Source of the DNA: Malonomonas rubra
Lineage (GTDB): Bacteria; Desulfobacterota; Desulfuromonadia; Desulfuromonadales; Geopsychrobacteraceae
DNA length: 46,686 nucleotides
Direction: 5' to 3'
NCBI RefSeq assembly: GCF_003247215.1
Contig: NZ_QKAP01000006.1
Location: 1-46,686, forward strand
Positions within the stretch are counted from its first letter, which is position 1. Each line of letters opens with the position of its first letter. The position numbers were made by a program, and so were the translations under genes. The notes beneath the pieces were generated by a model that saw nothing but the letters and a program-made list of their open reading frames with translations, was not told the origin of the DNA and did no database searches. Positions 1 to 46,686 of the stretch are shown one piece after another.

Positions 1-33
1 ACAACAGCCAAAACCGGGATAGTCTCAACATGA
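1..33 (+). CDS. C-terminal end of an upstream coding region (partial)
   Basis: Frame 1 is open from the window edge and ends in TGA at 31-33, giving a ten-residue tail ending IVST. Its stop overlaps the ATG of the next gene in an ATGA arrangement at 30-33, which is typical of translational coupling. Too little is visible to name the protein. The overlap suggests that the MogA-MobB gene is not first in its operon. Confidence 0.35.
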   Translation, partial: TTAKTGIVST

Positions 34-1052
34 AAGCTGCAATACTGATTCTAAGCGACAAGGGCGCCGCCGGGCAAAGAGAGGACGCCAGCGGTCCGGC
101 CATTCGCACCTGGCTGGCCACCAATGGCGTGGAAACCATCATAACCGACATCATCCCGGATGATTTTCCGATCATTCAAAGAAAGCTGGCCACCTGGTGC
201 GACGTCGCTCTCGCTGACCTGGTTATCACCTGCGGCGGAACCGGTGTTTCGCCGCGAGACGTCACCCCGGAAGCGACCAAAAGTATCATCGAAAAGGAAC
301 TGGTCGGTTTTGGTGAACTGATGCGGCAAAAAAGCCTGGCAATTACTCCCATGGCGATTCTTTCGCGCGGGACAGCGGGCATCCGCAACAACTGCCTGAT
401 CATCAATCTGCCGGGGAGCCCGAAAGCCGCGGTGGAAAACCTTGCCGCGGTCTGGCCGGCAATCGATCACGGGGTGGCCAAAATCAAAGGGGATCCATCC
501 GACTGCGCCGGAATTCACCTGCCGCGGAAAGGTTCGCCTCCGGTCGTATCCTTTGCCGGCTATTCGGGGAGCGGGAAAACCACCCTGGTCACCGAAGTCA
601 TCAAACAGTTGACCGGCCAGGGCTATAAAGTCGGTGCCATCAAGCATGATGGCCACAGCTTCGAAATCGATCGCCCGGGGAAAGACAGCTGGAAAATGAC
701 TCAAGCCGGGTCAGCCATCACCTGTATCACCGACAGCAGCACCCTGGCGATGATTAAAAATCAGCAGTGCGCTCCCAGCGTAGACAGCATTGTCTCCGAT
801 TATTATTCCGCGATGGATATCGTCATTGTTGAGGGATGGAAAGAGAGCGCGCCGAACAAAATAGAAGTTTATCGCTCAGAGGTCGGCTACACGCCGCTCT
901 CGCAGCAGGAGAATGCCGAGAACTTTATCGCTATTGCGACCGATTGTGACCTGCAGTCGTCATTGCCGCTGTTTGACATCAACCAGCCACAAAAGATCAC
1001 AAATTTTATCGTCGAATCCTACCTGCAACCGTCTCAGCAGCACCTTCATTGA
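30..1052 (+). CDS. MogA/MoaB-MobB fusion, molybdenum cofactor biosynthesis
   Basis: A 340-residue two-domain protein. Residues 1 to about 160 are a MogA/MoaB molybdopterin adenylyltransferase domain with the TCGGTGVSPRD motif and the later NLPGSPKA segment, which adenylates molybdopterin before metal insertion. Residues about 170-340 are a MobB domain with a P-loop GYSGSGKTT and the IKHDGH segment; MobB binds GTP and assists MobA in forming the guanine dinucleotide cofactor. Both domains keep their signature motifs, so the fusion looks functional. Separate mogA and mobB genes are the usual state. It fits the three bis-MGD enzymes, MobA and MoaA elsewhere in the window. The ATG overlaps the stop of an upstream frame. 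Confidence 0.9.
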   Translation: MKAAILILSDKGAAGQREDASGPAIRTWLATNGVETIITDIIPDDFPIIQRKLATWCDVALADLVITCGGTGVSPRDVTPEATKSIIEKELVGFGELMRQKSLAITPMAILSRGTAGIRNNCLIINLPGSPKAAVENLAAVWPAIDHGVAKIKGDPSDCAGIHLPRKGSPPVVSFAGYSGSGKTTLVTEVIKQLTGQGYKVGAIKHDGHSFEIDRPGKDSWKMTQAGSAITCITDSSTLAMIKNQQCAPSVDSIVSDYYSAMDIVIVEGWKESAPNKIEVYRSEVGYTPLSQQENAENFIAIATDCDLQSSLPLFDINQPQKITNFIVESYLQPSQQHLH

Positions 1053-1063
1053 GAAAGGAAGAA

Positions 1064-1471
1064 GTGGATACGACAGCGAAAAAAAGAAGGAACAAACACG
1101 ACAAACTTGGAATCATTGCCGACCGGCCCTACTGGATGGTCTATGTTTCGCTCGCTTCCCGCGCCGTTCATCAGATCGGCGCTGCCGTGTTTCTGGCCAC
1201 CTACATCCTGAGCCCGGACAATACCCACGCCTGGAAGGTTTCCCTCTTGGTCGCCGCGATAAGCGGATTTCTGCTGCTCGGAGTTGAAGCAATCAGACAC
1301 CGGCAGTTTTTACGCGAAGTTTTCGGACTGACCACGATTTTCAAGCTGGTCCTGGTCGGCTTCGCTCACCACGGCTGGTTGCCGGCGATCCCCAGCGTAT
1401 CGGTGGCATTCCTTATCGCCTCGCTGGTTTCGCACGCGCCGAAAGCAGTTCGCCACAGGCTGATGTTCTAA
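1064..1471 (+). CDS. Small integral membrane protein, unknown function
   Basis: About 135 residues with a basic N-terminus (TAKKRRNKHDK) followed by three or four hydrophobic segments, so the N-terminus is probably cytoplasmic. I prefer the GTG at 1064 because AAGGA at 1054-1058 stands at good distance before it; a TTG at 1049 overlapping the previous stop is also possible. It lies directly downstream of the MogA-MobB fusion and probably shares its transcript. I recognise no family. Paired histidines (AHHGW) occur near the third segment, but no complete cofactor motif is evident. Confidence 0.6.
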   Translation: MDTTAKKRRNKHDKLGIIADRPYWMVYVSLASRAVHQIGAAVFLATYILSPDNTHAWKVSLLVAAISGFLLLGVEAIRHRQFLREVFGLTTIFKLVLVGFAHHGWLPAIPSVSVAFLIASLVSHAPKAVRHRLMF

Positions 1472-1495
1472 CGAGCGCAGGCCCGTTTCCGGCTC

Positions 1496-2578
1496 TCAAC
1501 CGGCTGCCTTGCGCCCCTTTTCGCTCACCAGCCAGATGCCGCCGATAACCAGCAAGGTGCCGACCATCTGTAACAGCGAAACGGCTTCGTCCAGCAGCAG
1601 CCAGCCGAAAAAGATCGTCAAAACCGGGCCGAGACTGCTGATCAGCGCCGCCGGAGAGCTGCCGATACGGCGCACCGCTGCGGCCAGGGCGAGAACCGGC
1701 ATAACGGTGGAGAAGGCTGCCATCACCAATGCCAGCAGGTAGATCTGCCAGGGTTGAATCAGGTTGCTCAACGGGTGTGTGAGCAGAAAGTGAACCAGTG
1801 TGGCCAGGGTGGAAACGATCAGGGCCAGGCAGGCAAACCGGGAAGATCCATATTTGGCGATCAGATGCCGCCCGCCCGAAAGGTAAAATGCGTAACAAAG
1901 TGCCGACAGGAAGATGAATCCGCCGCCGAGCCAGACATTCTTCTGCACACTGGACGCGCCCATATCGTGGACGAAAGCCAGACCGATCCCCGCATAACAG
2001 ATCAGCACCGCCAGCCACTCATAGCCTCTGATTTTCCGGCCGGAAAAAACCGCATCAAAAAATAGGGTCAAAAGAGGAAAGGTAAAGAGGATCACCCTCT
2101 CCAACCCGGCGGAGATGTAAACCAAACCGAAAAAATCAAACAGGCTCGCGCCGTAGTAGCCGACAGCTCCAAGGATGATGATGACCGCTACGTCACGGGA
2201 ACTTAGCTTGGGTGCGCCCGCTCCTGACGACCGGTAGAGCAGTAAAAACAGCGGCAGCGCAATCAGCATCCGCAGCGACAGTAGGGTCACGGCGTCGACC
2301 GGAACCTGTTGCGGCAGCGCGTAAGCGATCTTGATCAGAATCGCCTTGAAAGAGAAACCGAACGCGGAAATAACTGCCAGCCAGACGCCGAGGCGATAGT
2401 TGTCCGCGACAATCCCCGCGGTTAACTTCTTCCAGAAGCAACCGTCCCTATCAGCTCCGATGTCAGCATGTCCGTTCAAAACTTCATATCTACTTTCACC
2501 ACTGCGTGCGGATATTCCTGCTTGATCGTCTTTCCCATGCTCACTCAGCGACAGGATATAGCCCCTTCTCACGGGCAA
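1496..2578 (-). CDS. EamA/DMT-family exporter
   Basis: A drug/metabolite transporter superfamily protein of about 300 conserved residues with roughly ten hydrophobic segments in two repeated halves; the second half contains SSLGPVLTIFFGWLLLDEAV, typical of EamA domains. It is an inner-membrane carrier, usually an exporter of small metabolites, with unknown substrate here. The start is uncertain: the frame is open to a TTG at 2578, which overlaps the neighbouring gene by 38 bases, but the first 60 residues are hydrophilic and unlike the family. A TTG at 2479 is an alternative, and no ATG is present. It lies immediately downstream of the ketopantoate-reductase-like gene on the same strand. Confidence 0.75.
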   Translation of the reverse strand: MPVRRGYILSLSEHGKDDQAGISARSGESRYEVLNGHADIGADRDGCFWKKLTAGIVADNYRLGVWLAVISAFGFSFKAILIKIAYALPQQVPVDAVTLLSLRMLIALPLFLLLYRSSGAGAPKLSSRDVAVIIILGAVGYYGASLFDFFGLVYISAGLERVILFTFPLLTLFFDAVFSGRKIRGYEWLAVLICYAGIGLAFVHDMGASSVQKNVWLGGGFIFLSALCYAFYLSGGRHLIAKYGSSRFACLALIVSTLATLVHFLLTHPLSNLIQPWQIYLLALVMAAFSTVMPVLALAAAVRRIGSSPAALISSLGPVLTIFFGWLLLDEAVSLLQMVGTLLVIGGIWLVSEKGRKAAG

Positions 2579-3533
2579 ACAAGCGGGACAGCCCCAACAA
2601 CGTATCTATCTCGGGCGTAGCGACCCCAACCTTCAAGCCGATTTCGCGGACACTCGCCACCAGGGCATCGAGTTCGAGAGAGCGGCCCGCCTCGACATCC
2701 TGCAGCATCGAGGTTTTAAAAGCTCCCAGCAGCCGGGTCACGGCGTTGCGCTCCTCCCCGGTCTGACTGATGGGATAACCTATTTTCGCTCCGATTGCGG
2801 CCGCCTCCACCATAACCTTGAGGCAGAAACGATTGACCAGCGGGTCATCCAGTATTTTGTCGCAGGTCGCTCCGGTAAGCGCCGAAACCGGGTTCATGGT
2901 CATATTCCCCCACAGCTTGTACCAGATGTCACGTTGAATGACCGAGCTCGTTTCGATCTCCATTCCAGCCCTGTCCAGCAAATCCGCCAGGGCATGCAGG
3001 CGTTTCGAGTCCTCGCCGTCCGGTTCGCCGATAATCAGCCTCTTGCCGAAGATGTTGTGCACGAAGCCGAGACCATTTGAGGTAAAACTGCCGTGGACAA
3101 CTGCTCCGACTATCCTGTCGGCCGGAATTGCCGCTGATATCTTCCCCGCCGGATCGACGGAGTCCAGCTGCAGACCAGCATACTCGCCGCCCGTCCCTTG
3201 GAAAAACCACCAGGGAACGCCATTCATCGCTGTCAGCACGATCGTTTTCGGGCCGATCAGCGGAGCGATCTTCTCCGCAACCTCAACCATCGACTGCGCT
3301 TTCACCGCTATGACCACAAGATCCTGCAGCCCAAGCTCAGCCGGGTCATCTGAAGCAGTGACCGATGCGCTGATAATCTCCTCGCCCATCTGAACACTCA
3401 GCCCATCGGCCTGCAAAGCTTCCAACGTGGCGCCGCGAGCGACCGCGCTGACCTCACAACCTACGTTGGCCAGCAAACCGCCGATGAACCCTCCGACCGC
3501 GCCGACACCATAGATGCAAACTTTCTGTATCAT
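2541..3533 (-). CDS. 2-dehydropantoate 2-reductase family protein (PanE/ApbA-like)
   Basis: About 330 residues. An N-terminal Rossmann motif GVGAVGGFIGG (near residues 9-19) binds NADPH. The middle has the MNGVPWWF segment, and the C-terminal half has the KLWGNMTMNPVSALTG signature of the ketopantoate reductase family. The family reduces 2-dehydropantoate to pantoate, but many paralogues act on other 2-oxo acids, so the substrate is open. Two ATGs are possible; I choose 3533 because AGGTGG lies at proper distance from it, while the ATG at 3539 is only about one base from that site. The gene is divergent from the sigma-54 promoter region of the mobA operon. Confidence 0.8.
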   Translation of the reverse strand: MIQKVCIYGVGAVGGFIGGLLANVGCEVSAVARGATLEALQADGLSVQMGEEIISASVTASDDPAELGLQDLVVIAVKAQSMVEVAEKIAPLIGPKTIVLTAMNGVPWWFFQGTGGEYAGLQLDSVDPAGKISAAIPADRIVGAVVHGSFTSNGLGFVHNIFGKRLIIGEPDGEDSKRLHALADLLDRAGMEIETSSVIQRDIWYKLWGNMTMNPVSALTGATCDKILDDPLVNRFCLKVMVEAAAIGAKIGYPISQTGEERNAVTRLLGAFKTSMLQDVEAGRSLELDALVASVREIGLKVGVATPEIDTLLGLSRLFAREKGLYPVAE

Positions 3534-3736
3534 TTCCATTCCACCTTTTCCGGCCGGGTTGATTCTGCAAAGGGCCGCGGACCTGATTTTGCAATCATCG
3601 TACCCTGATCAAAAGGAAAAAATACAACTGAAGAGTAACGGAACGGTGAGGTCGCGTTCCCTTGCCAGCAGCCTAAAAACGAGCGGCATTTCACGCGCTG
3701 GCCAGCGGCGTAAGCGAAGGACACCGCCACCGCTCC

Positions 3737-3751
3737 GTCTCAATATGAGAC
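3737..3751. promoter_or_regulatory. Candidate activator-binding dyad upstream of the mobA operon
   Basis: GTCTCA-ATA-TGAGAC is a perfect 15-bp palindrome. A second GTCTCA half-site with an imperfect partner begins at 3766. They lie about 105-140 bp upstream of the sigma-54 promoter at 3872-3889, the normal place for an enhancer site. Related dyads occur at 22661, 22690, 25291, 31110 and 38609. The 409 bases between the divergent genes hold these sites and no convincing gene. Confidence 0.6.
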
Positions 3752-3871
3752 AACCAAGCTGCCGCGTCTCAAAAATGAACACCCAGAGCGTACAACCGCT
3801 CAACGCCGCTAATTCTACCGTCCGGCAACCATCTCCGCAGGTTTTAGCGTCCTCCACGGCAGCCTTTGCAG

Positions 3872-3889
3872 CATGGCATGATCCTTGCC
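3872..3889 (+). promoter_or_regulatory. Sigma-54 promoter of the mobA operon
   Basis: TGGCAT-GATCC-TTGCC gives GG (3875-3876), ten bases, then GC (3887-3888), close to the -24/-12 consensus TGGCAC-N5-TTGCW. Transcription would start near 3900, about 50 bases before the mobA ATG at 3949. The palindrome at 3737 is the candidate enhancer. Confidence 0.75.
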
Positions 3890-3948
3890 AATTTCTTCCA
3901 TTAACGCGGCTACCGCGCTCACCATACGCGATCGAACAAGGATTGGCG

Positions 3949-4722
3949 ATGTACCTATCGAAAACCGGCATTCAGACTTTTTCCCAAACAAAGTTTCCTG
4001 CCGCCGTTGAAAAAATATCGGCCGCGCCAGCCGGAAAAGCCAGACAAGGGGCCGAGCACAGCGACAGCGATTCTCCGGCCGGAAGGATCCGGCTGGATGG
4101 GTCGATTACCGGGGTTATCCTGGCAGGTGGGCAATCGAGAAGGATGGGCCGGAATAAAGCCCTCCTCGACATGGGGGGCATCCCGCTGATCGAAAAGACC
4201 TATCGCACCATGGCGAAGCTTTTCTCCGAAGTCATCCTGATCACCAATACTCCGGAGGAATATGCGTTCCTGAACTGCCGCTGCCAGCCGGACATCTATC
4301 CCGGAGTCGGCTCCATTGCCGGACTCCATGCGGCGCTCAGCGCCAGTCATACCGAGCGGATTTTCGTTGTGCCCTGCGACATGCCGTTGCTCAGCCCCGA
4401 GTTGATCACCCTGCTGTGCCAAACCGACCCGACCTACGACGCCGTCGTTCCCTTCAGCCGGATGGGGCTCGAACCGCTGCACGCGCTCTATCATCGCCGC
4501 TGCCTGCCGCAACTGGAACGGGCCATCAGAACCGGAGACATAAAAATACAAAACGTTCTGCAGGATATTTGGACCTATTTTCTGCCGGTATGCGCCTATC
4601 GCCATATCCCGGATGCGGAACATTCGTTTCAAAATATCAATCGGCCAGAAGATTACGCGGCTCTCGGAATTCAGCAAACGGAGCCGTCGATCGTCTCATC
4701 CCACGAGTTCGGAGCCCAGTGA
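3949..4722 (+). CDS. mobA: Molybdenum cofactor guanylyltransferase MobA
   Basis: A 257-residue protein. The nucleotidyltransferase core begins near residue 52 with GVILAGGQSRRMGRNK, the GTP-binding signature, and continues with PCDMPLL, the metal-binding acidic motif. MobA joins GMP to molybdopterin to make the guanine dinucleotide form used by DMSO-reductase-family enzymes, which the next genes encode. The frame is open further upstream, but the ATG at 3949 has AAGGATT in front and lies just after the sigma-54 promoter. An extension of about 50 residues precedes the catalytic core and has no recognised motif. It is the first gene of a cotranscribed group reaching 11667. Confidence 0.9.
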   Translation: MYLSKTGIQTFSQTKFPAAVEKISAAPAGKARQGAEHSDSDSPAGRIRLDGSITGVILAGGQSRRMGRNKALLDMGGIPLIEKTYRTMAKLFSEVILITNTPEEYAFLNCRCQPDIYPGVGSIAGLHAALSASHTERIFVVPCDMPLLSPELITLLCQTDPTYDAVVPFSRMGLEPLHALYHRRCLPQLERAIRTGDIKIQNVLQDIWTYFLPVCAYRHIPDAEHSFQNINRPEDYAALGIQQTEPSIVSSHEFGAQ

Positions 4723-4726
4723 GCCA

Positions 4727-5926
4727 ATGCACGTACTCGACTTCAAGACCAAACAAACTCTTAAGCGATTCGCGGAGGAATGCACCTCATGTGGACTCTG
4801 TTTTGAAGAGTGCGACGTCCTGACAAAACTGAACCTGTCGCCGGCGACAATCGCACAGATTCTTTCCAGCAGAAAAAAATACTCGGCAAACCTCGTCGCA
4901 GCGGTGCAAAGGTGTTCTCTGTGCGGGCTGTGCAGCCACAAATGCCCTTTGGGTCTGGCCCCCGATGAATTGATGCTGGCCGCGCGGCAGATGCTGGCCG
5001 ACGGCGGCAGCGTCGATGGCGACGATTACAGGTTGCTGCACGTCGATCAGGAGCATCATCTTTTCAGCCTGTATCGCACGACCTGGCAGATCGATTATCA
5101 GAAATTCCACCTGTCCCGCAGTCCGATTCTGTTTTTCCCCGGTTGCACCTTGGCGAGCTACTCACCACGGCTTACCAGGACTGCCTTTTACTGGCTGCAG
5201 CAACAAGGCATGAATGTCGGTCTGAGCGAAGATTGCTGCGGTCTGCCGCTGGAATGCATCGGCCTGTCCGAGCGGCATCGACAACACCTCCAGCGCCTGA
5301 ACGCGGAGTTCACGAACGCCGGGGTCAAGCAGATCGTCACCGCATGCCCCAACTGCTACTACCACCTGCAGGGGAAATTCCCCGGGATGGAAGTGACATC
5401 TCTTTACCAGCTGCTGGCAGACGCCGGAATAAAGATCGCTCCACGGGATGGCACTGTCACCGTGCATGACTCCTGCCCCGATCGCCATAGCGGAGAAATC
5501 GGCCGCTCCATGCGCACCCTGCTAGACGGCAATGCGCTCGTCGAGATGCCCCACAACCGAGAGTCGACGATCTGCTGCGGCGCCGGCGGGATCGTATCGA
5601 TAGCCGACCCGGAGCTGACCAACCAAAGAGCCGCAACTCGGCTCGAAGAGGCCCGGCAAAGTGAGGCAACCTACTGCGCCAGCGCCTGCATGGGCTGCGT
5701 CAAGCGGCTTGAATCAGCGCAACCAAAGCTGCCGGCAAGCACAGTCGATTCCCGGCAGACCGGGTTTGTCCAACTGCAAATCGTTCACATCCTGGAGCTG
5801 GTCTTCAATCTCCGCCTCAACCACAAAGAAGTCCAACAGCGGCTGGAGCAGATGTGGCAAGGCGATCTGGGTGAACGCAATATGCAACTGTTGTCTGAGG
5901 ATCAGGAAAACCAAACGGTCGCTTAG
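4727..5926 (+). CDS. HdrD/GlpC-like (Fe-S)-binding electron transfer protein
   Basis: A 399-residue soluble protein. The N-terminal part has two [4Fe-4S] motifs, CTSCGLCFEEC and CSLCGLCSHKC. Two cysteine-rich CCG domains follow: the first with PGCTLAS, CCGLP and CPNC, the second with DSCPD, CCGAGG and CMGC. This is the layout of heterodisulfide reductase subunit D and of GlpC/LutA-type subunits, which pass electrons between a catalytic flavin or molybdenum subunit and a quinone, thiol or ferredoxin acceptor. The start at 4727 lies four bases after the mobA stop. Its position right before a bis-MGD oxidoreductase suggests it is that enzyme's redox partner. Confidence 0.82.
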   Translation: MHVLDFKTKQTLKRFAEECTSCGLCFEECDVLTKLNLSPATIAQILSSRKKYSANLVAAVQRCSLCGLCSHKCPLGLAPDELMLAARQMLADGGSVDGDDYRLLHVDQEHHLFSLYRTTWQIDYQKFHLSRSPILFFPGCTLASYSPRLTRTAFYWLQQQGMNVGLSEDCCGLPLECIGLSERHRQHLQRLNAEFTNAGVKQIVTACPNCYYHLQGKFPGMEVTSLYQLLADAGIKIAPRDGTVTVHDSCPDRHSGEIGRSMRTLLDGNALVEMPHNRESTICCGAGGIVSIADPELTNQRAATRLEEARQSEATYCASACMGCVKRLESAQPKLPASTVDSRQTGFVQLQIVHILELVFNLRLNHKEVQQRLEQMWQGDLGERNMQLLSEDQENQTVA

Positions 5927-5966
5927 TCTTCGTAAAGTATCTCGCTTTCCAGCGTGGGAGCCATTC

Positions 5967-8198
5967 ATGCAACACCGCACCACAAAAACCAACTGTCGCC
6001 TCTGCAGCTACCTCTGTGGCCTTGAAGCCAGGATTGTCGATGAGCAGATCGTCGAACTGCACCCCGACCCCAGCCGCTACCCCTACGATGCGGGGATTGT
6101 CAACGGCTGCGCACGCTTCCATAGCAACCTGGAATTTCTCAACCACCCCAAGCGCATCAACTACCCGCTGAAACGCTCGGCGGAGCGAGGCGCCAACAGC
6201 TGGCGCAGGATCAGCTGGGACCAGGCGCTGGATGAAATCAGCGACAAACTGCTGCGGCTGAAAGCCCGTTTCGGCGCGGAAACACTTGCCACCGCGATCG
6301 GTGGCCCGCACACGACCTTCTGGCCGCTGCACCGATTTATGAACCTGTTCGGCAGCCCGAACAACGTCGGCATCGGCCAGATCTGTTGGAACCCGTCGAT
6401 CTGGGTCAACAGCCTGACCTTCGGCTGGCCGCTGGAGAACGAAATCGACCCGGAAAAAACCGAGTGCGCCATCCTCTGGGGCGTCAACCCGTCGGAGTCG
6501 GACAACTCGCTGTTCTGGCGCCAGGTGCTGGCGTACCGGCGTACCGGCAAACCGTTGATCGTCATCGACCCCAGGGAAACGCGAACCGCTCGCCTGACCG
6601 AGCATTGGCTGGCGCCGATCCCCGGTACCGATGCCGCCCTTGCGCTGGGGCTGCTGCACGTCATCATCAATGAGAACCTCTACGCACAGCAATTTGTCGA
6701 CAGCTGGTGCCACGGTTTCGACCAGCTCAAGCAGCAGGTTGTCGACTACTCACCGGAGCGGGTCGCCCAGGTGACAGGATTGCCGGCAGCAAAAATCATC
6801 CAGGTCGCCCGAACCTATGCCAGCGCAGGCACTGCTTCGATCTTTCACGGTCGCGGCATCGACCAGATCGGCGCCAACAGCATTCAGGTTCATCGCGGAA
6901 TCGCCTGTCTTAAAGGGGTGACCGGCAACGTCGACCGCCCAGGCGCTTCGCTGTTGTCCGATATGCCGGAATATATTCCGGAAATCGATCTGGAACGGAC
7001 CGACCTGCTGCCCGCCAGTCAACGGGAAAAACAGCTCGGCCGGGAACGGATTCAGCTGCAAACCTATACGGGTTACGAGCTGCTGACCCGCTACACCCTG
7101 CAGCACGGCAAACAATTGCCCGCCCGCTACCTGACCTCGGCGCAACCGAATCTGGTCTGGCGCGCCATGCTGGAAAGCCGCCCCTATCCGATCCGCGCCC
7201 TGGTTGTCAGCGGCAGCAATCCGCTGATCTGTCAGGCCGACAGCCAGCTGATCGGGCAGGCGCTGCAGAGCCTCGACCTGCTGGTGGCCCTGGAGCTGTT
7301 CCCGAACTCGGTCACCTCGCTGGCGGATTACATTTTGCCGATGGCGGGCAGCCTGGAGCGACCGGTGCTGCAAACCAACGCCGGGGTTGCCAATATCGCC
7401 TACGGTGGACCGCAAGCGATCGTTCCCCTCTTCGAACGCCGCTGCGACTTCGATTTCTGGCGCGAACTGGGGCTACGCTGCGGGCAAAAGGAATACTGGC
7501 CCTGGGACGACTTCACCGCCAGTCTGGACCACATTTCCACCTCCCTCGGCATCAGCTGGGAAAACTTCTGCGAGACAGGCCTTTACGCGCCGCCGCCGCA
7601 ATACCACAAACACCAGAGCTATCAGGCAGACGGCCAGCCCGGCTTCGCCACGCCCAGCGGTAAAATCGAGCTTTACTCCGAAATCCTCAATCAGGTCGGC
7701 AGCTCCCCGCTGCCGTTCCATCAGCCGCAGGCTGAACCGTCGGCGGAGTTTCCGTTACTGTTGATCACCGGCGGCCGCAAGCAGCCCCACTGGGCCTCTT
7801 CTTTCCGCTGGTTGAAAAGCCTGGAAAAACCGGGAGCAGTCCCGGAAGCCGAAGTCAGCCCCACCACCGCAAAGGCATTGGGCCTGGCGGAAGGGCAACT
7901 GGTGACCGTCGCGACCCCGCACGGCGAGGCGACCTTCACTTTGAAAATCATCAACATGAAAGACAACGTGGTCAACGTCGATTACGGCTGGTGGTTTCCG
8001 CAACAATCCCTGGCCGCACCGGAACTGGGTGGCGCTTTTGTCGCCAATGCCAACAACCTGACCACCGCCGCTTTCGAGTCAGCAGACCCGATTCTGGGGC
8101 AGTGGACCTACAACCGAATCCTTTGCCGCCTAGCCCCTGCTCTCGCTGCCGAGCAGGCAACCATCAATGCCGATCAACCCGAACAGGTACTCGCATAA
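5967..8198 (+). CDS. Cytoplasmic bis-MGD oxidoreductase (DMSO reductase family), Cys metal ligand
   Basis: A 743-residue catalytic subunit. The N-terminus carries a [4Fe-4S] motif, CRLCSYLC with the fourth Cys in NGCARF. Molybdopterin oxidoreductase segments follow (NHPKRINYPLKR; WDQALDEI; a C-terminal dinucleotide-binding domain ending near GGAFVANANNLT). Cys140, in GQICWNP, aligns with the Sec/Cys that binds Mo or W in formate dehydrogenase H. No twin-arginine signal is present, so the enzyme is cytoplasmic. GGGAG precedes the ATG at 5967. It is clearly related to the enzyme at 25638 but has a different partner, the HdrD-like protein upstream. The substrate is unknown; the residue after the second cluster Cys is Ser, not the Asp of acetylene hydratase. 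Confidence 0.85.
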   Translation: MQHRTTKTNCRLCSYLCGLEARIVDEQIVELHPDPSRYPYDAGIVNGCARFHSNLEFLNHPKRINYPLKRSAERGANSWRRISWDQALDEISDKLLRLKARFGAETLATAIGGPHTTFWPLHRFMNLFGSPNNVGIGQICWNPSIWVNSLTFGWPLENEIDPEKTECAILWGVNPSESDNSLFWRQVLAYRRTGKPLIVIDPRETRTARLTEHWLAPIPGTDAALALGLLHVIINENLYAQQFVDSWCHGFDQLKQQVVDYSPERVAQVTGLPAAKIIQVARTYASAGTASIFHGRGIDQIGANSIQVHRGIACLKGVTGNVDRPGASLLSDMPEYIPEIDLERTDLLPASQREKQLGRERIQLQTYTGYELLTRYTLQHGKQLPARYLTSAQPNLVWRAMLESRPYPIRALVVSGSNPLICQADSQLIGQALQSLDLLVALELFPNSVTSLADYILPMAGSLERPVLQTNAGVANIAYGGPQAIVPLFERRCDFDFWRELGLRCGQKEYWPWDDFTASLDHISTSLGISWENFCETGLYAPPPQYHKHQSYQADGQPGFATPSGKIELYSEILNQVGSSPLPFHQPQAEPSAEFPLLLITGGRKQPHWASSFRWLKSLEKPGAVPEAEVSPTTAKALGLAEGQLVTVATPHGEATFTLKIINMKDNVVNVDYGWWFPQQSLAAPELGGAFVANANNLTTAAFESADPILGQWTYNRILCRLAPALAAEQATINADQPEQVLA

Positions 8199-8212
8199 AA
8201 AGGAGTTTAACG

Positions 8213-9047
8213 ATGAGTAACATGAAAAACGCCCTGATTTTCTTTACCAAGGTTCCGACCCCCGGTCTCACCAAAACCCGCCTGACCACGGAACATGGTG
8301 GCATCTTCACCCCGGAAGAAGCCGCCGAACTGTACCGCGCCGTCATGCTGGATACGGCCGAAGTCGGTTTCCGCGCCCTTGAGCAGGGCCGCGAGCAGCA
8401 AGCCGGGCGCAAAGTACGATTTCGTCATCAGCGCGACCCCGGAGCATGACCACCCCCGGCTGAAAAAGATTTTCGACGATATCGATCAGCGCAATATCGA
8501 TCTGAAATTCATTGCCGATCAGGGCCAGAACTTCAACGAGCATTTCAACGATGCTTTCCAGCAGCTCTGGGCGCAAGGCTACGATGCCGCCGTCGCCGTC
8601 GGCGGCGACCAGCCACAGATGACGACCGCCAATATCATGCAGGCGTTCCACTGGCTCGACCGTTTCCAGCAGTCGCACAACAAAGGCCTGGTCCACTGTC
8701 CCTGCCAGGCCTGCGGCGTTTCGCTGGTCGGCCTGACCAAAGACACGCCGATGGACTTTGACGGCGTGTTCTACAACGAAGCCGGCGTCTCCGCCCTCGA
8801 CGCCATCATCGACATCTGCAACGATAAGGAGATCCCGGTCGCCGCGCTCGAAACCGTGGCCGACATCGACAACGTCGAAGACCTCGCCCATGCCCTCAGC
8901 CTGGCGCACTCGCAATCCTACACCGCCCAATTCCAGCCCGAAGTCGTGGTGCCGCAACGCTTCATCAACTGGGCCAAAAATACCGGTCTGACGGTCACCA
9001 CTCCGCCGAACACCGATCATGACCCCCGGGAGTTAATCGATGCCTGA
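8213..9047 (+). pseudogene. DUF2064/TIGR04282-type nucleotidyl- or glycosyltransferase-like gene with a frameshift
   Basis: The ATG at 8213, preceded by AAAAAGGAG, opens a frame starting MSNMKNALIFFTKVPTPG, the typical start of the DUF2064 family. Near 8390-8425 the homologous reading moves by one base into the frame that gives YDFVISATPEHDH and runs to 9047. The rest looks intact (AVAVGGDQPQM; GVFYNEAG), so the change is recent, a sequencing error or, less likely, programmed frameshifting. Family members have a GT-A-like fold and are often found near arsenosugar or thiol-modifying genes; their reactions are poorly known. The end overlaps the next gene by eight bases. A second family member is encoded at 18286-19005. 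Confidence 0.7.
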
Positions 9048-10020
9048 TGTCCAGATATCAGCCGAACAATGTACCGGCTGCGGCATGTGCGTCAACTTCT
9101 GCCCGGTCGATGTCTTCCAGCTCGGCAGCAACGGCGGGAAAAAACTGGCCGAGGCGAAGACCCCCTCTGCCTGCTGGGCCTGTGACACCTGCGTCGGCCA
9201 GTGCCCGACCAATGCGATCCGCATCATCGAAAGCGCGGAAGAAGCCGCCGAGCGAGAGGCAACCTTCAAGCCAACGGCACCGCCGCTCGACCCGGCCAAG
9301 CGGCAGCAGTATCAGCAATGGCACGAGATCCTGACGCGAACCCTCGGTCTGCGCTGGAACCCGGTCGCCATTTCCCTGATCGGCAAGGACCAGCCGTTGC
9401 CGGCAGTGCCGATGCCGCGGGTGAAATTGCGCTACTGCCAATCGCTGATGATGGCGCGCCGCGGTAAGTCGGTGCTGATGCCGGCGCAATGTCACGCCTG
9501 CCCGGACGGCACCCACATCCTCGGCTTGACGGAAATTCCGCCCAAACTCGCCAGCGGTGAGATGTACCTCCATTTCAGGAAACTGGCCTCGATGGACGCC
9601 GCCAAGCAGATGATCAGGGAGCGGCCGCGCCTACCGGAGAAATCGACCCTGGCGACGCTGGTCAGTCCGCTGAAGGATGCGCAGGTCACCCCCGATGTCA
9701 TCGCCGTTATCGCCAAGCCGGAGCAGTTGATGTGGCTGACCATGAGCGCCTCGTACAGCACCGGCAAACGCTTCGAGTTCAAGGTCAGCGGCTACAATGC
9801 CCAGTGCGTCGAGACCACCTTGCTGCCCTACACCACGCAGCGCTTCAACCTCTCCCTCGGCTGCTACGGCTGCCGCGCCAGTTCGGATATCGGCGACGAG
9901 CTGATGTTCATGGGCATCCCACGTCAGCAACTGCCCGAACTGATCGCCGGGCTGCAGAAGCTGGGAGAGAAAGCCATCGGCGATTCGCGCAACAAAATCT
10001 ACCTGCCGCCGAATATTTGA
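9040..10020 (+). CDS. Ferredoxin-DUF169 protein
   Basis: A 326-residue protein. Residues 1 to about 65 form a two-cluster ferredoxin: CTGCGMCVNFC and CWACDTCVGQC, each followed by Pro. The rest is a DUF169 domain with several conserved Cys (RYCQSL, QCHACPDG, LGCYGCRAS). DUF169 proteins are common in anaerobes, often next to redox enzymes, and have no settled function. The start overlaps the end of the frameshifted gene before it, which suggests coupled translation and so favours that gene still being translated or the shift being an error. A stand-alone DUF169 protein is encoded at 42796-43566. Confidence 0.8.
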   Translation: MPDVQISAEQCTGCGMCVNFCPVDVFQLGSNGGKKLAEAKTPSACWACDTCVGQCPTNAIRIIESAEEAAEREATFKPTAPPLDPAKRQQYQQWHEILTRTLGLRWNPVAISLIGKDQPLPAVPMPRVKLRYCQSLMMARRGKSVLMPAQCHACPDGTHILGLTEIPPKLASGEMYLHFRKLASMDAAKQMIRERPRLPEKSTLATLVSPLKDAQVTPDVIAVIAKPEQLMWLTMSASYSTGKRFEFKVSGYNAQCVETTLLPYTTQRFNLSLGCYGCRASSDIGDELMFMGIPRQQLPELIAGLQKLGEKAIGDSRNKIYLPPNI

Positions 10021-10086
10021 TCGACAAAAGCGCCCCAGGGCAAACACTGTCCGGGGCGCTGCCGTGTCGAGCCCAAGGAGGACACC

Positions 10087-10389
10087 GTGCAGCTGAAAAT
10101 AACCGCCAAAGCGCAAAAAATTATTATGGAAAAAGGGGGGAATGCCACCGTCAGCCTGATAACCCAGGTGTGTTACAGCTGAGGCAGCGCTCAGTCGCGA
10201 GACACCCCGTCCGTGCGATGGGGCCTGCCTGAACCGATACGCGTTGGCGAATACGAGCTGCTGAACGTTGAGGGAATGGCGATATATGTTCAGCGTGCCA
10301 TCAAAGGCTTCGCCAACGCCCGCATCGACGCGGTCACCGGCGGAATCGGCACGAAGCTGATATTTTTGGGATGTCCCGGAAACAAATAA
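10087..10389 (+). CDS. HesB/IscA-like selenoprotein (in-frame TGA read as Sec)
   Basis: The reading from GTG at 10087, with AAGGAGGA in front, runs 100 residues to TAA at 10387 if the TGA at 10180-10182 is decoded as selenocysteine. Sec would be residue 32 in the motif CYSUGSA, and a GCPG motif follows at Cys96; IscA/HesB proteins have a Cys at equivalent places. Coding character continues after the TGA, with typical HesB text such as GGIGTKLIF at the C-terminus. HesB-like selenoproteins are a known family in Geobacter relatives. An RNA hairpin fitting a bacterial SECIS element lies just after the TGA (10205-10223). The protein may deliver Fe-S or Se-containing centres to the enzymes of this operon; that role is inferred. 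Confidence 0.8.
10183..10229 (+). promoter_or_regulatory. Candidate SECIS element
   Basis: The RNA can form CCCCGUC (10205-10211) / GAUGGGG (10217-10223) with a five-base loop CGUGC, and GGCAG (10183-10187) can close with CUGCC (10225-10229). The apical loop lies about 29 bases after the UGA and has a G at its second position with GU inside, as expected for bacterial SECIS elements recognised by SelB. Confidence 0.6.
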
Positions 10390-10449
10390 TATGTTTTGCG
10401 CACGCAACCAGGCCGCAGCCGTTGCGTCCGTCTTCAGGAGGTTTCCAGC

Positions 10450-11667
10450 ATGTCGCGACGGGGCGTTGCGGTTATTGCCGCGGGGTTTTGCACGCTGTTC
10501 ATCGCTTTCGGGATCCGCTATTCCTACGGCTTGATCCTGCCGTACATGCTCACCTCCCTGGGCATATCGAAAACCGAGGCGGGGATGATTTTCTCCGCTT
10601 ATTTCGTTACGGCGACCAGCCTTTCCCCATTCTTCGGTTTCCTTTGCGACCGCCTCGATAGCAAACACATCCTGACAATCTTCGTGGCGATTCTCGGGAT
10701 CGGCGCCCTGCTGATGTCACAGGCATCAAGCGTCCTTCAGGCCGCGCTGTTTTTCGCCGTCGCCGGGATCGGCCATTCGGCTTGCTGGGCGCCCGTGGTC
10801 ACGGTCGTGATGCGCTGGGTCAAGCCGCAGCAACGCGGCTTCAGCGTCTCGGTTGTGGATCTTGGAACAACCGTGGGAATCGCCACCTGGAGCTTGCTGA
10901 TTCCGGTCATCATCGCCAACGGCGGCTGGCAGGCCGTTTGGGTCTGGTTGGGGATCACGGCCCTAGCGGTCGCCGCGCTGAATTTTCTGTGTATCAAAAG
11001 CCACCCGCCGACGCCGGCAATCCCCCAGCCTGCCGCCCAGCCGGCGGGGCCAGCGCCCTCCCTGCGCGACACCGCAAAAACGATTTTCCGCAATGATCGC
11101 TTTTACCTGATCGGCTTCTCTTACCTGCTGATCAGCTTCTCCATCCTGATCCCCTTTACCTTCATGACCAGCTTCGCCATCCAGAATCTGACCCTGGGCT
11201 ATGCTGTCGCCAGCGGCCTGCTGGTGGTTATCGCGGCCTCCGGGGCGATCGGCAAACTGGCCCTGGCCTATCTGTCCGACCGCACCGGGCGGATCAAGAT
11301 CATGATGCTCTGCGGTTTGCTGACCGCAACCGGCGCGGCCCTGATGGCGTATGCCAACGGGTTTGCGGCGCTGCTGGCGGCAGCGGTGTTCTTCGGCATC
11401 GGCTACGGCTCGCTGTGGGCGATCTATGCGGCGTCGGCCAGGGATCTGTTTGACAAGCAGTGCGCTGGCGCGATCATCGGTCTCTGGACCCTGTTTCACG
11501 GCGTAGGTTCGGTGTTTTCTCCCATCCTTGGTGGCTGGCTTATCGACACGACCGGCGGCTATTATTGGGCTTTCATGCTGGCAGTTGCCAGCTCGCTACT
11601 GGCCAGCCTGATCCTGTTACCGTTGCTGCGAACCGAAGCGATGGTGCGGGCCGAAGCAATGGCCTGA
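10450..11667 (+). CDS. Major facilitator superfamily transporter (monocarboxylate/OFA-like)
   Basis: A 405-residue MFS protein with about twelve hydrophobic segments, a central hydrophilic loop rich in Pro and Ala, and the loop motif LSDRTGRIK between segments 8 and 9. It resembles oxalate/formate antiporter and monocarboxylate carriers, so a small organic anion is a reasonable guess. The ATG at 10450 has AGGAGGT seven bases upstream. It is the last gene of the mobA operon and is followed by a terminator-like hairpin. Confidence 0.8.
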   Translation: MSRRGVAVIAAGFCTLFIAFGIRYSYGLILPYMLTSLGISKTEAGMIFSAYFVTATSLSPFFGFLCDRLDSKHILTIFVAILGIGALLMSQASSVLQAALFFAVAGIGHSACWAPVVTVVMRWVKPQQRGFSVSVVDLGTTVGIATWSLLIPVIIANGGWQAVWVWLGITALAVAALNFLCIKSHPPTPAIPQPAAQPAGPAPSLRDTAKTIFRNDRFYLIGFSYLLISFSILIPFTFMTSFAIQNLTLGYAVASGLLVVIAASGAIGKLALAYLSDRTGRIKIMMLCGLLTATGAALMAYANGFAALLAAAVFFGIGYGSLWAIYAASARDLFDKQCAGAIIGLWTLFHGVGSVFSPILGGWLIDTTGGYYWAFMLAVASSLLASLILLPLLRTEAMVRAEAMA

Positions 11668-11979
11668 AGTGTCAGTCCCTAAGCAACTTGACGATGGCTT
11701 CTGGTGAAAATCACATAAAAAGCCTCAGCTCATGGCGAGTCGGGGCTTTTAACTTCTTGTTTCATATCTCCAGATATGTGAGCTAAATTGGTCCCGAAAT
11801 GAGCCTCAAAACTCGAAATATTTGAGACAACTTCCTTCTAACAAAATTTCAAAGGATTTACGAAAATCGGTTTTGGCCGGAAGCGTGGCGACAAGGGGAA
11901 GAAGTCCGCTTGTGGACCACATTGTATTTTCAGAATTGCTAATAAAACACAACAAATTATTTAAAATTGTAGGGGCGAG
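11668..11979. other. Intergenic region, AT-rich, with terminator-like hairpin
   Basis: AAAAGCC (11718-11724) can pair with GGCTTTT (11744-11750), followed by a T-rich run, and probably ends the mobA operon. The rest is AT-rich compared with both sides and holds an imperfect palindrome around 11812-11826 (CTCGAAATATTTGAG). I see no gene in it. Confidence 0.5.
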
Positions 11980-12198
11980 TCACTCTGATGTTTTTGTTCT
12001 CTGTTGGTCTCGTTCTTCAATAAGTTGCTGTCTGCGTAATTGACATATAAGTACTGGTTTTCCATTCAACAATCGATACATCCGATAGCCACAATTACCG
12101 TAGCCGCTGCAAGCGTGACATTTTAAATCCTTTATGTCAAAACCATCATGATCTTCTGGTTTGAGCTCGAAGTCTTTTGGAACTTTGCGTTTAGACAT
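11980..12198 (-). CDS. Small Cys-containing protein, unknown
   Basis: A 72-residue, charged protein with a central cysteine cluster, CHACSGYGNCGYRMY, and a fourth Cys in LICQLRR; four Cys could bind zinc or a small Fe-S centre. AGGAGG lies before the ATG on the minus strand. It begins five bases beyond the truncated end of a decayed aldehyde dehydrogenase, and its AT-rich composition differs from the operons on both sides, so it may have arrived with the event that truncated that gene. I recognise no family. Confidence 0.5.
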   Translation of the reverse strand: MSKRKVPKDFELKPEDHDGFDIKDLKCHACSGYGNCGYRMYRLLNGKPVLICQLRRQQLIEERDQQRTKTSE

Positions 12199-12202
12199 GA
12201 GT

Positions 12203-12936
12203 TTAGTCCTCCTGAGTGGATGCAGCCGGCGCCATCACTTTCTTTCCGGTAACACAGCCGCCGGTAAAGGCCACTTTTTTCACGAGCGCATGCCCGGTTA
12301 GCGCAACACCGGTATTTTCATCACCATGCACAACATTTATGACGCCCGCCGGCAACCGGGACGCCATTTTTTTCAGTAGTAGAGTCAAAGCAAGCGGTGC
12401 GTTGGGGGAAGGCTTCACGACAATGGAGCGGTCATCAGCGCCGGGGCCAACTTCGTCATGGTGAGGACCACGGGCATATTCCAGGGCACGATAGCGACGA
12501 CAACCCCTTTGGGATTTTTTTCAACACTTATCCAGCTGACCTCGTCCTCGCTCTGTTCAGGCTGCATGAAATCGGCAACGACCGCCGCATATATCTCCCC
12601 AAAACCGTAGCCGGCGATAAAATCCATGTTCGCTTCGCTCAGAAGGCCGCCATGTTCCCGCACCAGCAGCGGCGCAAGCTCGGGGATGGTTAATTCTAAC
12701 TCATCCGCCGCCGTCATGACTTTCGCGATCCGCTCCTCGGCGAGCAGTTTTCGCCAACGCAAAAATGCCTATTGGGCGGCCTACACCGCCCGCTCGACAT
12801 CCGCCACCGCGGCAACCGGGGTCCACCCCACCCGTTCTGTCAATCTGCCGGGGTCATGAATATCGGTATAGTTTTTAGCCGGAACGTCGCAATTATCGAT
12901 CAGCAGATTGACATCAACTCCTCGGTACTCTTCCAT
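12203..12936 (-). pseudogene. Decayed, truncated aldehyde dehydrogenase
   Basis: Reading on the minus strand from ATG at 12936 gives an aldehyde dehydrogenase N-terminus (EEYRGVDVNLLID), then two in-frame TAG codons (after DVERAV and after AAQ), then LRWRKLLAEERIAKV and the conserved VVAIVPWNMPV. Near 12418 the frame shifts and continues LLLKKMASRLPAGVINVVHG and KKVAFTGGCVTG. It stops at 12203, before the catalytic Glu and Cys that the family needs (about 480 residues in full). Two stops, a frameshift and a missing C-terminal half make it non-functional as an aldehyde dehydrogenase. Confidence 0.85.
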
Positions 12937-13040
12937 CTGGTTTATCCATCTCTTTTCGTGGGGGAAGATGTTTTCAAAAACGAGTCAAGTGACCAAACCA
13001 ATCCAGCACGCAGCAACTGTTCCACCGTAGCAGACACCAT

Positions 13041-16000
13041 TTATATCGCCCGCCGCAGCCGGATATTGGCCGCTGTCGGCATCAGCGGACACGCTTTCCC
13101 GGCGCAATGGTCGGCGCCGACAAACTGTTCGCAATAGAACGGCTCTCGTGCCTGGATAATACCCTCGGCCAGTTCCTGCGAAATCACCTCCGCCTCCTGT
13201 AAAGCCAGCCAGCAATCGCGCTGGCAGCAACGGGCAAAGGGGTACGCGGCGATCTTCTCGGCCACCCGGATGACGATTTTCTGCACCTGCTGACGCAGTT
13301 CACCGGTGAAGGGGGACGCCTGCAGGATAACGGAGAAGGCGATGCCGACCCCGACCGCCGCACCATCGATACCGAAGAAGGAGCAGCTCCCCCCCGGCAC
13401 CTGGGTGCCGCGCTTGATCCCGGTGATGATCTGCTCATCGCTGATCTTGCCACCGTTGTTGCGGTAGGCCGCCAGCAGAATCCCCGGGATCATCGGGTGA
13501 TGATGCGGCCCGTGGGTCGGAAATTCCGGCCGCTCGCGCAGCTCTTTGAAAATGGCGAGCACGTCTTTTTCCTTGGTGGTCAGGCAAACCTCGCGGATGC
13601 TGTCCGCGGCCGCCTGGATATGGCATTGGTCGCAGACGAAATGTCCCTGTTCGCAAGCACACTCTACCCGCTCCCGCTTGCCGCAATAGTGACAGGTCAG
13701 CTCCCGCGGCGAGGTCAGAATCGTCAGCGGTTCGCCGCACACCATACAACCCGACTTATGTTCACTCTCGACCTGCGGCCGCTCGCAATCGCACTGGGAC
13801 TGGGAACCGGAATCGGGCAGGCAGCAGCAACTCATCTCCTGCTCCAGGTTGGTCACCTGCCCTTTTTCGTCGAGCAGCATCACCTCCGTGCCCATCTGCA
13901 GCTTCTTCGGCAAGGCTACGGTCGTGCTGCAGCCGCGCTGAATCAACTGGCCGTCGTCGGTCACCACGCCGGCAAAGGGTCCGCGGTAGAGCAGGCGGGT
14001 CTCCTGCTTCTCCCCCGGCTTGAAGGCCATATAGGTCAGGGAGTAGAACGGGTAGCCTTTGATCTCGCGATAGAGATAGCGCTTGACGATGCTGATGTTC
14101 TCGAAACCGAAATCGTTCAGGATGCCGAACAGGTCACGTTCGTGCAAAGCTCCCCCGATGCATTCGCCGCGCAATTTCTCGTTCAGCTTGATTTCCAGCG
14201 GCACTTCGGTGTTGTGCACGACATCGGAGATAAGCAGCCGTCCACCCGGCTTGAGCACGCGGAAAATCTCTTTGAACGTCTGCCGCTTATTGAGCGCCAG
14301 ATTGATAACGCAGTTGGAGATAATGACATCGCTGCAGCCGTTGTTCAAAGGCAGCTGTTCAAGGATGCCTTTTTTGAATTCGATATTGTCATAGCCAAGC
14401 TGCTCGGCCACCTTGCGCCGCGCCGAGTTCGCCTGCGCCAGCATGGTATCGGACATATCGACCCCGTAAACCTGCCCGCGCCGGCCAACCTGTTTGGCGG
14501 CGATGAAACACTCCACGCCGGTGCCGGAACCGAGGTCGACCAGCGTCTCGCCCGGCTGCAGGTTGCAATCCATCACCGGGCTGCCGCAACCGTAACTGCG
14601 CACCCGCGCCGTCTCCGGGATATGCTCGATCAACTCGCTGGCGTAATGCACCGGGTTGACGATATCCTCATTGACCTCCTCGGCCGCCTGCGAATAGAAG
14701 GAGCGGATCGAGGCGTGGCCGTCGCCGTCCGACAGGGAGAGAACACAGTTGGAGTGGGTGAAGCAGACCGAATTGCCGCTCTCGTCGCACTCGTCGACCC
14801 GCTCGCCCATGCGCGCTCGCAACGACAGCGTCGGTCGGTCAGGAAACTGCACAGCCTCGCGGGCGATCAGATAGAGGGCCATGTCGCGATAGAGGGGCAG
14901 ATAAGGATCATTGCCGACGAATTCCCGCGAGGAGAGGTAGCTGTGGTCGATATCGCCGCCTCCGAGCAGAAACCGTAGCGGGTTTTCTGCCAGCTCCGGG
15001 CTGTCGAGCAGCGACAGCGAACGGATCCGCTCCATCAGCGGGCTGAGGCGCCAGACCTGGTTCAAGCCGTCGCGCAGATGGCCGCAACGCAGATCGTCCT
15101 CGAAAACCATTGCCGGGGTCGGGTAGATCGCCCCGTCCGGCCCGACCGCCAGACTCTCCCAGCAGGCGTTGTTGAGGTCGATGCGGATGCCGCTGAAATT
15201 GAACACCTGGCTCTGCATGATGCTGAAGTTATCGATGCCAACCCCCAGCAACGCGGCTTTTTCATAGGCATGCCGGGCGCTGCGGAAAATTTCCTGGGGC
15301 GGAACGAACAGCTCGTGCCCCGCCTTCCCCTTGAGGAACAGCCACATGAAATGCAGGTTGGCAATCCCCCGCTGCGCGGCGAAGTCGACCGCGGCGCTCA
15401 TTTCGTGAACATTGTTGCGGTTGATCGACATCGACAATGACGCGGACAGACCGATGGTTTTCAGCCACCGCAGGTTCTGCTCCAGTTCGGCGAAGCTGCC
15501 GCTGCCCCGCAGGGCGTCATGATTGCCCTGCATACCGTCGAGGCTGATCTGAAAATGCAGCCGGGCGCGATCCTGCTGCCGCAACCAGCCCTCATATTTG
15601 GGCAAAGCCCTGCCATTGGTCAGAATCGCCAAGTGGGCTTCGGCATCGTTCAGAATCCGTTCGCTGGCCGCGGTGAAATCGGGGTGCACCAACGGCTCGC
15701 CGCCGGTGAAATAGAACACACGGCAACCCTGCTCGCGAGCCTGGTCGATCGCCGAGAACAGGTCGGCGCGCGACAGCTCGGCGCAATCCCCTTCTCCCGA
15801 AGTGAACAGGCAATGGCGGCAGTTCATGTTGCAGCGATTGGTGATGTGCAGCCAGCACTCTTTGAGACTTTCCAGCTGTCGCACGGCCGCGCGCCCGGCG
15901 TAAGGAGCTGCGCTTTTCGGTTGCAGCCGGTCGATCAGCTGAGTCAGTTGCAACTGCGGTGACAGCTCCCCTTCGCCATGGCCGGCGAGAGCACGTTCGA

Positions 16001-16139
16001 TGGCGGTTGCCGCTGCGCTCGTCGGCACAAACCAGTCCGGCGCATGCGGATTGACGTAGATTGGCGTTCCCGCAAAATCGATGCGCTGGTAGCTTGAGGA
16101 AAAATCCGCCCAGCTGCTTCCCTGTTTATTCATCTTCAT
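13041..16139 (-). CDS. Radical SAM / ArsM-like methyltransferase / DUF5714 three-domain protein
   Basis: A 1032-residue soluble protein. The radical SAM domain, with CNMNCRHC near residue 101 and the FTGGEPL motif, takes the first 400 or so residues. A class I SAM methyltransferase domain follows near residue 500-710 (VDLGSGTG). It resembles arsenite methyltransferase ArsM and keeps its three arsenic-binding Cys contexts: YGCGSP, SNCVINL and GECIGGAL. The last 240 residues are a Cys-rich DUF5714-type domain with zinc-ribbon pairs (CMVCGEPL, CHYCGKRE) and later Cys clusters. The combined activity is not known to me. It ends a long sigma-54-driven operon with MoaA, a COG0523 GTPase and an aquaporin, which suggests metalloid or metal-cofactor chemistry. 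Confidence 0.8.
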   Translation of the reverse strand: MKMNKQGSSWADFSSSYQRIDFAGTPIYVNPHAPDWFVPTSAAATAIERALAGHGEGELSPQLQLTQLIDRLQPKSAAPYAGRAAVRQLESLKECWLHITNRCNMNCRHCLFTSGEGDCAELSRADLFSAIDQAREQGCRVFYFTGGEPLVHPDFTAASERILNDAEAHLAILTNGRALPKYEGWLRQQDRARLHFQISLDGMQGNHDALRGSGSFAELEQNLRWLKTIGLSASLSMSINRNNVHEMSAAVDFAAQRGIANLHFMWLFLKGKAGHELFVPPQEIFRSARHAYEKAALLGVGIDNFSIMQSQVFNFSGIRIDLNNACWESLAVGPDGAIYPTPAMVFEDDLRCGHLRDGLNQVWRLSPLMERIRSLSLLDSPELAENPLRFLLGGGDIDHSYLSSREFVGNDPYLPLYRDMALYLIAREAVQFPDRPTLSLRARMGERVDECDESGNSVCFTHSNCVLSLSDGDGHASIRSFYSQAAEEVNEDIVNPVHYASELIEHIPETARVRSYGCGSPVMDCNLQPGETLVDLGSGTGVECFIAAKQVGRRGQVYGVDMSDTMLAQANSARRKVAEQLGYDNIEFKKGILEQLPLNNGCSDVIISNCVINLALNKRQTFKEIFRVLKPGGRLLISDVVHNTEVPLEIKLNEKLRGECIGGALHERDLFGILNDFGFENISIVKRYLYREIKGYPFYSLTYMAFKPGEKQETRLLYRGPFAGVVTDDGQLIQRGCSTTVALPKKLQMGTEVMLLDEKGQVTNLEQEMSCCCLPDSGSQSQCDCERPQVESEHKSGCMVCGEPLTILTSPRELTCHYCGKRERVECACEQGHFVCDQCHIQAAADSIREVCLTTKEKDVLAIFKELRERPEFPTHGPHHHPMIPGILLAAYRNNGGKISDEQIITGIKRGTQVPGGSCSFFGIDGAAVGVGIAFSVILQASPFTGELRQQVQKIVIRVAEKIAAYPFARCCQRDCWLALQEAEVISQELAEGIIQAREPFYCEQFVGADHCAGKACPLMPTAANIRLRRAI

Positions 16140-16198
16140 GATCTTCTCGCTTTCAAAAAACGGCCGAATTTCACCGTACCCTTCGCCCTGGCCAGAAA

Positions 16199-17287
16199 CT
16201 AGGCGACCTGCGACGCGTAACGGAAGGTCGGCTCCGGCCGGCCGGGTTGCAAACAGCTCAAACTCTCTTCGGTCACGTCGATGCCACGCAGTTCGTTTGC
16301 CAACGTCTCACGCACAATTTGCTGCAACTGCTCAGGCGCGGTCTGCACCCGGGCGTTCAGCGTCATGGCGGCGGCAGAACTCTGCGCGACAGTGCCGCGA
16401 ATCCTTGGCTCTTGTTCAGACTCGGTCAAGTTCGCAAAAAGCGCCTGCGAACCGCTTTCCAGGATCAACTTGACATGCCCGATCGGTGCGTTCCGTTCAC
16501 CAAGACTCTGCTGCAAACCGGCGATGATTTTTGTTGCCAGACCGCGCCAGTCAGCGTTTGGCGCACGCAGGGAGAAACGGGCGTTCAGCCAGCCGAGGAC
16601 CGCTTCGCCTTCGGCATAGCGGTCGTAATCGACCTTTAGCAACTTGTTGCCGGCATCGGTTTTGTTAGTGACGACATCAAGCCACGCATCCAGACCAAAT
16701 CCCCTTTCCGCGCTCAGCGTGCAAACCAGGGCGGCAGGGAATTCCCGTTTGACCTGCGCGACCAAGTCACTCACCATCTTCATCGTGAACAGATCGGTTT
16801 TGCTGATGGCGATCAGATCGGCTTCTTCCAACTGCTTACGGTAGATATAGGCGGCACTGTCATGCAGCCCGGCGGTTTTCCCGGCCAGAATTTCCGTGAG
16901 CTTGAAGGGATCGGCCAGCACCGTCAGCGGGCTGATCTTCAGTTCCCCTTTAAGTTGATCCTTGAGCGGCTGAATGATGGTTGCCGCCAGGTCGGTGCAG
17001 CTGCCGACCGGTTCAGCGATAAGAATATCGGCGGCAAAGTTTTCCTTCAGCTCAGCCATTGCCCGCAGCAGCCCTTTAAAATTGCAGCAGAAACAGCTGC
17101 CGCTGACTTCGCTCACCCCCACGCCCAGGCGTGACAACAGACTGGTATCGACCAGATCGGGGGCCTGATCATTGGTAATCAAACCCACTTTCAAGCCACG
17201 GGAGGATAATTGCTTCGCGGCTTCCCAGAGCAGGGTCGTCTTACCTGCCCCGAGAAAGCCTCCAACCAAAATTAAGCGACAAGACAT
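16199..17287 (-). CDS. COG0523/CobW-family G3E GTPase
   Basis: A 362-residue metallochaperone-type GTPase with a P-loop (GGFLGAGKTT, residues 8-17), a CXCC motif in GSCFCCNFKG, an AEPVGSC segment and an SKTDLF guanine-specificity motif. G3E GTPases insert or traffic metals such as Zn, Co, Ni or Fe. The C-terminal domain is about 100 residues and has no His-rich stretch. It lies between the aquaporin gene and the large radical SAM-methyltransferase gene, with short gaps on both sides, so it may serve metal loading of that protein or of its zinc-ribbon domain; this is inference. Confidence 0.82.
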   Translation of the reverse strand: MSCRLILVGGFLGAGKTTLLWEAAKQLSSRGLKVGLITNDQAPDLVDTSLLSRLGVGVSEVSGSCFCCNFKGLLRAMAELKENFAADILIAEPVGSCTDLAATIIQPLKDQLKGELKISPLTVLADPFKLTEILAGKTAGLHDSAAYIYRKQLEEADLIAISKTDLFTMKMVSDLVAQVKREFPAALVCTLSAERGFGLDAWLDVVTNKTDAGNKLLKVDYDRYAEGEAVLGWLNARFSLRAPNADWRGLATKIIAGLQQSLGERNAPIGHVKLILESGSQALFANLTESEQEPRIRGTVAQSSAAAMTLNARVQTAPEQLQQIVRETLANELRGIDVTEESLSCLQPGRPEPTFRYASQVA

Positions 17288-17301
17288 TTGCTGATCTCCA
17301 G

Positions 17302-18126
17302 TTATTGTTTATGGCTACTGCCGCAGATTCGGGTGGGAACCTGACTCATCGCGGGCTCAAGTAGATGGACAAAGAAAAGCGCTGCCAACTGGCCGCCAAT
17401 AACCGGCGCCAGCATATAAACCCAGAAAAAACCGCCGCAGCGATCGGGAAAGGCGGCATCCCCCCAACCCGCCAACCAGGCAATGATGCGTGGTCCCAAA
17501 TCACGGGCAGGGTTGAGACCGGCCTGGGTCAGCGGCGCTATCAGGCAGATCACCAGGGTGACGGTCAGGCCGATGAAGACCGGGGCCAAGGCGCTATCGG
17601 GACGTCCGATGTTGCAGCCTTCGGTCAGGGCAAAAATCATCAGCACCAGCAAAAAGGTGCCAAGCGCCTCGGCGCACATCGCCAGAGGCAGGGAGACCAC
17701 GGCAGTGCTGCCCGGATTCGGATAGTACTCGCCGAAAATCATTGCCAGCTGGGTCGATTCACTCGAACCGCGCACGATGCCGTAAGCCGTTTCAAATGCA
17801 ACAATGGAAGGAGAAAACAGCAGATAAATCACCAGGCCGGCGAGCAGCGCGCCGAAAAACTGCCCACAAAGATAGGACGGCAGCTTGCGGGGCGACATCC
17901 GACGCCCCAAAACCATGGCCAGGCTCACCGCCGGGTTCAGGTGCGCACATGACAGGTGCCTGGTCAGGTAGATCGCCAAACCGACGCCGATTCCCCACAC
18001 CAGAGCAACCTGCATCAGCCCTTGCAGGGAACCGAACAGCACCGATATGGCAACGGCCCCACAGCCGAACAGCACCAGCACAAATGTTCCGAGCAGCTCG
18101 CCCAGAAATCCCCGAGAAACACGCAT
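17302..18126 (-). CDS. Aquaporin/glycerol facilitator (MIP family)
   Basis: A 274-residue MIP channel with six membrane spans and two NPA loops: HLNPAVS in the first half and GLNPARD in the second. The Asp after the second NPA(R) motif is typical of aquaglyceroporin-like proteins, which pass glycerol and neutral metalloid acids such as arsenite. I start it at 18126 (MRVSRGFLGE), because an upstream extension to 18189 is not conserved-looking and contains extra Cys. It sits in an operon with an ArsM-like methyltransferase domain and DUF2064, which makes a metalloid solute possible, but glycerol or water cannot be excluded. Confidence 0.82.
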   Translation of the reverse strand: MRVSRGFLGELLGTFVLVLFGCGAVAISVLFGSLQGLMQVALVWGIGVGLAIYLTRHLSCAHLNPAVSLAMVLGRRMSPRKLPSYLCGQFFGALLAGLVIYLLFSPSIVAFETAYGIVRGSSESTQLAMIFGEYYPNPGSTAVVSLPLAMCAEALGTFLLVLMIFALTEGCNIGRPDSALAPVFIGLTVTLVICLIAPLTQAGLNPARDLGPRIIAWLAGWGDAAFPDRCGGFFWVYMLAPVIGGQLAALFFVHLLEPAMSQVPTRICGSSHKQ

Positions 18127-18285
18127 AAAACCTGCCCTTTTACAACCTGATAAACAGAAGACCGTCCCCAGGCGAAAGACACAGATCACCGTGCAAAGGA
18201 TGCAAAGGATTGCCCGATGTGAATTCGCTTCAGGGTCGAGAACTGGCAGTTCTTGATTGTGAATCGCCGAACTGCCACGCCATTG

Positions 18286-19005
18286 TCAAAAAACGATGGC
18301 GGCTGGTGGGGGGAGAGAGGAATAGCGCGGCTCCGGAATCCGATCGGCAAAAAACCGATCTTTTCCGGCGCAGAGTGAATGGATGGATGAGAAAATTGTC
18401 AGCCAAATACGAACCAGCTTGAGCAGCAGGGAAGCGTTTTTCCGGCCATCTCCGGCATGGTCGATATCGCTGCGGCGTTGCAGTTGATGACAGCTGCGAC
18501 CGGCGGCAGCAAAACGACTGAGCAAGTGGGAGAAGAGGTGCGGCTGTCGCCAGGGCAGGTTGTTAAAAAACTGGATATCCTCTTTTGCCAAACCGGCCAG
18601 GTAAAAACCGCCGTCCCGGCTGGGGCCGAGAACAACCCCAGCGTTGTACAGGGCTCCTTCGATATCGTTGCGATCCAGAGTCGGGATGTCGCCGCCGACC
18701 GCCACCACCCGCTCGTAACCGAGAGCGAAGGTATCCTGCAACGCGGCCTCGAAAGATTCCCTCAGGTCGGCTCCGCGTTGCGGCAGATAGACGGCACCAG
18801 CCAAAGCCGGCGCGTCGCCGTCCTGAACCACCACGATATCGGCTTGCTGAAAACTTTGCAGCAGATCGAAGGTACGGTAGAGCATTGCCAGATGGATCGA
18901 TTGGTCCATCCGGCGCCCGAACCCGAAAGACTTGCCTTTGCACTTCCCCTGGATGAACAGGAGCAGCGCCTGGCGTCTTTGTGCTGTGATCTGCTGAGCT
19001 AGCAT
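18286..19005 (-). CDS. DUF2064/TIGR04282-type transferase-like protein
   Basis: A 239-residue protein related to the frameshifted gene at 8213. It has the family's GGDIPTLDRNDI acidic metal-binding segment, the GPSRDGGFYLAG motif and a DIDHAGD remnant of the usual DID(T)PED ending. These proteins resemble nucleotidyl- or glycosyltransferases (GT-A fold). After the DID motif there is an atypical tail of about 45 residues with many hydrophobic residues, which may reflect a late frameshift. The start is the ATG at 19005 with AGGG upstream. The N-terminus lacks the usual FxKxPxxGxVKTRL text in full (it reads LLFIQGKCKGKSFGF), so nucleotide binding may be altered. Confidence 0.65.
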   Translation of the reverse strand: MLAQQITAQRRQALLLFIQGKCKGKSFGFGRRMDQSIHLAMLYRTFDLLQSFQQADIVVVQDGDAPALAGAVYLPQRGADLRESFEAALQDTFALGYERVVAVGGDIPTLDRNDIEGALYNAGVVLGPSRDGGFYLAGLAKEDIQFFNNLPWRQPHLFSHLLSRFAAAGRSCHQLQRRSDIDHAGDGRKNASLLLKLVRIWLTIFSSIHSLCAGKDRFFADRIPEPRYSSLPPPAAIVF

Positions 19006-19026
19006 GAGCAAACCCTATTCAGAATA

Positions 19027-19419
19027 TCAATTAGCCCGTGCCTGTGCTTCCAGAGCCTGAGCTTCGGCTTCGATTGCACCGAAATCAAACCTTGCGCCCT
19101 GTGGCCGGACCGGAAGTCCTTCGTGGTCGACTTTTTTCAGATCAACTTTTAAAACATTGATCAGCACCTTCTTTTCTGTTTCCCATTTAATATCGAGTTC
19201 GATAAACGCATTGGTATCCTCGTTTTCCAGTCGCAACTCAACGTCTTGCTTGTCCTCCAGCAGCTTGTGAGCAAAACTCTCAGCCAGGTGGTAGACTTCG
19301 TAGAACTTTACTCCCAGCGCTTGCAGCTCTTCCTTAAGCTCGTTTGACATATCGATGTTGAGCTCGATGTCTTCAATCTTCGTCTCGAATACCAGTGTTT
19401 TTTTGTTTACTTCGCCCAT
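19027..19419 (-). CDS. Conserved-looking acidic protein of unknown function
   Basis: A 130-residue hydrophilic, acidic protein with no Cys, signal peptide or membrane segment. It has an alternating pattern suggesting beta strands (VELRLENEDTNAFIELDIKWE) and a helical Ala/Glu/Gln-rich C-terminus. AAAGGA precedes the ATG at proper distance, and the coding frame lies inside the operon between MoaA and DUF2064 with short gaps, so I regard it as a real gene. I recognise no family. Confidence 0.65.
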   Translation of the reverse strand: MGEVNKKTLVFETKIEDIELNIDMSNELKEELQALGVKFYEVYHLAESFAHKLLEDKQDVELRLENEDTNAFIELDIKWETEKKVLINVLKVDLKKVDHEGLPVRPQGARFDFGAIEAEAQALEAQARAN

Positions 19420-19463
19420 AACGTTAATCCTTTTTCTGTTCAGCCGGTTTTGACCGGAGGCTA

Positions 19464-20444
19464 TCAGCCCCCGACCTGTGACATTAAAAAGTTATCGTGC
19501 TTATAGCCATCGATAGAAATGGAGTGACATTCCGGTTTGTTCCAAACCAGCTCTTCCAGCTTCCTCCTGACCCCAGTTCTGTCTCCGAGTCTCAGACAGG
19601 GGACCAGATCGGTTGACTGGTTGGAAAAAAGACAGCTTTTGGCTTTGCCGGTTGAGGTGATACGGATGCGGTTGCAGGTGGCACAGAAATGCCCGGAAAC
19701 GGCGGTGATGATGCCGATGGTGCCAAAGGCGCCAGGTATCCGGTAATCCTTTGAAGGCCCTGCGTAAGCCCCCTTTTCAACCTCCTCCAGAGCATACCTA
19801 CGGGAAATCCGGTCGAGAATCTCCTGTCCCGAGATCACCTGCTGCTGCCACCCCGCAAGCTCCAGAGTCGGCATGTATTCGATGAAACGGACCGAATAGC
19901 CGTGAGTTTTGGTCAACTCGGTGAAAGCGATTATTTCGTCGTCATTGAATCCGCGCATCGCCACCACGTTAATCTTAGGTGCGGGAAAGCCGGCTTTTTC
20001 TGCCGCCTTCAGCCCGGCAAAGACCATTTTCAACTCGCCGCCACGTGTAATTTGCCGGTATTTTTCTTCCTCTAAAGAATCGATACTTATATTCAGGCGC
20101 TGCACACCTGCCAGATAGAGATCCTGCGCCATCTTCGAAAGCAGGATGCCGTTGCTGGAAATCGCCAGGTGGCGCAACCCGTCGATGCCGGAAAGCCTGG
20201 CCAGAAACGGCACCACCCCTTCCCTCACCAGCGGCTCTCCGCCGGTTACACGAATTTTTTCGATCCCCATCGAGACAGCGGTTTCCGCGATCAGTTGCAA
20301 ATCCTCGTAAGAGAGGATCTCTTTATGCGAACAGGTAGCAACCCCGTCGGTCGACATGCAGTAGCGACAGCGCAAATTGCAGCGGTCCGTTATTGACAGG
20401 CGCAGATAGTTGATTTGGCGGCCGAAGGAATCGATCAGTTTCAT
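19464..20444 (-). CDS. moaA: GTP 3',8-cyclase MoaA
   Basis: A 326-residue radical SAM enzyme that starts molybdopterin synthesis by making 3',8-cyclo-GTP. The N-terminal cluster motif is CNLRCRYC, followed by VTGGEPL. The second, C-terminal cluster is CATCNRIRITSTGKAKSC, and the protein ends with the conserved Gly-Gly needed in MoaA. I start it at 20444 (MKLIDSFGR); its ATG overlaps the stop of the flavin-reductase gene upstream, which indicates coupled translation. It supports the demand for pterin cofactor created by the three bis-MGD enzymes nearby. Confidence 0.93.
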   Translation of the reverse strand: MKLIDSFGRQINYLRLSITDRCNLRCRYCMSTDGVATCSHKEILSYEDLQLIAETAVSMGIEKIRVTGGEPLVREGVVPFLARLSGIDGLRHLAISSNGILLSKMAQDLYLAGVQRLNISIDSLEEEKYRQITRGGELKMVFAGLKAAEKAGFPAPKINVVAMRGFNDDEIIAFTELTKTHGYSVRFIEYMPTLELAGWQQQVISGQEILDRISRRYALEEVEKGAYAGPSKDYRIPGAFGTIGIITAVSGHFCATCNRIRITSTGKAKSCLFSNQSTDLVPCLRLGDRTGVRRKLEELVWNKPECHSISIDGYKHDNFLMSQVGG

Positions 20445-21124
20445 GATTTTCTCGCTTTGAAACAATCAGGGGTTACTAGAGGTAAATTGCCAAATTCTAA
20501 ATTGCCAAAGTCTATGTCAGCCCCATCGGCCAGCCGTTCGCAGGTAAAAAGGTTCTCTGCCAGCCAATTGTTGACCAGTTGTGCCTGCCCAAGCCATTTC
20601 CCGATGGAGTAATAAGCGCGTTCTCCGGCACTGCCGATTAGCGGGCTGATCTTTTCCGCCGAAGGGAGGCCGTTTTCTCCAAGAACCTCCTCCTCGGCCT
20701 TGACATCCATCACCTGGCCGATAAATTGCGTGTGCGAACCGATCTCCAGCATATGCAGCAGAGAGCATTCCATGATCAGAGGAAATTCCTGCACGTATGG
20801 GGCATCGACCACATTGCTTCTGACAGCGGTTAACCCGGTCGCCGAAAACTTGTTGACCGAAACTCCGGAAACGTTGCCGATAAAGTCGGTTTCAAACAGA
20901 AAATCTCTTGATGGGACACTGACGGTAAAAGCCTGATGCTCAACAATATTGGCATAGGTTGCACGACTGACTTTCAGGGATACCGCGACGCAGGCCGGGG
21001 TTGTACAGCAAATCGATCCCCAGGAAGCAACCATGATGTTCGGTTGCGCGCATGATCCATAACTACCGATCACCCAGACTGGCGACGGGATCGCAAGGGG
21101 TTTACATCCAAGCGAAATCTTCAT
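20441..21124 (-). CDS. Flavin reductase-like FMN-binding protein
   Basis: A 227-residue protein of the flavin reductase-like/DIM6-NTAB split-barrel family, with the typical MVASWGSICCTTPACVAVSL core and a later SVSVNKFSATG segment. Such proteins bind FMN and reduce flavin or carry electrons in anaerobes, sometimes as flavoredoxin. No catalytic partner can be named from its sequence. It overlaps both neighbours (moaA and the metallo-beta-lactamase-fold gene) by four bases. Confidence 0.75.
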   Translation of the reverse strand: MKISLGCKPLAIPSPVWVIGSYGSCAQPNIMVASWGSICCTTPACVAVSLKVSRATYANIVEHQAFTVSVPSRDFLFETDFIGNVSGVSVNKFSATGLTAVRSNVVDAPYVQEFPLIMECSLLHMLEIGSHTQFIGQVMDVKAEEEVLGENGLPSAEKISPLIGSAGERAYYSIGKWLGQAQLVNNWLAENLFTCERLADGADIDFGNLEFGNLPLVTPDCFKARKS

Positions 21125-21924
21125 CTAACCCCTCTCAACAAGTTGAATTGCATGCCGTCATAGGCCAGTAAGACATTCGGCACATCGGTCAGGCGGCATT
21201 CAAGCTCTGCTACTGTGACCGGTTTGCTGTAATGGATTGCCATATGTGTCAGGACGGTTTTTTTTGCCCCGACACTTTGTCCGAGCTCAATTGCCTCGCT
21301 CATCGACATATGACTGTCGGGAAACCAGTTAAAATCACTGAAAGTGGCATCGCAGATCAGCCAATCAATCGCGTTCATCTTCACCTTGGTCGCTTCTGGC
21401 AAGCCCGAGGTGTCTGGGAAGTAGGCCAGTTTCGCTTTCTCTGACTCAATCAGGAAACCAGCAGTTTCCACCCCGTGATTGGCTGGCAGGGGAGTAATTC
21501 CTAGGTGGCCGAGGTTGTATGTTGTTGCGAACTCCCAAGGTTGAGGATCCAGGATATCCTGTAAATAGGTAAACGCAGCCCTGAAACTGTCGACTGCAGT
21601 CGGTGGCAGATAGAGCGGAATAGGTTCCTTCCGGTCGAGTTTGACGTAATATTCCATCTCGCCCAGCCCGCCGAAATGGTCATAGTGCCAATGAGTCAGA
21701 AAAATTCCGTCAATGCTATCGAGTTGTTCCTGGAGTAGCTGAAATCTCAGATCGGGAGAAGTGTCGATGAGATAACTCCTGGCATCCGTGCGAAGCAGCG
21801 CCCCACTGCGTGTTCGGCAATGGCGTCCATCGAGGCGTGCCTCTCGGCAGCCTCTGCATTCGCAGAAAAACGACGGTACGCCAGGCCCGGCACCTGATCC
21901 TAATATTTTGAATGAACTTCCCAT
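21121..21924 (-). CDS. MBL-fold metal-dependent hydrolase, PhnP/PqqB-like
   Basis: A 267-residue metallo-beta-lactamase-fold protein with the THWHYDH zinc motif, a later PDTSG Asp ligand segment and THMAIHY near the end. The N-terminal CECRGCREAR cysteine pair matches the extra zinc site of PhnP-type phosphodiesterases and PqqB. It probably cleaves a cyclic phosphodiester or related metabolite. In this setting it could act on a cyclic nucleotide or pterin intermediate, but nothing in the sequence shows that. Confidence 0.75.
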   Translation of the reverse strand: MGSSFKILGSGAGPGVPSFFCECRGCREARLDGRHCRTRSGALLRTDARSYLIDTSPDLRFQLLQEQLDSIDGIFLTHWHYDHFGGLGEMEYYVKLDRKEPIPLYLPPTAVDSFRAAFTYLQDILDPQPWEFATTYNLGHLGITPLPANHGVETAGFLIESEKAKLAYFPDTSGLPEATKVKMNAIDWLICDATFSDFNWFPDSHMSMSEAIELGQSVGAKKTVLTHMAIHYSKPVTVAELECRLTDVPNVLLAYDGMQFNLLRGVR

Positions 21925-21961
21925 ATCAACCTCATGTGTTACATCAAGAAATCTTGATCAG

Positions 21962-22423
21962 TCAGCGTTGGTAGACCATCGCTGCCGAACTGCATTCAGC
22001 CTGATCGGGACAGAACTGACATTGGCGAGCAAATGGCTCAGTCAGTTCATCAAAGTCACAGTCGAGCAAACCGTTTTTCTGGTAAAAGCTTCTGCTGACG
22101 CCTCGCGAAACTGTCGTCACACGGTAGCTCTGAGCCGGTTCAACAACGCTGTCACGGCAATAACTCCAAGGTTTCTGCAGCAAAGCCTGAAGCAATTGGC
22201 TTCCAAGTCCCCGGCTGCGGCCATCGTTCTGTACGACAATCGTCAGCAGGTGAAACAAGTCTACATCCAGTTGGTAGAGCAGGCCGCCGCCGTAAGTCCC
22301 GGCTTCATCTTTGATAACAACGTGGTCTTCGATGTCACCCACAAGTGCCATATCACTCGCAAGGAAAATACTGCGCAGGCTTTCTTCATCAGCGGCAGTT
22401 GCGAATTCGATTTGATAAGGCAT
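21962..22423 (-). CDS. GNAT-family N-acetyltransferase
   Basis: A 153-residue GNAT protein with the acetyl-CoA-binding region (LTIVVQNDGRSRGLGSQLLQ) and a later FYQKNGL motif. GNAT proteins acetylate amines on small molecules or proteins. The C-terminus has a Cys motif, CQFCPDQAEC, unusual for the family and possibly metal-binding. The ATG at 22423 has GGAG seven bases upstream. It is the first gene of the long minus-strand operon, just downstream of the sigma-54 promoter at 22545-22563. A palindrome, ATCAAGA-AA-TCTTGAT, lies in the gap after it (21943-21958). Confidence 0.72.
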   Translation of the reverse strand: MPYQIEFATAADEESLRSIFLASDMALVGDIEDHVVIKDEAGTYGGGLLYQLDVDLFHLLTIVVQNDGRSRGLGSQLLQALLQKPWSYCRDSVVEPAQSYRVTTVSRGVSRSFYQKNGLLDCDFDELTEPFARQCQFCPDQAECSSAAMVYQR

Positions 22424-22544
22424 GTCGTTCTCCAATATCCGGATTCTTTTCGGCACAAACAAATCTAAAAACTTCACAACAAGTTAAATTTACTACAGAA
22501 AACAGGCACATAAAGCCTACGCCCTGCACCTCTGCCTGATGGAT

Positions 22545-22563
22545 GAGCAATAAGAGTGCCACC
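22545..22563 (-). promoter_or_regulatory. Sigma-54 promoter of the long minus-strand operon
   Basis: On the minus strand the sequence reads TGGCAC-TCTTA-TTGCT, a full match to the -24/-12 consensus (GG at 22560-22559, GC at 22548-22547). Transcription would start near 22533, about 110 bases before the GNAT gene. Two candidate activator dyads lie 100-145 bp upstream at 22661 and 22690. Confidence 0.8.
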
Positions 22564-22660
22564 GTGTGCAGATTTTTATAAGTCCCCGAATTCATGCTGC
22601 TCTTGCTTGTGCAGCAGTCATGAAGCAGCTAAGTAGGAGGTTTATCGAGTCTTGGAGATT

Positions 22661-22704
22661 GTTTTATTTTGAGATTGATAAAAGGAGCTGTGTCATTTTG
22701 AAAC
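22661..22704. promoter_or_regulatory. Two candidate activator-binding dyads between divergent promoters
   Basis: GTTTTA-TTT-TGAGAT (22661-22675) and GTGTCA-TTT-TGAAAC (22690-22704) match the proposed dyad GTCTCA-N3-TGAGAC. Their centres are 29 bp apart, close to three helical turns. They lie between the minus-strand operon and the activator gene, so both may be controlled from here. The 591 bases from 22424 to 23014 hold these sites and promoters only. Confidence 0.55.
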
Positions 22705-22950
22705 AGCACCCATTTGGGGGCCGGAGAAGGAGATCCTACAATTTCTGGGCGACTGAAACATGGGTAAGATGGGGCCTTTTCTGTAGAATAAGGGCCCATT
22801 TATAATCACCCGGAAATATGTTATTGTTTCTTTATGACCTTGCTTGGCAATTGCTGTTTTTTCTAATAGTTATGGACACATAGAACCAAATAGGTGAATT
22901 CAATCTATTATTGGCCCGGTCAGGCCAGTATGCAGTGCCATCATTTTCAT

Positions 22951-22968
22951 CAGGCGCAGAATTTGCAT
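22951..22968 (+). promoter_or_regulatory. Possible sigma-54 promoter of the activator gene
   Basis: AGGCGC-AGAAT-TTGCA has GG at 22953-22954, ten bases, then GC at 22965-22966, with a perfect -12 half but a weaker -24 half. A sigma-70-like TATAAT follows at 22971-22976, so either sigma factor could serve the gene starting at 23015. Confidence 0.4.
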
Positions 22969-23014
22969 ATTATAATCAAGTCCGACTTAACTTATTAGCT
23001 AAGGAGAACGACAA

Positions 23015-25168
23015 ATGGCATTGCGGGAGCAGATTTCAGACGTTTTAGGAACTCAAGTCCTTTTTGCAAATGCCGACAAAGAAAAACTGACCAAAAAACG
23101 ATGGCACGAAATCCTTCGCTGCAAAGAAGAATTTTTGAATAACCCTTCCGCCGATCCTAGTCAGTATTCTTGCATGGACAAGGACGTCGCTGCATCCTGG
23201 ATGCGATCGCGCAAGTTGGGGGTAAATCCACACAAAATAGTCACAATCCCTAACGAAGGCCAGCTCACCAAGCTTTGTGCGAAACATAAACAACTCATAA
23301 ATATCACTAACGAGCAGGTTGCACCCTTTAGAGACAAGATGGTGGCCTTAGGCTACCTGTTTTACCTGTTTGACGAATCAGGCATGATTCTCTGCCACGA
23401 AGGAGTCTGGGTTGAAGATCAGGTTGCCGACAAAGGTTCACGCATCGGTATTCTGGCAAACGAAGAAACGGAAGGCACAACTGCTCACGGCCTCTGCTTC
23501 CATCTAAAACGACCGGTTCAACTGATTGGGCCGGAAAACTACTGCATCCCGCTGCAAAACCGGATTGCTTCAGCTGCACCGATCATGGGCGACGATGGCT
23601 CGATATCGGCAGCCGTTGTCATTCTCAGCCCTCCACTGGTCGAAGATCTGGAAGATGACAGAATCAACCACCTCTACATGCACACCCTGGCCCTGATCTC
23701 TTCAGTAGCAACCTCGATCGAAACAAAAATCAAATTAGTGAATCACTCCGCCGATTACGAAAAAACCAGGAACGAAGTCGCCAAATTGAGTGAAGAGCTG
23801 CAAAAAGCCAGAGACAAAATGGCGAGCGCCCACGAAAGCCTCAGCGCATCTTTTGCTTTCATAGACGAAGGAATGATCGCGGTTAACAATAAGGGCAAGA
23901 TTCTTCAGATTAACAGCGAAGCGATCAGAATTTTTAAAGTCCGCCCTGAAGAAAGCGGCAACCGTAATATCAGTGAGTTTCTCACCTCCGATTCTGCCAT
24001 CATGCGCCGCGCGGGTTCAGGCGAAAGCTTCACCATTGACGAGTGTATCAAGGTCGAAGGCCTCAAAGCACGACCCTACAGAATTTCGGTACGCCCGGTC
24101 CTGAATCAGTACACAAAAAAACTTGATGTCGTCATTCTGAAATTTATCAGCTGCGAAAAGCTGCTGAATCAACAAAACAACAGGATGGGAAGGGCTGCCT
24201 TCTTTAAGTTCGAGGATATTCTCGGCGAAAGCATGGCGATTAAATCTACGATTGTCCAGGCTCGCCGTTTTGCCGATTCACCAGAAAATATTCTACTAAT
24301 AGGGGAAAGTGGCACAGGTAAAGAACTGTTTGCCCACTCCATTCATAACGCCTATCGGCCGAATGGTCCCTTCATGGCCGTCAACTGTGCCGCCCTGCCC
24401 CGCGAACTGGTCGGTAGTGAACTGTTCGGCTACGAAGGTGGCAGTTTCACCGGCGCCGAACGCTGCGGCAAAGCGGGTAAAATAGAGCTGGCCGATGGCG
24501 GCACCCTGTTTCTTGACGAAATCGGCGACATGCCTCTGGAACATCAGGCAATCCTGTTACGCACACTGCAGGATAAACATGTCATGCGGATCGGTGGGAA
24601 TCGCTACAAAGAAGTTGACTTCCGGCTAGTCGCCGCTACTAACAAAGATTTGCTGAAAATGGTCGAGGAAAATACCTTCCGCGAAGACCTTTATTACCGC
24701 ATTTCCGTGCTCGGAATATTTATTCCACCGTTGAGGGAACGCGGCAAGGACATTTCCCTGCTGAGCAAACTCTTCATCCACAATTATTGTGAGCGCATGG
24801 GCTGGCCGGAGCCACAACTCAGCCCCGAAGCGGAGAAAATCATCACTCAATTCCGATGGCCGGGAAACGTCAGACAATTGCAGAATTCGATACACCACGC
24901 GATCAACACCGCAAACGGCGAAACGATCGAACCATGCAACCTCCCCAGCTATGTCCTTCAGAACTCCGCGCCTGTCACCGGAAGCAGCACTCCTCGATTC
25001 AGCGGCACAGCACCGCAAACATTTGACTTGAAAACCATAGAAAAAGAGGCGATTGAAGCCGCCCTGCAGCGTGCCAACAACTGCATCCCGACTGCGGCGG
25101 AAATGGTCGGGTTGAGCCGTTCCACTCTCTACCGTAAACTCAAGGAATACAATATCCCCATCTCCTGA
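23015..25168 (+). CDS. Sigma-54-dependent transcriptional activator, AcoR-type (GAF-PAS-AAA+-HTH)
   Basis: A 717-residue enhancer-binding protein. The N-terminal region has a WMRSRK helix and a GAF-like sensor to about residue 230. A coiled coil (235-275) and a PAS domain (about 280-385) follow. The AAA+ domain has Walker A GESGTGKE near residue 430, a GSFTGA loop near 474 in place of the usual GAFTGA, and Walker B LFLDEIGD near 498. A Fis-type HTH sits at the C-terminus (AAEMVGLSRSTLYRKL). There is no receiver domain, so it probably senses a ligand directly. AAGGAG precedes the ATG. Its central position and the repeated dyads before the flanking operons make it the likely regulator of the whole cluster. 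Confidence 0.88.
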   Translation: MALREQISDVLGTQVLFANADKEKLTKKRWHEILRCKEEFLNNPSADPSQYSCMDKDVAASWMRSRKLGVNPHKIVTIPNEGQLTKLCAKHKQLINITNEQVAPFRDKMVALGYLFYLFDESGMILCHEGVWVEDQVADKGSRIGILANEETEGTTAHGLCFHLKRPVQLIGPENYCIPLQNRIASAAPIMGDDGSISAAVVILSPPLVEDLEDDRINHLYMHTLALISSVATSIETKIKLVNHSADYEKTRNEVAKLSEELQKARDKMASAHESLSASFAFIDEGMIAVNNKGKILQINSEAIRIFKVRPEESGNRNISEFLTSDSAIMRRAGSGESFTIDECIKVEGLKARPYRISVRPVLNQYTKKLDVVILKFISCEKLLNQQNNRMGRAAFFKFEDILGESMAIKSTIVQARRFADSPENILLIGESGTGKELFAHSIHNAYRPNGPFMAVNCAALPRELVGSELFGYEGGSFTGAERCGKAGKIELADGGTLFLDEIGDMPLEHQAILLRTLQDKHVMRIGGNRYKEVDFRLVAATNKDLLKMVEENTFREDLYYRISVLGIFIPPLRERGKDISLLSKLFIHNYCERMGWPEPQLSPEAEKIITQFRWPGNVRQLQNSIHHAINTANGETIEPCNLPSYVLQNSAPVTGSSTPRFSGTAPQTFDLKTIEKEAIEAALQRANNCIPTAAEMVGLSRSTLYRKLKEYNIPIS

Positions 25169-25290
25169 GTCCTTTCCCTGACCTGCAATTCAGATCTCCC
25201 AGTCCTTCTTGCCTTGCCCTTGCCTAAACGCTGGGGCTTTCTTATGCCCTGAAATATCCCCAAAAGCCTACCTGGTACTCCGCGTCAGCG

Positions 25291-25305
25291 GTCTCAAAAT
25301 GAAAC
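25291..25305. promoter_or_regulatory. Candidate activator-binding dyad upstream of the PsrABC-like operon
   Basis: GTCTCA-AAA-TGAAAC fits the proposed dyad at eleven of twelve arm positions. It lies about 170-180 bp upstream of the sigma-54 promoter at 25470-25487. The 469 bases between 25168 and 25638 hold this site and the promoter; I see no gene. Confidence 0.55.
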
Positions 25306-25469
25306 CCCGATCGCAGAAAAGGATTTTTACTCCTATCGGCCTGAGGCTTCCAGCCAACCTGGAGCGGGTTAATTTTTCGCGTTCGGTTTCCCTGCATTCC
25401 GCTAGTTTTCTAAGCTTGACACCAAGTTGGCGGCGACGCTGTCCCCTCTTCGAAATAATCATCCATTCT

Positions 25470-25487
25470 TTGGCTTGCTAGTTGCAC
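25470..25487 (+). promoter_or_regulatory. Sigma-54 promoter of the PsrABC-like operon
   Basis: TTGGC-TTGCTAG-TTGCA gives GG at 25472-25473 and GC at 25484-25485 with a perfect -12 half. The start of transcription would be near 25497, about 140 bases before the first gene. Confidence 0.65.
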
Positions 25488-25637
25488 AAAGCCCAGATCA
25501 AGCGATCAAAAACGTATCGCGAGCAACCAGGCCGTCCCCCTAAGCCTTTGAAATAATTCGCCTACTGAGCGCTGCCACGACCACGGCTGGTCAGCAGCAT
25601 GGAGAAACCTTCGATTGAGAGCTACAAGAGAGGAGTT

Positions 25638-27890
25638 ATGATCGGAAAAGTTGATTTAACCCAGGAAGGCATCGAAGTAAAAAAATCGGCCTGCTACTTC
25701 TGCCACCAGAATTGTGGCGTGCTGGCCTACGTCAAGGACAACAAGGTTCTCGGTATTGAAGGTGATCCCGAGTTCCCGACCAACCAGGGCGGCCTCTGCT
25801 GCCGCGGCAATATTGCCCTCAAGCACCTGGACCACCCCGACCGGGTTAACTACCCGCTGAAACGGGTCGGCAAGAAGGGTGAAGGCAAGTGGCAGCAGAT
25901 TCCCTGGAACCAGGCGATTCAGGAAATCGCCGCCAAGCTGTCGAGCATCCGCGAACAGTTCGGCGCCGAAGCCGTTGCCACCGCAGGCGGTACCCAGCGC
26001 ACCGATGACTGGGCGCGTCGCCGCTTCATGAACCTGTTCGGCAGCCCGAACGGCTTCCACAACTCGCACCTGTGCTGGATTCCGACCTTTATGGTGGAAA
26101 CCGCCATTTACGGCTGGTGCCCCTTCGACCTGGATATCGGCGCCAGTAAATGTATCGTCCTCTGGGGGCAGAACCCCGGCGCCTCGGGCATGCCGGAAGC
26201 GCATCACGTTGCCGAATTGCAAGACAAAGGCATGAAGGTCATCGTCATCGATCCGCGCTTCACGGAATCCGCTTCCAAAGCCGATCTCTGGCTGCCGCTG
26301 CGCCCCGGTTCCGACCTGGCCCTGGCCCTGGCCTGGATTCATGTCATCATTTATGAAGGCCTGATGGATCAGGAATTCGTCTTGGAGTACTGTGAAGGAT
26401 TCAACGAACTGGCTGAACATGTCGTTGATTTTTCACCGGAGTGGGCTGCCGAACTGACCTGGCTGACCCCCGATCAGATCCGCGCCGGCGCCTATATGTA
26501 CGCCAACAACAAACCGGGCAACATCCAGTGGGGCACCTCGGTCGACCAGATCGGCAAACCGGCCGGCGCCACCATGCATGCCCGCGCCCTCCTGCGCGCC
26601 CTGACCGGCAACCTCGATCGCCCCGGCGCCGACCTGCTGACCGGCCCCTCGCAAGACTATCTAACGGACGAGGAACTGGAAGGGAATGAATTCCTGTCGG
26701 ACGAGCAAAAGGCCAAGCAGATCGGCGCCGACAAGTTCCCGATGGTCACCTGGCCCGGTTACAGCAAGATCAGCGAGCTGACGAAAAAAACCTGGGGCAA
26801 GGCCCCGACCGCGGAGTGGATGTGCGAAGCGCACCCGCCGTCCGTGTTCCGCGCCATCGCCAGCAGCGACCCCTACCCGGTCAAGGCCCTGCTGATCTCG
26901 GCAACCAACCCGCTGGCCTCCTACGGCGAAACCAGCGTCGTGCTGGAAGCCCTGCGCAAGGTGGACTTCATGGTCGCCTGCGAGTACTGGGTCACGCCAT
27001 CCGCCATGTTCGCCGATTACATCATGCCGATCGCCGGCGCCCTGGAGCGGCCGATCATCACCAACAGCTACGGCTGCGCCGACTTCATGCTGACCTCGCA
27101 GCGCGCGATCCAACCGATGTACGAGCGCCGCAACGACTTCAATTTCTGGCGCGACCTGGGCGTAGCCCTGGGGCAGGAAGCAAACTGGCCCTGGAAGACC
27201 GTTGAGGAGGCATATTTCAGCGCAATTGCGCCGATCGGCCACGCGGTCAGCAGCTTTGATGAGTTCGTCGAGAAAATCCGCTTCCACTTCCCGGAGCGGG
27301 AATACTACAAGTACAAACGCCAGGGTTTTGCCACCCCTTCGGGCAAGGTCGAACTCTACTCGACCACCCTCAAGGAACTCGGCCTGCCACCGCTGCCGCA
27401 GTATGTCGGACCTTCGGAAAACGAAATCGACAACCCGGAACTGGCGGCGAAATTCCCTCTGGTGTTGACCACCGGCGGCGGCTTCATGCCCTTCCACCAC
27501 TCGGAGCACTTCCAGATCAAGGATATGCGCTTCCTGCGGCATTCGCCGTTCATGGACATCAATCCGGCAACGGCAAAGGAAATGGGCATCACAGACGGCG
27601 ACTGGGTCTGGATCGAAACCGCACGCGGGCGCATGCGGCAACGCGCCAATCTGACCGAAGCGATCCACCCGAAAGTGATCTATACCCAGCGCTGCTGGTG
27701 GTACCCGGAAAAGGATATGCGCGATTTCGATCTCGGTGGCGAACTCGGCGGGGCACTGGAGTCGAACGGAAACGTCTTGACCAGTACAGCGGATGATTAT
27801 TGTGACCCCTACAGTGGATCCTGGGCGAACCGCGGATTGCTCTGCCGGGTTTACAAAGTAGAGGAAGCGGACTTGAAGGAGGTAATGTGA
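25638..27890 (+). CDS. Cytoplasmic bis-MGD oxidoreductase, catalytic subunit of a PsrABC-like complex
   Basis: A 750-residue DMSO-reductase-family subunit. It has an N-terminal [4Fe-4S] motif (CYFCHQNC plus LCCRG) and all pterin-binding regions. Cys146, in SHLCWIP, is the expected Mo/W ligand. Unlike polysulfide or tetrathionate reductases it has no twin-arginine signal, so the complex would face the cytoplasm. GAGAGGAG lies directly before the ATG at 25638; an ATG at 25599 is possible but lacks a ribosome site. It is a paralogue of the protein at 5967. A ferredoxin-like subunit and an NrfD membrane subunit follow at once, so electrons probably pass to or from menaquinone. The acetylene hydratase Asp is His here. 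Confidence 0.85.
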   Translation: MIGKVDLTQEGIEVKKSACYFCHQNCGVLAYVKDNKVLGIEGDPEFPTNQGGLCCRGNIALKHLDHPDRVNYPLKRVGKKGEGKWQQIPWNQAIQEIAAKLSSIREQFGAEAVATAGGTQRTDDWARRRFMNLFGSPNGFHNSHLCWIPTFMVETAIYGWCPFDLDIGASKCIVLWGQNPGASGMPEAHHVAELQDKGMKVIVIDPRFTESASKADLWLPLRPGSDLALALAWIHVIIYEGLMDQEFVLEYCEGFNELAEHVVDFSPEWAAELTWLTPDQIRAGAYMYANNKPGNIQWGTSVDQIGKPAGATMHARALLRALTGNLDRPGADLLTGPSQDYLTDEELEGNEFLSDEQKAKQIGADKFPMVTWPGYSKISELTKKTWGKAPTAEWMCEAHPPSVFRAIASSDPYPVKALLISATNPLASYGETSVVLEALRKVDFMVACEYWVTPSAMFADYIMPIAGALERPIITNSYGCADFMLTSQRAIQPMYERRNDFNFWRDLGVALGQEANWPWKTVEEAYFSAIAPIGHAVSSFDEFVEKIRFHFPEREYYKYKRQGFATPSGKVELYSTTLKELGLPPLPQYVGPSENEIDNPELAAKFPLVLTTGGGFMPFHHSEHFQIKDMRFLRHSPFMDINPATAKEMGITDGDWVWIETARGRMRQRANLTEAIHPKVIYTQRCWWYPEKDMRDFDLGGELGGALESNGNVLTSTADDYCDPYSGSWANRGLLCRVYKVEEADLKEVM

Positions 27891-27891
27891 T

Positions 27892-28434
27892 ATGGCTCGT
27901 TATGCAATGGTCATGGACACCAGGCACTGTATAGGCTGTCATTCCTGTACGATTGCCTGCAAAATTCGCAATGAACTGCCGACCTACATGATTTACAACC
28001 CGGTCACTACGGATGGCCCGCACGGCACGTTTCCGCACCTGAACATGCTCTTTTTGCCGCTGCTCTGCATGCATTGCGACAATTCACCCTGTGTCGATGC
28101 ATGTCCGACCGGGGCTTCGGTTCAGACGGAGAACGGCATCGTTCACGTCGTCGACAAAAAGTGCGTCGGCTGCCTCTCCTGTATCATGGCCTGCCCCTAC
28201 GGCGCACGCTATCACAATCATGAGACCGGTGCGGTCAACAAGTGTAACTTCTGCCTGGACCGGGTTGAAGAAGGCATGCGCCCGCACTGCGTCGAAACCT
28301 GTCACCAGAAAGCGCGCATCTTCGGTGACCTGGATGACCCGAACAGTGAAGTCAGCAAGCTGATCAGTGAAAACCGCTCCTTCCAGCTGCTGCAGGAACT
28401 TAACACCGACCCCTGTGTCTTTTACATCTATTGA
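27892..28434 (+). CDS. Four-cluster ferredoxin-like electron transfer subunit (PsrB/PhsB type)
   Basis: A 180-residue protein with four Cys groups for four [4Fe-4S] clusters: CIGCHSCTIAC, CMHCDNSPCVDAC, CVGCLSCIMAC and CNFC...CVETC. This is the electron-wire subunit of CISM complexes, linking the bis-MGD subunit to the NrfD membrane subunit. Its ATG is one base after the stop of the catalytic gene, and AGGAGG lies inside the end of that gene. All sixteen Cys are present, so the chain looks complete, unlike the small subunit at 33753. Confidence 0.9.
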   Translation: MARYAMVMDTRHCIGCHSCTIACKIRNELPTYMIYNPVTTDGPHGTFPHLNMLFLPLLCMHCDNSPCVDACPTGASVQTENGIVHVVDKKCVGCLSCIMACPYGARYHNHETGAVNKCNFCLDRVEEGMRPHCVETCHQKARIFGDLDDPNSEVSKLISENRSFQLLQELNTDPCVFYIY

Positions 28435-28449
28435 TGGAGGCGTTGAGAA

Positions 28450-29373
28450 ATGAGTGAAAAACATCAAACCTGGGGTTGGATGCTCGCCGTCGATTTCTTT
28501 TTCGCCGGCATGGGCGGCGCCATGCTGATCGTCGCCGCCATCATCGACCTGTTTATCGGTAAAAATCAGATTTCCGTGCTGGCCAACATTGTCGGCCCGC
28601 TGTGCATGAGTGTCGGTTGCGGCTTTCTGATTCTTGAACTGGGGCGCCCGTTGCAGGCCTGGCGCGTCTTCATGAACCCCAAGGCGATCCTGACCTTCGG
28701 CGCCTGGATGATGACGTTTGCCATTATTTCCGGTTTTGTCTATGCCTCTTTCGGCATCGATTTCGGCCTGTTTTTCTGGCGTGACTGGGGCTTTCTGCGG
28801 CAGCTGCTGGCCTTGGTCAACCTGGTCACCGGCCTGGTTGTCGCCACCTATCCGGGCGTTCTGCTGGGACGCCACAAAGGGCGGCCGTTCTGGGTCGGCC
28901 CGGCCATCATGGGACTGTTCCTGCTCTCCTCCCTGGTGACCGCGCTGGCGCTGCATCTGCTCTGCGCAATGATCGCGCCGGTTGAAGGCTCCGTGCTGAA
29001 TAACCTGCCGAAGCTGCTAGCCGCCCTGCTGCTGGCCCAGGGGCTGCTGTGGGCGGGCTACCTCTGGATCAAAGCCAGCGGAACCACGGCAGCCGAAGCC
29101 GCCAGCGCGCAGCGTTGGATCAGTGGTGATCTTTCGAAAAGGTTCAAAATTTCCTTTATGCTCCTCGGCACGCTGCTGCCGCTGGTCATGTTCCTGATTC
29201 CGGTAAGTTTGTTCCAGGGGCTTGCAACACTGCTGGTTCTGTTCGGCGGAGTGACGATGCGGATGATGACTGTCACCAGCGGTAACGACCGCACTTTCCT
29301 GCCGGGGGAACTGCAGTATCGTTCCCGCCTGCCTCATGGGCACGAAAGATTCTTGAAGAAGAATTGGATTTAG
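28450..29373 (+). CDS. NrfD/PsrC-like membrane subunit
   Basis: A 307-residue integral membrane protein with eight hydrophobic segments, of the NrfD/PsrC family that exchanges electrons with (mena)quinone. Features include the FFFAGMGGAMLIVAA first segment and an LELGRPLQAWRVF loop typical of the family. GGAGG precedes the ATG. With the two upstream genes it forms a full catalytic-ferredoxin-membrane unit; since the catalytic subunit lacks an export signal, the complex probably sits on the cytoplasmic face. Confidence 0.85.
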   Translation: MSEKHQTWGWMLAVDFFFAGMGGAMLIVAAIIDLFIGKNQISVLANIVGPLCMSVGCGFLILELGRPLQAWRVFMNPKAILTFGAWMMTFAIISGFVYASFGIDFGLFFWRDWGFLRQLLALVNLVTGLVVATYPGVLLGRHKGRPFWVGPAIMGLFLLSSLVTALALHLLCAMIAPVEGSVLNNLPKLLAALLLAQGLLWAGYLWIKASGTTAAEAASAQRWISGDLSKRFKISFMLLGTLLPLVMFLIPVSLFQGLATLLVLFGGVTMRMMTVTSGNDRTFLPGELQYRSRLPHGHERFLKKNWI

Positions 29374-29386
29374 CGGCACGACTGTT

Positions 29387-29453
29387 GGGCTCTGCCGAAA
29401 CCGGCACTCACATCTCTCTTTCGGCATCACCGAAAAAGGTTTTGGCAGAGCCC
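29387..29453 (+). terminator. Long hairpin between the NrfD-like and radical SAM genes
   Basis: The arms 29387-29402 (GGGCTCTGCCGAAACC) and 29438-29453 (GGTTTTGGCAGAGCCC) pair over 16 positions with one G-U pair. There is no T-run after it, so it may act as an RNA-processing or stability element rather than a complete terminator, with the next gene read through at lower level. Confidence 0.5.
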
Positions 29454-29507
29454 GTGTAAAGGTAGCGCGATATTCATGCCGACAGACATAGAAGACTGAG
29501 GTTTCAG

Positions 29508-30833
29508 ATGACACAGGCAGCCGTGGCAAACAACGCTGATACAATCACAAATAAAATACTTTTGGAAGTCACGCAAAGTGTTTGCCCGGTCTGCCTGGAA
29601 GTCATTGATGCGCGCATTGTCGTCAAAGACGATGCCGTCTATATGGAAAAATCCTGCTCACAACACGGTACTTATTCAATTTATCTCTGGCCGGACGAGG
29701 AGCATTATCGCTGGCTGAAAAACTTTAAATTTCCCCAGATCCATCCGAACACAGCAAAACCGACCACCAAGGGCTGCCCCGAGGACTGTGGGCCTTGTAA
29801 ATCTCACTTACATCGCCCGCGCCTGGTCGAACTCGAACTGACGCAGCGCTGCAATTTACGTTGCCCGGTCTGCTTCATGGCTGCAGACGACAACCAGGCG
29901 AACCTTGCCACCGATCTCACGCTGGCGGAAATTGAACGCCAGCTTATCAGCATCATGAATCAGTGTGGCCCGCAAACCAGCATCCAGCTGACCGGCGGAG
30001 AGCCGACCGTGCGCGAAGACCTGCCTGACATCATCGCACTTTGTCGAGAGATCGGTTTCAGCGCAATTGAAGTCAACACCAACGGTGTCGTCATCAGTCG
30101 CGACCGCAACTACCTTGAGCGGCTCGCGGCATCCGGCGCCACCGGTATCTACATGCAGTTTGACGGCTTGGACGATCAGGTGTTCAAACAGATCCGGGGC
30201 GCCAACCTGCTGAAACTCAAATTACAGGCGATTGAAAACTGCCGTGCCATCGGCATGCAGATTGTTCTGGCAATGGCGGTGATCAGGGGAATCAACGACA
30301 ACCAGATGGGCAGAGTCCTTGAATTCGGCCTGGAAAATCGTGACGTCATTGTCGGCATAGCTTATCAGCCCGCGTTCGGTTCCGGTCGCTTCGAGGTCAG
30401 CAACCAAAAACCCCTGACTATGGGGGATGTCATCTACGAACTGTCGGAGCAGAGCAGCAACTTGCTCTCCCCCTACGATTTCTGGCCAACCGGCTGCTCG
30501 CACCCGCTCTGCGACGCGACCACTTACCTTGTCCCAAAACCCCAAGGCTTTCAGCCGATGAGCCGGATCATCAGCGTTCATGATTACCTGCACCACTTCG
30601 ACCCGTCCAGCCCGCAGGGTTCCGCGCTGCCCGATATCGCGCAAAAAATGTTCCCGGGCCAGGAACCTGGCTTGTCGATCCTGATCATGAACTATATGGA
30701 TGCGATGAGTATGGACTTGAAACGTCTCCGCCAGTGCAGCATGACGGTGGCTGGCGAGGACGGTAGCCAGATTCCGTTCTGTTCTTATCAGTTGACTAAT
30801 ATCGACGGCCTGAAACGCTCCCAGCGCGTATAA
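29508..30833 (+). CDS. Radical SAM protein of the MJ0619/tetraether-synthase-like type
   Basis: A 441-residue protein. The N-terminus has a zinc-ribbon-like part (CPVCLEV; EKSCSQHGTY) and then GCPEDCGPC, followed by the radical SAM motif CNLRCPVC (near residue 124) and QLTGGEPTVR. The C-terminal part has additional Cys (GCSHPLC). The same layout is seen in MJ0619, which methylates a pterin precursor in methanogens, and in related radical SAM methylases and lipid-coupling enzymes. It follows the PsrABC-like genes after a hairpin. A role in modifying a pterin or another cofactor of that complex is possible but not shown. GAGG precedes the ATG. Confidence 0.8.
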   Translation: MTQAAVANNADTITNKILLEVTQSVCPVCLEVIDARIVVKDDAVYMEKSCSQHGTYSIYLWPDEEHYRWLKNFKFPQIHPNTAKPTTKGCPEDCGPCKSHLHRPRLVELELTQRCNLRCPVCFMAADDNQANLATDLTLAEIERQLISIMNQCGPQTSIQLTGGEPTVREDLPDIIALCREIGFSAIEVNTNGVVISRDRNYLERLAASGATGIYMQFDGLDDQVFKQIRGANLLKLKLQAIENCRAIGMQIVLAMAVIRGINDNQMGRVLEFGLENRDVIVGIAYQPAFGSGRFEVSNQKPLTMGDVIYELSEQSSNLLSPYDFWPTGCSHPLCDATTYLVPKPQGFQPMSRIISVHDYLHHFDPSSPQGSALPDIAQKMFPGQEPGLSILIMNYMDAMSMDLKRLRQCSMTVAGEDGSQIPFCSYQLTNIDGLKRSQRV

Positions 30834-30844
30834 ACGTATTTTAC

Positions 30845-30889
30845 TGTTCTCCGGATTGCCCCTCGGCGCTCCGGAGAACACCCCTTTCT
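30845..30889 (+). terminator. Rho-independent terminator after the radical SAM gene
   Basis: TGTTCTCCGGA (30845-30855) and TCCGGAGAACA (30870-30880) form a perfect 11-bp stem, followed by CCCCTTTCTT. It ends the PsrABC-like operon. The AT-rich 530 bases from 30834 to 31366 otherwise hold only the regulatory sites of the next operon. Confidence 0.7.
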
Positions 30890-31109
30890 TGATCCATCGC
30901 AAAACAATTCCCAAACCCTCTCAAATCACCCAAGTTAGTGACTCAACATCCCGTTATGACGAATGTTTTTTAAGTTTATTTGTAAACACAAAAACACCAA
31001 TTTGCGACCATCGCCAGCGTTCTTAAATTGATACCACTTGGGACAAAAGCTTTACATATTTAATTTCAATAAGTTAGCTATCAAAAACCAGATCCTACCT
31101 GTCCGTCCT

Positions 31110-31124
31110 ATCTCAAAATAAGAA
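31110..31124. promoter_or_regulatory. Candidate activator-binding dyad upstream of the 31367 enzyme
   Basis: ATCTCA-AAA-TAAGAA fits nine of twelve arm positions of the proposed dyad and shares the ATCTCAAAATAA core with the reverse strand of the site at 22661. It is about 90 bp upstream of the sigma-54 promoter at 31200. Confidence 0.4.
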
Positions 31125-31199
31125 TTTACTTAGCTTTTTGTTAATTCTAATTTTCCCTTTTATTACAATAAGTTATGACGCACTAACTTTAATTTCAGA

Positions 31200-31217
31200 T
31201 TGGCACACTCATAGCAA
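31200..31217 (+). promoter_or_regulatory. Sigma-54 promoter of the Fe-S-less bis-MGD enzyme operon
   Basis: TGGCAC-ACTCA-TAGCA has a perfect -24 half (GG 31202-31203) and GC at 31214-31215. Transcription would begin near 31227, giving a leader of about 140 bases before the ATG at 31367; the leader contains a strong unused AAAGGAGG at about 31289. Confidence 0.7.
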
Positions 31218-31366
31218 TTGTCTATGTCAGATTCAAAATCATTTTCATACAGCCTGCATGCAGTGCTGCAGCCTCATGCAACAAAACGTAAAGGAGGTGC
31301 GAAAAAGGATTTTCGAGGAAAGTTTGTGTAATTAACGATTAGAGAATGAAAGGAAGGTACACGACA

Positions 31367-33637
31367 ATGGCAATGAGTAAAGAATGGAAAACAGAAAATG
31401 AGGATGGCTCCATAACAGTGAGGACCTCTGCGTGGTCCCCTCCTGGAGACCATCCGGTCGGCTACGGCATGAAGCTGACCGTCAAAGGTGGGAAACTGAT
31501 TAAGGTTGAAGGTGACGAAGAGCACCCGATCAGCCAAGGTCGCCTCTGTGTTCGTAACCTGACTCTGGCTGACTACGTCCACCACCCCTCCCGTATTCTG
31601 ACCCCGATGAAGCGTAAGCTGGAAGATCGTGGTAAGAACAAGTGGACCAAGATCTCCTGGGATGAAGCCTGGGACATCATTGTTCCGAAAATCAAAGAAT
31701 TTAAAGAAAAGCACGGCGCCGAGTCGATCATCGTCTTCGGTGGTACCGGTCGTCAGGCTTGTATCTACTACTACCCCCTCGGCTTTGCCTCAATCGGCAC
31801 TCCGAACGTCTGCTACCCGCTGAGCGGCTGGTCCTGCTACGGTCCGCGCTGCTCGATCACCGACTACGTTCTCGGCGCCGGCTATCCGGAAATCGACTAC
31901 GCCGGTTTCTACGAAGATCGTTACGACGACCCGAGATTCACCTTGCCGGAACTGATCGTCGAGTGGGGTAAGAACGCTCTCTACTCCAACCCGGACGGCT
32001 TCTTTGGTCACGCCCTGATCGACATGATGAAGCGCGGCACCAAGATGATTCACATCGACCCGCGTATCACCTGGCTGGGTACCCGTTGCGAAGAAGTTTG
32101 CCAGCTGCGTCCCGGAACCGACAGCGCCCTGGGCCTCGGCTTCCTCAACGTCATCATCAACGAGGAACTGTACGACAAGGACTTCGTCGAAAACTGGACT
32201 TACGGCTTCGATGAGCTCAAAGAGCGCGTTCAAGAGTATTCGCCGGAAAAAGTTGCTGGTATCACCTGGGTTCCGGCTGACCAGATCCGTCGTTGCGCTC
32301 GTCGGATGGCAACTGCTAAGCCTTGCTCGATCCAGTGGGGTCTGGCAACCGACGAGAACCCGAACGGTGTTCAGATGGGCCACGCTATCCTGTCGCTGAT
32401 GGCCATCACCGGCAACCTCGACGTTCCCGGCGGCGTGACCATCGGTCCCCCCGCTGCACTGCTCGGTAAGTGGCGGGTTGAAACCCGGCGGAACCTGTCG
32501 GAAGAACTCTGGGAAAAGCGAATCGGCGCTGCAGAATGGCCGGCCCTCAGTACTGCCATGGCAACCACCCACCCGGACGAAACTCTGGACACTCTGGAAA
32601 GCGGCAAGCCGTACAAGTTGCGCATGGGTTGGTTCAACAGTAGTAACTTCATTACGCCGACCTGTTCGGCACAGCCTGACCGTTGGTACCATGCTCTGAA
32701 GTCCCTGGAGTTCAACGTTGTTCAGGATATCTTCATGACTCCGACCGCTATGGCTTTCGGCGATATCTTCCTGCCGGTGTCTACTTTCGCCGAGCAAGAC
32801 GGCGTCGTCGTTACCCACTTCGGCCGTAACGCTGTCACCCTCGGCCCCATCAACGAGGCTCTGCGCGTCGGCGATACCAAGTCCGATATCGAAGTTTGTA
32901 TCGAACTCGGCAAGAAGTTGCACCCGGACATGTGGGATTACAAAGACGTTCCTGACTTTTTCACCCAGCAGCTTGAGCCGGAGCTCGGTGTCAACTTTGA
33001 CAAGCTGCGTGAGATGGGCGTATTCCAGCCGAAGTACATCTACAAAAAGTACGAAAAAGGTCTGCTGCGTGGTGACGGCGAGCCTGGCTTCAATACCGTT
33101 ACCGGTATGGTCGAGCTCTCCTCGACCCTGTTCGAAGCCTGGGGTGACGATGCCCTGCCGTACTTCAAGGAGCCGCCGTACAGCCCGATCAGCACCCCGG
33201 AACTGTTCAAGGAGTACCCGCTGATTCTCACCACCGGTGCACGGAAAGTCACCTCGTTCCACTCCGAGCACCGTCAGATTGCCGTATTGCGCGAGATCGA
33301 TCCGGATCCGGAAGTCGAATTGCATCCTAGTACAGCTAAAACCCTCGGCATCAACCATGGCGACTGGGTCCTGCTCGAAAACATGTTCGGCAAAGCAAAA
33401 CTCAGAGCCAAGGTTACTCCGACCATCCACCCGAAGGTTGTGCATGCGACTCACGGCTGGTGGTTCCCGGAGAAGGATGCAGAAGAGCCGAGCCTGTTCG
33501 GTGTATGGCAGTCGAACATCAACACCCTGGTCCCGCATAAGCACATCGGTAAGCTTGGTTTCGGTTGTCCAATGAAGCAGATGATTTGTAAAGCTTCGCG
33601 TCTGGATAGCTTCGATAGCTACAACATCGAAGTCTAA
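31367..33637 (+). CDS. Bis-MGD enzyme related to catechol dehydroxylases, lacking the N-terminal [4Fe-4S] ligands
   Basis: A 756-residue DMSO-reductase-family protein. Its text is closest, by my recognition, to the catechol dehydroxylase type of gut Actinobacteria. The family's N-terminal cluster Cys are replaced: the segment reads TSAWSPPGDHPVGYG with Ala22, Asp28 and Tyr33 where relatives have Cys; only Cys61 in GRLCVRN remains. The likely metal ligand is Cys157 in GWSCYGPR. No export signal is present. AAAGGAAGG precedes the ATG at 31367. Codon use is richer in GGT, GTT and GCT than in neighbouring operons, suggesting high expression. Loss of the cluster recalls pyrogallol transhydroxylase, whose large subunit also lacks one, and suggests a reaction without outside electron flow or with a different route. 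Confidence 0.82.
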   Translation: MAMSKEWKTENEDGSITVRTSAWSPPGDHPVGYGMKLTVKGGKLIKVEGDEEHPISQGRLCVRNLTLADYVHHPSRILTPMKRKLEDRGKNKWTKISWDEAWDIIVPKIKEFKEKHGAESIIVFGGTGRQACIYYYPLGFASIGTPNVCYPLSGWSCYGPRCSITDYVLGAGYPEIDYAGFYEDRYDDPRFTLPELIVEWGKNALYSNPDGFFGHALIDMMKRGTKMIHIDPRITWLGTRCEEVCQLRPGTDSALGLGFLNVIINEELYDKDFVENWTYGFDELKERVQEYSPEKVAGITWVPADQIRRCARRMATAKPCSIQWGLATDENPNGVQMGHAILSLMAITGNLDVPGGVTIGPPAALLGKWRVETRRNLSEELWEKRIGAAEWPALSTAMATTHPDETLDTLESGKPYKLRMGWFNSSNFITPTCSAQPDRWYHALKSLEFNVVQDIFMTPTAMAFGDIFLPVSTFAEQDGVVVTHFGRNAVTLGPINEALRVGDTKSDIEVCIELGKKLHPDMWDYKDVPDFFTQQLEPELGVNFDKLREMGVFQPKYIYKKYEKGLLRGDGEPGFNTVTGMVELSSTLFEAWGDDALPYFKEPPYSPISTPELFKEYPLILTTGARKVTSFHSEHRQIAVLREIDPDPEVELHPSTAKTLGINHGDWVLLENMFGKAKLRAKVTPTIHPKVVHATHGWWFPEKDAEEPSLFGVWQSNINTLVPHKHIGKLGFGCPMKQMICKASRLDSFDSYNIEV

Positions 33638-33656
33638 AACTAAGCGTAGGAGACAT

Positions 33657-33725
33657 GGCCGGTGACGACTGCAACAGACTCACGCGCGTCGCCGGCCAGA
33701 CGTGGCCCGCGATAATAATCGCGGA
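33657..33725 (+). other. Two tandem RNA hairpins between the large and small subunit genes
   Basis: GGCCGGTGACG (33657-33667) pairs with CGTCGCCGGCC (33687-33697) with one G-U pair, and CCGCGAT pairs with ATCGCGG across three bases at 33708-33724. No T-run follows either. Such structures often protect the upstream mRNA from 3' decay and set unequal subunit amounts. Confidence 0.55.
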
Positions 33726-33752
33726 CGAAACCGAATAGAACTGGAGGAAAAA

Positions 33753-34100
33753 ATGTCCGAAAAAGAAACCAAAAACGGACTGTTGATTCACTATCAATGG
33801 TGCACCGGCTGCCACGCATGCGAGGTGGCAATCAAAAAAATCCTGAACCTGCCTGTAGGCAAGCACGGCATCAAAATGCTCGAGCACGGCCCTTGGGAGG
33901 TTACTCCGGGTAAATTTGAGTGGGATTATCTCCCCGTACCGACTCAGCTTGTCGGTTCCAACCCTGAGCTGGCTCCGGGCGAGGACGTCAAATTCGCAGT
34001 CAAGCACTGTAACGCTAAGTGCATGGAGTACGGCCCGCTGGATGAATTGGCCAAAAAGGCTGCCGAACTGGGCAACCGAGTAGCAATCTTTACCGTTTAA
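33753..34100 (+). CDS. Small Fe-S subunit with one of two ferredoxin clusters lost
   Basis: A 115-residue relative of the dicluster Fe-S subunits that pair with bis-MGD enzymes. The first motif keeps three Cys (Cys17, Cys20, Cys23 in CTGCHAC), but the fourth position is Ile27 (EVAIKK). The usual second CxxC group around residues 66-72 is replaced by LVGSNPE. The later HCNAKC gives Cys86 and Cys90. The five Cys suit one [4Fe-4S] cluster (17, 20, 23 and 90) and cannot bind a second one. GGAGG precedes the ATG at 33753. It follows the large subunit, which has also lost its cluster, so the pair seems to have shed the electron chain in a concerted way. Confidence 0.78.
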   Translation: MSEKETKNGLLIHYQWCTGCHACEVAIKKILNLPVGKHGIKMLEHGPWEVTPGKFEWDYLPVPTQLVGSNPELAPGEDVKFAVKHCNAKCMEYGPLDELAKKAAELGNRVAIFTV

Positions 34101-34102
34101 GC

Positions 34103-34144
34103 AAAAAAAACCTGGGAACCCTGATTACTGATGGGGTTCCCAGG
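34103..34144 (-). terminator. Rho-independent terminator on the minus strand
   Basis: CCTGGGAACCC (34111-34121) and GGGTTCCCAGG (34134-34144) form a perfect 11-bp stem. On the minus strand it is followed by eight T, so it terminates the Cys-rich gene at 34231-34494. On the plus strand only an A-run follows, so it may act weakly there. Confidence 0.7.
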
Positions 34145-34230
34145 AAAAAGCAGGTGAAACATTCGTGTTAGTTGAAGTTGGCTAAGTTGTTCGGGACGGA
34201 TGAACCACAGATTAAAGTCTGGCGTTAGAG

Positions 34231-34494
34231 TCAATCAACAGGTGTGTGAAACTTACAATCGCTAACAGCCAGTTTATCAGGTTCTTTTTTATGTCGCTGA
34301 CAAGGCTTTGCACAAACTTCTTCGATGTACCGACAGTAGACAGGTTCTGGTCCCGACCTTATAGGCAAAACTTGCTTACACTTTCTACAAGTAGTCAGAT
34401 CGTGAAAGTTAAATGTACCGCAATTTTCGCATTTGCTGGGTTTTGGTTTTGGTGGTTTACAACCGCCACAATAAGGGTTGCAGGTCCAACACAT
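34231..34494 (-). CDS. Small cysteine-rich zinc-ribbon-like protein
   Basis: An 87-residue protein with about twelve Cys: MCWTCNPYCGGCKPPKPK at the start, then CENCGTF, CRKCKQ and further Cys to the C-terminus. Pairs CxxC at regular distance suggest two or more zinc ribbons or a metallothionein-like metal store. It is encoded against the direction of the surrounding operon, but a good minus-strand terminator lies directly after it, which supports a real gene. The ribosome-binding site is weak (AGAGAA). I recognise short Cys-rich proteins of this type from anaerobe redox loci but know no function. Confidence 0.65.
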   Translation of the reverse strand: MCWTCNPYCGGCKPPKPKPSKCENCGTFNFHDLTTCRKCKQVLPIRSGPEPVYCRYIEEVCAKPCQRHKKEPDKLAVSDCKFHTPVD

Positions 34495-34616
34495 AAATGT
34501 TTCTCTAAAAAGTTTAGTTTGTAGATTATTTATAAAATGAAGTTACTACAGAATAAACTGTAGCACCAAGAAGTCTTTTTATAAATAACGCATTAACAAC
34601 GGAAAGGAATTTAATC

Positions 34617-34766
34617 ATGGCAGACGAAAAAAAGAAGATTCAAAAGCCTCTGAATCCGCTCGCAGCAAAACCTGGCCAGAACTATGGCTCTACCAAGTTT
34701 AAGCCTTCTAAAGAATACAAAGGTGGTGAAATCACCTTTGACGAAGAAAAAGACGAAAAAAAGTAA
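34617..34766 (+). CDS. Small charged protein, 49 residues, unknown
   Basis: ATG at 34617 with GGAAAGGA upstream opens a 49-residue frame: an N-terminal ADEKKKIQKPLNPLAAKPG part, a middle NYGSTKFKP and an acidic-basic tail ending DEEKDEKK. It is very hydrophilic, with no Cys and no membrane segment. The good ribosome site and its place between the enzyme genes and the zinc-ribbon gene at 34840 argue for a real gene. Function is unknown; it could be a small partner or assembly protein. Confidence 0.55.
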   Translation: MADEKKKIQKPLNPLAAKPGQNYGSTKFKPSKEYKGGEITFDEEKDEKK

Positions 34767-34839
34767 TTAAACAATATAGACACAAATAACTTTAGATCTA
34801 TTCGTAGTATGTATTTGTGTCAAACGAAAGGAGAGTATT

Positions 34840-34974
34840 ATGTGTTTTAGACCTGGCGGTGTTGAAAAACCGCAAGAATGCCCGAAATGCGGCAAAAAAC
34901 TGGTAGCCATCGGTGGTGTCAAACAAAAGGCCTGCCCGTTCTGCAAAACTCCTCTGACTGAGGAAGCTCCTTAA
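34840..34974 (+). CDS. Small zinc-ribbon protein, 44 residues
   Basis: ATG at 34840, with AAAGGAGAG upstream, starts a 44-residue protein: MCFRPGG, then CPKCGKK and CPFCKTP. Two CxxC pairs 15 residues apart are a classic zinc-ribbon or rubredoxin-like site, so one Zn or Fe can be bound. It is the last gene before the long hairpin at 35045-35096. Proteins starting MCFRP with such pairs occur beside anaerobic redox enzymes, but no function is established to my knowledge. Confidence 0.65.
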   Translation: MCFRPGGVEKPQECPKCGKKLVAIGGVKQKACPFCKTPLTEEAP

Positions 34975-35044
34975 ATAGAGCGATATTGAAACCACTGGGA
35001 TAGTTAGCCCGGTGTACATTTCGACCCCAAAACAACAAAGGTCG

Positions 35045-35096
35045 GTGCCTGTCGGGGGTGAAACACGCCTCCGTTTAAGCCTCCCCCGACAGGCAC
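35045..35096 (+). terminator. Large hairpin ending the 31367 operon
   Basis: GTGCCTGTCGGGGG (35045-35058) and CCCCCGACAGGCAC (35083-35096) are perfect 14-bp inverted repeats with a 24-base loop. A short ATTT follows. It probably stops transcription or protects the RNA end, and it lies only about 33 bases before the next gene. Confidence 0.6.
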
Positions 35097-35129
35097 ATTT
35101 GCGCCGCTCTCAAGCGAAGGATAATGAGA

Positions 35130-36392
35130 ATGTCAGATCAAAACTATAATCGTTGGTTGATACTGGCTGCTGCCGTGATCATGAATCTCTGTATCGGCAC
35201 ATTGTACGCCTGGAGTGTTTTTGCAAAACCCCTTGGCGCCCTGTTTTCCTGGGCTCCCCCGGCTCTCGCCCTGGCCTTTACCATTAACCATGGCCTCAGT
35301 CCTGTTTCCATGATCGGTGGCGGCTTTATCCAAGACAAGTTAGGTTCAAAAACCACCATCGTTATCGGTGGCCTGATGTTCACAGCCGGTCTTATTCTAA
35401 CTGGTTTCATAGCTGAAGGTTCGTCAATCAGCATGCTGTACCTGTCCTACAGCACCTTGGCAGGTGTTGGTGGCGGCGTTGTTTACGCCGGCACTATGGG
35501 CAACACAGTTAAATTTTTCCCCGACAAGCGCGGCTTGGCAGCAGGTATCTGCGCTGCCGGTTATGGTTGCGGTGCCATGCTCATGGCCCCTATCGCCAGT
35601 TACCTGATCGAAAAATACGGTATTCTGACCTGCTTCCAGATCCTCGGTTCCGTATTCTTTTTAGTCATTGCTCTTGCTCTGACAGTAACCAAGAGAGCAC
35701 CCGCAAATTACAAACCTGCCGGCTGGATTCCACCAGCAACCTCTAAGGTCCAAACAAACACCAACGATAACACTTGGACCCAGATGATCAGCCAGGGAAT
35801 CTGGTGGGTTATCATGATCATGCTCTATTGTGGTGCCATGTCCGGCCTGATGGTTGTTGCCCACGCCTCTCCGATCGGTCAGTTGATGTTCAACCTGTCA
35901 CCGATTAAAGCTGCATTCTTTGTCAGTATCATTACTTTGGCAAATGCAATCGGCCGAGTTGGGTTCGGTGCCCTTTCCGACAAAATCGGTCGTTCCAATA
36001 CCATTATGCTGATGTACGTTGTTTCGGCTCTCTCCATGCTTAACCTGACCTTCACCAGTTCCGTAGCTGGTTTTGCGATTTCCGGTATGGGTGTTGGTGC
36101 GGTTTTCGGTGGATTCCTCTGCCTGGTGCCGCCGATTATCGGCGAGCGTTACGGTTTGAAAAACTTTGGTGTCAACTACGGTGTGACCTTCATCGGCTTC
36201 AGCCTCGCCGCCCTAACAGGTCCGCTGCTGGCTGCAAAAGTCCGAGTTGCCACCGGCGACTACAATCAGGCCTTCTGGATTGCTCTGGGCGTGAATATAG
36301 TCGGCCTTGTTTTTGCTCTTATCTACAGAACAATGGACAATAAAAGTACCGCAGCAAAAGCTGCCTATGCTAAAAAATCGCTTGCCAGTTAA
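35130..36392 (+). CDS. OFA-type MFS transporter (oxalate/formate antiporter-like)
   Basis: A 420-residue carrier with twelve hydrophobic segments. The first segment, ILAAAVIMNLCIGTLYAWSVF, and the LGSKTTIVIGG loop are typical of the OFA family, which carries oxalate, formate and other small carboxylates. Motif ALSDKIGRSN sits between segments 8 and 9. I prefer the second ATG (35130), because AAGG stands at better distance from it than from 35124. A terminator follows at 36405. It probably imports the substrate of the enzyme upstream or exports its product; the solute is not evident. Confidence 0.85.
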   Translation: MSDQNYNRWLILAAAVIMNLCIGTLYAWSVFAKPLGALFSWAPPALALAFTINHGLSPVSMIGGGFIQDKLGSKTTIVIGGLMFTAGLILTGFIAEGSSISMLYLSYSTLAGVGGGVVYAGTMGNTVKFFPDKRGLAAGICAAGYGCGAMLMAPIASYLIEKYGILTCFQILGSVFFLVIALALTVTKRAPANYKPAGWIPPATSKVQTNTNDNTWTQMISQGIWWVIMIMLYCGAMSGLMVVAHASPIGQLMFNLSPIKAAFFVSIITLANAIGRVGFGALSDKIGRSNTIMLMYVVSALSMLNLTFTSSVAGFAISGMGVGAVFGGFLCLVPPIIGERYGLKNFGVNYGVTFIGFSLAALTGPLLAAKVRVATGDYNQAFWIALGVNIVGLVFALIYRTMDNKSTAAKAAYAKKSLAS

Positions 36393-36404
36393 ATAAGCGT
36401 CTGA

Positions 36405-36447
36405 CGGGACCTCCTACCAAGGGTGGTCCCGATCAGATTTTCTTTTT
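36405..36447 (+). terminator. Rho-independent terminator after the OFA carrier
   Basis: CGGGACC (36405-36411) pairs with GGTCCCG (36425-36431), and a T-rich run (ATTTTCTTTTT) follows to 36447. Confidence 0.7.
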
Positions 36448-36480
36448 GCCGGTACCCGTGAAACCGTGCGGGTACCGGCA
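36447..36480. repeat. Perfect inverted repeat before the TetR gene
   Basis: TGCCGGTACCCG (36447-36458) and CGGGTACCGGCA (36469-36480) are perfect 12-bp arms around ten bases. It lies 17 bases before the TetR ATG at 36497, so it could be the operator for autoregulation; an RNA hairpin in the leader is the other reading. Confidence 0.5.
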
Positions 36481-36496
36481 GAACGGCTTACAAACT

Positions 36497-37078
36497 ATGC
36501 TGGAACGTATTCAGATAGAAACCCTGCGCTTGATGAACGAAAAAGGGATGAATTTTACCGTCGCAGAACTGGCAACCCAACTGGCCGTCAGCAAGCGCTG
36601 TATCTACGAACGCTTTGCGTCTAAAACAGACCTTGTCGTATCCGTACTCGACGAGATTCTCGCCGACCTGCAATTGCAGGTACGGAAAATCGTTCGGTCA
36701 CGACAGATGGAGACAATCGATAAACTGAAAGCACTGATGACCATGTCACCCAAAGCCCTCGGACCGCTCAGTTCGCGGTTGATCGCTGATGTCAAACGGC
36801 TGCTGCCGGAGCAATGGATCAGCTTCGAGATTTTTTTTGACGACAGGTGGCAGGAAATCCAAAACCTCGTTGAACAAGGTGTTCAGCAAGGGCTATTTAG
36901 ACCGGTCGACCTGACAATTTTACAACAGATCTACCGCGGCGCGATCAATGAGCTCATTGAATATCAATATTTAACCCGATGCAACCAGACGTTTCATAAT
37001 GCAATTGTGGCGGCGACTGACATGCTCATCTATGGTGTCATCTCCCATGAAAAGCGACAAATCGAACAAGGCTGCTAG
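36497..37078 (+). CDS. TetR-family transcriptional regulator
   Basis: A 193-residue regulator with an N-terminal HTH (FTVAELATQLAVSKRCIYERFASKTDLV) and a helical C-terminal ligand domain. TetR proteins repress until they bind a small ligand. The start at 36497 places the HTH in the normal position; no strong ribosome site is visible and the preceding bases hold an inverted repeat. It is adjacent to the aromatic-acid-type carrier at 37148 and on the same strand, so it probably controls that gene or itself. Confidence 0.82.
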   Translation: MLERIQIETLRLMNEKGMNFTVAELATQLAVSKRCIYERFASKTDLVVSVLDEILADLQLQVRKIVRSRQMETIDKLKALMTMSPKALGPLSSRLIADVKRLLPEQWISFEIFFDDRWQEIQNLVEQGVQQGLFRPVDLTILQQIYRGAINELIEYQYLTRCNQTFHNAIVAATDMLIYGVISHEKRQIEQGC

Positions 37079-37147
37079 CCGTTTGTCATATTGTCCCGGC
37101 TACCTCTGATCAACAATGGTCAACGTGACTTTAATGGAGGTTCCAAA

Positions 37148-38491
37148 GTGGAAAAAGTAATTAACGTCAATGAAGCATTTGACGATCTACCCTTTTCCTT
37201 TTATCAGATTTGGGTCTGCCTGCTCTGCTTCTCCGTCGTCTTTTTCGACGGCTTCGACCTGACAGTCATTGGGGTCACCATCCCGAAGATTGCCACCCAT
37301 CTTAATGCCAGTCCGGCAGAATTAGGACTGGCCGTCAGCGCCGGCCAACTGGGGCCGATGCTCGGCGCAGTTATCATCGGCATGTTGGCTGACCGTGTCG
37401 GACGTAAAAAGACCATGTTTTTCTGCGCACTGGTCTTCGGCTTCTTCACATTCATGATTTCCCACATTTCCAGTGTCGAGGAGCTGGCCCTGTACCGTTT
37501 CCTGGCCGGACTCGGCATGGGTGGCGCCATTCCCAACGCACTGGCTTTCGGCAGCGAGTATGCTCCCTCCAGGTTGCGTGCTTCACTGTCGCTTTACATG
37601 TGGGCGGGGATGCCGACCGGCGCCATGATCGCCGCCTTTTCAGCGTCCTATCTGCTACCCAACTACGGTTGGCAGTCCGTCTATTTTATTGGTGGCTTGG
37701 TCCCGGTGATCATCGCCTTTATAATCTTGCTGTTTCTCCCAGAATCCCTCCAGCACCTGGTTGGTAGCGGTTCCAAGAAAGCAATGGACAAGGCTTATGG
37801 AATTCTCAGCCGTATCAACCAGAATCTGCCGAGCGCCAACAATGTCAAACTGACCATGCCGACCACAACCAAAGAAAGCAAAGGATCGGTCAAGACCCTC
37901 TTTACCGGCGATCGCATGGTGACAACCCTGCTGATCTGGCTGCTTTTCTACTTAAGCTTCTATCTGCTCTGGATTCTGTTCTCCTGGGTCCCGACCCTGC
38001 TCAAACAGAGCGGCGCAACGGTTCAGCAATACAGCATGGGCTTTGCCTTTATCCACATGGGCTCGGTCATCGCCTGCTTCTGCATTGGCCGCTGTATGAG
38101 TAAATTTAACAAGCTCAACGTTGTTAAGTATCTATTTATCGGTGCCTTTATCGCGATGCTTGCCTTCGGCTATTTCTCATCCCACAGTTTCTACATCGTC
38201 ATCGTGGTTTCGATTTTCACCGGGATGCTGGTCAATGGAGGCAACTCTTCACTGATGGGACTGGCCTCAGCCGTCTATCCATCAGAAGCACGTGCAACCG
38301 GGATCGGCTGGGCTTACGGAATCGGTAAGATCGGCTCCCTCATCGCTCCGGTTATCGGCGGTCTCTATTTGTCGCGCAACTGGAGTGTTTTCAAGATTTG
38401 CGCAATTAACGGCTCAAGCGCTCTGGTCATTGCCGTGATCGTTATCATCTTGCAACGCTATATGCGCGCGTCGGCAAGCGGCGAGGTTTGA
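37148..38491 (+). CDS. AAHS-family aromatic acid:H+ symporter (MFS)
   Basis: A 447-residue carrier of the aromatic acid:H+ symporter family. The first segment holds FDGFDLTVIGVTIPKI, with the DGxD motif needed for aromatic acid transport, and GMLADRVGRKKT forms the loop between segments 2 and 3. The family includes PcaK and BenK, which import 4-hydroxybenzoate, benzoate and protocatechuate. GGAGG lies eight bases before the GTG at 37148. A strong terminator follows at 38521. It is the best single clue that the cluster handles an aromatic or cyclic carboxylic acid. Confidence 0.85.
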   Translation: MEKVINVNEAFDDLPFSFYQIWVCLLCFSVVFFDGFDLTVIGVTIPKIATHLNASPAELGLAVSAGQLGPMLGAVIIGMLADRVGRKKTMFFCALVFGFFTFMISHISSVEELALYRFLAGLGMGGAIPNALAFGSEYAPSRLRASLSLYMWAGMPTGAMIAAFSASYLLPNYGWQSVYFIGGLVPVIIAFIILLFLPESLQHLVGSGSKKAMDKAYGILSRINQNLPSANNVKLTMPTTTKESKGSVKTLFTGDRMVTTLLIWLLFYLSFYLLWILFSWVPTLLKQSGATVQQYSMGFAFIHMGSVIACFCIGRCMSKFNKLNVVKYLFIGAFIAMLAFGYFSSHSFYIVIVVSIFTGMLVNGGNSSLMGLASAVYPSEARATGIGWAYGIGKIGSLIAPVIGGLYLSRNWSVFKICAINGSSALVIAVIVIILQRYMRASASGEV

Positions 38492-38520
38492 TCCAAAACC
38501 AAATCAGTTCCTAGAATCTT

Positions 38521-38561
38521 ATGCCCCATAAGTCAGCACAGACTTATGGGGCATTTTCTTT
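38521..38561 (+). terminator. Rho-independent terminator after the AAHS carrier
   Basis: ATGCCCCATAAGTC (38521-38534) and GACTTATGGGGCAT (38541-38554) form a perfect 14-bp stem with a six-base loop, then TTTCTTT. Confidence 0.85.
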
Positions 38562-38597
38562 CCCTGGTCGCATATCTGACGACTCTTATTCCAGTCA

Positions 38598-38797
38598 TGA
38601 GACAGGGAATCCCAAAACGAGACAGTATCCGTCCACTGAAAAGTCCATGAATTTCGAGCGCTGCGCCGCATCTCCGCAGTCTATAAGCGACAAACCAAGA
38701 CATGACGGCGTTAGAATGCAGGGAACCGTGTCCCAAGTAAGGTTTGGCTTGTTTTTTGTAGTAAACAGAAGCAAAAGTTCCGCGGATTGCTATGTGC
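38598..38797 (+). promoter_or_regulatory. Candidate activator site and weak sigma-54 promoter of the trigger-factor-like gene
   Basis: A TGAGAC half-site (38598-38603) and ATCCCA-AAA-CGAGAC (38609-38623) resemble the dyads before the other operons. Two possible -24/-12 elements follow: TTGGC-TTGTTTT-TTGTA (GG at 38746, GT instead of GC) and GG-N10-GC at 38784-38797. Neither is a strong match. The 380 bases between 38491 and 38873 hold a terminator and these sites, and no gene that I can see. Confidence 0.35.
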
Positions 38798-38872
38798 AGG
38801 AGACCTTGTTTAAAGATTTTCGTCAAAGCGCTGCTCTCTGAGAGACTCCACATAAAGAACAGGAGAATAACC

Positions 38873-39910
38873 ATGACGGTCACAATGTTGAAATCGAGCG
38901 AAGAAGAAGCTCTCTTCAAAATTGAAATCGACGCCGATACGATCGAAAAAGCGATCACAGCGGAATTCGTGAAAGCGACGGAGAAAGAGAACAAACCGCC
39001 ACAGGGTTTGCCATTAAGCATCCGTGCCATGATGGCCAAGCACCCGGATCTGGAGAGGATTGCAGCGAAGGCTCTGAACAATATTTTGCCTTCCTACTAC
39101 ATGAGCGCCCTCAAGACGCTCGACCTGGCTCCGATGACCTACCCGAAAATCATGCCGCAGGAAACCAAGCTGGGAGCGCCCTGTGTCGTCAAAATCCAGG
39201 TTGCCCTGGAACCCAAAATCGCTCTGGTGAAATACGAGGGGCTGGAAGCGAGCTATGTCCCGGTAGTCGTCACGGAAGAGGATGTGAATCAACAGGTTAA
39301 GGGGATAAAACAGCAACGAGGTGCTGCCAATGATGAAAAACTGCTCGCCAACCTCCCTTTCGATTCGATCGAGGCGTTCACGGCCGAAGTGCATACGTCC
39401 CTGTTGACACTGGCGCAAGAAAGTACCGAACGGAACATCAAACAAGCGGTCATTAAAAAATTAATCGAAGAAAACCCCTGCCCGCTCAGGGAAGAGGCGG
39501 TCGAGCAGCAGATCATGCTGCAGATCAACCAGTTCCGCCAGCATGTCGGCGGAAAAAAGTTCGACGATTACCTCAAAACGACAAATCGGACCCTGGAGGA
39601 CGCGAAAAAGGAAATTCGCCCGGAAGCCGAGGCAACCGTCAGGAAAAATCTGCTGTTGTCGGCGATAGCGGACAGCCTGCAACTTGAAGTCACGGAAGAA
39701 GACATCAAAAAGGCTCTTTTGCAGCAGGAAAACTCCATCATGGATATGGCTCTCAATTTCGATGCGCGCCTCAAGCGTCTGGAAAAGACCCCTGGAGCCA
39801 AAGAGCAACTTATCCACTCGATCCGGCTGACAAAGGCAACCGATTACATTATCGACAAAGCGACCCTGAGTGAAGAAGAGCCGGTTCGAGTCCTGGAAGA
39901 GCGGCGCTAG
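38873..39910 (+). CDS. Trigger-factor-like chaperone without PPIase domain
   Basis: A 345-residue protein with the N-terminal and C-terminal helical domains of trigger factor (EEDVNQQVKGIKQQ and the long helical tail). The central FKBP-type PPIase domain of about 85 residues is missing: a short linker around residue 150-160 joins directly to the C-terminal domain (LLANLPFDSIEAFTAEV). The ribosome-docking signature GFRxGKxP is changed to PQGLPLSI, so it may not bind the ribosome exit site. CAGGAG precedes the ATG. A dedicated chaperone for one of the large cofactor enzymes of the cluster is a reasonable inference. Confidence 0.75.
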   Translation: MTVTMLKSSEEEALFKIEIDADTIEKAITAEFVKATEKENKPPQGLPLSIRAMMAKHPDLERIAAKALNNILPSYYMSALKTLDLAPMTYPKIMPQETKLGAPCVVKIQVALEPKIALVKYEGLEASYVPVVVTEEDVNQQVKGIKQQRGAANDEKLLANLPFDSIEAFTAEVHTSLLTLAQESTERNIKQAVIKKLIEENPCPLREEAVEQQIMLQINQFRQHVGGKKFDDYLKTTNRTLEDAKKEIRPEAEATVRKNLLLSAIADSLQLEVTEEDIKKALLQQENSIMDMALNFDARLKRLEKTPGAKEQLIHSIRLTKATDYIIDKATLSEEEPVRVLEERR

Positions 39911-40036
39911 CAGCAGCAGTCGTTGCTCGCGCATCCAGCCAATGCCGGCAGAAATTTTATTTACCTTGGCTTTTGTATAAACCTCAAGACGTGACGCTCA
40001 CGAAATATCTGGGGATTTCGACAAAAAGGAGAAACA

Positions 40037-40411
40037 ATGGCTACCGTTTGGACAACAATGGAAAAGGCGGAAAACGGTCGGTATGTAGAGTCCGGCTTTC
40101 ATACAACCGAACCTGAAAACTGGCTACGCTGTATCAATGTAGATGACCCGGAAGATTTCATTGCCCACATGCGCCGCTTCAGAACCATTCCTCCAACTCC
40201 CCTGTCCAGGGATGAGTATGAAGAAATGTGCAAAGAATACGGCGTATCTCCGCTGGAAGAGTCGGCACTCAATTTTTACGGCACAACAAGCAGTTCAATG
40301 GGCACCAACAACTACCGGCTCCACTCCAATCCAGACACCAGGGGCCTTGCTACCGCGAACAGAATCCACGAATTGCGTTACCGGGCAATCATGCGGAGCG
40401 AGCTGGCATAA
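40037..40411 (+). CDS. Conserved-looking small protein, unknown
   Basis: A 124-residue soluble protein with no recognised domain; it has only two Cys and no membrane segment. AAAAAGGAG before the ATG and its coding composition support a real gene. It lies between the trigger-factor-like gene and the OYE-family gene, 38 bases before the latter, so it is probably translated from the same transcript. Sequence features include VDDPEDFIAHMRRFRTIPPTPLS and a Ser/Thr-rich NFYGTTSSSMGTN segment. Confidence 0.65.
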   Translation: MATVWTTMEKAENGRYVESGFHTTEPENWLRCINVDDPEDFIAHMRRFRTIPPTPLSRDEYEEMCKEYGVSPLEESALNFYGTTSSSMGTNNYRLHSNPDTRGLATANRIHELRYRAIMRSELA

Positions 40412-40449
40412 AATTTCCTTGATTGTCCGGCTGGATTGAGGGAAAGACA

Positions 40450-42399
40450 ATGGAAAAAAAATATCCCAATCTGTGCAAGCCGATTAAGATCGGGAATACC
40501 TACTATAGAAACAGGATGTTCGGCGCTCCGATGGGAGGTACCGACATTACCGCTGACTGCACCATCGGCAGGGCTTCGACAGCTTTTTACGAGAATCGCG
40601 CCAAAGGCGGAGCCGCCACGGTGACCGTCAGTGAGCTTGTCGTTCATCCTGAAACTGAAGGCTCGCACATGTTCCATCTCGACCTGAAGACCGTCGGGGC
40701 ATTATCAAGCTTTGCCTACACGGCGGATGCCATCCGTCGTCACGGCGCCATTCCCAGTGTTGAGCTTTCGCATTCCGGCCAGTACGCGGGAACCTACCTG
40801 ACCGATAAAACCATAAAAGGCAGCCTCAACCAGTGGGGACCAAGCGACTGGACACGGCCGGACGGTCTTGAAGTAAAAGCGCTGACTGAAAAACTGATTC
40901 AGGACATCGTTAAAGCTTACGGCGAAACAGCAGGCCTGGCCAAAAGAGCCGGCTTCGAGATGATCATGGTTCATGGCGGTCATGGTTGGCTGATCAACCA
41001 GTTTTTGTCCCCCTATTTCAACCACAGAACAGATCAATACGGTGGATCACTGGAAAACCGGGGCAGATTTGCCCAGGAAGTTCTCGACAACATCCGCAAC
41101 GCTGTCGGACCGGGTTTTCCAATTGAATTCAGGCTCAGCGGCTCCGAACTTTTCGAAGGCGGCTATGATCTGGACGAAGGCATTGAAATTGCCAAATTGC
41201 TGGAATCTAGAATAGACCTGCTGCATGTTTCCGCCGGTACCTATCAACGAGGGTTTGGCCAAACCCACCCCTCGATGTTCCTGCCACATGGAAGCAATGT
41301 TTATCTGGCAGCCGAGATAAAGAGACATGTCAAGGTACCGGTCGCCACCGTCGGCGGCCTCAACGATCCGGAGATGATGGAAGAGATCATCGCTTCCGGA
41401 AAAGCAGATATCGTCGAGATGGCCAGGGCGCTGCTAGCAGACCCGAAACTACCGAAAAAAGTGATGGCAAACCGCGCTGACGACATTGTTCACTGCCTGA
41501 GGTGTTTCACCTGCATGGCTGAAAGAGCGATGACTGCAACCCGCCGCTGTGCAGTCAATCCGGTCATCGGACGCGAACTGGACGGAATGGAGATCAGCCC
41601 TGCAGCAGTTTCGAAAAAAGTCCTGGTTGTCGGTGGCGGTCCTGGCGGGCTACAGGCGGCACTGACCGCCGCCCAACGCGGACATCAGGTCATTCTTTGT
41701 GAAAAAGCAGCGCAGACCGGCGGCATTCTCGTCAGCGAACAAGCCATCCTCTTCAAACAGGAGATGTACAAACTCGGAACGACCCTGACGAAGCTGGCAC
41801 AGGACGCCGGTGTCGAAATCCGCTGCAATACGGAAGTGGACAAGGAGTTTGCAGCGCAAGTCAACGCTGACGCAATCATCATTGCAGCAGGATCGGAACC
41901 AATCGTGCCAGCCATCCCCGGTCTGGACAACGAACAGGTTATTATCGTCAACGATTATTATCTGAAAAAAGATCAGGTTGCCGAAACCGTCGTTATCCTT
42001 GGTGGCGGTCAAGCTGGCTGTGAAGCGGCTGTTCATCTGGCGATGGAAGGCAAATTAGTCCAACTGGTCGAGATGAGAGAAGAGCTTGCACCGGACGCCA
42101 ACATCCGCCACCGCCCTCTCCTGCTTGAAGAAATTAAAAAACAGGGCGTTGTGGTCAAAACTTCTCATAGAGGCCGTGAAGTTACGGCAGATGGAGTTCT
42201 CTGTGAGGATCAGGATGGTAACCAGATACTCGTACCGGGGAAAACCGTCATTTTCGCACTGGGCCAGAAACCACGCCGAGAGGTTGTTGACACGTTGCTT
42301 GATGCTGCTCCAGAGATCGCGACTATCGGCGACTGCGTCAAAGCCTCAACCATTACCACGGCAATTTACCAAGGCCACCACGCGGCCCTCGACCTTTAA
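40450..42399 (+). CDS. OYE-family Fe-S flavoenzyme (2-enoate/dienoyl-CoA reductase-like)
   Basis: A 649-residue enzyme with an N-terminal FMN-binding TIM barrel (residues 1 to about 340; HSGQYAG, HGGHGWLINQFLSP), a [4Fe-4S] site and a C-terminal FAD/NAD(P) module (VLVVGGGPGGLQA; VVILGGGQAGCEA). It resembles FadH, 2-enoate reductase and BaiCD/BaiH, which reduce activated C=C bonds. The cluster Cys are 349, 352, 355 and 367, spaced x2-x2-x11, where x2-x3-x11 or x12 is usual. AGGGA precedes the ATG at 40450. It could reduce an unsaturated ring or enoate made by the cluster's Mo/W enzymes. Confidence 0.87.
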   Translation: MEKKYPNLCKPIKIGNTYYRNRMFGAPMGGTDITADCTIGRASTAFYENRAKGGAATVTVSELVVHPETEGSHMFHLDLKTVGALSSFAYTADAIRRHGAIPSVELSHSGQYAGTYLTDKTIKGSLNQWGPSDWTRPDGLEVKALTEKLIQDIVKAYGETAGLAKRAGFEMIMVHGGHGWLINQFLSPYFNHRTDQYGGSLENRGRFAQEVLDNIRNAVGPGFPIEFRLSGSELFEGGYDLDEGIEIAKLLESRIDLLHVSAGTYQRGFGQTHPSMFLPHGSNVYLAAEIKRHVKVPVATVGGLNDPEMMEEIIASGKADIVEMARALLADPKLPKKVMANRADDIVHCLRCFTCMAERAMTATRRCAVNPVIGRELDGMEISPAAVSKKVLVVGGGPGGLQAALTAAQRGHQVILCEKAAQTGGILVSEQAILFKQEMYKLGTTLTKLAQDAGVEIRCNTEVDKEFAAQVNADAIIIAAGSEPIVPAIPGLDNEQVIIVNDYYLKKDQVAETVVILGGGQAGCEAAVHLAMEGKLVQLVEMREELAPDANIRHRPLLLEEIKKQGVVVKTSHRGREVTADGVLCEDQDGNQILVPGKTVIFALGQKPRREVVDTLLDAAPEIATIGDCVKASTITTAIYQGHHAALDL

Positions 42400-42467
42400 A
42401 AAGCAATCTATAACAACGCTGGAACTTGCAGACCAGGCAAGCGGGGAAGAATGGAAGGCGGTGAAAC

Positions 42468-42692
42468 ATGACAATGCGACTGGAAACAAACCCTGCAGAG
42501 CATGTTTTATCCAAAGAGGAAACCCAGCCCTCCCCTCAAAACATATGGTGCAAAATTTCGTTCCACTGGTTCAGGGACATCCTGCCATCCCTGCTCATTG
42601 CATTAATCGTCGGGGGATTGGCAATACAGGTGGTTGATTTTATTGATCAACATCGTCCGATCCAAACGATTGCTGCCATGGCTGAAAAATAA
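42468..42692 (+). CDS. Small single-span membrane protein, unknown
   Basis: A 74-residue protein with a hydrophilic first half and one hydrophobic segment (ILPSLLIALIVGGLAIQVVDFI), then a short polar tail. AAGGCGGTG precedes the ATG. It lies 68 bases after the OYE-family gene in the same direction. It may anchor a soluble partner to the membrane; nothing more can be said from the sequence. Confidence 0.55.
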   Translation: MTMRLETNPAEHVLSKEETQPSPQNIWCKISFHWFRDILPSLLIALIVGGLAIQVVDFIDQHRPIQTIAAMAEK

Positions 42693-42795
42693 ATAACGAA
42701 ATCAAATTGCACAATCTCCAAAATATTTTTCCCCTGCTCGTGCAAAATATCTACTTATCAATACGTTGAGAATACCCCCGTCCGATGGAACTATC

Positions 42796-43566
42796 ATGTT
42801 AAGCGACAAAGCAAAAAAGATGTTTGCCCAGTTGAAACTGGAAATTCCCGCGGTTGCCGTACAGTATCTGCCGGTCAAACCGGAAGGGATTGAACACTGC
42901 GACAAGCAGCTGGCGTTCTGTCAGTACGTGAAAGAGGCGCAAGACAGCGGCAAAAAGTTTTACGTCACAAAAGAGAACGATGTCTGCTACGGCAAGATGG
43001 CTTTGGGAATGATCCCCAAGCCACCGGTGACAGCCAGCGGCCAGGCCGGACTGGATTTCGGTGTTTACAAAACCCTTGCCGGCTGCCGCAAGCTCTACCA
43101 GAACCTGCCGGTTCTGGTGCCCGGGGCGATCAATTACGTTGTTTTTGCCCCGGTAGCTAACTGCGACTTCGATCCGGACCTCATTGTCCTTTTTGCCGAT
43201 ATCCCGCAAGCAGATATTGTCATGCGTGCGACCAGCTATATTTCCGGTGATTTTTGGGAATCAAAATCGACACCGGTTATCAGCTGTAGTTGGATGTATG
43301 CCTACCCGCTGATTTCCGGCAAGGTCAACCACATTACAACCGGCTTTTATCACGGACTAAAGCGCCGCAATATTTTTAAAGCCGGTCTGCGCATGATCTC
43401 CATCCCCTTCAACAAAATCGATGAGGTGGTGACTGCGTTGGACGAGATGGATTGGACAACCATTGCCTTACGCGAGGACGCGGAAAGCAAGGCGGAGCTA
43501 CAGCGGCGCATGGACCACTGGCAGGAGATGGCCGTAGAGATGGGATGCACCTGTGATCTGCACTGA
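42796..43566 (+). CDS. Stand-alone DUF169 protein
   Basis: A 256-residue DUF169 protein with family text such as FCQYVKEAQ, CYGKMALGM and Cys-containing VANCDFDP and SCSWMYAYPL. It lacks the ferredoxin part of its relative at 9040-10020. DUF169 proteins occur with Mo/W and other redox enzymes in anaerobes and have no defined reaction. I start it at the ATG at 42796; the open frame extends to a TTG at 42766 without better support. It ends MGCTCDLH, a Cys pair at the extreme C-terminus. Confidence 0.78.
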   Translation: MLSDKAKKMFAQLKLEIPAVAVQYLPVKPEGIEHCDKQLAFCQYVKEAQDSGKKFYVTKENDVCYGKMALGMIPKPPVTASGQAGLDFGVYKTLAGCRKLYQNLPVLVPGAINYVVFAPVANCDFDPDLIVLFADIPQADIVMRATSYISGDFWESKSTPVISCSWMYAYPLISGKVNHITTGFYHGLKRRNIFKAGLRMISIPFNKIDEVVTALDEMDWTTIALREDAESKAELQRRMDHWQEMAVEMGCTCDLH

Positions 43567-43625
43567 CACCTACCCACTGCTGTTAATATCAATTGTTCAT
43601 ACCGACTTTTCACGTTATCTGCCTG

Positions 43626-43697
43626 GTCTTTTTGGGGCCCCATCCAACTGTTCAGTCGACCCGCAATAGTGGACCGATCGAACAGCGACAAAAAGAC
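43626..43697. repeat. Interrupted inverted repeat downstream of the DUF169 gene
   Basis: GTCTTTTTG (43626-43634) matches CAAAAAGAC (43689-43697), with CTGTTC (43648-43653) and GAACAG (43680-43685) nested inside. It may be a bidirectional transcription end or a worn mobile-element end. The 317 bases between 43566 and 43884 hold this and the porin terminator only. Confidence 0.4.
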
Positions 43698-43802
43698 TTA
43701 ATTCCATTGAATATCTTCCATCCTGCTTAAATCAGTATAAATGCACGCCTGTTAAAAAACTAAGTCAGCATACGTTTCTAAAACATCAACAAAAATCGAG
43801 GT

Positions 43803-43840
43803 AAAAAAGCCCCTCCCGGAGAGGCAAATCTCGGGAGGGG
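43803..43840 (-). terminator. Rho-independent terminator of the porin gene
   Basis: CCCCTCCCG (43810-43818) and CGGGAGGGG (43832-43840) form a stem; on the minus strand a run of six T follows (43808-43803). Confidence 0.85.
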
Positions 43841-43883
43841 TACCAAGTCCAAACACATCCGGCTAGTCTGTGTTTGGAAAATC

Positions 43884-45119
43884 CTAGAATTTATACGTTA
43901 CAATGAAACGCGTATCTTTTGCGTCAAAACCTCTACCATAGTAGTTGTCAACAATGGCATGCCTTACACGCAATCCAAGCCCTTCGAGGCTTCCCGAAAA
44001 AGCATACTGGACATCAAAGTTTGTTTCATTCGAGTCAACCGATTCAAGCGAATGAGTTGCAACACCGTCATATTCAGCATAGAAGACATAAGTACTCAAT
44101 CCTTTGGCGCCCAAACCGCTAAAATCATAAGAAAGTCTCGCAGCATATGCATCTTCATCAGCGAGCAAACCTGCGTTTAAAACTTGCTGAACAATGGCTT
44201 TACTGTATCCCCATGGGTCATACACAGGATCGTCACCGGTCTTTGAGTATGTTGCCACAAAAGTAAAGCCATAGGCCGCAACACCTGCGTCGACACCAAA
44301 CTGGTATGTATCGATACCTGTTTTACCAGTGGAACGAATTCTCAAAGCATCGCCATCATCTTTTTGATCAGCGTACATCATGCAGCCAAAAAGCATAACG
44401 TCATTGATTTTTTTACACAACTTAGCCTTGAGATAGTACTGATCAATAACTTTGTCCATTTTGAAGCCCCAAGCTTCGACATCCGCATCTAAGCCTTCAA
44501 TTGGAAGCTTGTAGCTAGCACCTAAAATGATTGCGGCTTCATCCCGCACGGAGCCATCGTTAGCATAAATTGGACCTGCAATTTTCGAGATGTTGACAAA
44601 ATTCTCATCGTCCCAATCTGCTGCGGCATCGAGGTAGAAAGCCATCAACTTAAGGTTTTCAACACTCTTGTTAACAACGGACGTCCCACGGAAAGTTCTG
44701 GGCATCATGCGGACAGGATGGATAAACAAAAATGGAGTAAAAACCTCCTGCCCACCGACCTTAACCGTGGTATCGAAATAGTCGCCTTGAACGTAATACT
44801 CCTGTATCCGGGTCACGCTTTCATGATTAGCGGCGAGCAAACCATAGGTACCTTTCTCGTCATCACTATCAAGGTCGTTTGTGGTCGCAAATGCGGCCCC
44901 TAGGCTGATCCCTTTGAAACTGTCGGTCTTGTAGTAAAAAACTCCACCAATCGCCTGATCCTGGTTGTCTGTGACTCCCTTGTTGAAATCCCGGGTATAA
45001 TGCATCAGTTCGATTTTCCCCTTGAATTTCCCGCTGGCAAACATTTCCTTCACGCTGTCAGCAGCCATGGCCGGTGTGGACAGGCAGAGCAGCAACAAAC
45101 CAACAACAATCTTTCTCAT
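43884..45119 (-). CDS. OprD-family outer-membrane porin
   Basis: A 411-residue protein with a clear signal peptide (MRKIVVGLLLLCLSTPAMAA, cleavage after AMA) and many alternating beta strands ending in the terminal Phe typical of outer-membrane barrels. Text such as ELMHYTRDF and GGVFYYKT near the start and the FIVTYKF end fit the OprD family, which takes up carboxylates, including aromatic acids. An upstream extension to 45281 is open but the ATG at 45119 has AAGGAGG and begins the signal peptide. A sigma-54-like promoter lies about 110 bases upstream and a terminator downstream, so it is a single-gene unit. Confidence 0.85.
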   Translation of the reverse strand: MRKIVVGLLLLCLSTPAMAADSVKEMFASGKFKGKIELMHYTRDFNKGVTDNQDQAIGGVFYYKTDSFKGISLGAAFATTNDLDSDDEKGTYGLLAANHESVTRIQEYYVQGDYFDTTVKVGGQEVFTPFLFIHPVRMMPRTFRGTSVVNKSVENLKLMAFYLDAAADWDDENFVNISKIAGPIYANDGSVRDEAAIILGASYKLPIEGLDADVEAWGFKMDKVIDQYYLKAKLCKKINDVMLFGCMMYADQKDDGDALRIRSTGKTGIDTYQFGVDAGVAAYGFTFVATYSKTGDDPVYDPWGYSKAIVQQVLNAGLLADEDAYAARLSYDFSGLGAKGLSTYVFYAEYDGVATHSLESVDSNETNFDVQYAFSGSLEGLGLRVRHAIVDNYYGRGFDAKDTRFIVTYKF

Positions 45120-45238
45120 ACGAACCTTCCTCCTTGCTTCTGGTGATGGATTAGGATGGTTTACAGAAACCATCATCTTGGTTAGCAGGATGCTTTCTGC
45201 ACAAAAACACCCGACAACACCCCATTTCGGCGGCTTAA

Positions 45239-45257
45239 TCGCAACTTGCATACCAAC
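45239..45257 (-). promoter_or_regulatory. Possible sigma-54 promoter of the porin gene
   Basis: On the minus strand TTGGTA-TGCAAG-TTGCG has GG (45254-45253), ten bases, then GC (45242-45241). The -12 half is good and the -24 half has one mismatch. A GTCTCG half-site lies about 155 bp upstream at 45407-45412. The 384 bases between 45119 and 45504 show no gene. Confidence 0.5.
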
Positions 45258-45503
45258 CAACCAAAAGCAAAAGAGCAGCATAGGTACCTGTTATCACTGA
45301 GCTTTTCAGGCACAACAGAAAGAGCACAACGTCTTCTTTTGGGATAAAAAAGCGGTAAACAGCACCACACAACTGATAACAACGTGAAATATGGTCGTTT
45401 TCCACCGTCTCGCGGATTTTCATTTTAGGACAATAAGAGCTTTCTAATAAAATGGGCACCACTTGTCCGTCACAATATTTCGAATGGTCGTTTATTCCGA
45501 ATT

Positions 45504-45846
45504 TTGTCGCTTGCTGGGGGTGGCCTCAGAGGCGCCTTTACAGCTGCCGTCCTTGCCAAATGGGACGAAATGATTAAGAGTGGCGGCGGAAATCAATTAG
45601 TAAAACATTTCGATCTTGTTGCAGGAACATCGACAGGTACGATTCTCGCCATGGGTCTAAGCTATTGCTACTGCTCATACCCTCGACCGCACGGCATTTA
45701 CATCAATATCTGCTGTAGGAGCAGCATTGGCATCCTCTGCCGCACCGACATATTTTGATGAAGCAATCATTGATACTCAATTTCCAGTAGAGAGTTACCT
45801 TGATGGCGGTATTTGGGCAAACAATCCTGTATTGCCTGGGTCATAA
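45504..45846 (+). pseudogene. Patatin-like phospholipase with internal deletion
   Basis: The first part reads LSLAGGGLRGAFTAAVLAKWDEM and FDLVAGTSTGTI, the oxyanion loop and GxSxG nucleophile motif of patatins. After about 55 residues the frame changes and a distant C-terminal part follows: AALASSAAPTYF, then YLDGGIWANNPV with the catalytic Asp, ending at TAA 45844. Some 100 residues or more that normally separate these parts are missing, and no ATG is found at the start. It is a remnant with both catalytic motifs but no intact frame. Confidence 0.8.
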
Positions 45847-45848
45847 GA

Positions 45849-45880
45849 AAATGCCTCGGCCAATCGACCGAGGCATTTCT
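45849..45880 (+). terminator. Terminator-like hairpin after the patatin remnant
   Basis: AAATGCCTCGG (45849-45859) and CCGAGGCATTT (45868-45878) form a perfect 11-bp stem with a T-rich end. Confidence 0.65.
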
Positions 45881-45927
45881 GTGTATCTAAAGGAGTGAAT
45901 GACCGAAAAATGGGGAGTGTTGACGTT

Positions 45928-46020
45928 TGACCTCCCCCCGGAAAATTGGACAAGCCAAAAGTAGAGATTTCGGGCAAAATGACCCTTAATGGGAGGAGGT
46001 CACTTTGATGGTATCCTAAA
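45928..46020 (+). mobile_element. Possible insertion-sequence end (relic)
   Basis: TGACCTCCCCCCGGAAAATTGGACA at 45928-45952 resembles the terminal repeats seen in IS3-like elements. It is followed by GGGAGGAGG and an ATG at 46008 whose frame stops after three codons. No transposase remains. The 600 bases from 45847 to 46454 hold this, one short open frame and a tRNA terminator. Confidence 0.3.
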
Positions 46021-46132
46021 TTATGTTCTGGATTGATTTGGGGGCCTACTGGGGCTGTACGTAAACCATTCCCACTAATCCTGAAATGCGAGAACCCCAA
46101 CACTGGTAGTCAGCAGTCGTGATAATTGGTGG

Positions 46133-46312
46133 ATGGCATTCGACCAAGAATGCTTAGATTTAATCAGAATAAGTAAAGGATACGGCCAACGGTCATTTAC
46201 AGCTAGTCTTAGGCTTGAAAAACTCAAAAATCAATTTGGCACGATTTTATTTCTGTTATACATCCCTGATTTATCAGTCATCAAAGCTCGAGTTCTTATA
46301 ATTGGTGCATGA
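46133..46312 (+). CDS. Short open frame, 59 residues, doubtful
   Basis: The frame begins MAFDQECLDLIRISKGYGQRS and ends IIGA. No ribosome site is clear and I recognise no family. It may be a fragment of a mobile-element protein in this relic-rich stretch next to a tRNA gene. Confidence 0.2.
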   Translation: MAFDQECLDLIRISKGYGQRSFTASLRLEKLKNQFGTILFLLYIPDLSVIKARVLIIGA

Positions 46313-46413
46313 CAAATTGACCGTTGGACATCCAAAGCAGGTAGATTTCAACAAGCCAAAGGTCAGATTTTAAAAAGGTGGGCACCGGGCGGGCACAATT
46401 TGGGCACAGACGC

Positions 46414-46446
46414 AAAAAAGGGTTACGGCAAAAACCGTAACCCTTT
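46414..46446 (-). terminator. Terminator of the tRNA-Arg gene
   Basis: GGGTTACGG (46420-46428) and CCGTAACCC (46435-46443) form a stem with flanking A/T pairs; on the minus strand it is followed by a run of T. Confidence 0.75.
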
Positions 46447-46454
46447 GAATTCAT

Positions 46455-46531
<77 letters not shown>

Positions 46532-46593
46532 ACGGGCTGTTCTATATAAACTATCTCCCGGCAAATTGCAACCGCAATCTTGGTACGAACGCG

Positions 46594-46686
46594 CTACTCT
46601 TCCTCCTCGTACGTCTTGCGCATCAATAATAGAATAAACCCGGCAATAATAAGCAACCCTACAGCAATCGCACCATAGACTTTGCG
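46594..46686 (-). CDS. C-terminal end of a membrane protein (partial)
   Basis: On the minus strand the frame runs in from the window edge and ends at TAG (46596-46594). The 30 visible residues form one hydrophobic span (VYGAIAVGLLIIAGFILLL) followed by a short charged tail, MRKTYEEEE. It is too short to assign a family. It lies 62 bases upstream of the tRNA-Arg gene on the same strand. Confidence 0.55.
   Translation of the reverse strand, partial: RKVYGAIAVGLLIIAGFILLLMRKTYEEEE

Follow-up and report, generated by a model that had tools for sequence, protein, structure and literature searches.

The window, that is, the whole stretch of 46,686 nucleotides from Malonomonas rubra that we analyzed, includes two adjacent genes that, judging from their sequences, probably encode a functional, soluble bis-MGD enzyme:

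31367 to 33637, forward strand: large-subunit gene, 756 amino acids, bis-MGD, catechol dehydroxylase/acetylene hydratase branch (alternative starts at 31346 or 31373)
33753 to 34100, forward strand: small-subunit gene, 115 amino acids, ferredoxin-fold partner with one of two predicted 4Fe-4S sites removed

Both genes are open at these coordinates, as expected from the two intact frames reported in the first-pass annotation. The small-subunit gene begins 115 nt 3' of the large-subunit gene, and homologues have an identical layout. There is no gene for a third, membrane subunit directly beside the pair.

The large subunit scores above the Pfam cut-offs for PF00384, PF01568, and PF04879 (E = 3.9e-26 for Molybdopterin and 2.2e-20 for Molydop_binding), which indicates the MopB / DMSO reductase superfamily fold. 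Its best match among solved structures is acetylene hydratase 2e7z (sequence E = 1.5e-82), and its AF2 model matches 2e7z with Z = 39.1 across 691 residues. By sequence, the large subunit is on the catechol-dehydroxylase/acetylene-hydratase branch, apart from pyrogallol transhydroxylase; these relationships support the kinship to dehydroxylases that had been proposed earlier. The AF2 model of the small subunit (pLDDT 92.3) resembles beta subunits of the FdnH/PsrB type (Z = 8.7 to 1kqf_B and 8.0 to 2vpw_B). The models are good overall; pLDDT is under 50 at large-subunit residues 25-27.

In the window's clade, the expected metal ligand is present and almost every strongly conserved position is unchanged:

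31835 to 31837, forward strand: Cys157, expected Mo/W ligand, assigned by family

This position is Cys in all 163 rows of the large-subunit alignment, and PMC10100899 gives Cys as the metal ligand of acetylene hydratase.

The first-pass annotation had claimed that Fe-S clusters were lost from both subunits. Ligands are indeed lost from both, but several of the residue assignments were wrong, even though all of the named residues are present in the translations (Ala22, Asp28, and Tyr33 in the large subunit; Cys17, Cys20, Cys23, Cys86, Cys90, Ile27, and LVGSNPE in the small subunit). The relevant large-subunit positions are as follows:

31427 to 31429, forward strand: Ser21, Cys in close intact relatives and still Cys in homologue L018
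31448 to 31450, forward strand: Asp28, Asp/Glu in close cluster-bearing relatives and often Cys in distant relatives; matches the second motif Cys of acetylene hydratase in the alignment
31463 to 31465, forward strand: Tyr33, replaces Cys33
31547 to 31549, forward strand: Cys61, the sole cluster-site Cys kept in the large subunit
31556 to 31558, forward strand: Asn64, replaces Cys64; overlooked in the first pass

Positions 28, 33, and 61 align with motif cysteines of acetylene hydratase and PsrA, which bind a 4Fe-4S cluster in those proteins; of these three, the window's protein retains Cys61 only. We compared it with 123 other "intact" members, of which three lack some of the five ligand columns, leaving 120 complete rows; both sets exclude a copy of the window (L001). 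Position 33, the counterpart of the third N-terminal motif Cys in acetylene hydratase and PsrA, is Cys in all of the intact rows that cover the region (120/120). Position 61 is also Cys in 120/120, and position 64 is Cys in 104/120. Across the 72 columns that are at least 97% conserved in the 123 other members, the window's clade breaks just one (C33Y). Thus, among the three residues that were originally proposed to replace cluster cysteines, Tyr33 stands, and Ala22 and Asp28 do not. Ala22 is found in 60 of 124 other sequences, a set that contains the copy of the window; the lost position is the adjoining residue 21, which is Ser in the window and in homologue L017. Asp28 lies outside the loss because Asp or Glu is normal there in close cluster-bearing relatives (73-88% identical) and occurs in 55 of the 120 intact rows.

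Cluster binding by every "intact" row is itself putative, because the canonical first Cys is absent, position 28 is so often acidic, and in 16 of the 120 rows just three of the five positions are Cys. Also, according to a review (PMC11574389), the Fe-S binding motif seen in Eggerthella catalytic subunits is missing from those of the Gordonibacter type, even though the latter are active in reduction. If Gordonibacter-type subunits are truly cluster-free, then the loss of Cys33 and Cys64 means less. We also considered whether the window's large subunit might still bind a cluster via other ligands, such as Asp28, Cys61, His29, and one more. Those three residues are all present, and L018 retains Cys21 too. 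However, the window's protein has one Cys at the five positions and the parallel clade B (described below) has none, so we view this as very improbable.

In the small subunit, Cys27 is replaced by Ile, Cys67 by Val, Cys70 by Asn, and Cys82 by Ala:

33801 to 33821, forward strand: Cys17, Cys20, and Cys23, retained; cluster I, with Cys86 at 34008-34010
33831 to 33833, forward strand: Ile27, in place of the fourth motif 1 Cys (cluster II)
33951 to 33962, forward strand: Val67 and Asn70, in place of CxxC (cluster II)
33996 to 33998, forward strand: Ala82, in place of the third motif 2 Cys (cluster II)

All eight ligand positions are Cys in every one of the 115 partners of intact large subunits. 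A relay-capable small subunit, as in Gordonibacter-type enzymes, has these eight cysteines, and the window's protein lacks four of them. Its clade breaks 5 of the 10 small-subunit columns that are at least 97% conserved, and four of those five are the complete ligand set of one cluster. If we assume the usual ferredoxin pairing, then positions 27, 67, 70, and 82 make up one full site that was lost, and positions 17, 20, 23, and 86 make up one that was kept. In such beta subunits, the lost site is presumably the distal electron-entry cluster, and the kept site is presumably the cluster that adjoins the large subunit. This agrees with the original description of the small subunit, which had one cluster retained and the second lost, except that we do not take Cys90 as a ligand, since many relatives have Ala, Val, or some other residue there.

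Two genomes from another family, G090 and G081, carry both losses, with large subunits that are 96% identical to the window's, so the losses are not a sequencing artefact. Between the window and homologues L017 and L018, dN/dS is 0.034-0.035 for the large subunit and 0.053-0.090 for the small subunit. The shared losses and the low dN/dS bear out the earlier view that selection, not decay, is at work. We found nothing in favor of gene decay or sequencing error beyond the loss itself, and these data rule it out for practical purposes. In addition to the stripped pair, G090 and G081 each have a second pair with its ligands intact (74% identity to the window's), which is what one would expect if the two pairs differ in function. 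The large subunit is 86-88% identical to its nearest intact relatives, with 25 fixed changes that are specific to the clade. When we searched plasmids, 1117 records matched, every one at below 60% identity.

The expression of the pair also seems to be regulated:

31201 to 31216, forward strand: sigma-54 (-24/-12) promoter-like box TGGCACACTCATAGCA, spaced GG-N10-GC and placed 166 nt upstream of the ATG at 31367

No other site in the window matches the pattern exactly. When one mismatch is allowed, there are 3 matches versus 4.0 expected by chance, so the match count alone shows nothing. However, all seven homologues considered (the window, L017, L018, L013, L012, L019, and L021) have such a box no more than 500 nt upstream of the gene for the large subunit, and the strict pattern is upstream of none of six other window genes. 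Where the first-pass annotation spoke of a strong promoter, what we see is this conserved sigma-54-type box. Its point that codon use suggests high expression is supported: among 23 window genes, the share of codons that end in C is largest here. Taken together, codon use and the box hint at an enzyme that is induced and made in quantity. This evidence bears on another explanation, in which the pair would be a paralogue that is catalytically inactive or regulatory but can still fold and bind pterin. Pseudoenzymes typically lose invariant ligands, and G090 and G081 do have an intact paralogue. Yet the window's own genome has no intact close paralogue (the next best is 35% identical), just one of the 72 most conserved columns is broken, Cys157 is present in 163/163 rows, and the codon use and the box speak for an induced, abundant enzyme. 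We consider a dead paralogue improbable.

Cluster ligands have been lost elsewhere in the family. Besides the window's clade (clade A, double loss), we found a double loss in clade B, from Coriobacteriia including gut Eggerthellaceae, and loss from the large subunit only in clades C and D. Each of the four clades has an SH-aLRT of 100 in a quick tree (123 of 157 rows, once near-duplicates were removed). Clade B includes 31 large and 30 small sequences and is kept in 31 genomes of Coriobacteriia, each from a different species; the set that we examined residue by residue excludes matches in G333, G365, and G366 and the second copy in G367. Its large subunits have none of the five ligand-position cysteines, and its small subunits have at most one of eight. 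Clades B, C, and D break C33 and also C61, and C61N is common to B and C. C33Y and C64N are found in both double-loss clades and in no other rows, except for the window's own copy. Three further changes in clade A equal the clade B consensus (I168V, K389A, and A494P); we could not tie these to the active site, so we do not propose active-site convergence.

Grouping clades A and B as one clade was rejected (AU p = 0.0007), so there were at least two double losses. Thus the earlier note's parallel loss in two subunits holds for clade A and is repeated in clade B: a second version, predicted to be nearly cluster-free, arose separately in Coriobacteriia. The quick tree implies four independent losses from the large subunit, but this is weakened because holding B and C together improves the likelihood by 13.4 (AU p = 0.64) and because of the shared C61N. 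The sequences therefore point to three or four separate losses of the large-subunit ligands, depending on whether B and C share one event.

Are the losses from the two subunits coupled? The first-pass annotation had named separate appearance of the loss patterns in the two subunits as a refutation, and on this point the outcome is mixed. The small subunit is intact in all five rows of clades C and D, so the two losses are not strictly coupled. Loss from the small subunit only was seen in 0 of 115 paired rows (those of the 123 tree rows that have a small partner), and both of the small-subunit losses occurred alongside a large-subunit loss (2/2 events). Lineages with the large-subunit loss make up 7.3% of the tree length, and two random events would both fall there with a probability of about 0.005; the 7.3% and the count of four changes were computed on the quick tree, which gives four losses. 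In a tree test of coupling, one or two of three contrasts were concordant and none were opposite, but with just 3-4 independent contrasts, this test cannot reach significance.

The pair lies in a setting that includes molybdenum-cofactor genes, and several of its neighbors recur:

23015 to 25168, forward strand: sigma-54-dependent regulator, PrdR-like (Sigma54_activat, 8.9e-63; NF041552, 1.3e-115, below the family cut-off), with conserved synteny
25599 to 29373, forward strand: membrane molybdoenzyme operon (MopB2, DmsB-like Fe-S protein, and NrfD-like membrane subunit), a recurrent neighbor
29508 to 30833, forward strand: radical SAM protein of the TrsS/Tes type (NF045646, 4.9e-112, below the cut-off), a recurrent neighbor
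34231 to 34494, reverse strand: Cys-rich protein of 87 amino acids, a recurrent neighbor that is 40-80% identical across many compared loci and might be a maturation factor
35124 to 36392, forward strand: MFS transporter of the lactate/OFA family (NF049980, over the cut-off), a recurrent neighbor
37091 to 38491, forward strand: AAHS-like (aromatic acid/H+ symport) MFS transporter (TIGR00895, 1.5e-98, below the cut-off), a recurrent neighbor

The regulator likely activates the pair. MopB2 has the cluster-type Cys motif, and the 87-amino-acid protein has no match in Pfam. The AAHS-like transporter hints at an aromatic acid as the substrate. Downstream genes for OYE, trigger-factor-like, DUF169, and OprD proteins had no match in the compared stretches of G090 and G081, so they tell us little about the pathway. 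The benzoyl-CoA pathway was rejected as the context, as TIGR03200 was over its cut-off in none of seven genomes. The Gordonibacter neighborhood did not give a nameable substrate either: just two of eight proteins tried matched Pfam (one as a UvrD helicase, the other with a methyltransferase domain), and many of the ORFs there appear to be antisense artefacts in high-GC DNA.

Our best explanation, to which we give an even chance, is that the pair is an enzyme disconnected from external electrons that performs redox-neutral oxygen chemistry such as hydroxyl transfer. The ancestor would be a reductase made of two subunits, the large one with cluster ligands close to the metal and the small one with a pair of 4Fe-4S clusters. 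With the cluster site of the large subunit and one small-subunit cluster gone, the external electron route would be cut, and the remaining small-subunit cluster would perhaps be a structural element at the subunit interface. In the half-reaction of a dehydroxylase, a phenolic OH would bind the reduced metal and the oxygen would move to the metal; a preliminary published proposal for dehydroxylases (PMC7028382) includes oxygen atom transfer to Mo. The metal would then be reset by passing the oxygen on, either to another phenol molecule or elsewhere on the original one, instead of by two outside electrons. The outcome would be transhydroxylation or a hydroxyl shift; our second choice would be hydration or dehydration of the acetylene hydratase type. 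The ligand losses, their presence in three genomes, the strong purifying selection, the retained Cys157, the conserved sigma-54-type box, and the separate double loss in Coriobacteriia are observations; from them and the gene setting we infer that the protein lacks the clusters, that no electrons flow from outside, what type of reaction takes place, and that the substrate is an aromatic acid. We did not identify a second-substrate site for the proposed transhydroxylation.

In the main competing explanation, the pair would have remained a net redox catalyst, either a dehydroxylase that reduces or a hydroxylase that oxidizes. Its metal would exchange electrons directly with a diffusible donor or an unlinked protein, and the Fe-S relays would thereby have become dispensable. 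The N-terminal cluster is also missing from TorA, BisC, and RhL. According to PMC10100899, several superfamily members lack it, among them the redox enzyme DorA, so the loss alone is no proof of redox neutrality. Reductases of the DorA/TorA/BisC type are like the window's enzyme in being MopB enzymes without this cluster; unlike the window pair, they have a Ser ligand and no stripped ferredoxin subunit. Their electrons come from cytochromes or thioredoxin-like partners. A gene with a flavin-reductase domain (20441-21124) lies in the same island as the pair, and given the high identity to intact relatives (86-88%, with 25 fixed changes), the reaction may be unchanged. However, the pair's neighbors (radical SAM, 87-amino-acid Cys-rich, and MFS proteins) include no evident replacement electron carrier. 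Also, the partner was stripped yet retained, rather than swapped for another redox protein, and in Coriobacteriia it keeps at most one of eight ligand cysteines. Overall, we consider direct electron exchange to be less likely than redox-neutral chemistry, although it is the most serious rival.

If the redox-neutral explanation is true, then a respiratory reductase was turned into a fermentative isomerase by cutting its wire. It usually takes biochemistry to tell whether a metal-pterin enzyme is a reductase or a redox-neutral transferase, and here the switch was apparently made three or four times in one family. The window's clade and its cluster-type relatives at 86-88% identity form a matched pair for studying the role of the cluster beside the metal. 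As clade B is kept in 31 Coriobacteriia genomes, from relatives of known gut bacteria, a gut reaction may depend on it. We found no description of such cluster-stripped pairs in the literature that we searched, with much of the subscription literature outside its reach.

Among known systems, the Gordonibacter-type catechol dehydroxylases (Dodh, Gp Hcdh, and Eadh1-3) are described as soluble, cytosolic enzymes with a bis-MGD large subunit and a small 4Fe-4S subunit, and with MFS transporter genes nearby (PMC7028382, PMC11887054, and PMC12771579). The window pair shares the two-subunit layout, the ferredoxin-like small partner, and the nearby MFS genes. Coriobacteriia homologues with the two-gene layout, including Gordonibacter and Eggerthellaceae loci, are in the same tree, among whose tips we recognized no characterized enzyme. 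The intact Coriobacteriia homologues keep Cys33, Cys61, usually Cys64, and all eight small-subunit cysteines, whereas the window pair lacks Cys33, Cys64, and one cluster.

Acetylene hydratase from Pelobacter acetylenicus (2e7z) is the best match by both sequence and fold, has Cys as the expected metal ligand, and provides a non-redox reaction on this branch. It is a single subunit and keeps its 4Fe-4S cluster. Its catalytic residue, Asp13, aligns with His29 of the window's family, which is present in all 120 intact rows.

Pyrogallol-phloroglucinol transhydroxylase (AthL/AthS, PgtL; 4v4c) is a two-subunit bis-MGD enzyme with a cluster-free large subunit and no net external redox; its small subunit keeps its clusters. 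It is a remote relative (E = 1.1e-6 to 4v4c_A), and its small subunit has a fold related to the window's (Z = 5.2 to 4v4c_B). Membership in the transhydroxylase family is not supported by sequence (E = 1.1e-6 versus 1.5e-82 for acetylene hydratase). In PMC10100899, the metal ligand of PgtL is listed as Ser, as opposed to the predicted ligand Cys157 in the window. The first-pass comparison to this enzyme is therefore apt as a statement of how the pair might work but not of the family it belongs to, given the remote match and Cys157 in 163/163 rows. Since the transhydroxylase is on another branch, the likeness is a convergent parallel. More generally, and with a confidence somewhat short of even, we propose that redox-isolated pairs evolved repeatedly from reductases of the catechol-dehydroxylase type, as Cys-ligated aryl transhydroxylases or hydroxyl-shift isomerases that would be convergent with the Ser-ligated pyrogallol transhydroxylase.

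Two genes predicted by the first-pass annotation to encode a bis-MGD enzyme pair are both present:

31367-33637: large subunit, 756 aa, open reading frame (alternative starts at 31346 or 31373)
33753-34100: small subunit, 115 aa, open reading frame

The large subunit matches molybdopterin domains from Pfam, and its best relative with a solved structure is acetylene hydratase (E = 1.5e-82; the AF2 model of the large subunit, with pLDDT 90.8, has Z = 39.1 to 2e7z). The small-subunit model (pLDDT 92.3) has the fold of Fe-S beta subunits, such as those of formate dehydrogenase N (Z = 8.7) and polysulfide reductase (Z = 8.0). Judged by sequence, the pair groups with acetylene hydratase and with catechol-dehydroxylase-like enzymes that have a two-gene layout.

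Positions 21, 28, 33, 61, and 64 of the large subunit likely form its cluster site. We counted ligands in the 120 intact large subunits (those that keep cluster-type Cys) that cover all five positions: 20 have Cys at all five, 84 have four Cys, and 16 have three. Cys61 is universal (120/120), Cys64 is present in 104, and Cys21 in 75; position 28 is Cys in 65 and Asp or Glu in 55. When a profile of the intact sequences was aligned to acetylene hydratase and PsrA, positions 28, 33, and 61 fell on the Cys of their N-terminal motif, and His29 aligned with the Asp that comes after the second motif Cys of acetylene hydratase. Across the family, large subunits lack the canonical CxxCxxxC spacing and apparently rely on Cys33, Cys61, and Cys64 plus either Cys28 or Cys21.

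The window's large subunit has Ser21, Asp28, Tyr33, Cys61, and Asn64. Tyr33 does replace a ligand, as first proposed: all 120 intact sequences have Cys33. The proposed loss at Ala22 belongs at Ser21, according to the alignment with relatives, and Asp28 is not a loss, as the close relatives also have Asp or Glu there (and Cys at the other four sites). Asn64 is an additional lost ligand that had been overlooked.

The small subunit has eight ligand positions (17, 20, 23, 27, 67, 70, 82, and 86). Every one is Cys in all 115 small subunits that accompany an intact large subunit; the window reads CCC-I-V-N-A-C. Two-cluster ferredoxins cross-pair their motifs: the last Cys of motif 2 completes the cluster bound by the first three of motif 1, and vice versa. 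Given this pairing and the window's residues, exactly one complete cluster site is predicted to be lost, with the other site complete.

We built a quick tree from 123 large subunits after masking the ligand columns. Sequences with loss states group into four clades in it, each with an SH-aLRT of 100. Clade A is the window and two homologous loci, L017 and L018; its nearest relatives, L013 and L029, are intact. Clade B is from Coriobacteriia, and its large subunits have the ligand state NSYNN, with none of the five Cys. Clade C (CEWNG) is L118, from the genome of Raoultibacter timonensis, and L054, and clade D (NDAPM) is L177, L178, and a second Raoultibacter locus (L102, 9259-11655). All five members of clades C and D have lost large-subunit ligands and retain the eight-Cys small subunit. 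A single clade of A and B was rejected (AU p = 0.0007). With B and C held as one clade, the tree was better by 13.4 log units (AU p = 0.64). Because a clade of B and C is not rejected and both have C61N, the large-subunit ligands were lost three or four times. If B and C are one clade, then the small-subunit loss may be later, in B only.

The expectation that both subunits lose their clusters together held in one direction. Among 115 two-subunit rows, 13 had lost both sites, none had lost the small-subunit site only, and 98 had lost neither; however, four had lost the large-subunit site only. Loss lineages make up 7.3% of the length of the quick tree; if two small-subunit losses were placed at random, the probability that both landed on these lineages would be about 0.005. 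There were too few contrasts for a formal independent-pairs test.

Clade B small subunits have at most one of the eight Cys (YFSGNHAAEIACKEELG): Cys27 is left in 29 of 30, and L114 has no ligand Cys. The clade B pair is retained in 31 Coriobacteriia genomes (L109-L114 and L129-L153), mostly at 81-87% identity (72% for L114); those among them that were reached through named loci are Ellagibacter (L077), Gordonibacter (L060), Raoultibacter (L061), Adlercreutzia (L066), and two MAGs (L055 and L059). A match to a clade B protein at E <= 1e-300 occurs in 34 of the 138 genomes searched in Eggerthellaceae, to which the Ellagibacter genome belongs, and in 33 of these the matching place is at least 75% identical. 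A sample of 395 genomes from the window's phylum gave matches at E <= 1e-200 in two others, both at 47% identity; in its class, 12 of 277 match at E <= 1e-130, and three of these are clade A, including the window's own genome. A further 82 and 250 genomes, searched around Desulfosporosinus and Sporomusa records, yielded clade D (L177 and L178), and the remaining rows have Cys33 and Cys61.

How specific are these losses? We compared 162 distinct large subunits (3 from clade A, 31 from B, 2 from C, 3 from D, and 123 others), in which 72 columns are conserved in at least 97% of the others and 150 columns at the 90% level. Just one of the 72 columns is changed in clade A (C33Y). Three are changed in each of the other clades: C33Y, C61N, and P194S in B; C33W, C61N, and A254C in C; and C33A, C61P, and G117N in D. 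The counts for the 90% columns are 2 in A, 17 in B, 8 in C, and 9 in D; therefore, B, C, and D changed elsewhere too. Ten small-subunit columns are conserved at 97%: clade A breaks C27I, C67V, C70N, G77E, and C82A; clade B breaks seven, all ligand Cys; and clades C and D break none. Relative to its sisters and the outgroup, the large subunit of clade A carries only 25 fixed changes, and the chance that at least two of four Cys ligand sites fall among 25 random sites is 0.006.

Selection instead of decay, as the first-pass annotation proposed, is borne out by simple Nei-Gojobori counts (dS of 0.8-1.3). For the window versus L017 and L018, dN/dS is 0.035 and 0.034 for the large subunit and 0.090 and 0.053 for the small subunit. 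The small subunit's dN from the intact sisters is 0.31-0.34, versus 0.08 between the two sisters: it changed much after the split and was then constrained again. The strong codon bias was also confirmed (ENC of 38.6, third lowest of 23 window genes), and the fraction of C-ending codons, 0.80, is the highest of the 23. A -24/-12-type box precedes the large-subunit ATG by 166 nt. Such a box is upstream in 7/7 homologues examined versus 0/6 other window genes; across the whole window, with one mismatch allowed, the pattern count is within chance.

The pair's neighbourhood includes these features:

30-1052, 3514-4722, 8295-9047, 18286-19011, 19464-20465: Mo-cofactor island (MoaB-MobB fusion, MobA, two DUF2064 proteins, MoaA)
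5661-8198, 25599-27890, 31367-33637: three MopB enzymes amid this island
13041-16139 (-): radical SAM, methyltransferase, and DUF5714 fusion, 1032 aa
29508-30833: radical SAM protein close to TrsS/tetraether synthase
34231-34494 (-): Cys-rich protein, 87 aa, adjoining the pair
38792-39910: trigger-factor-like protein (119.6 bits, below the family cut-off of 180.2)

Two genomes of another family with the same double loss (G090 and G081) share a sigma-54 regulator, a MopB2-DmsB-NrfD operon, the TrsS/Tes-type radical SAM gene, the pair, the Cys-rich protein, and MFS, TetR, and AAHS-type MFS genes. Parts of this set are also in G018, G011, and G252 and in MAGs from Acidobacteriota (L031) and Selenomonadales (L032, L034, and L036). 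The downstream trigger-factor-like, OYE, DUF169, and OprD genes have no match in the compared stretches of G090 and G081. Both of these genomes have a second, intact pair, whose large subunit shares 74% identity with the window's copy; the next best large-subunit match within the window's own genome (99.5% complete) is 35% identical. Many Desulfuromonadales-like and Firmicutes loci also have the Cys-rich protein next to the pair, and clade B locus L059 has it at 40% identity; it is possibly a maturation or assembly factor. This type of radical SAM protein (29508-30833) accompanies the MopB2-DmsB-NrfD operon in several phyla. The 1032-aa fusion resembles MbdU/ArsM-type selenoprotein families and is conserved in the synteny. 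A tRNA-Ser call from ARAGORN (39057-39149), on the opposite strand inside the trigger-factor-like gene, is probably a false positive. The benzoyl-CoA-pathway hydrolase TIGR03200 was over its cut-off in none of seven genomes examined.

For a catechol dehydroxylase, a preliminary published proposal has Mo accept the phenolic oxygen (PMC7028382), and the electrons are thought to arrive through a small 4Fe-4S protein (PMC7028382 and PMC11887054). With the metal-adjacent cluster site gone, and also one relay cluster out of two, the flow of external electrons would be interrupted twice. In the simplest cycle that remains, the oxygen would go back to a different phenol position, as happens in pyrogallol-phloroglucinol transhydroxylase, and we infer such a cycle for the pair. 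The main rival is that electrons reach the metal by direct reduction, which has precedents. A review states that the Fe-S motif is absent from Gordonibacter-type enzymes (PMC11574389), so the large-subunit loss alone should not be over-read; that statement may reflect the family's non-canonical Cys spacing. However, a whole small-subunit cluster is lost besides the large-subunit site, which tips our judgement away from direct reduction and towards oxygen return. Searches of openly accessible papers turned up no description of a pair stripped in this way.

The large subunit of pyrogallol-phloroglucinol transhydroxylase reportedly has no cluster. Clades C and D, with their intact small subunits, would resemble its layout. 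The window's pair would work like the transhydroxylase by lost wiring, but it is not a member.
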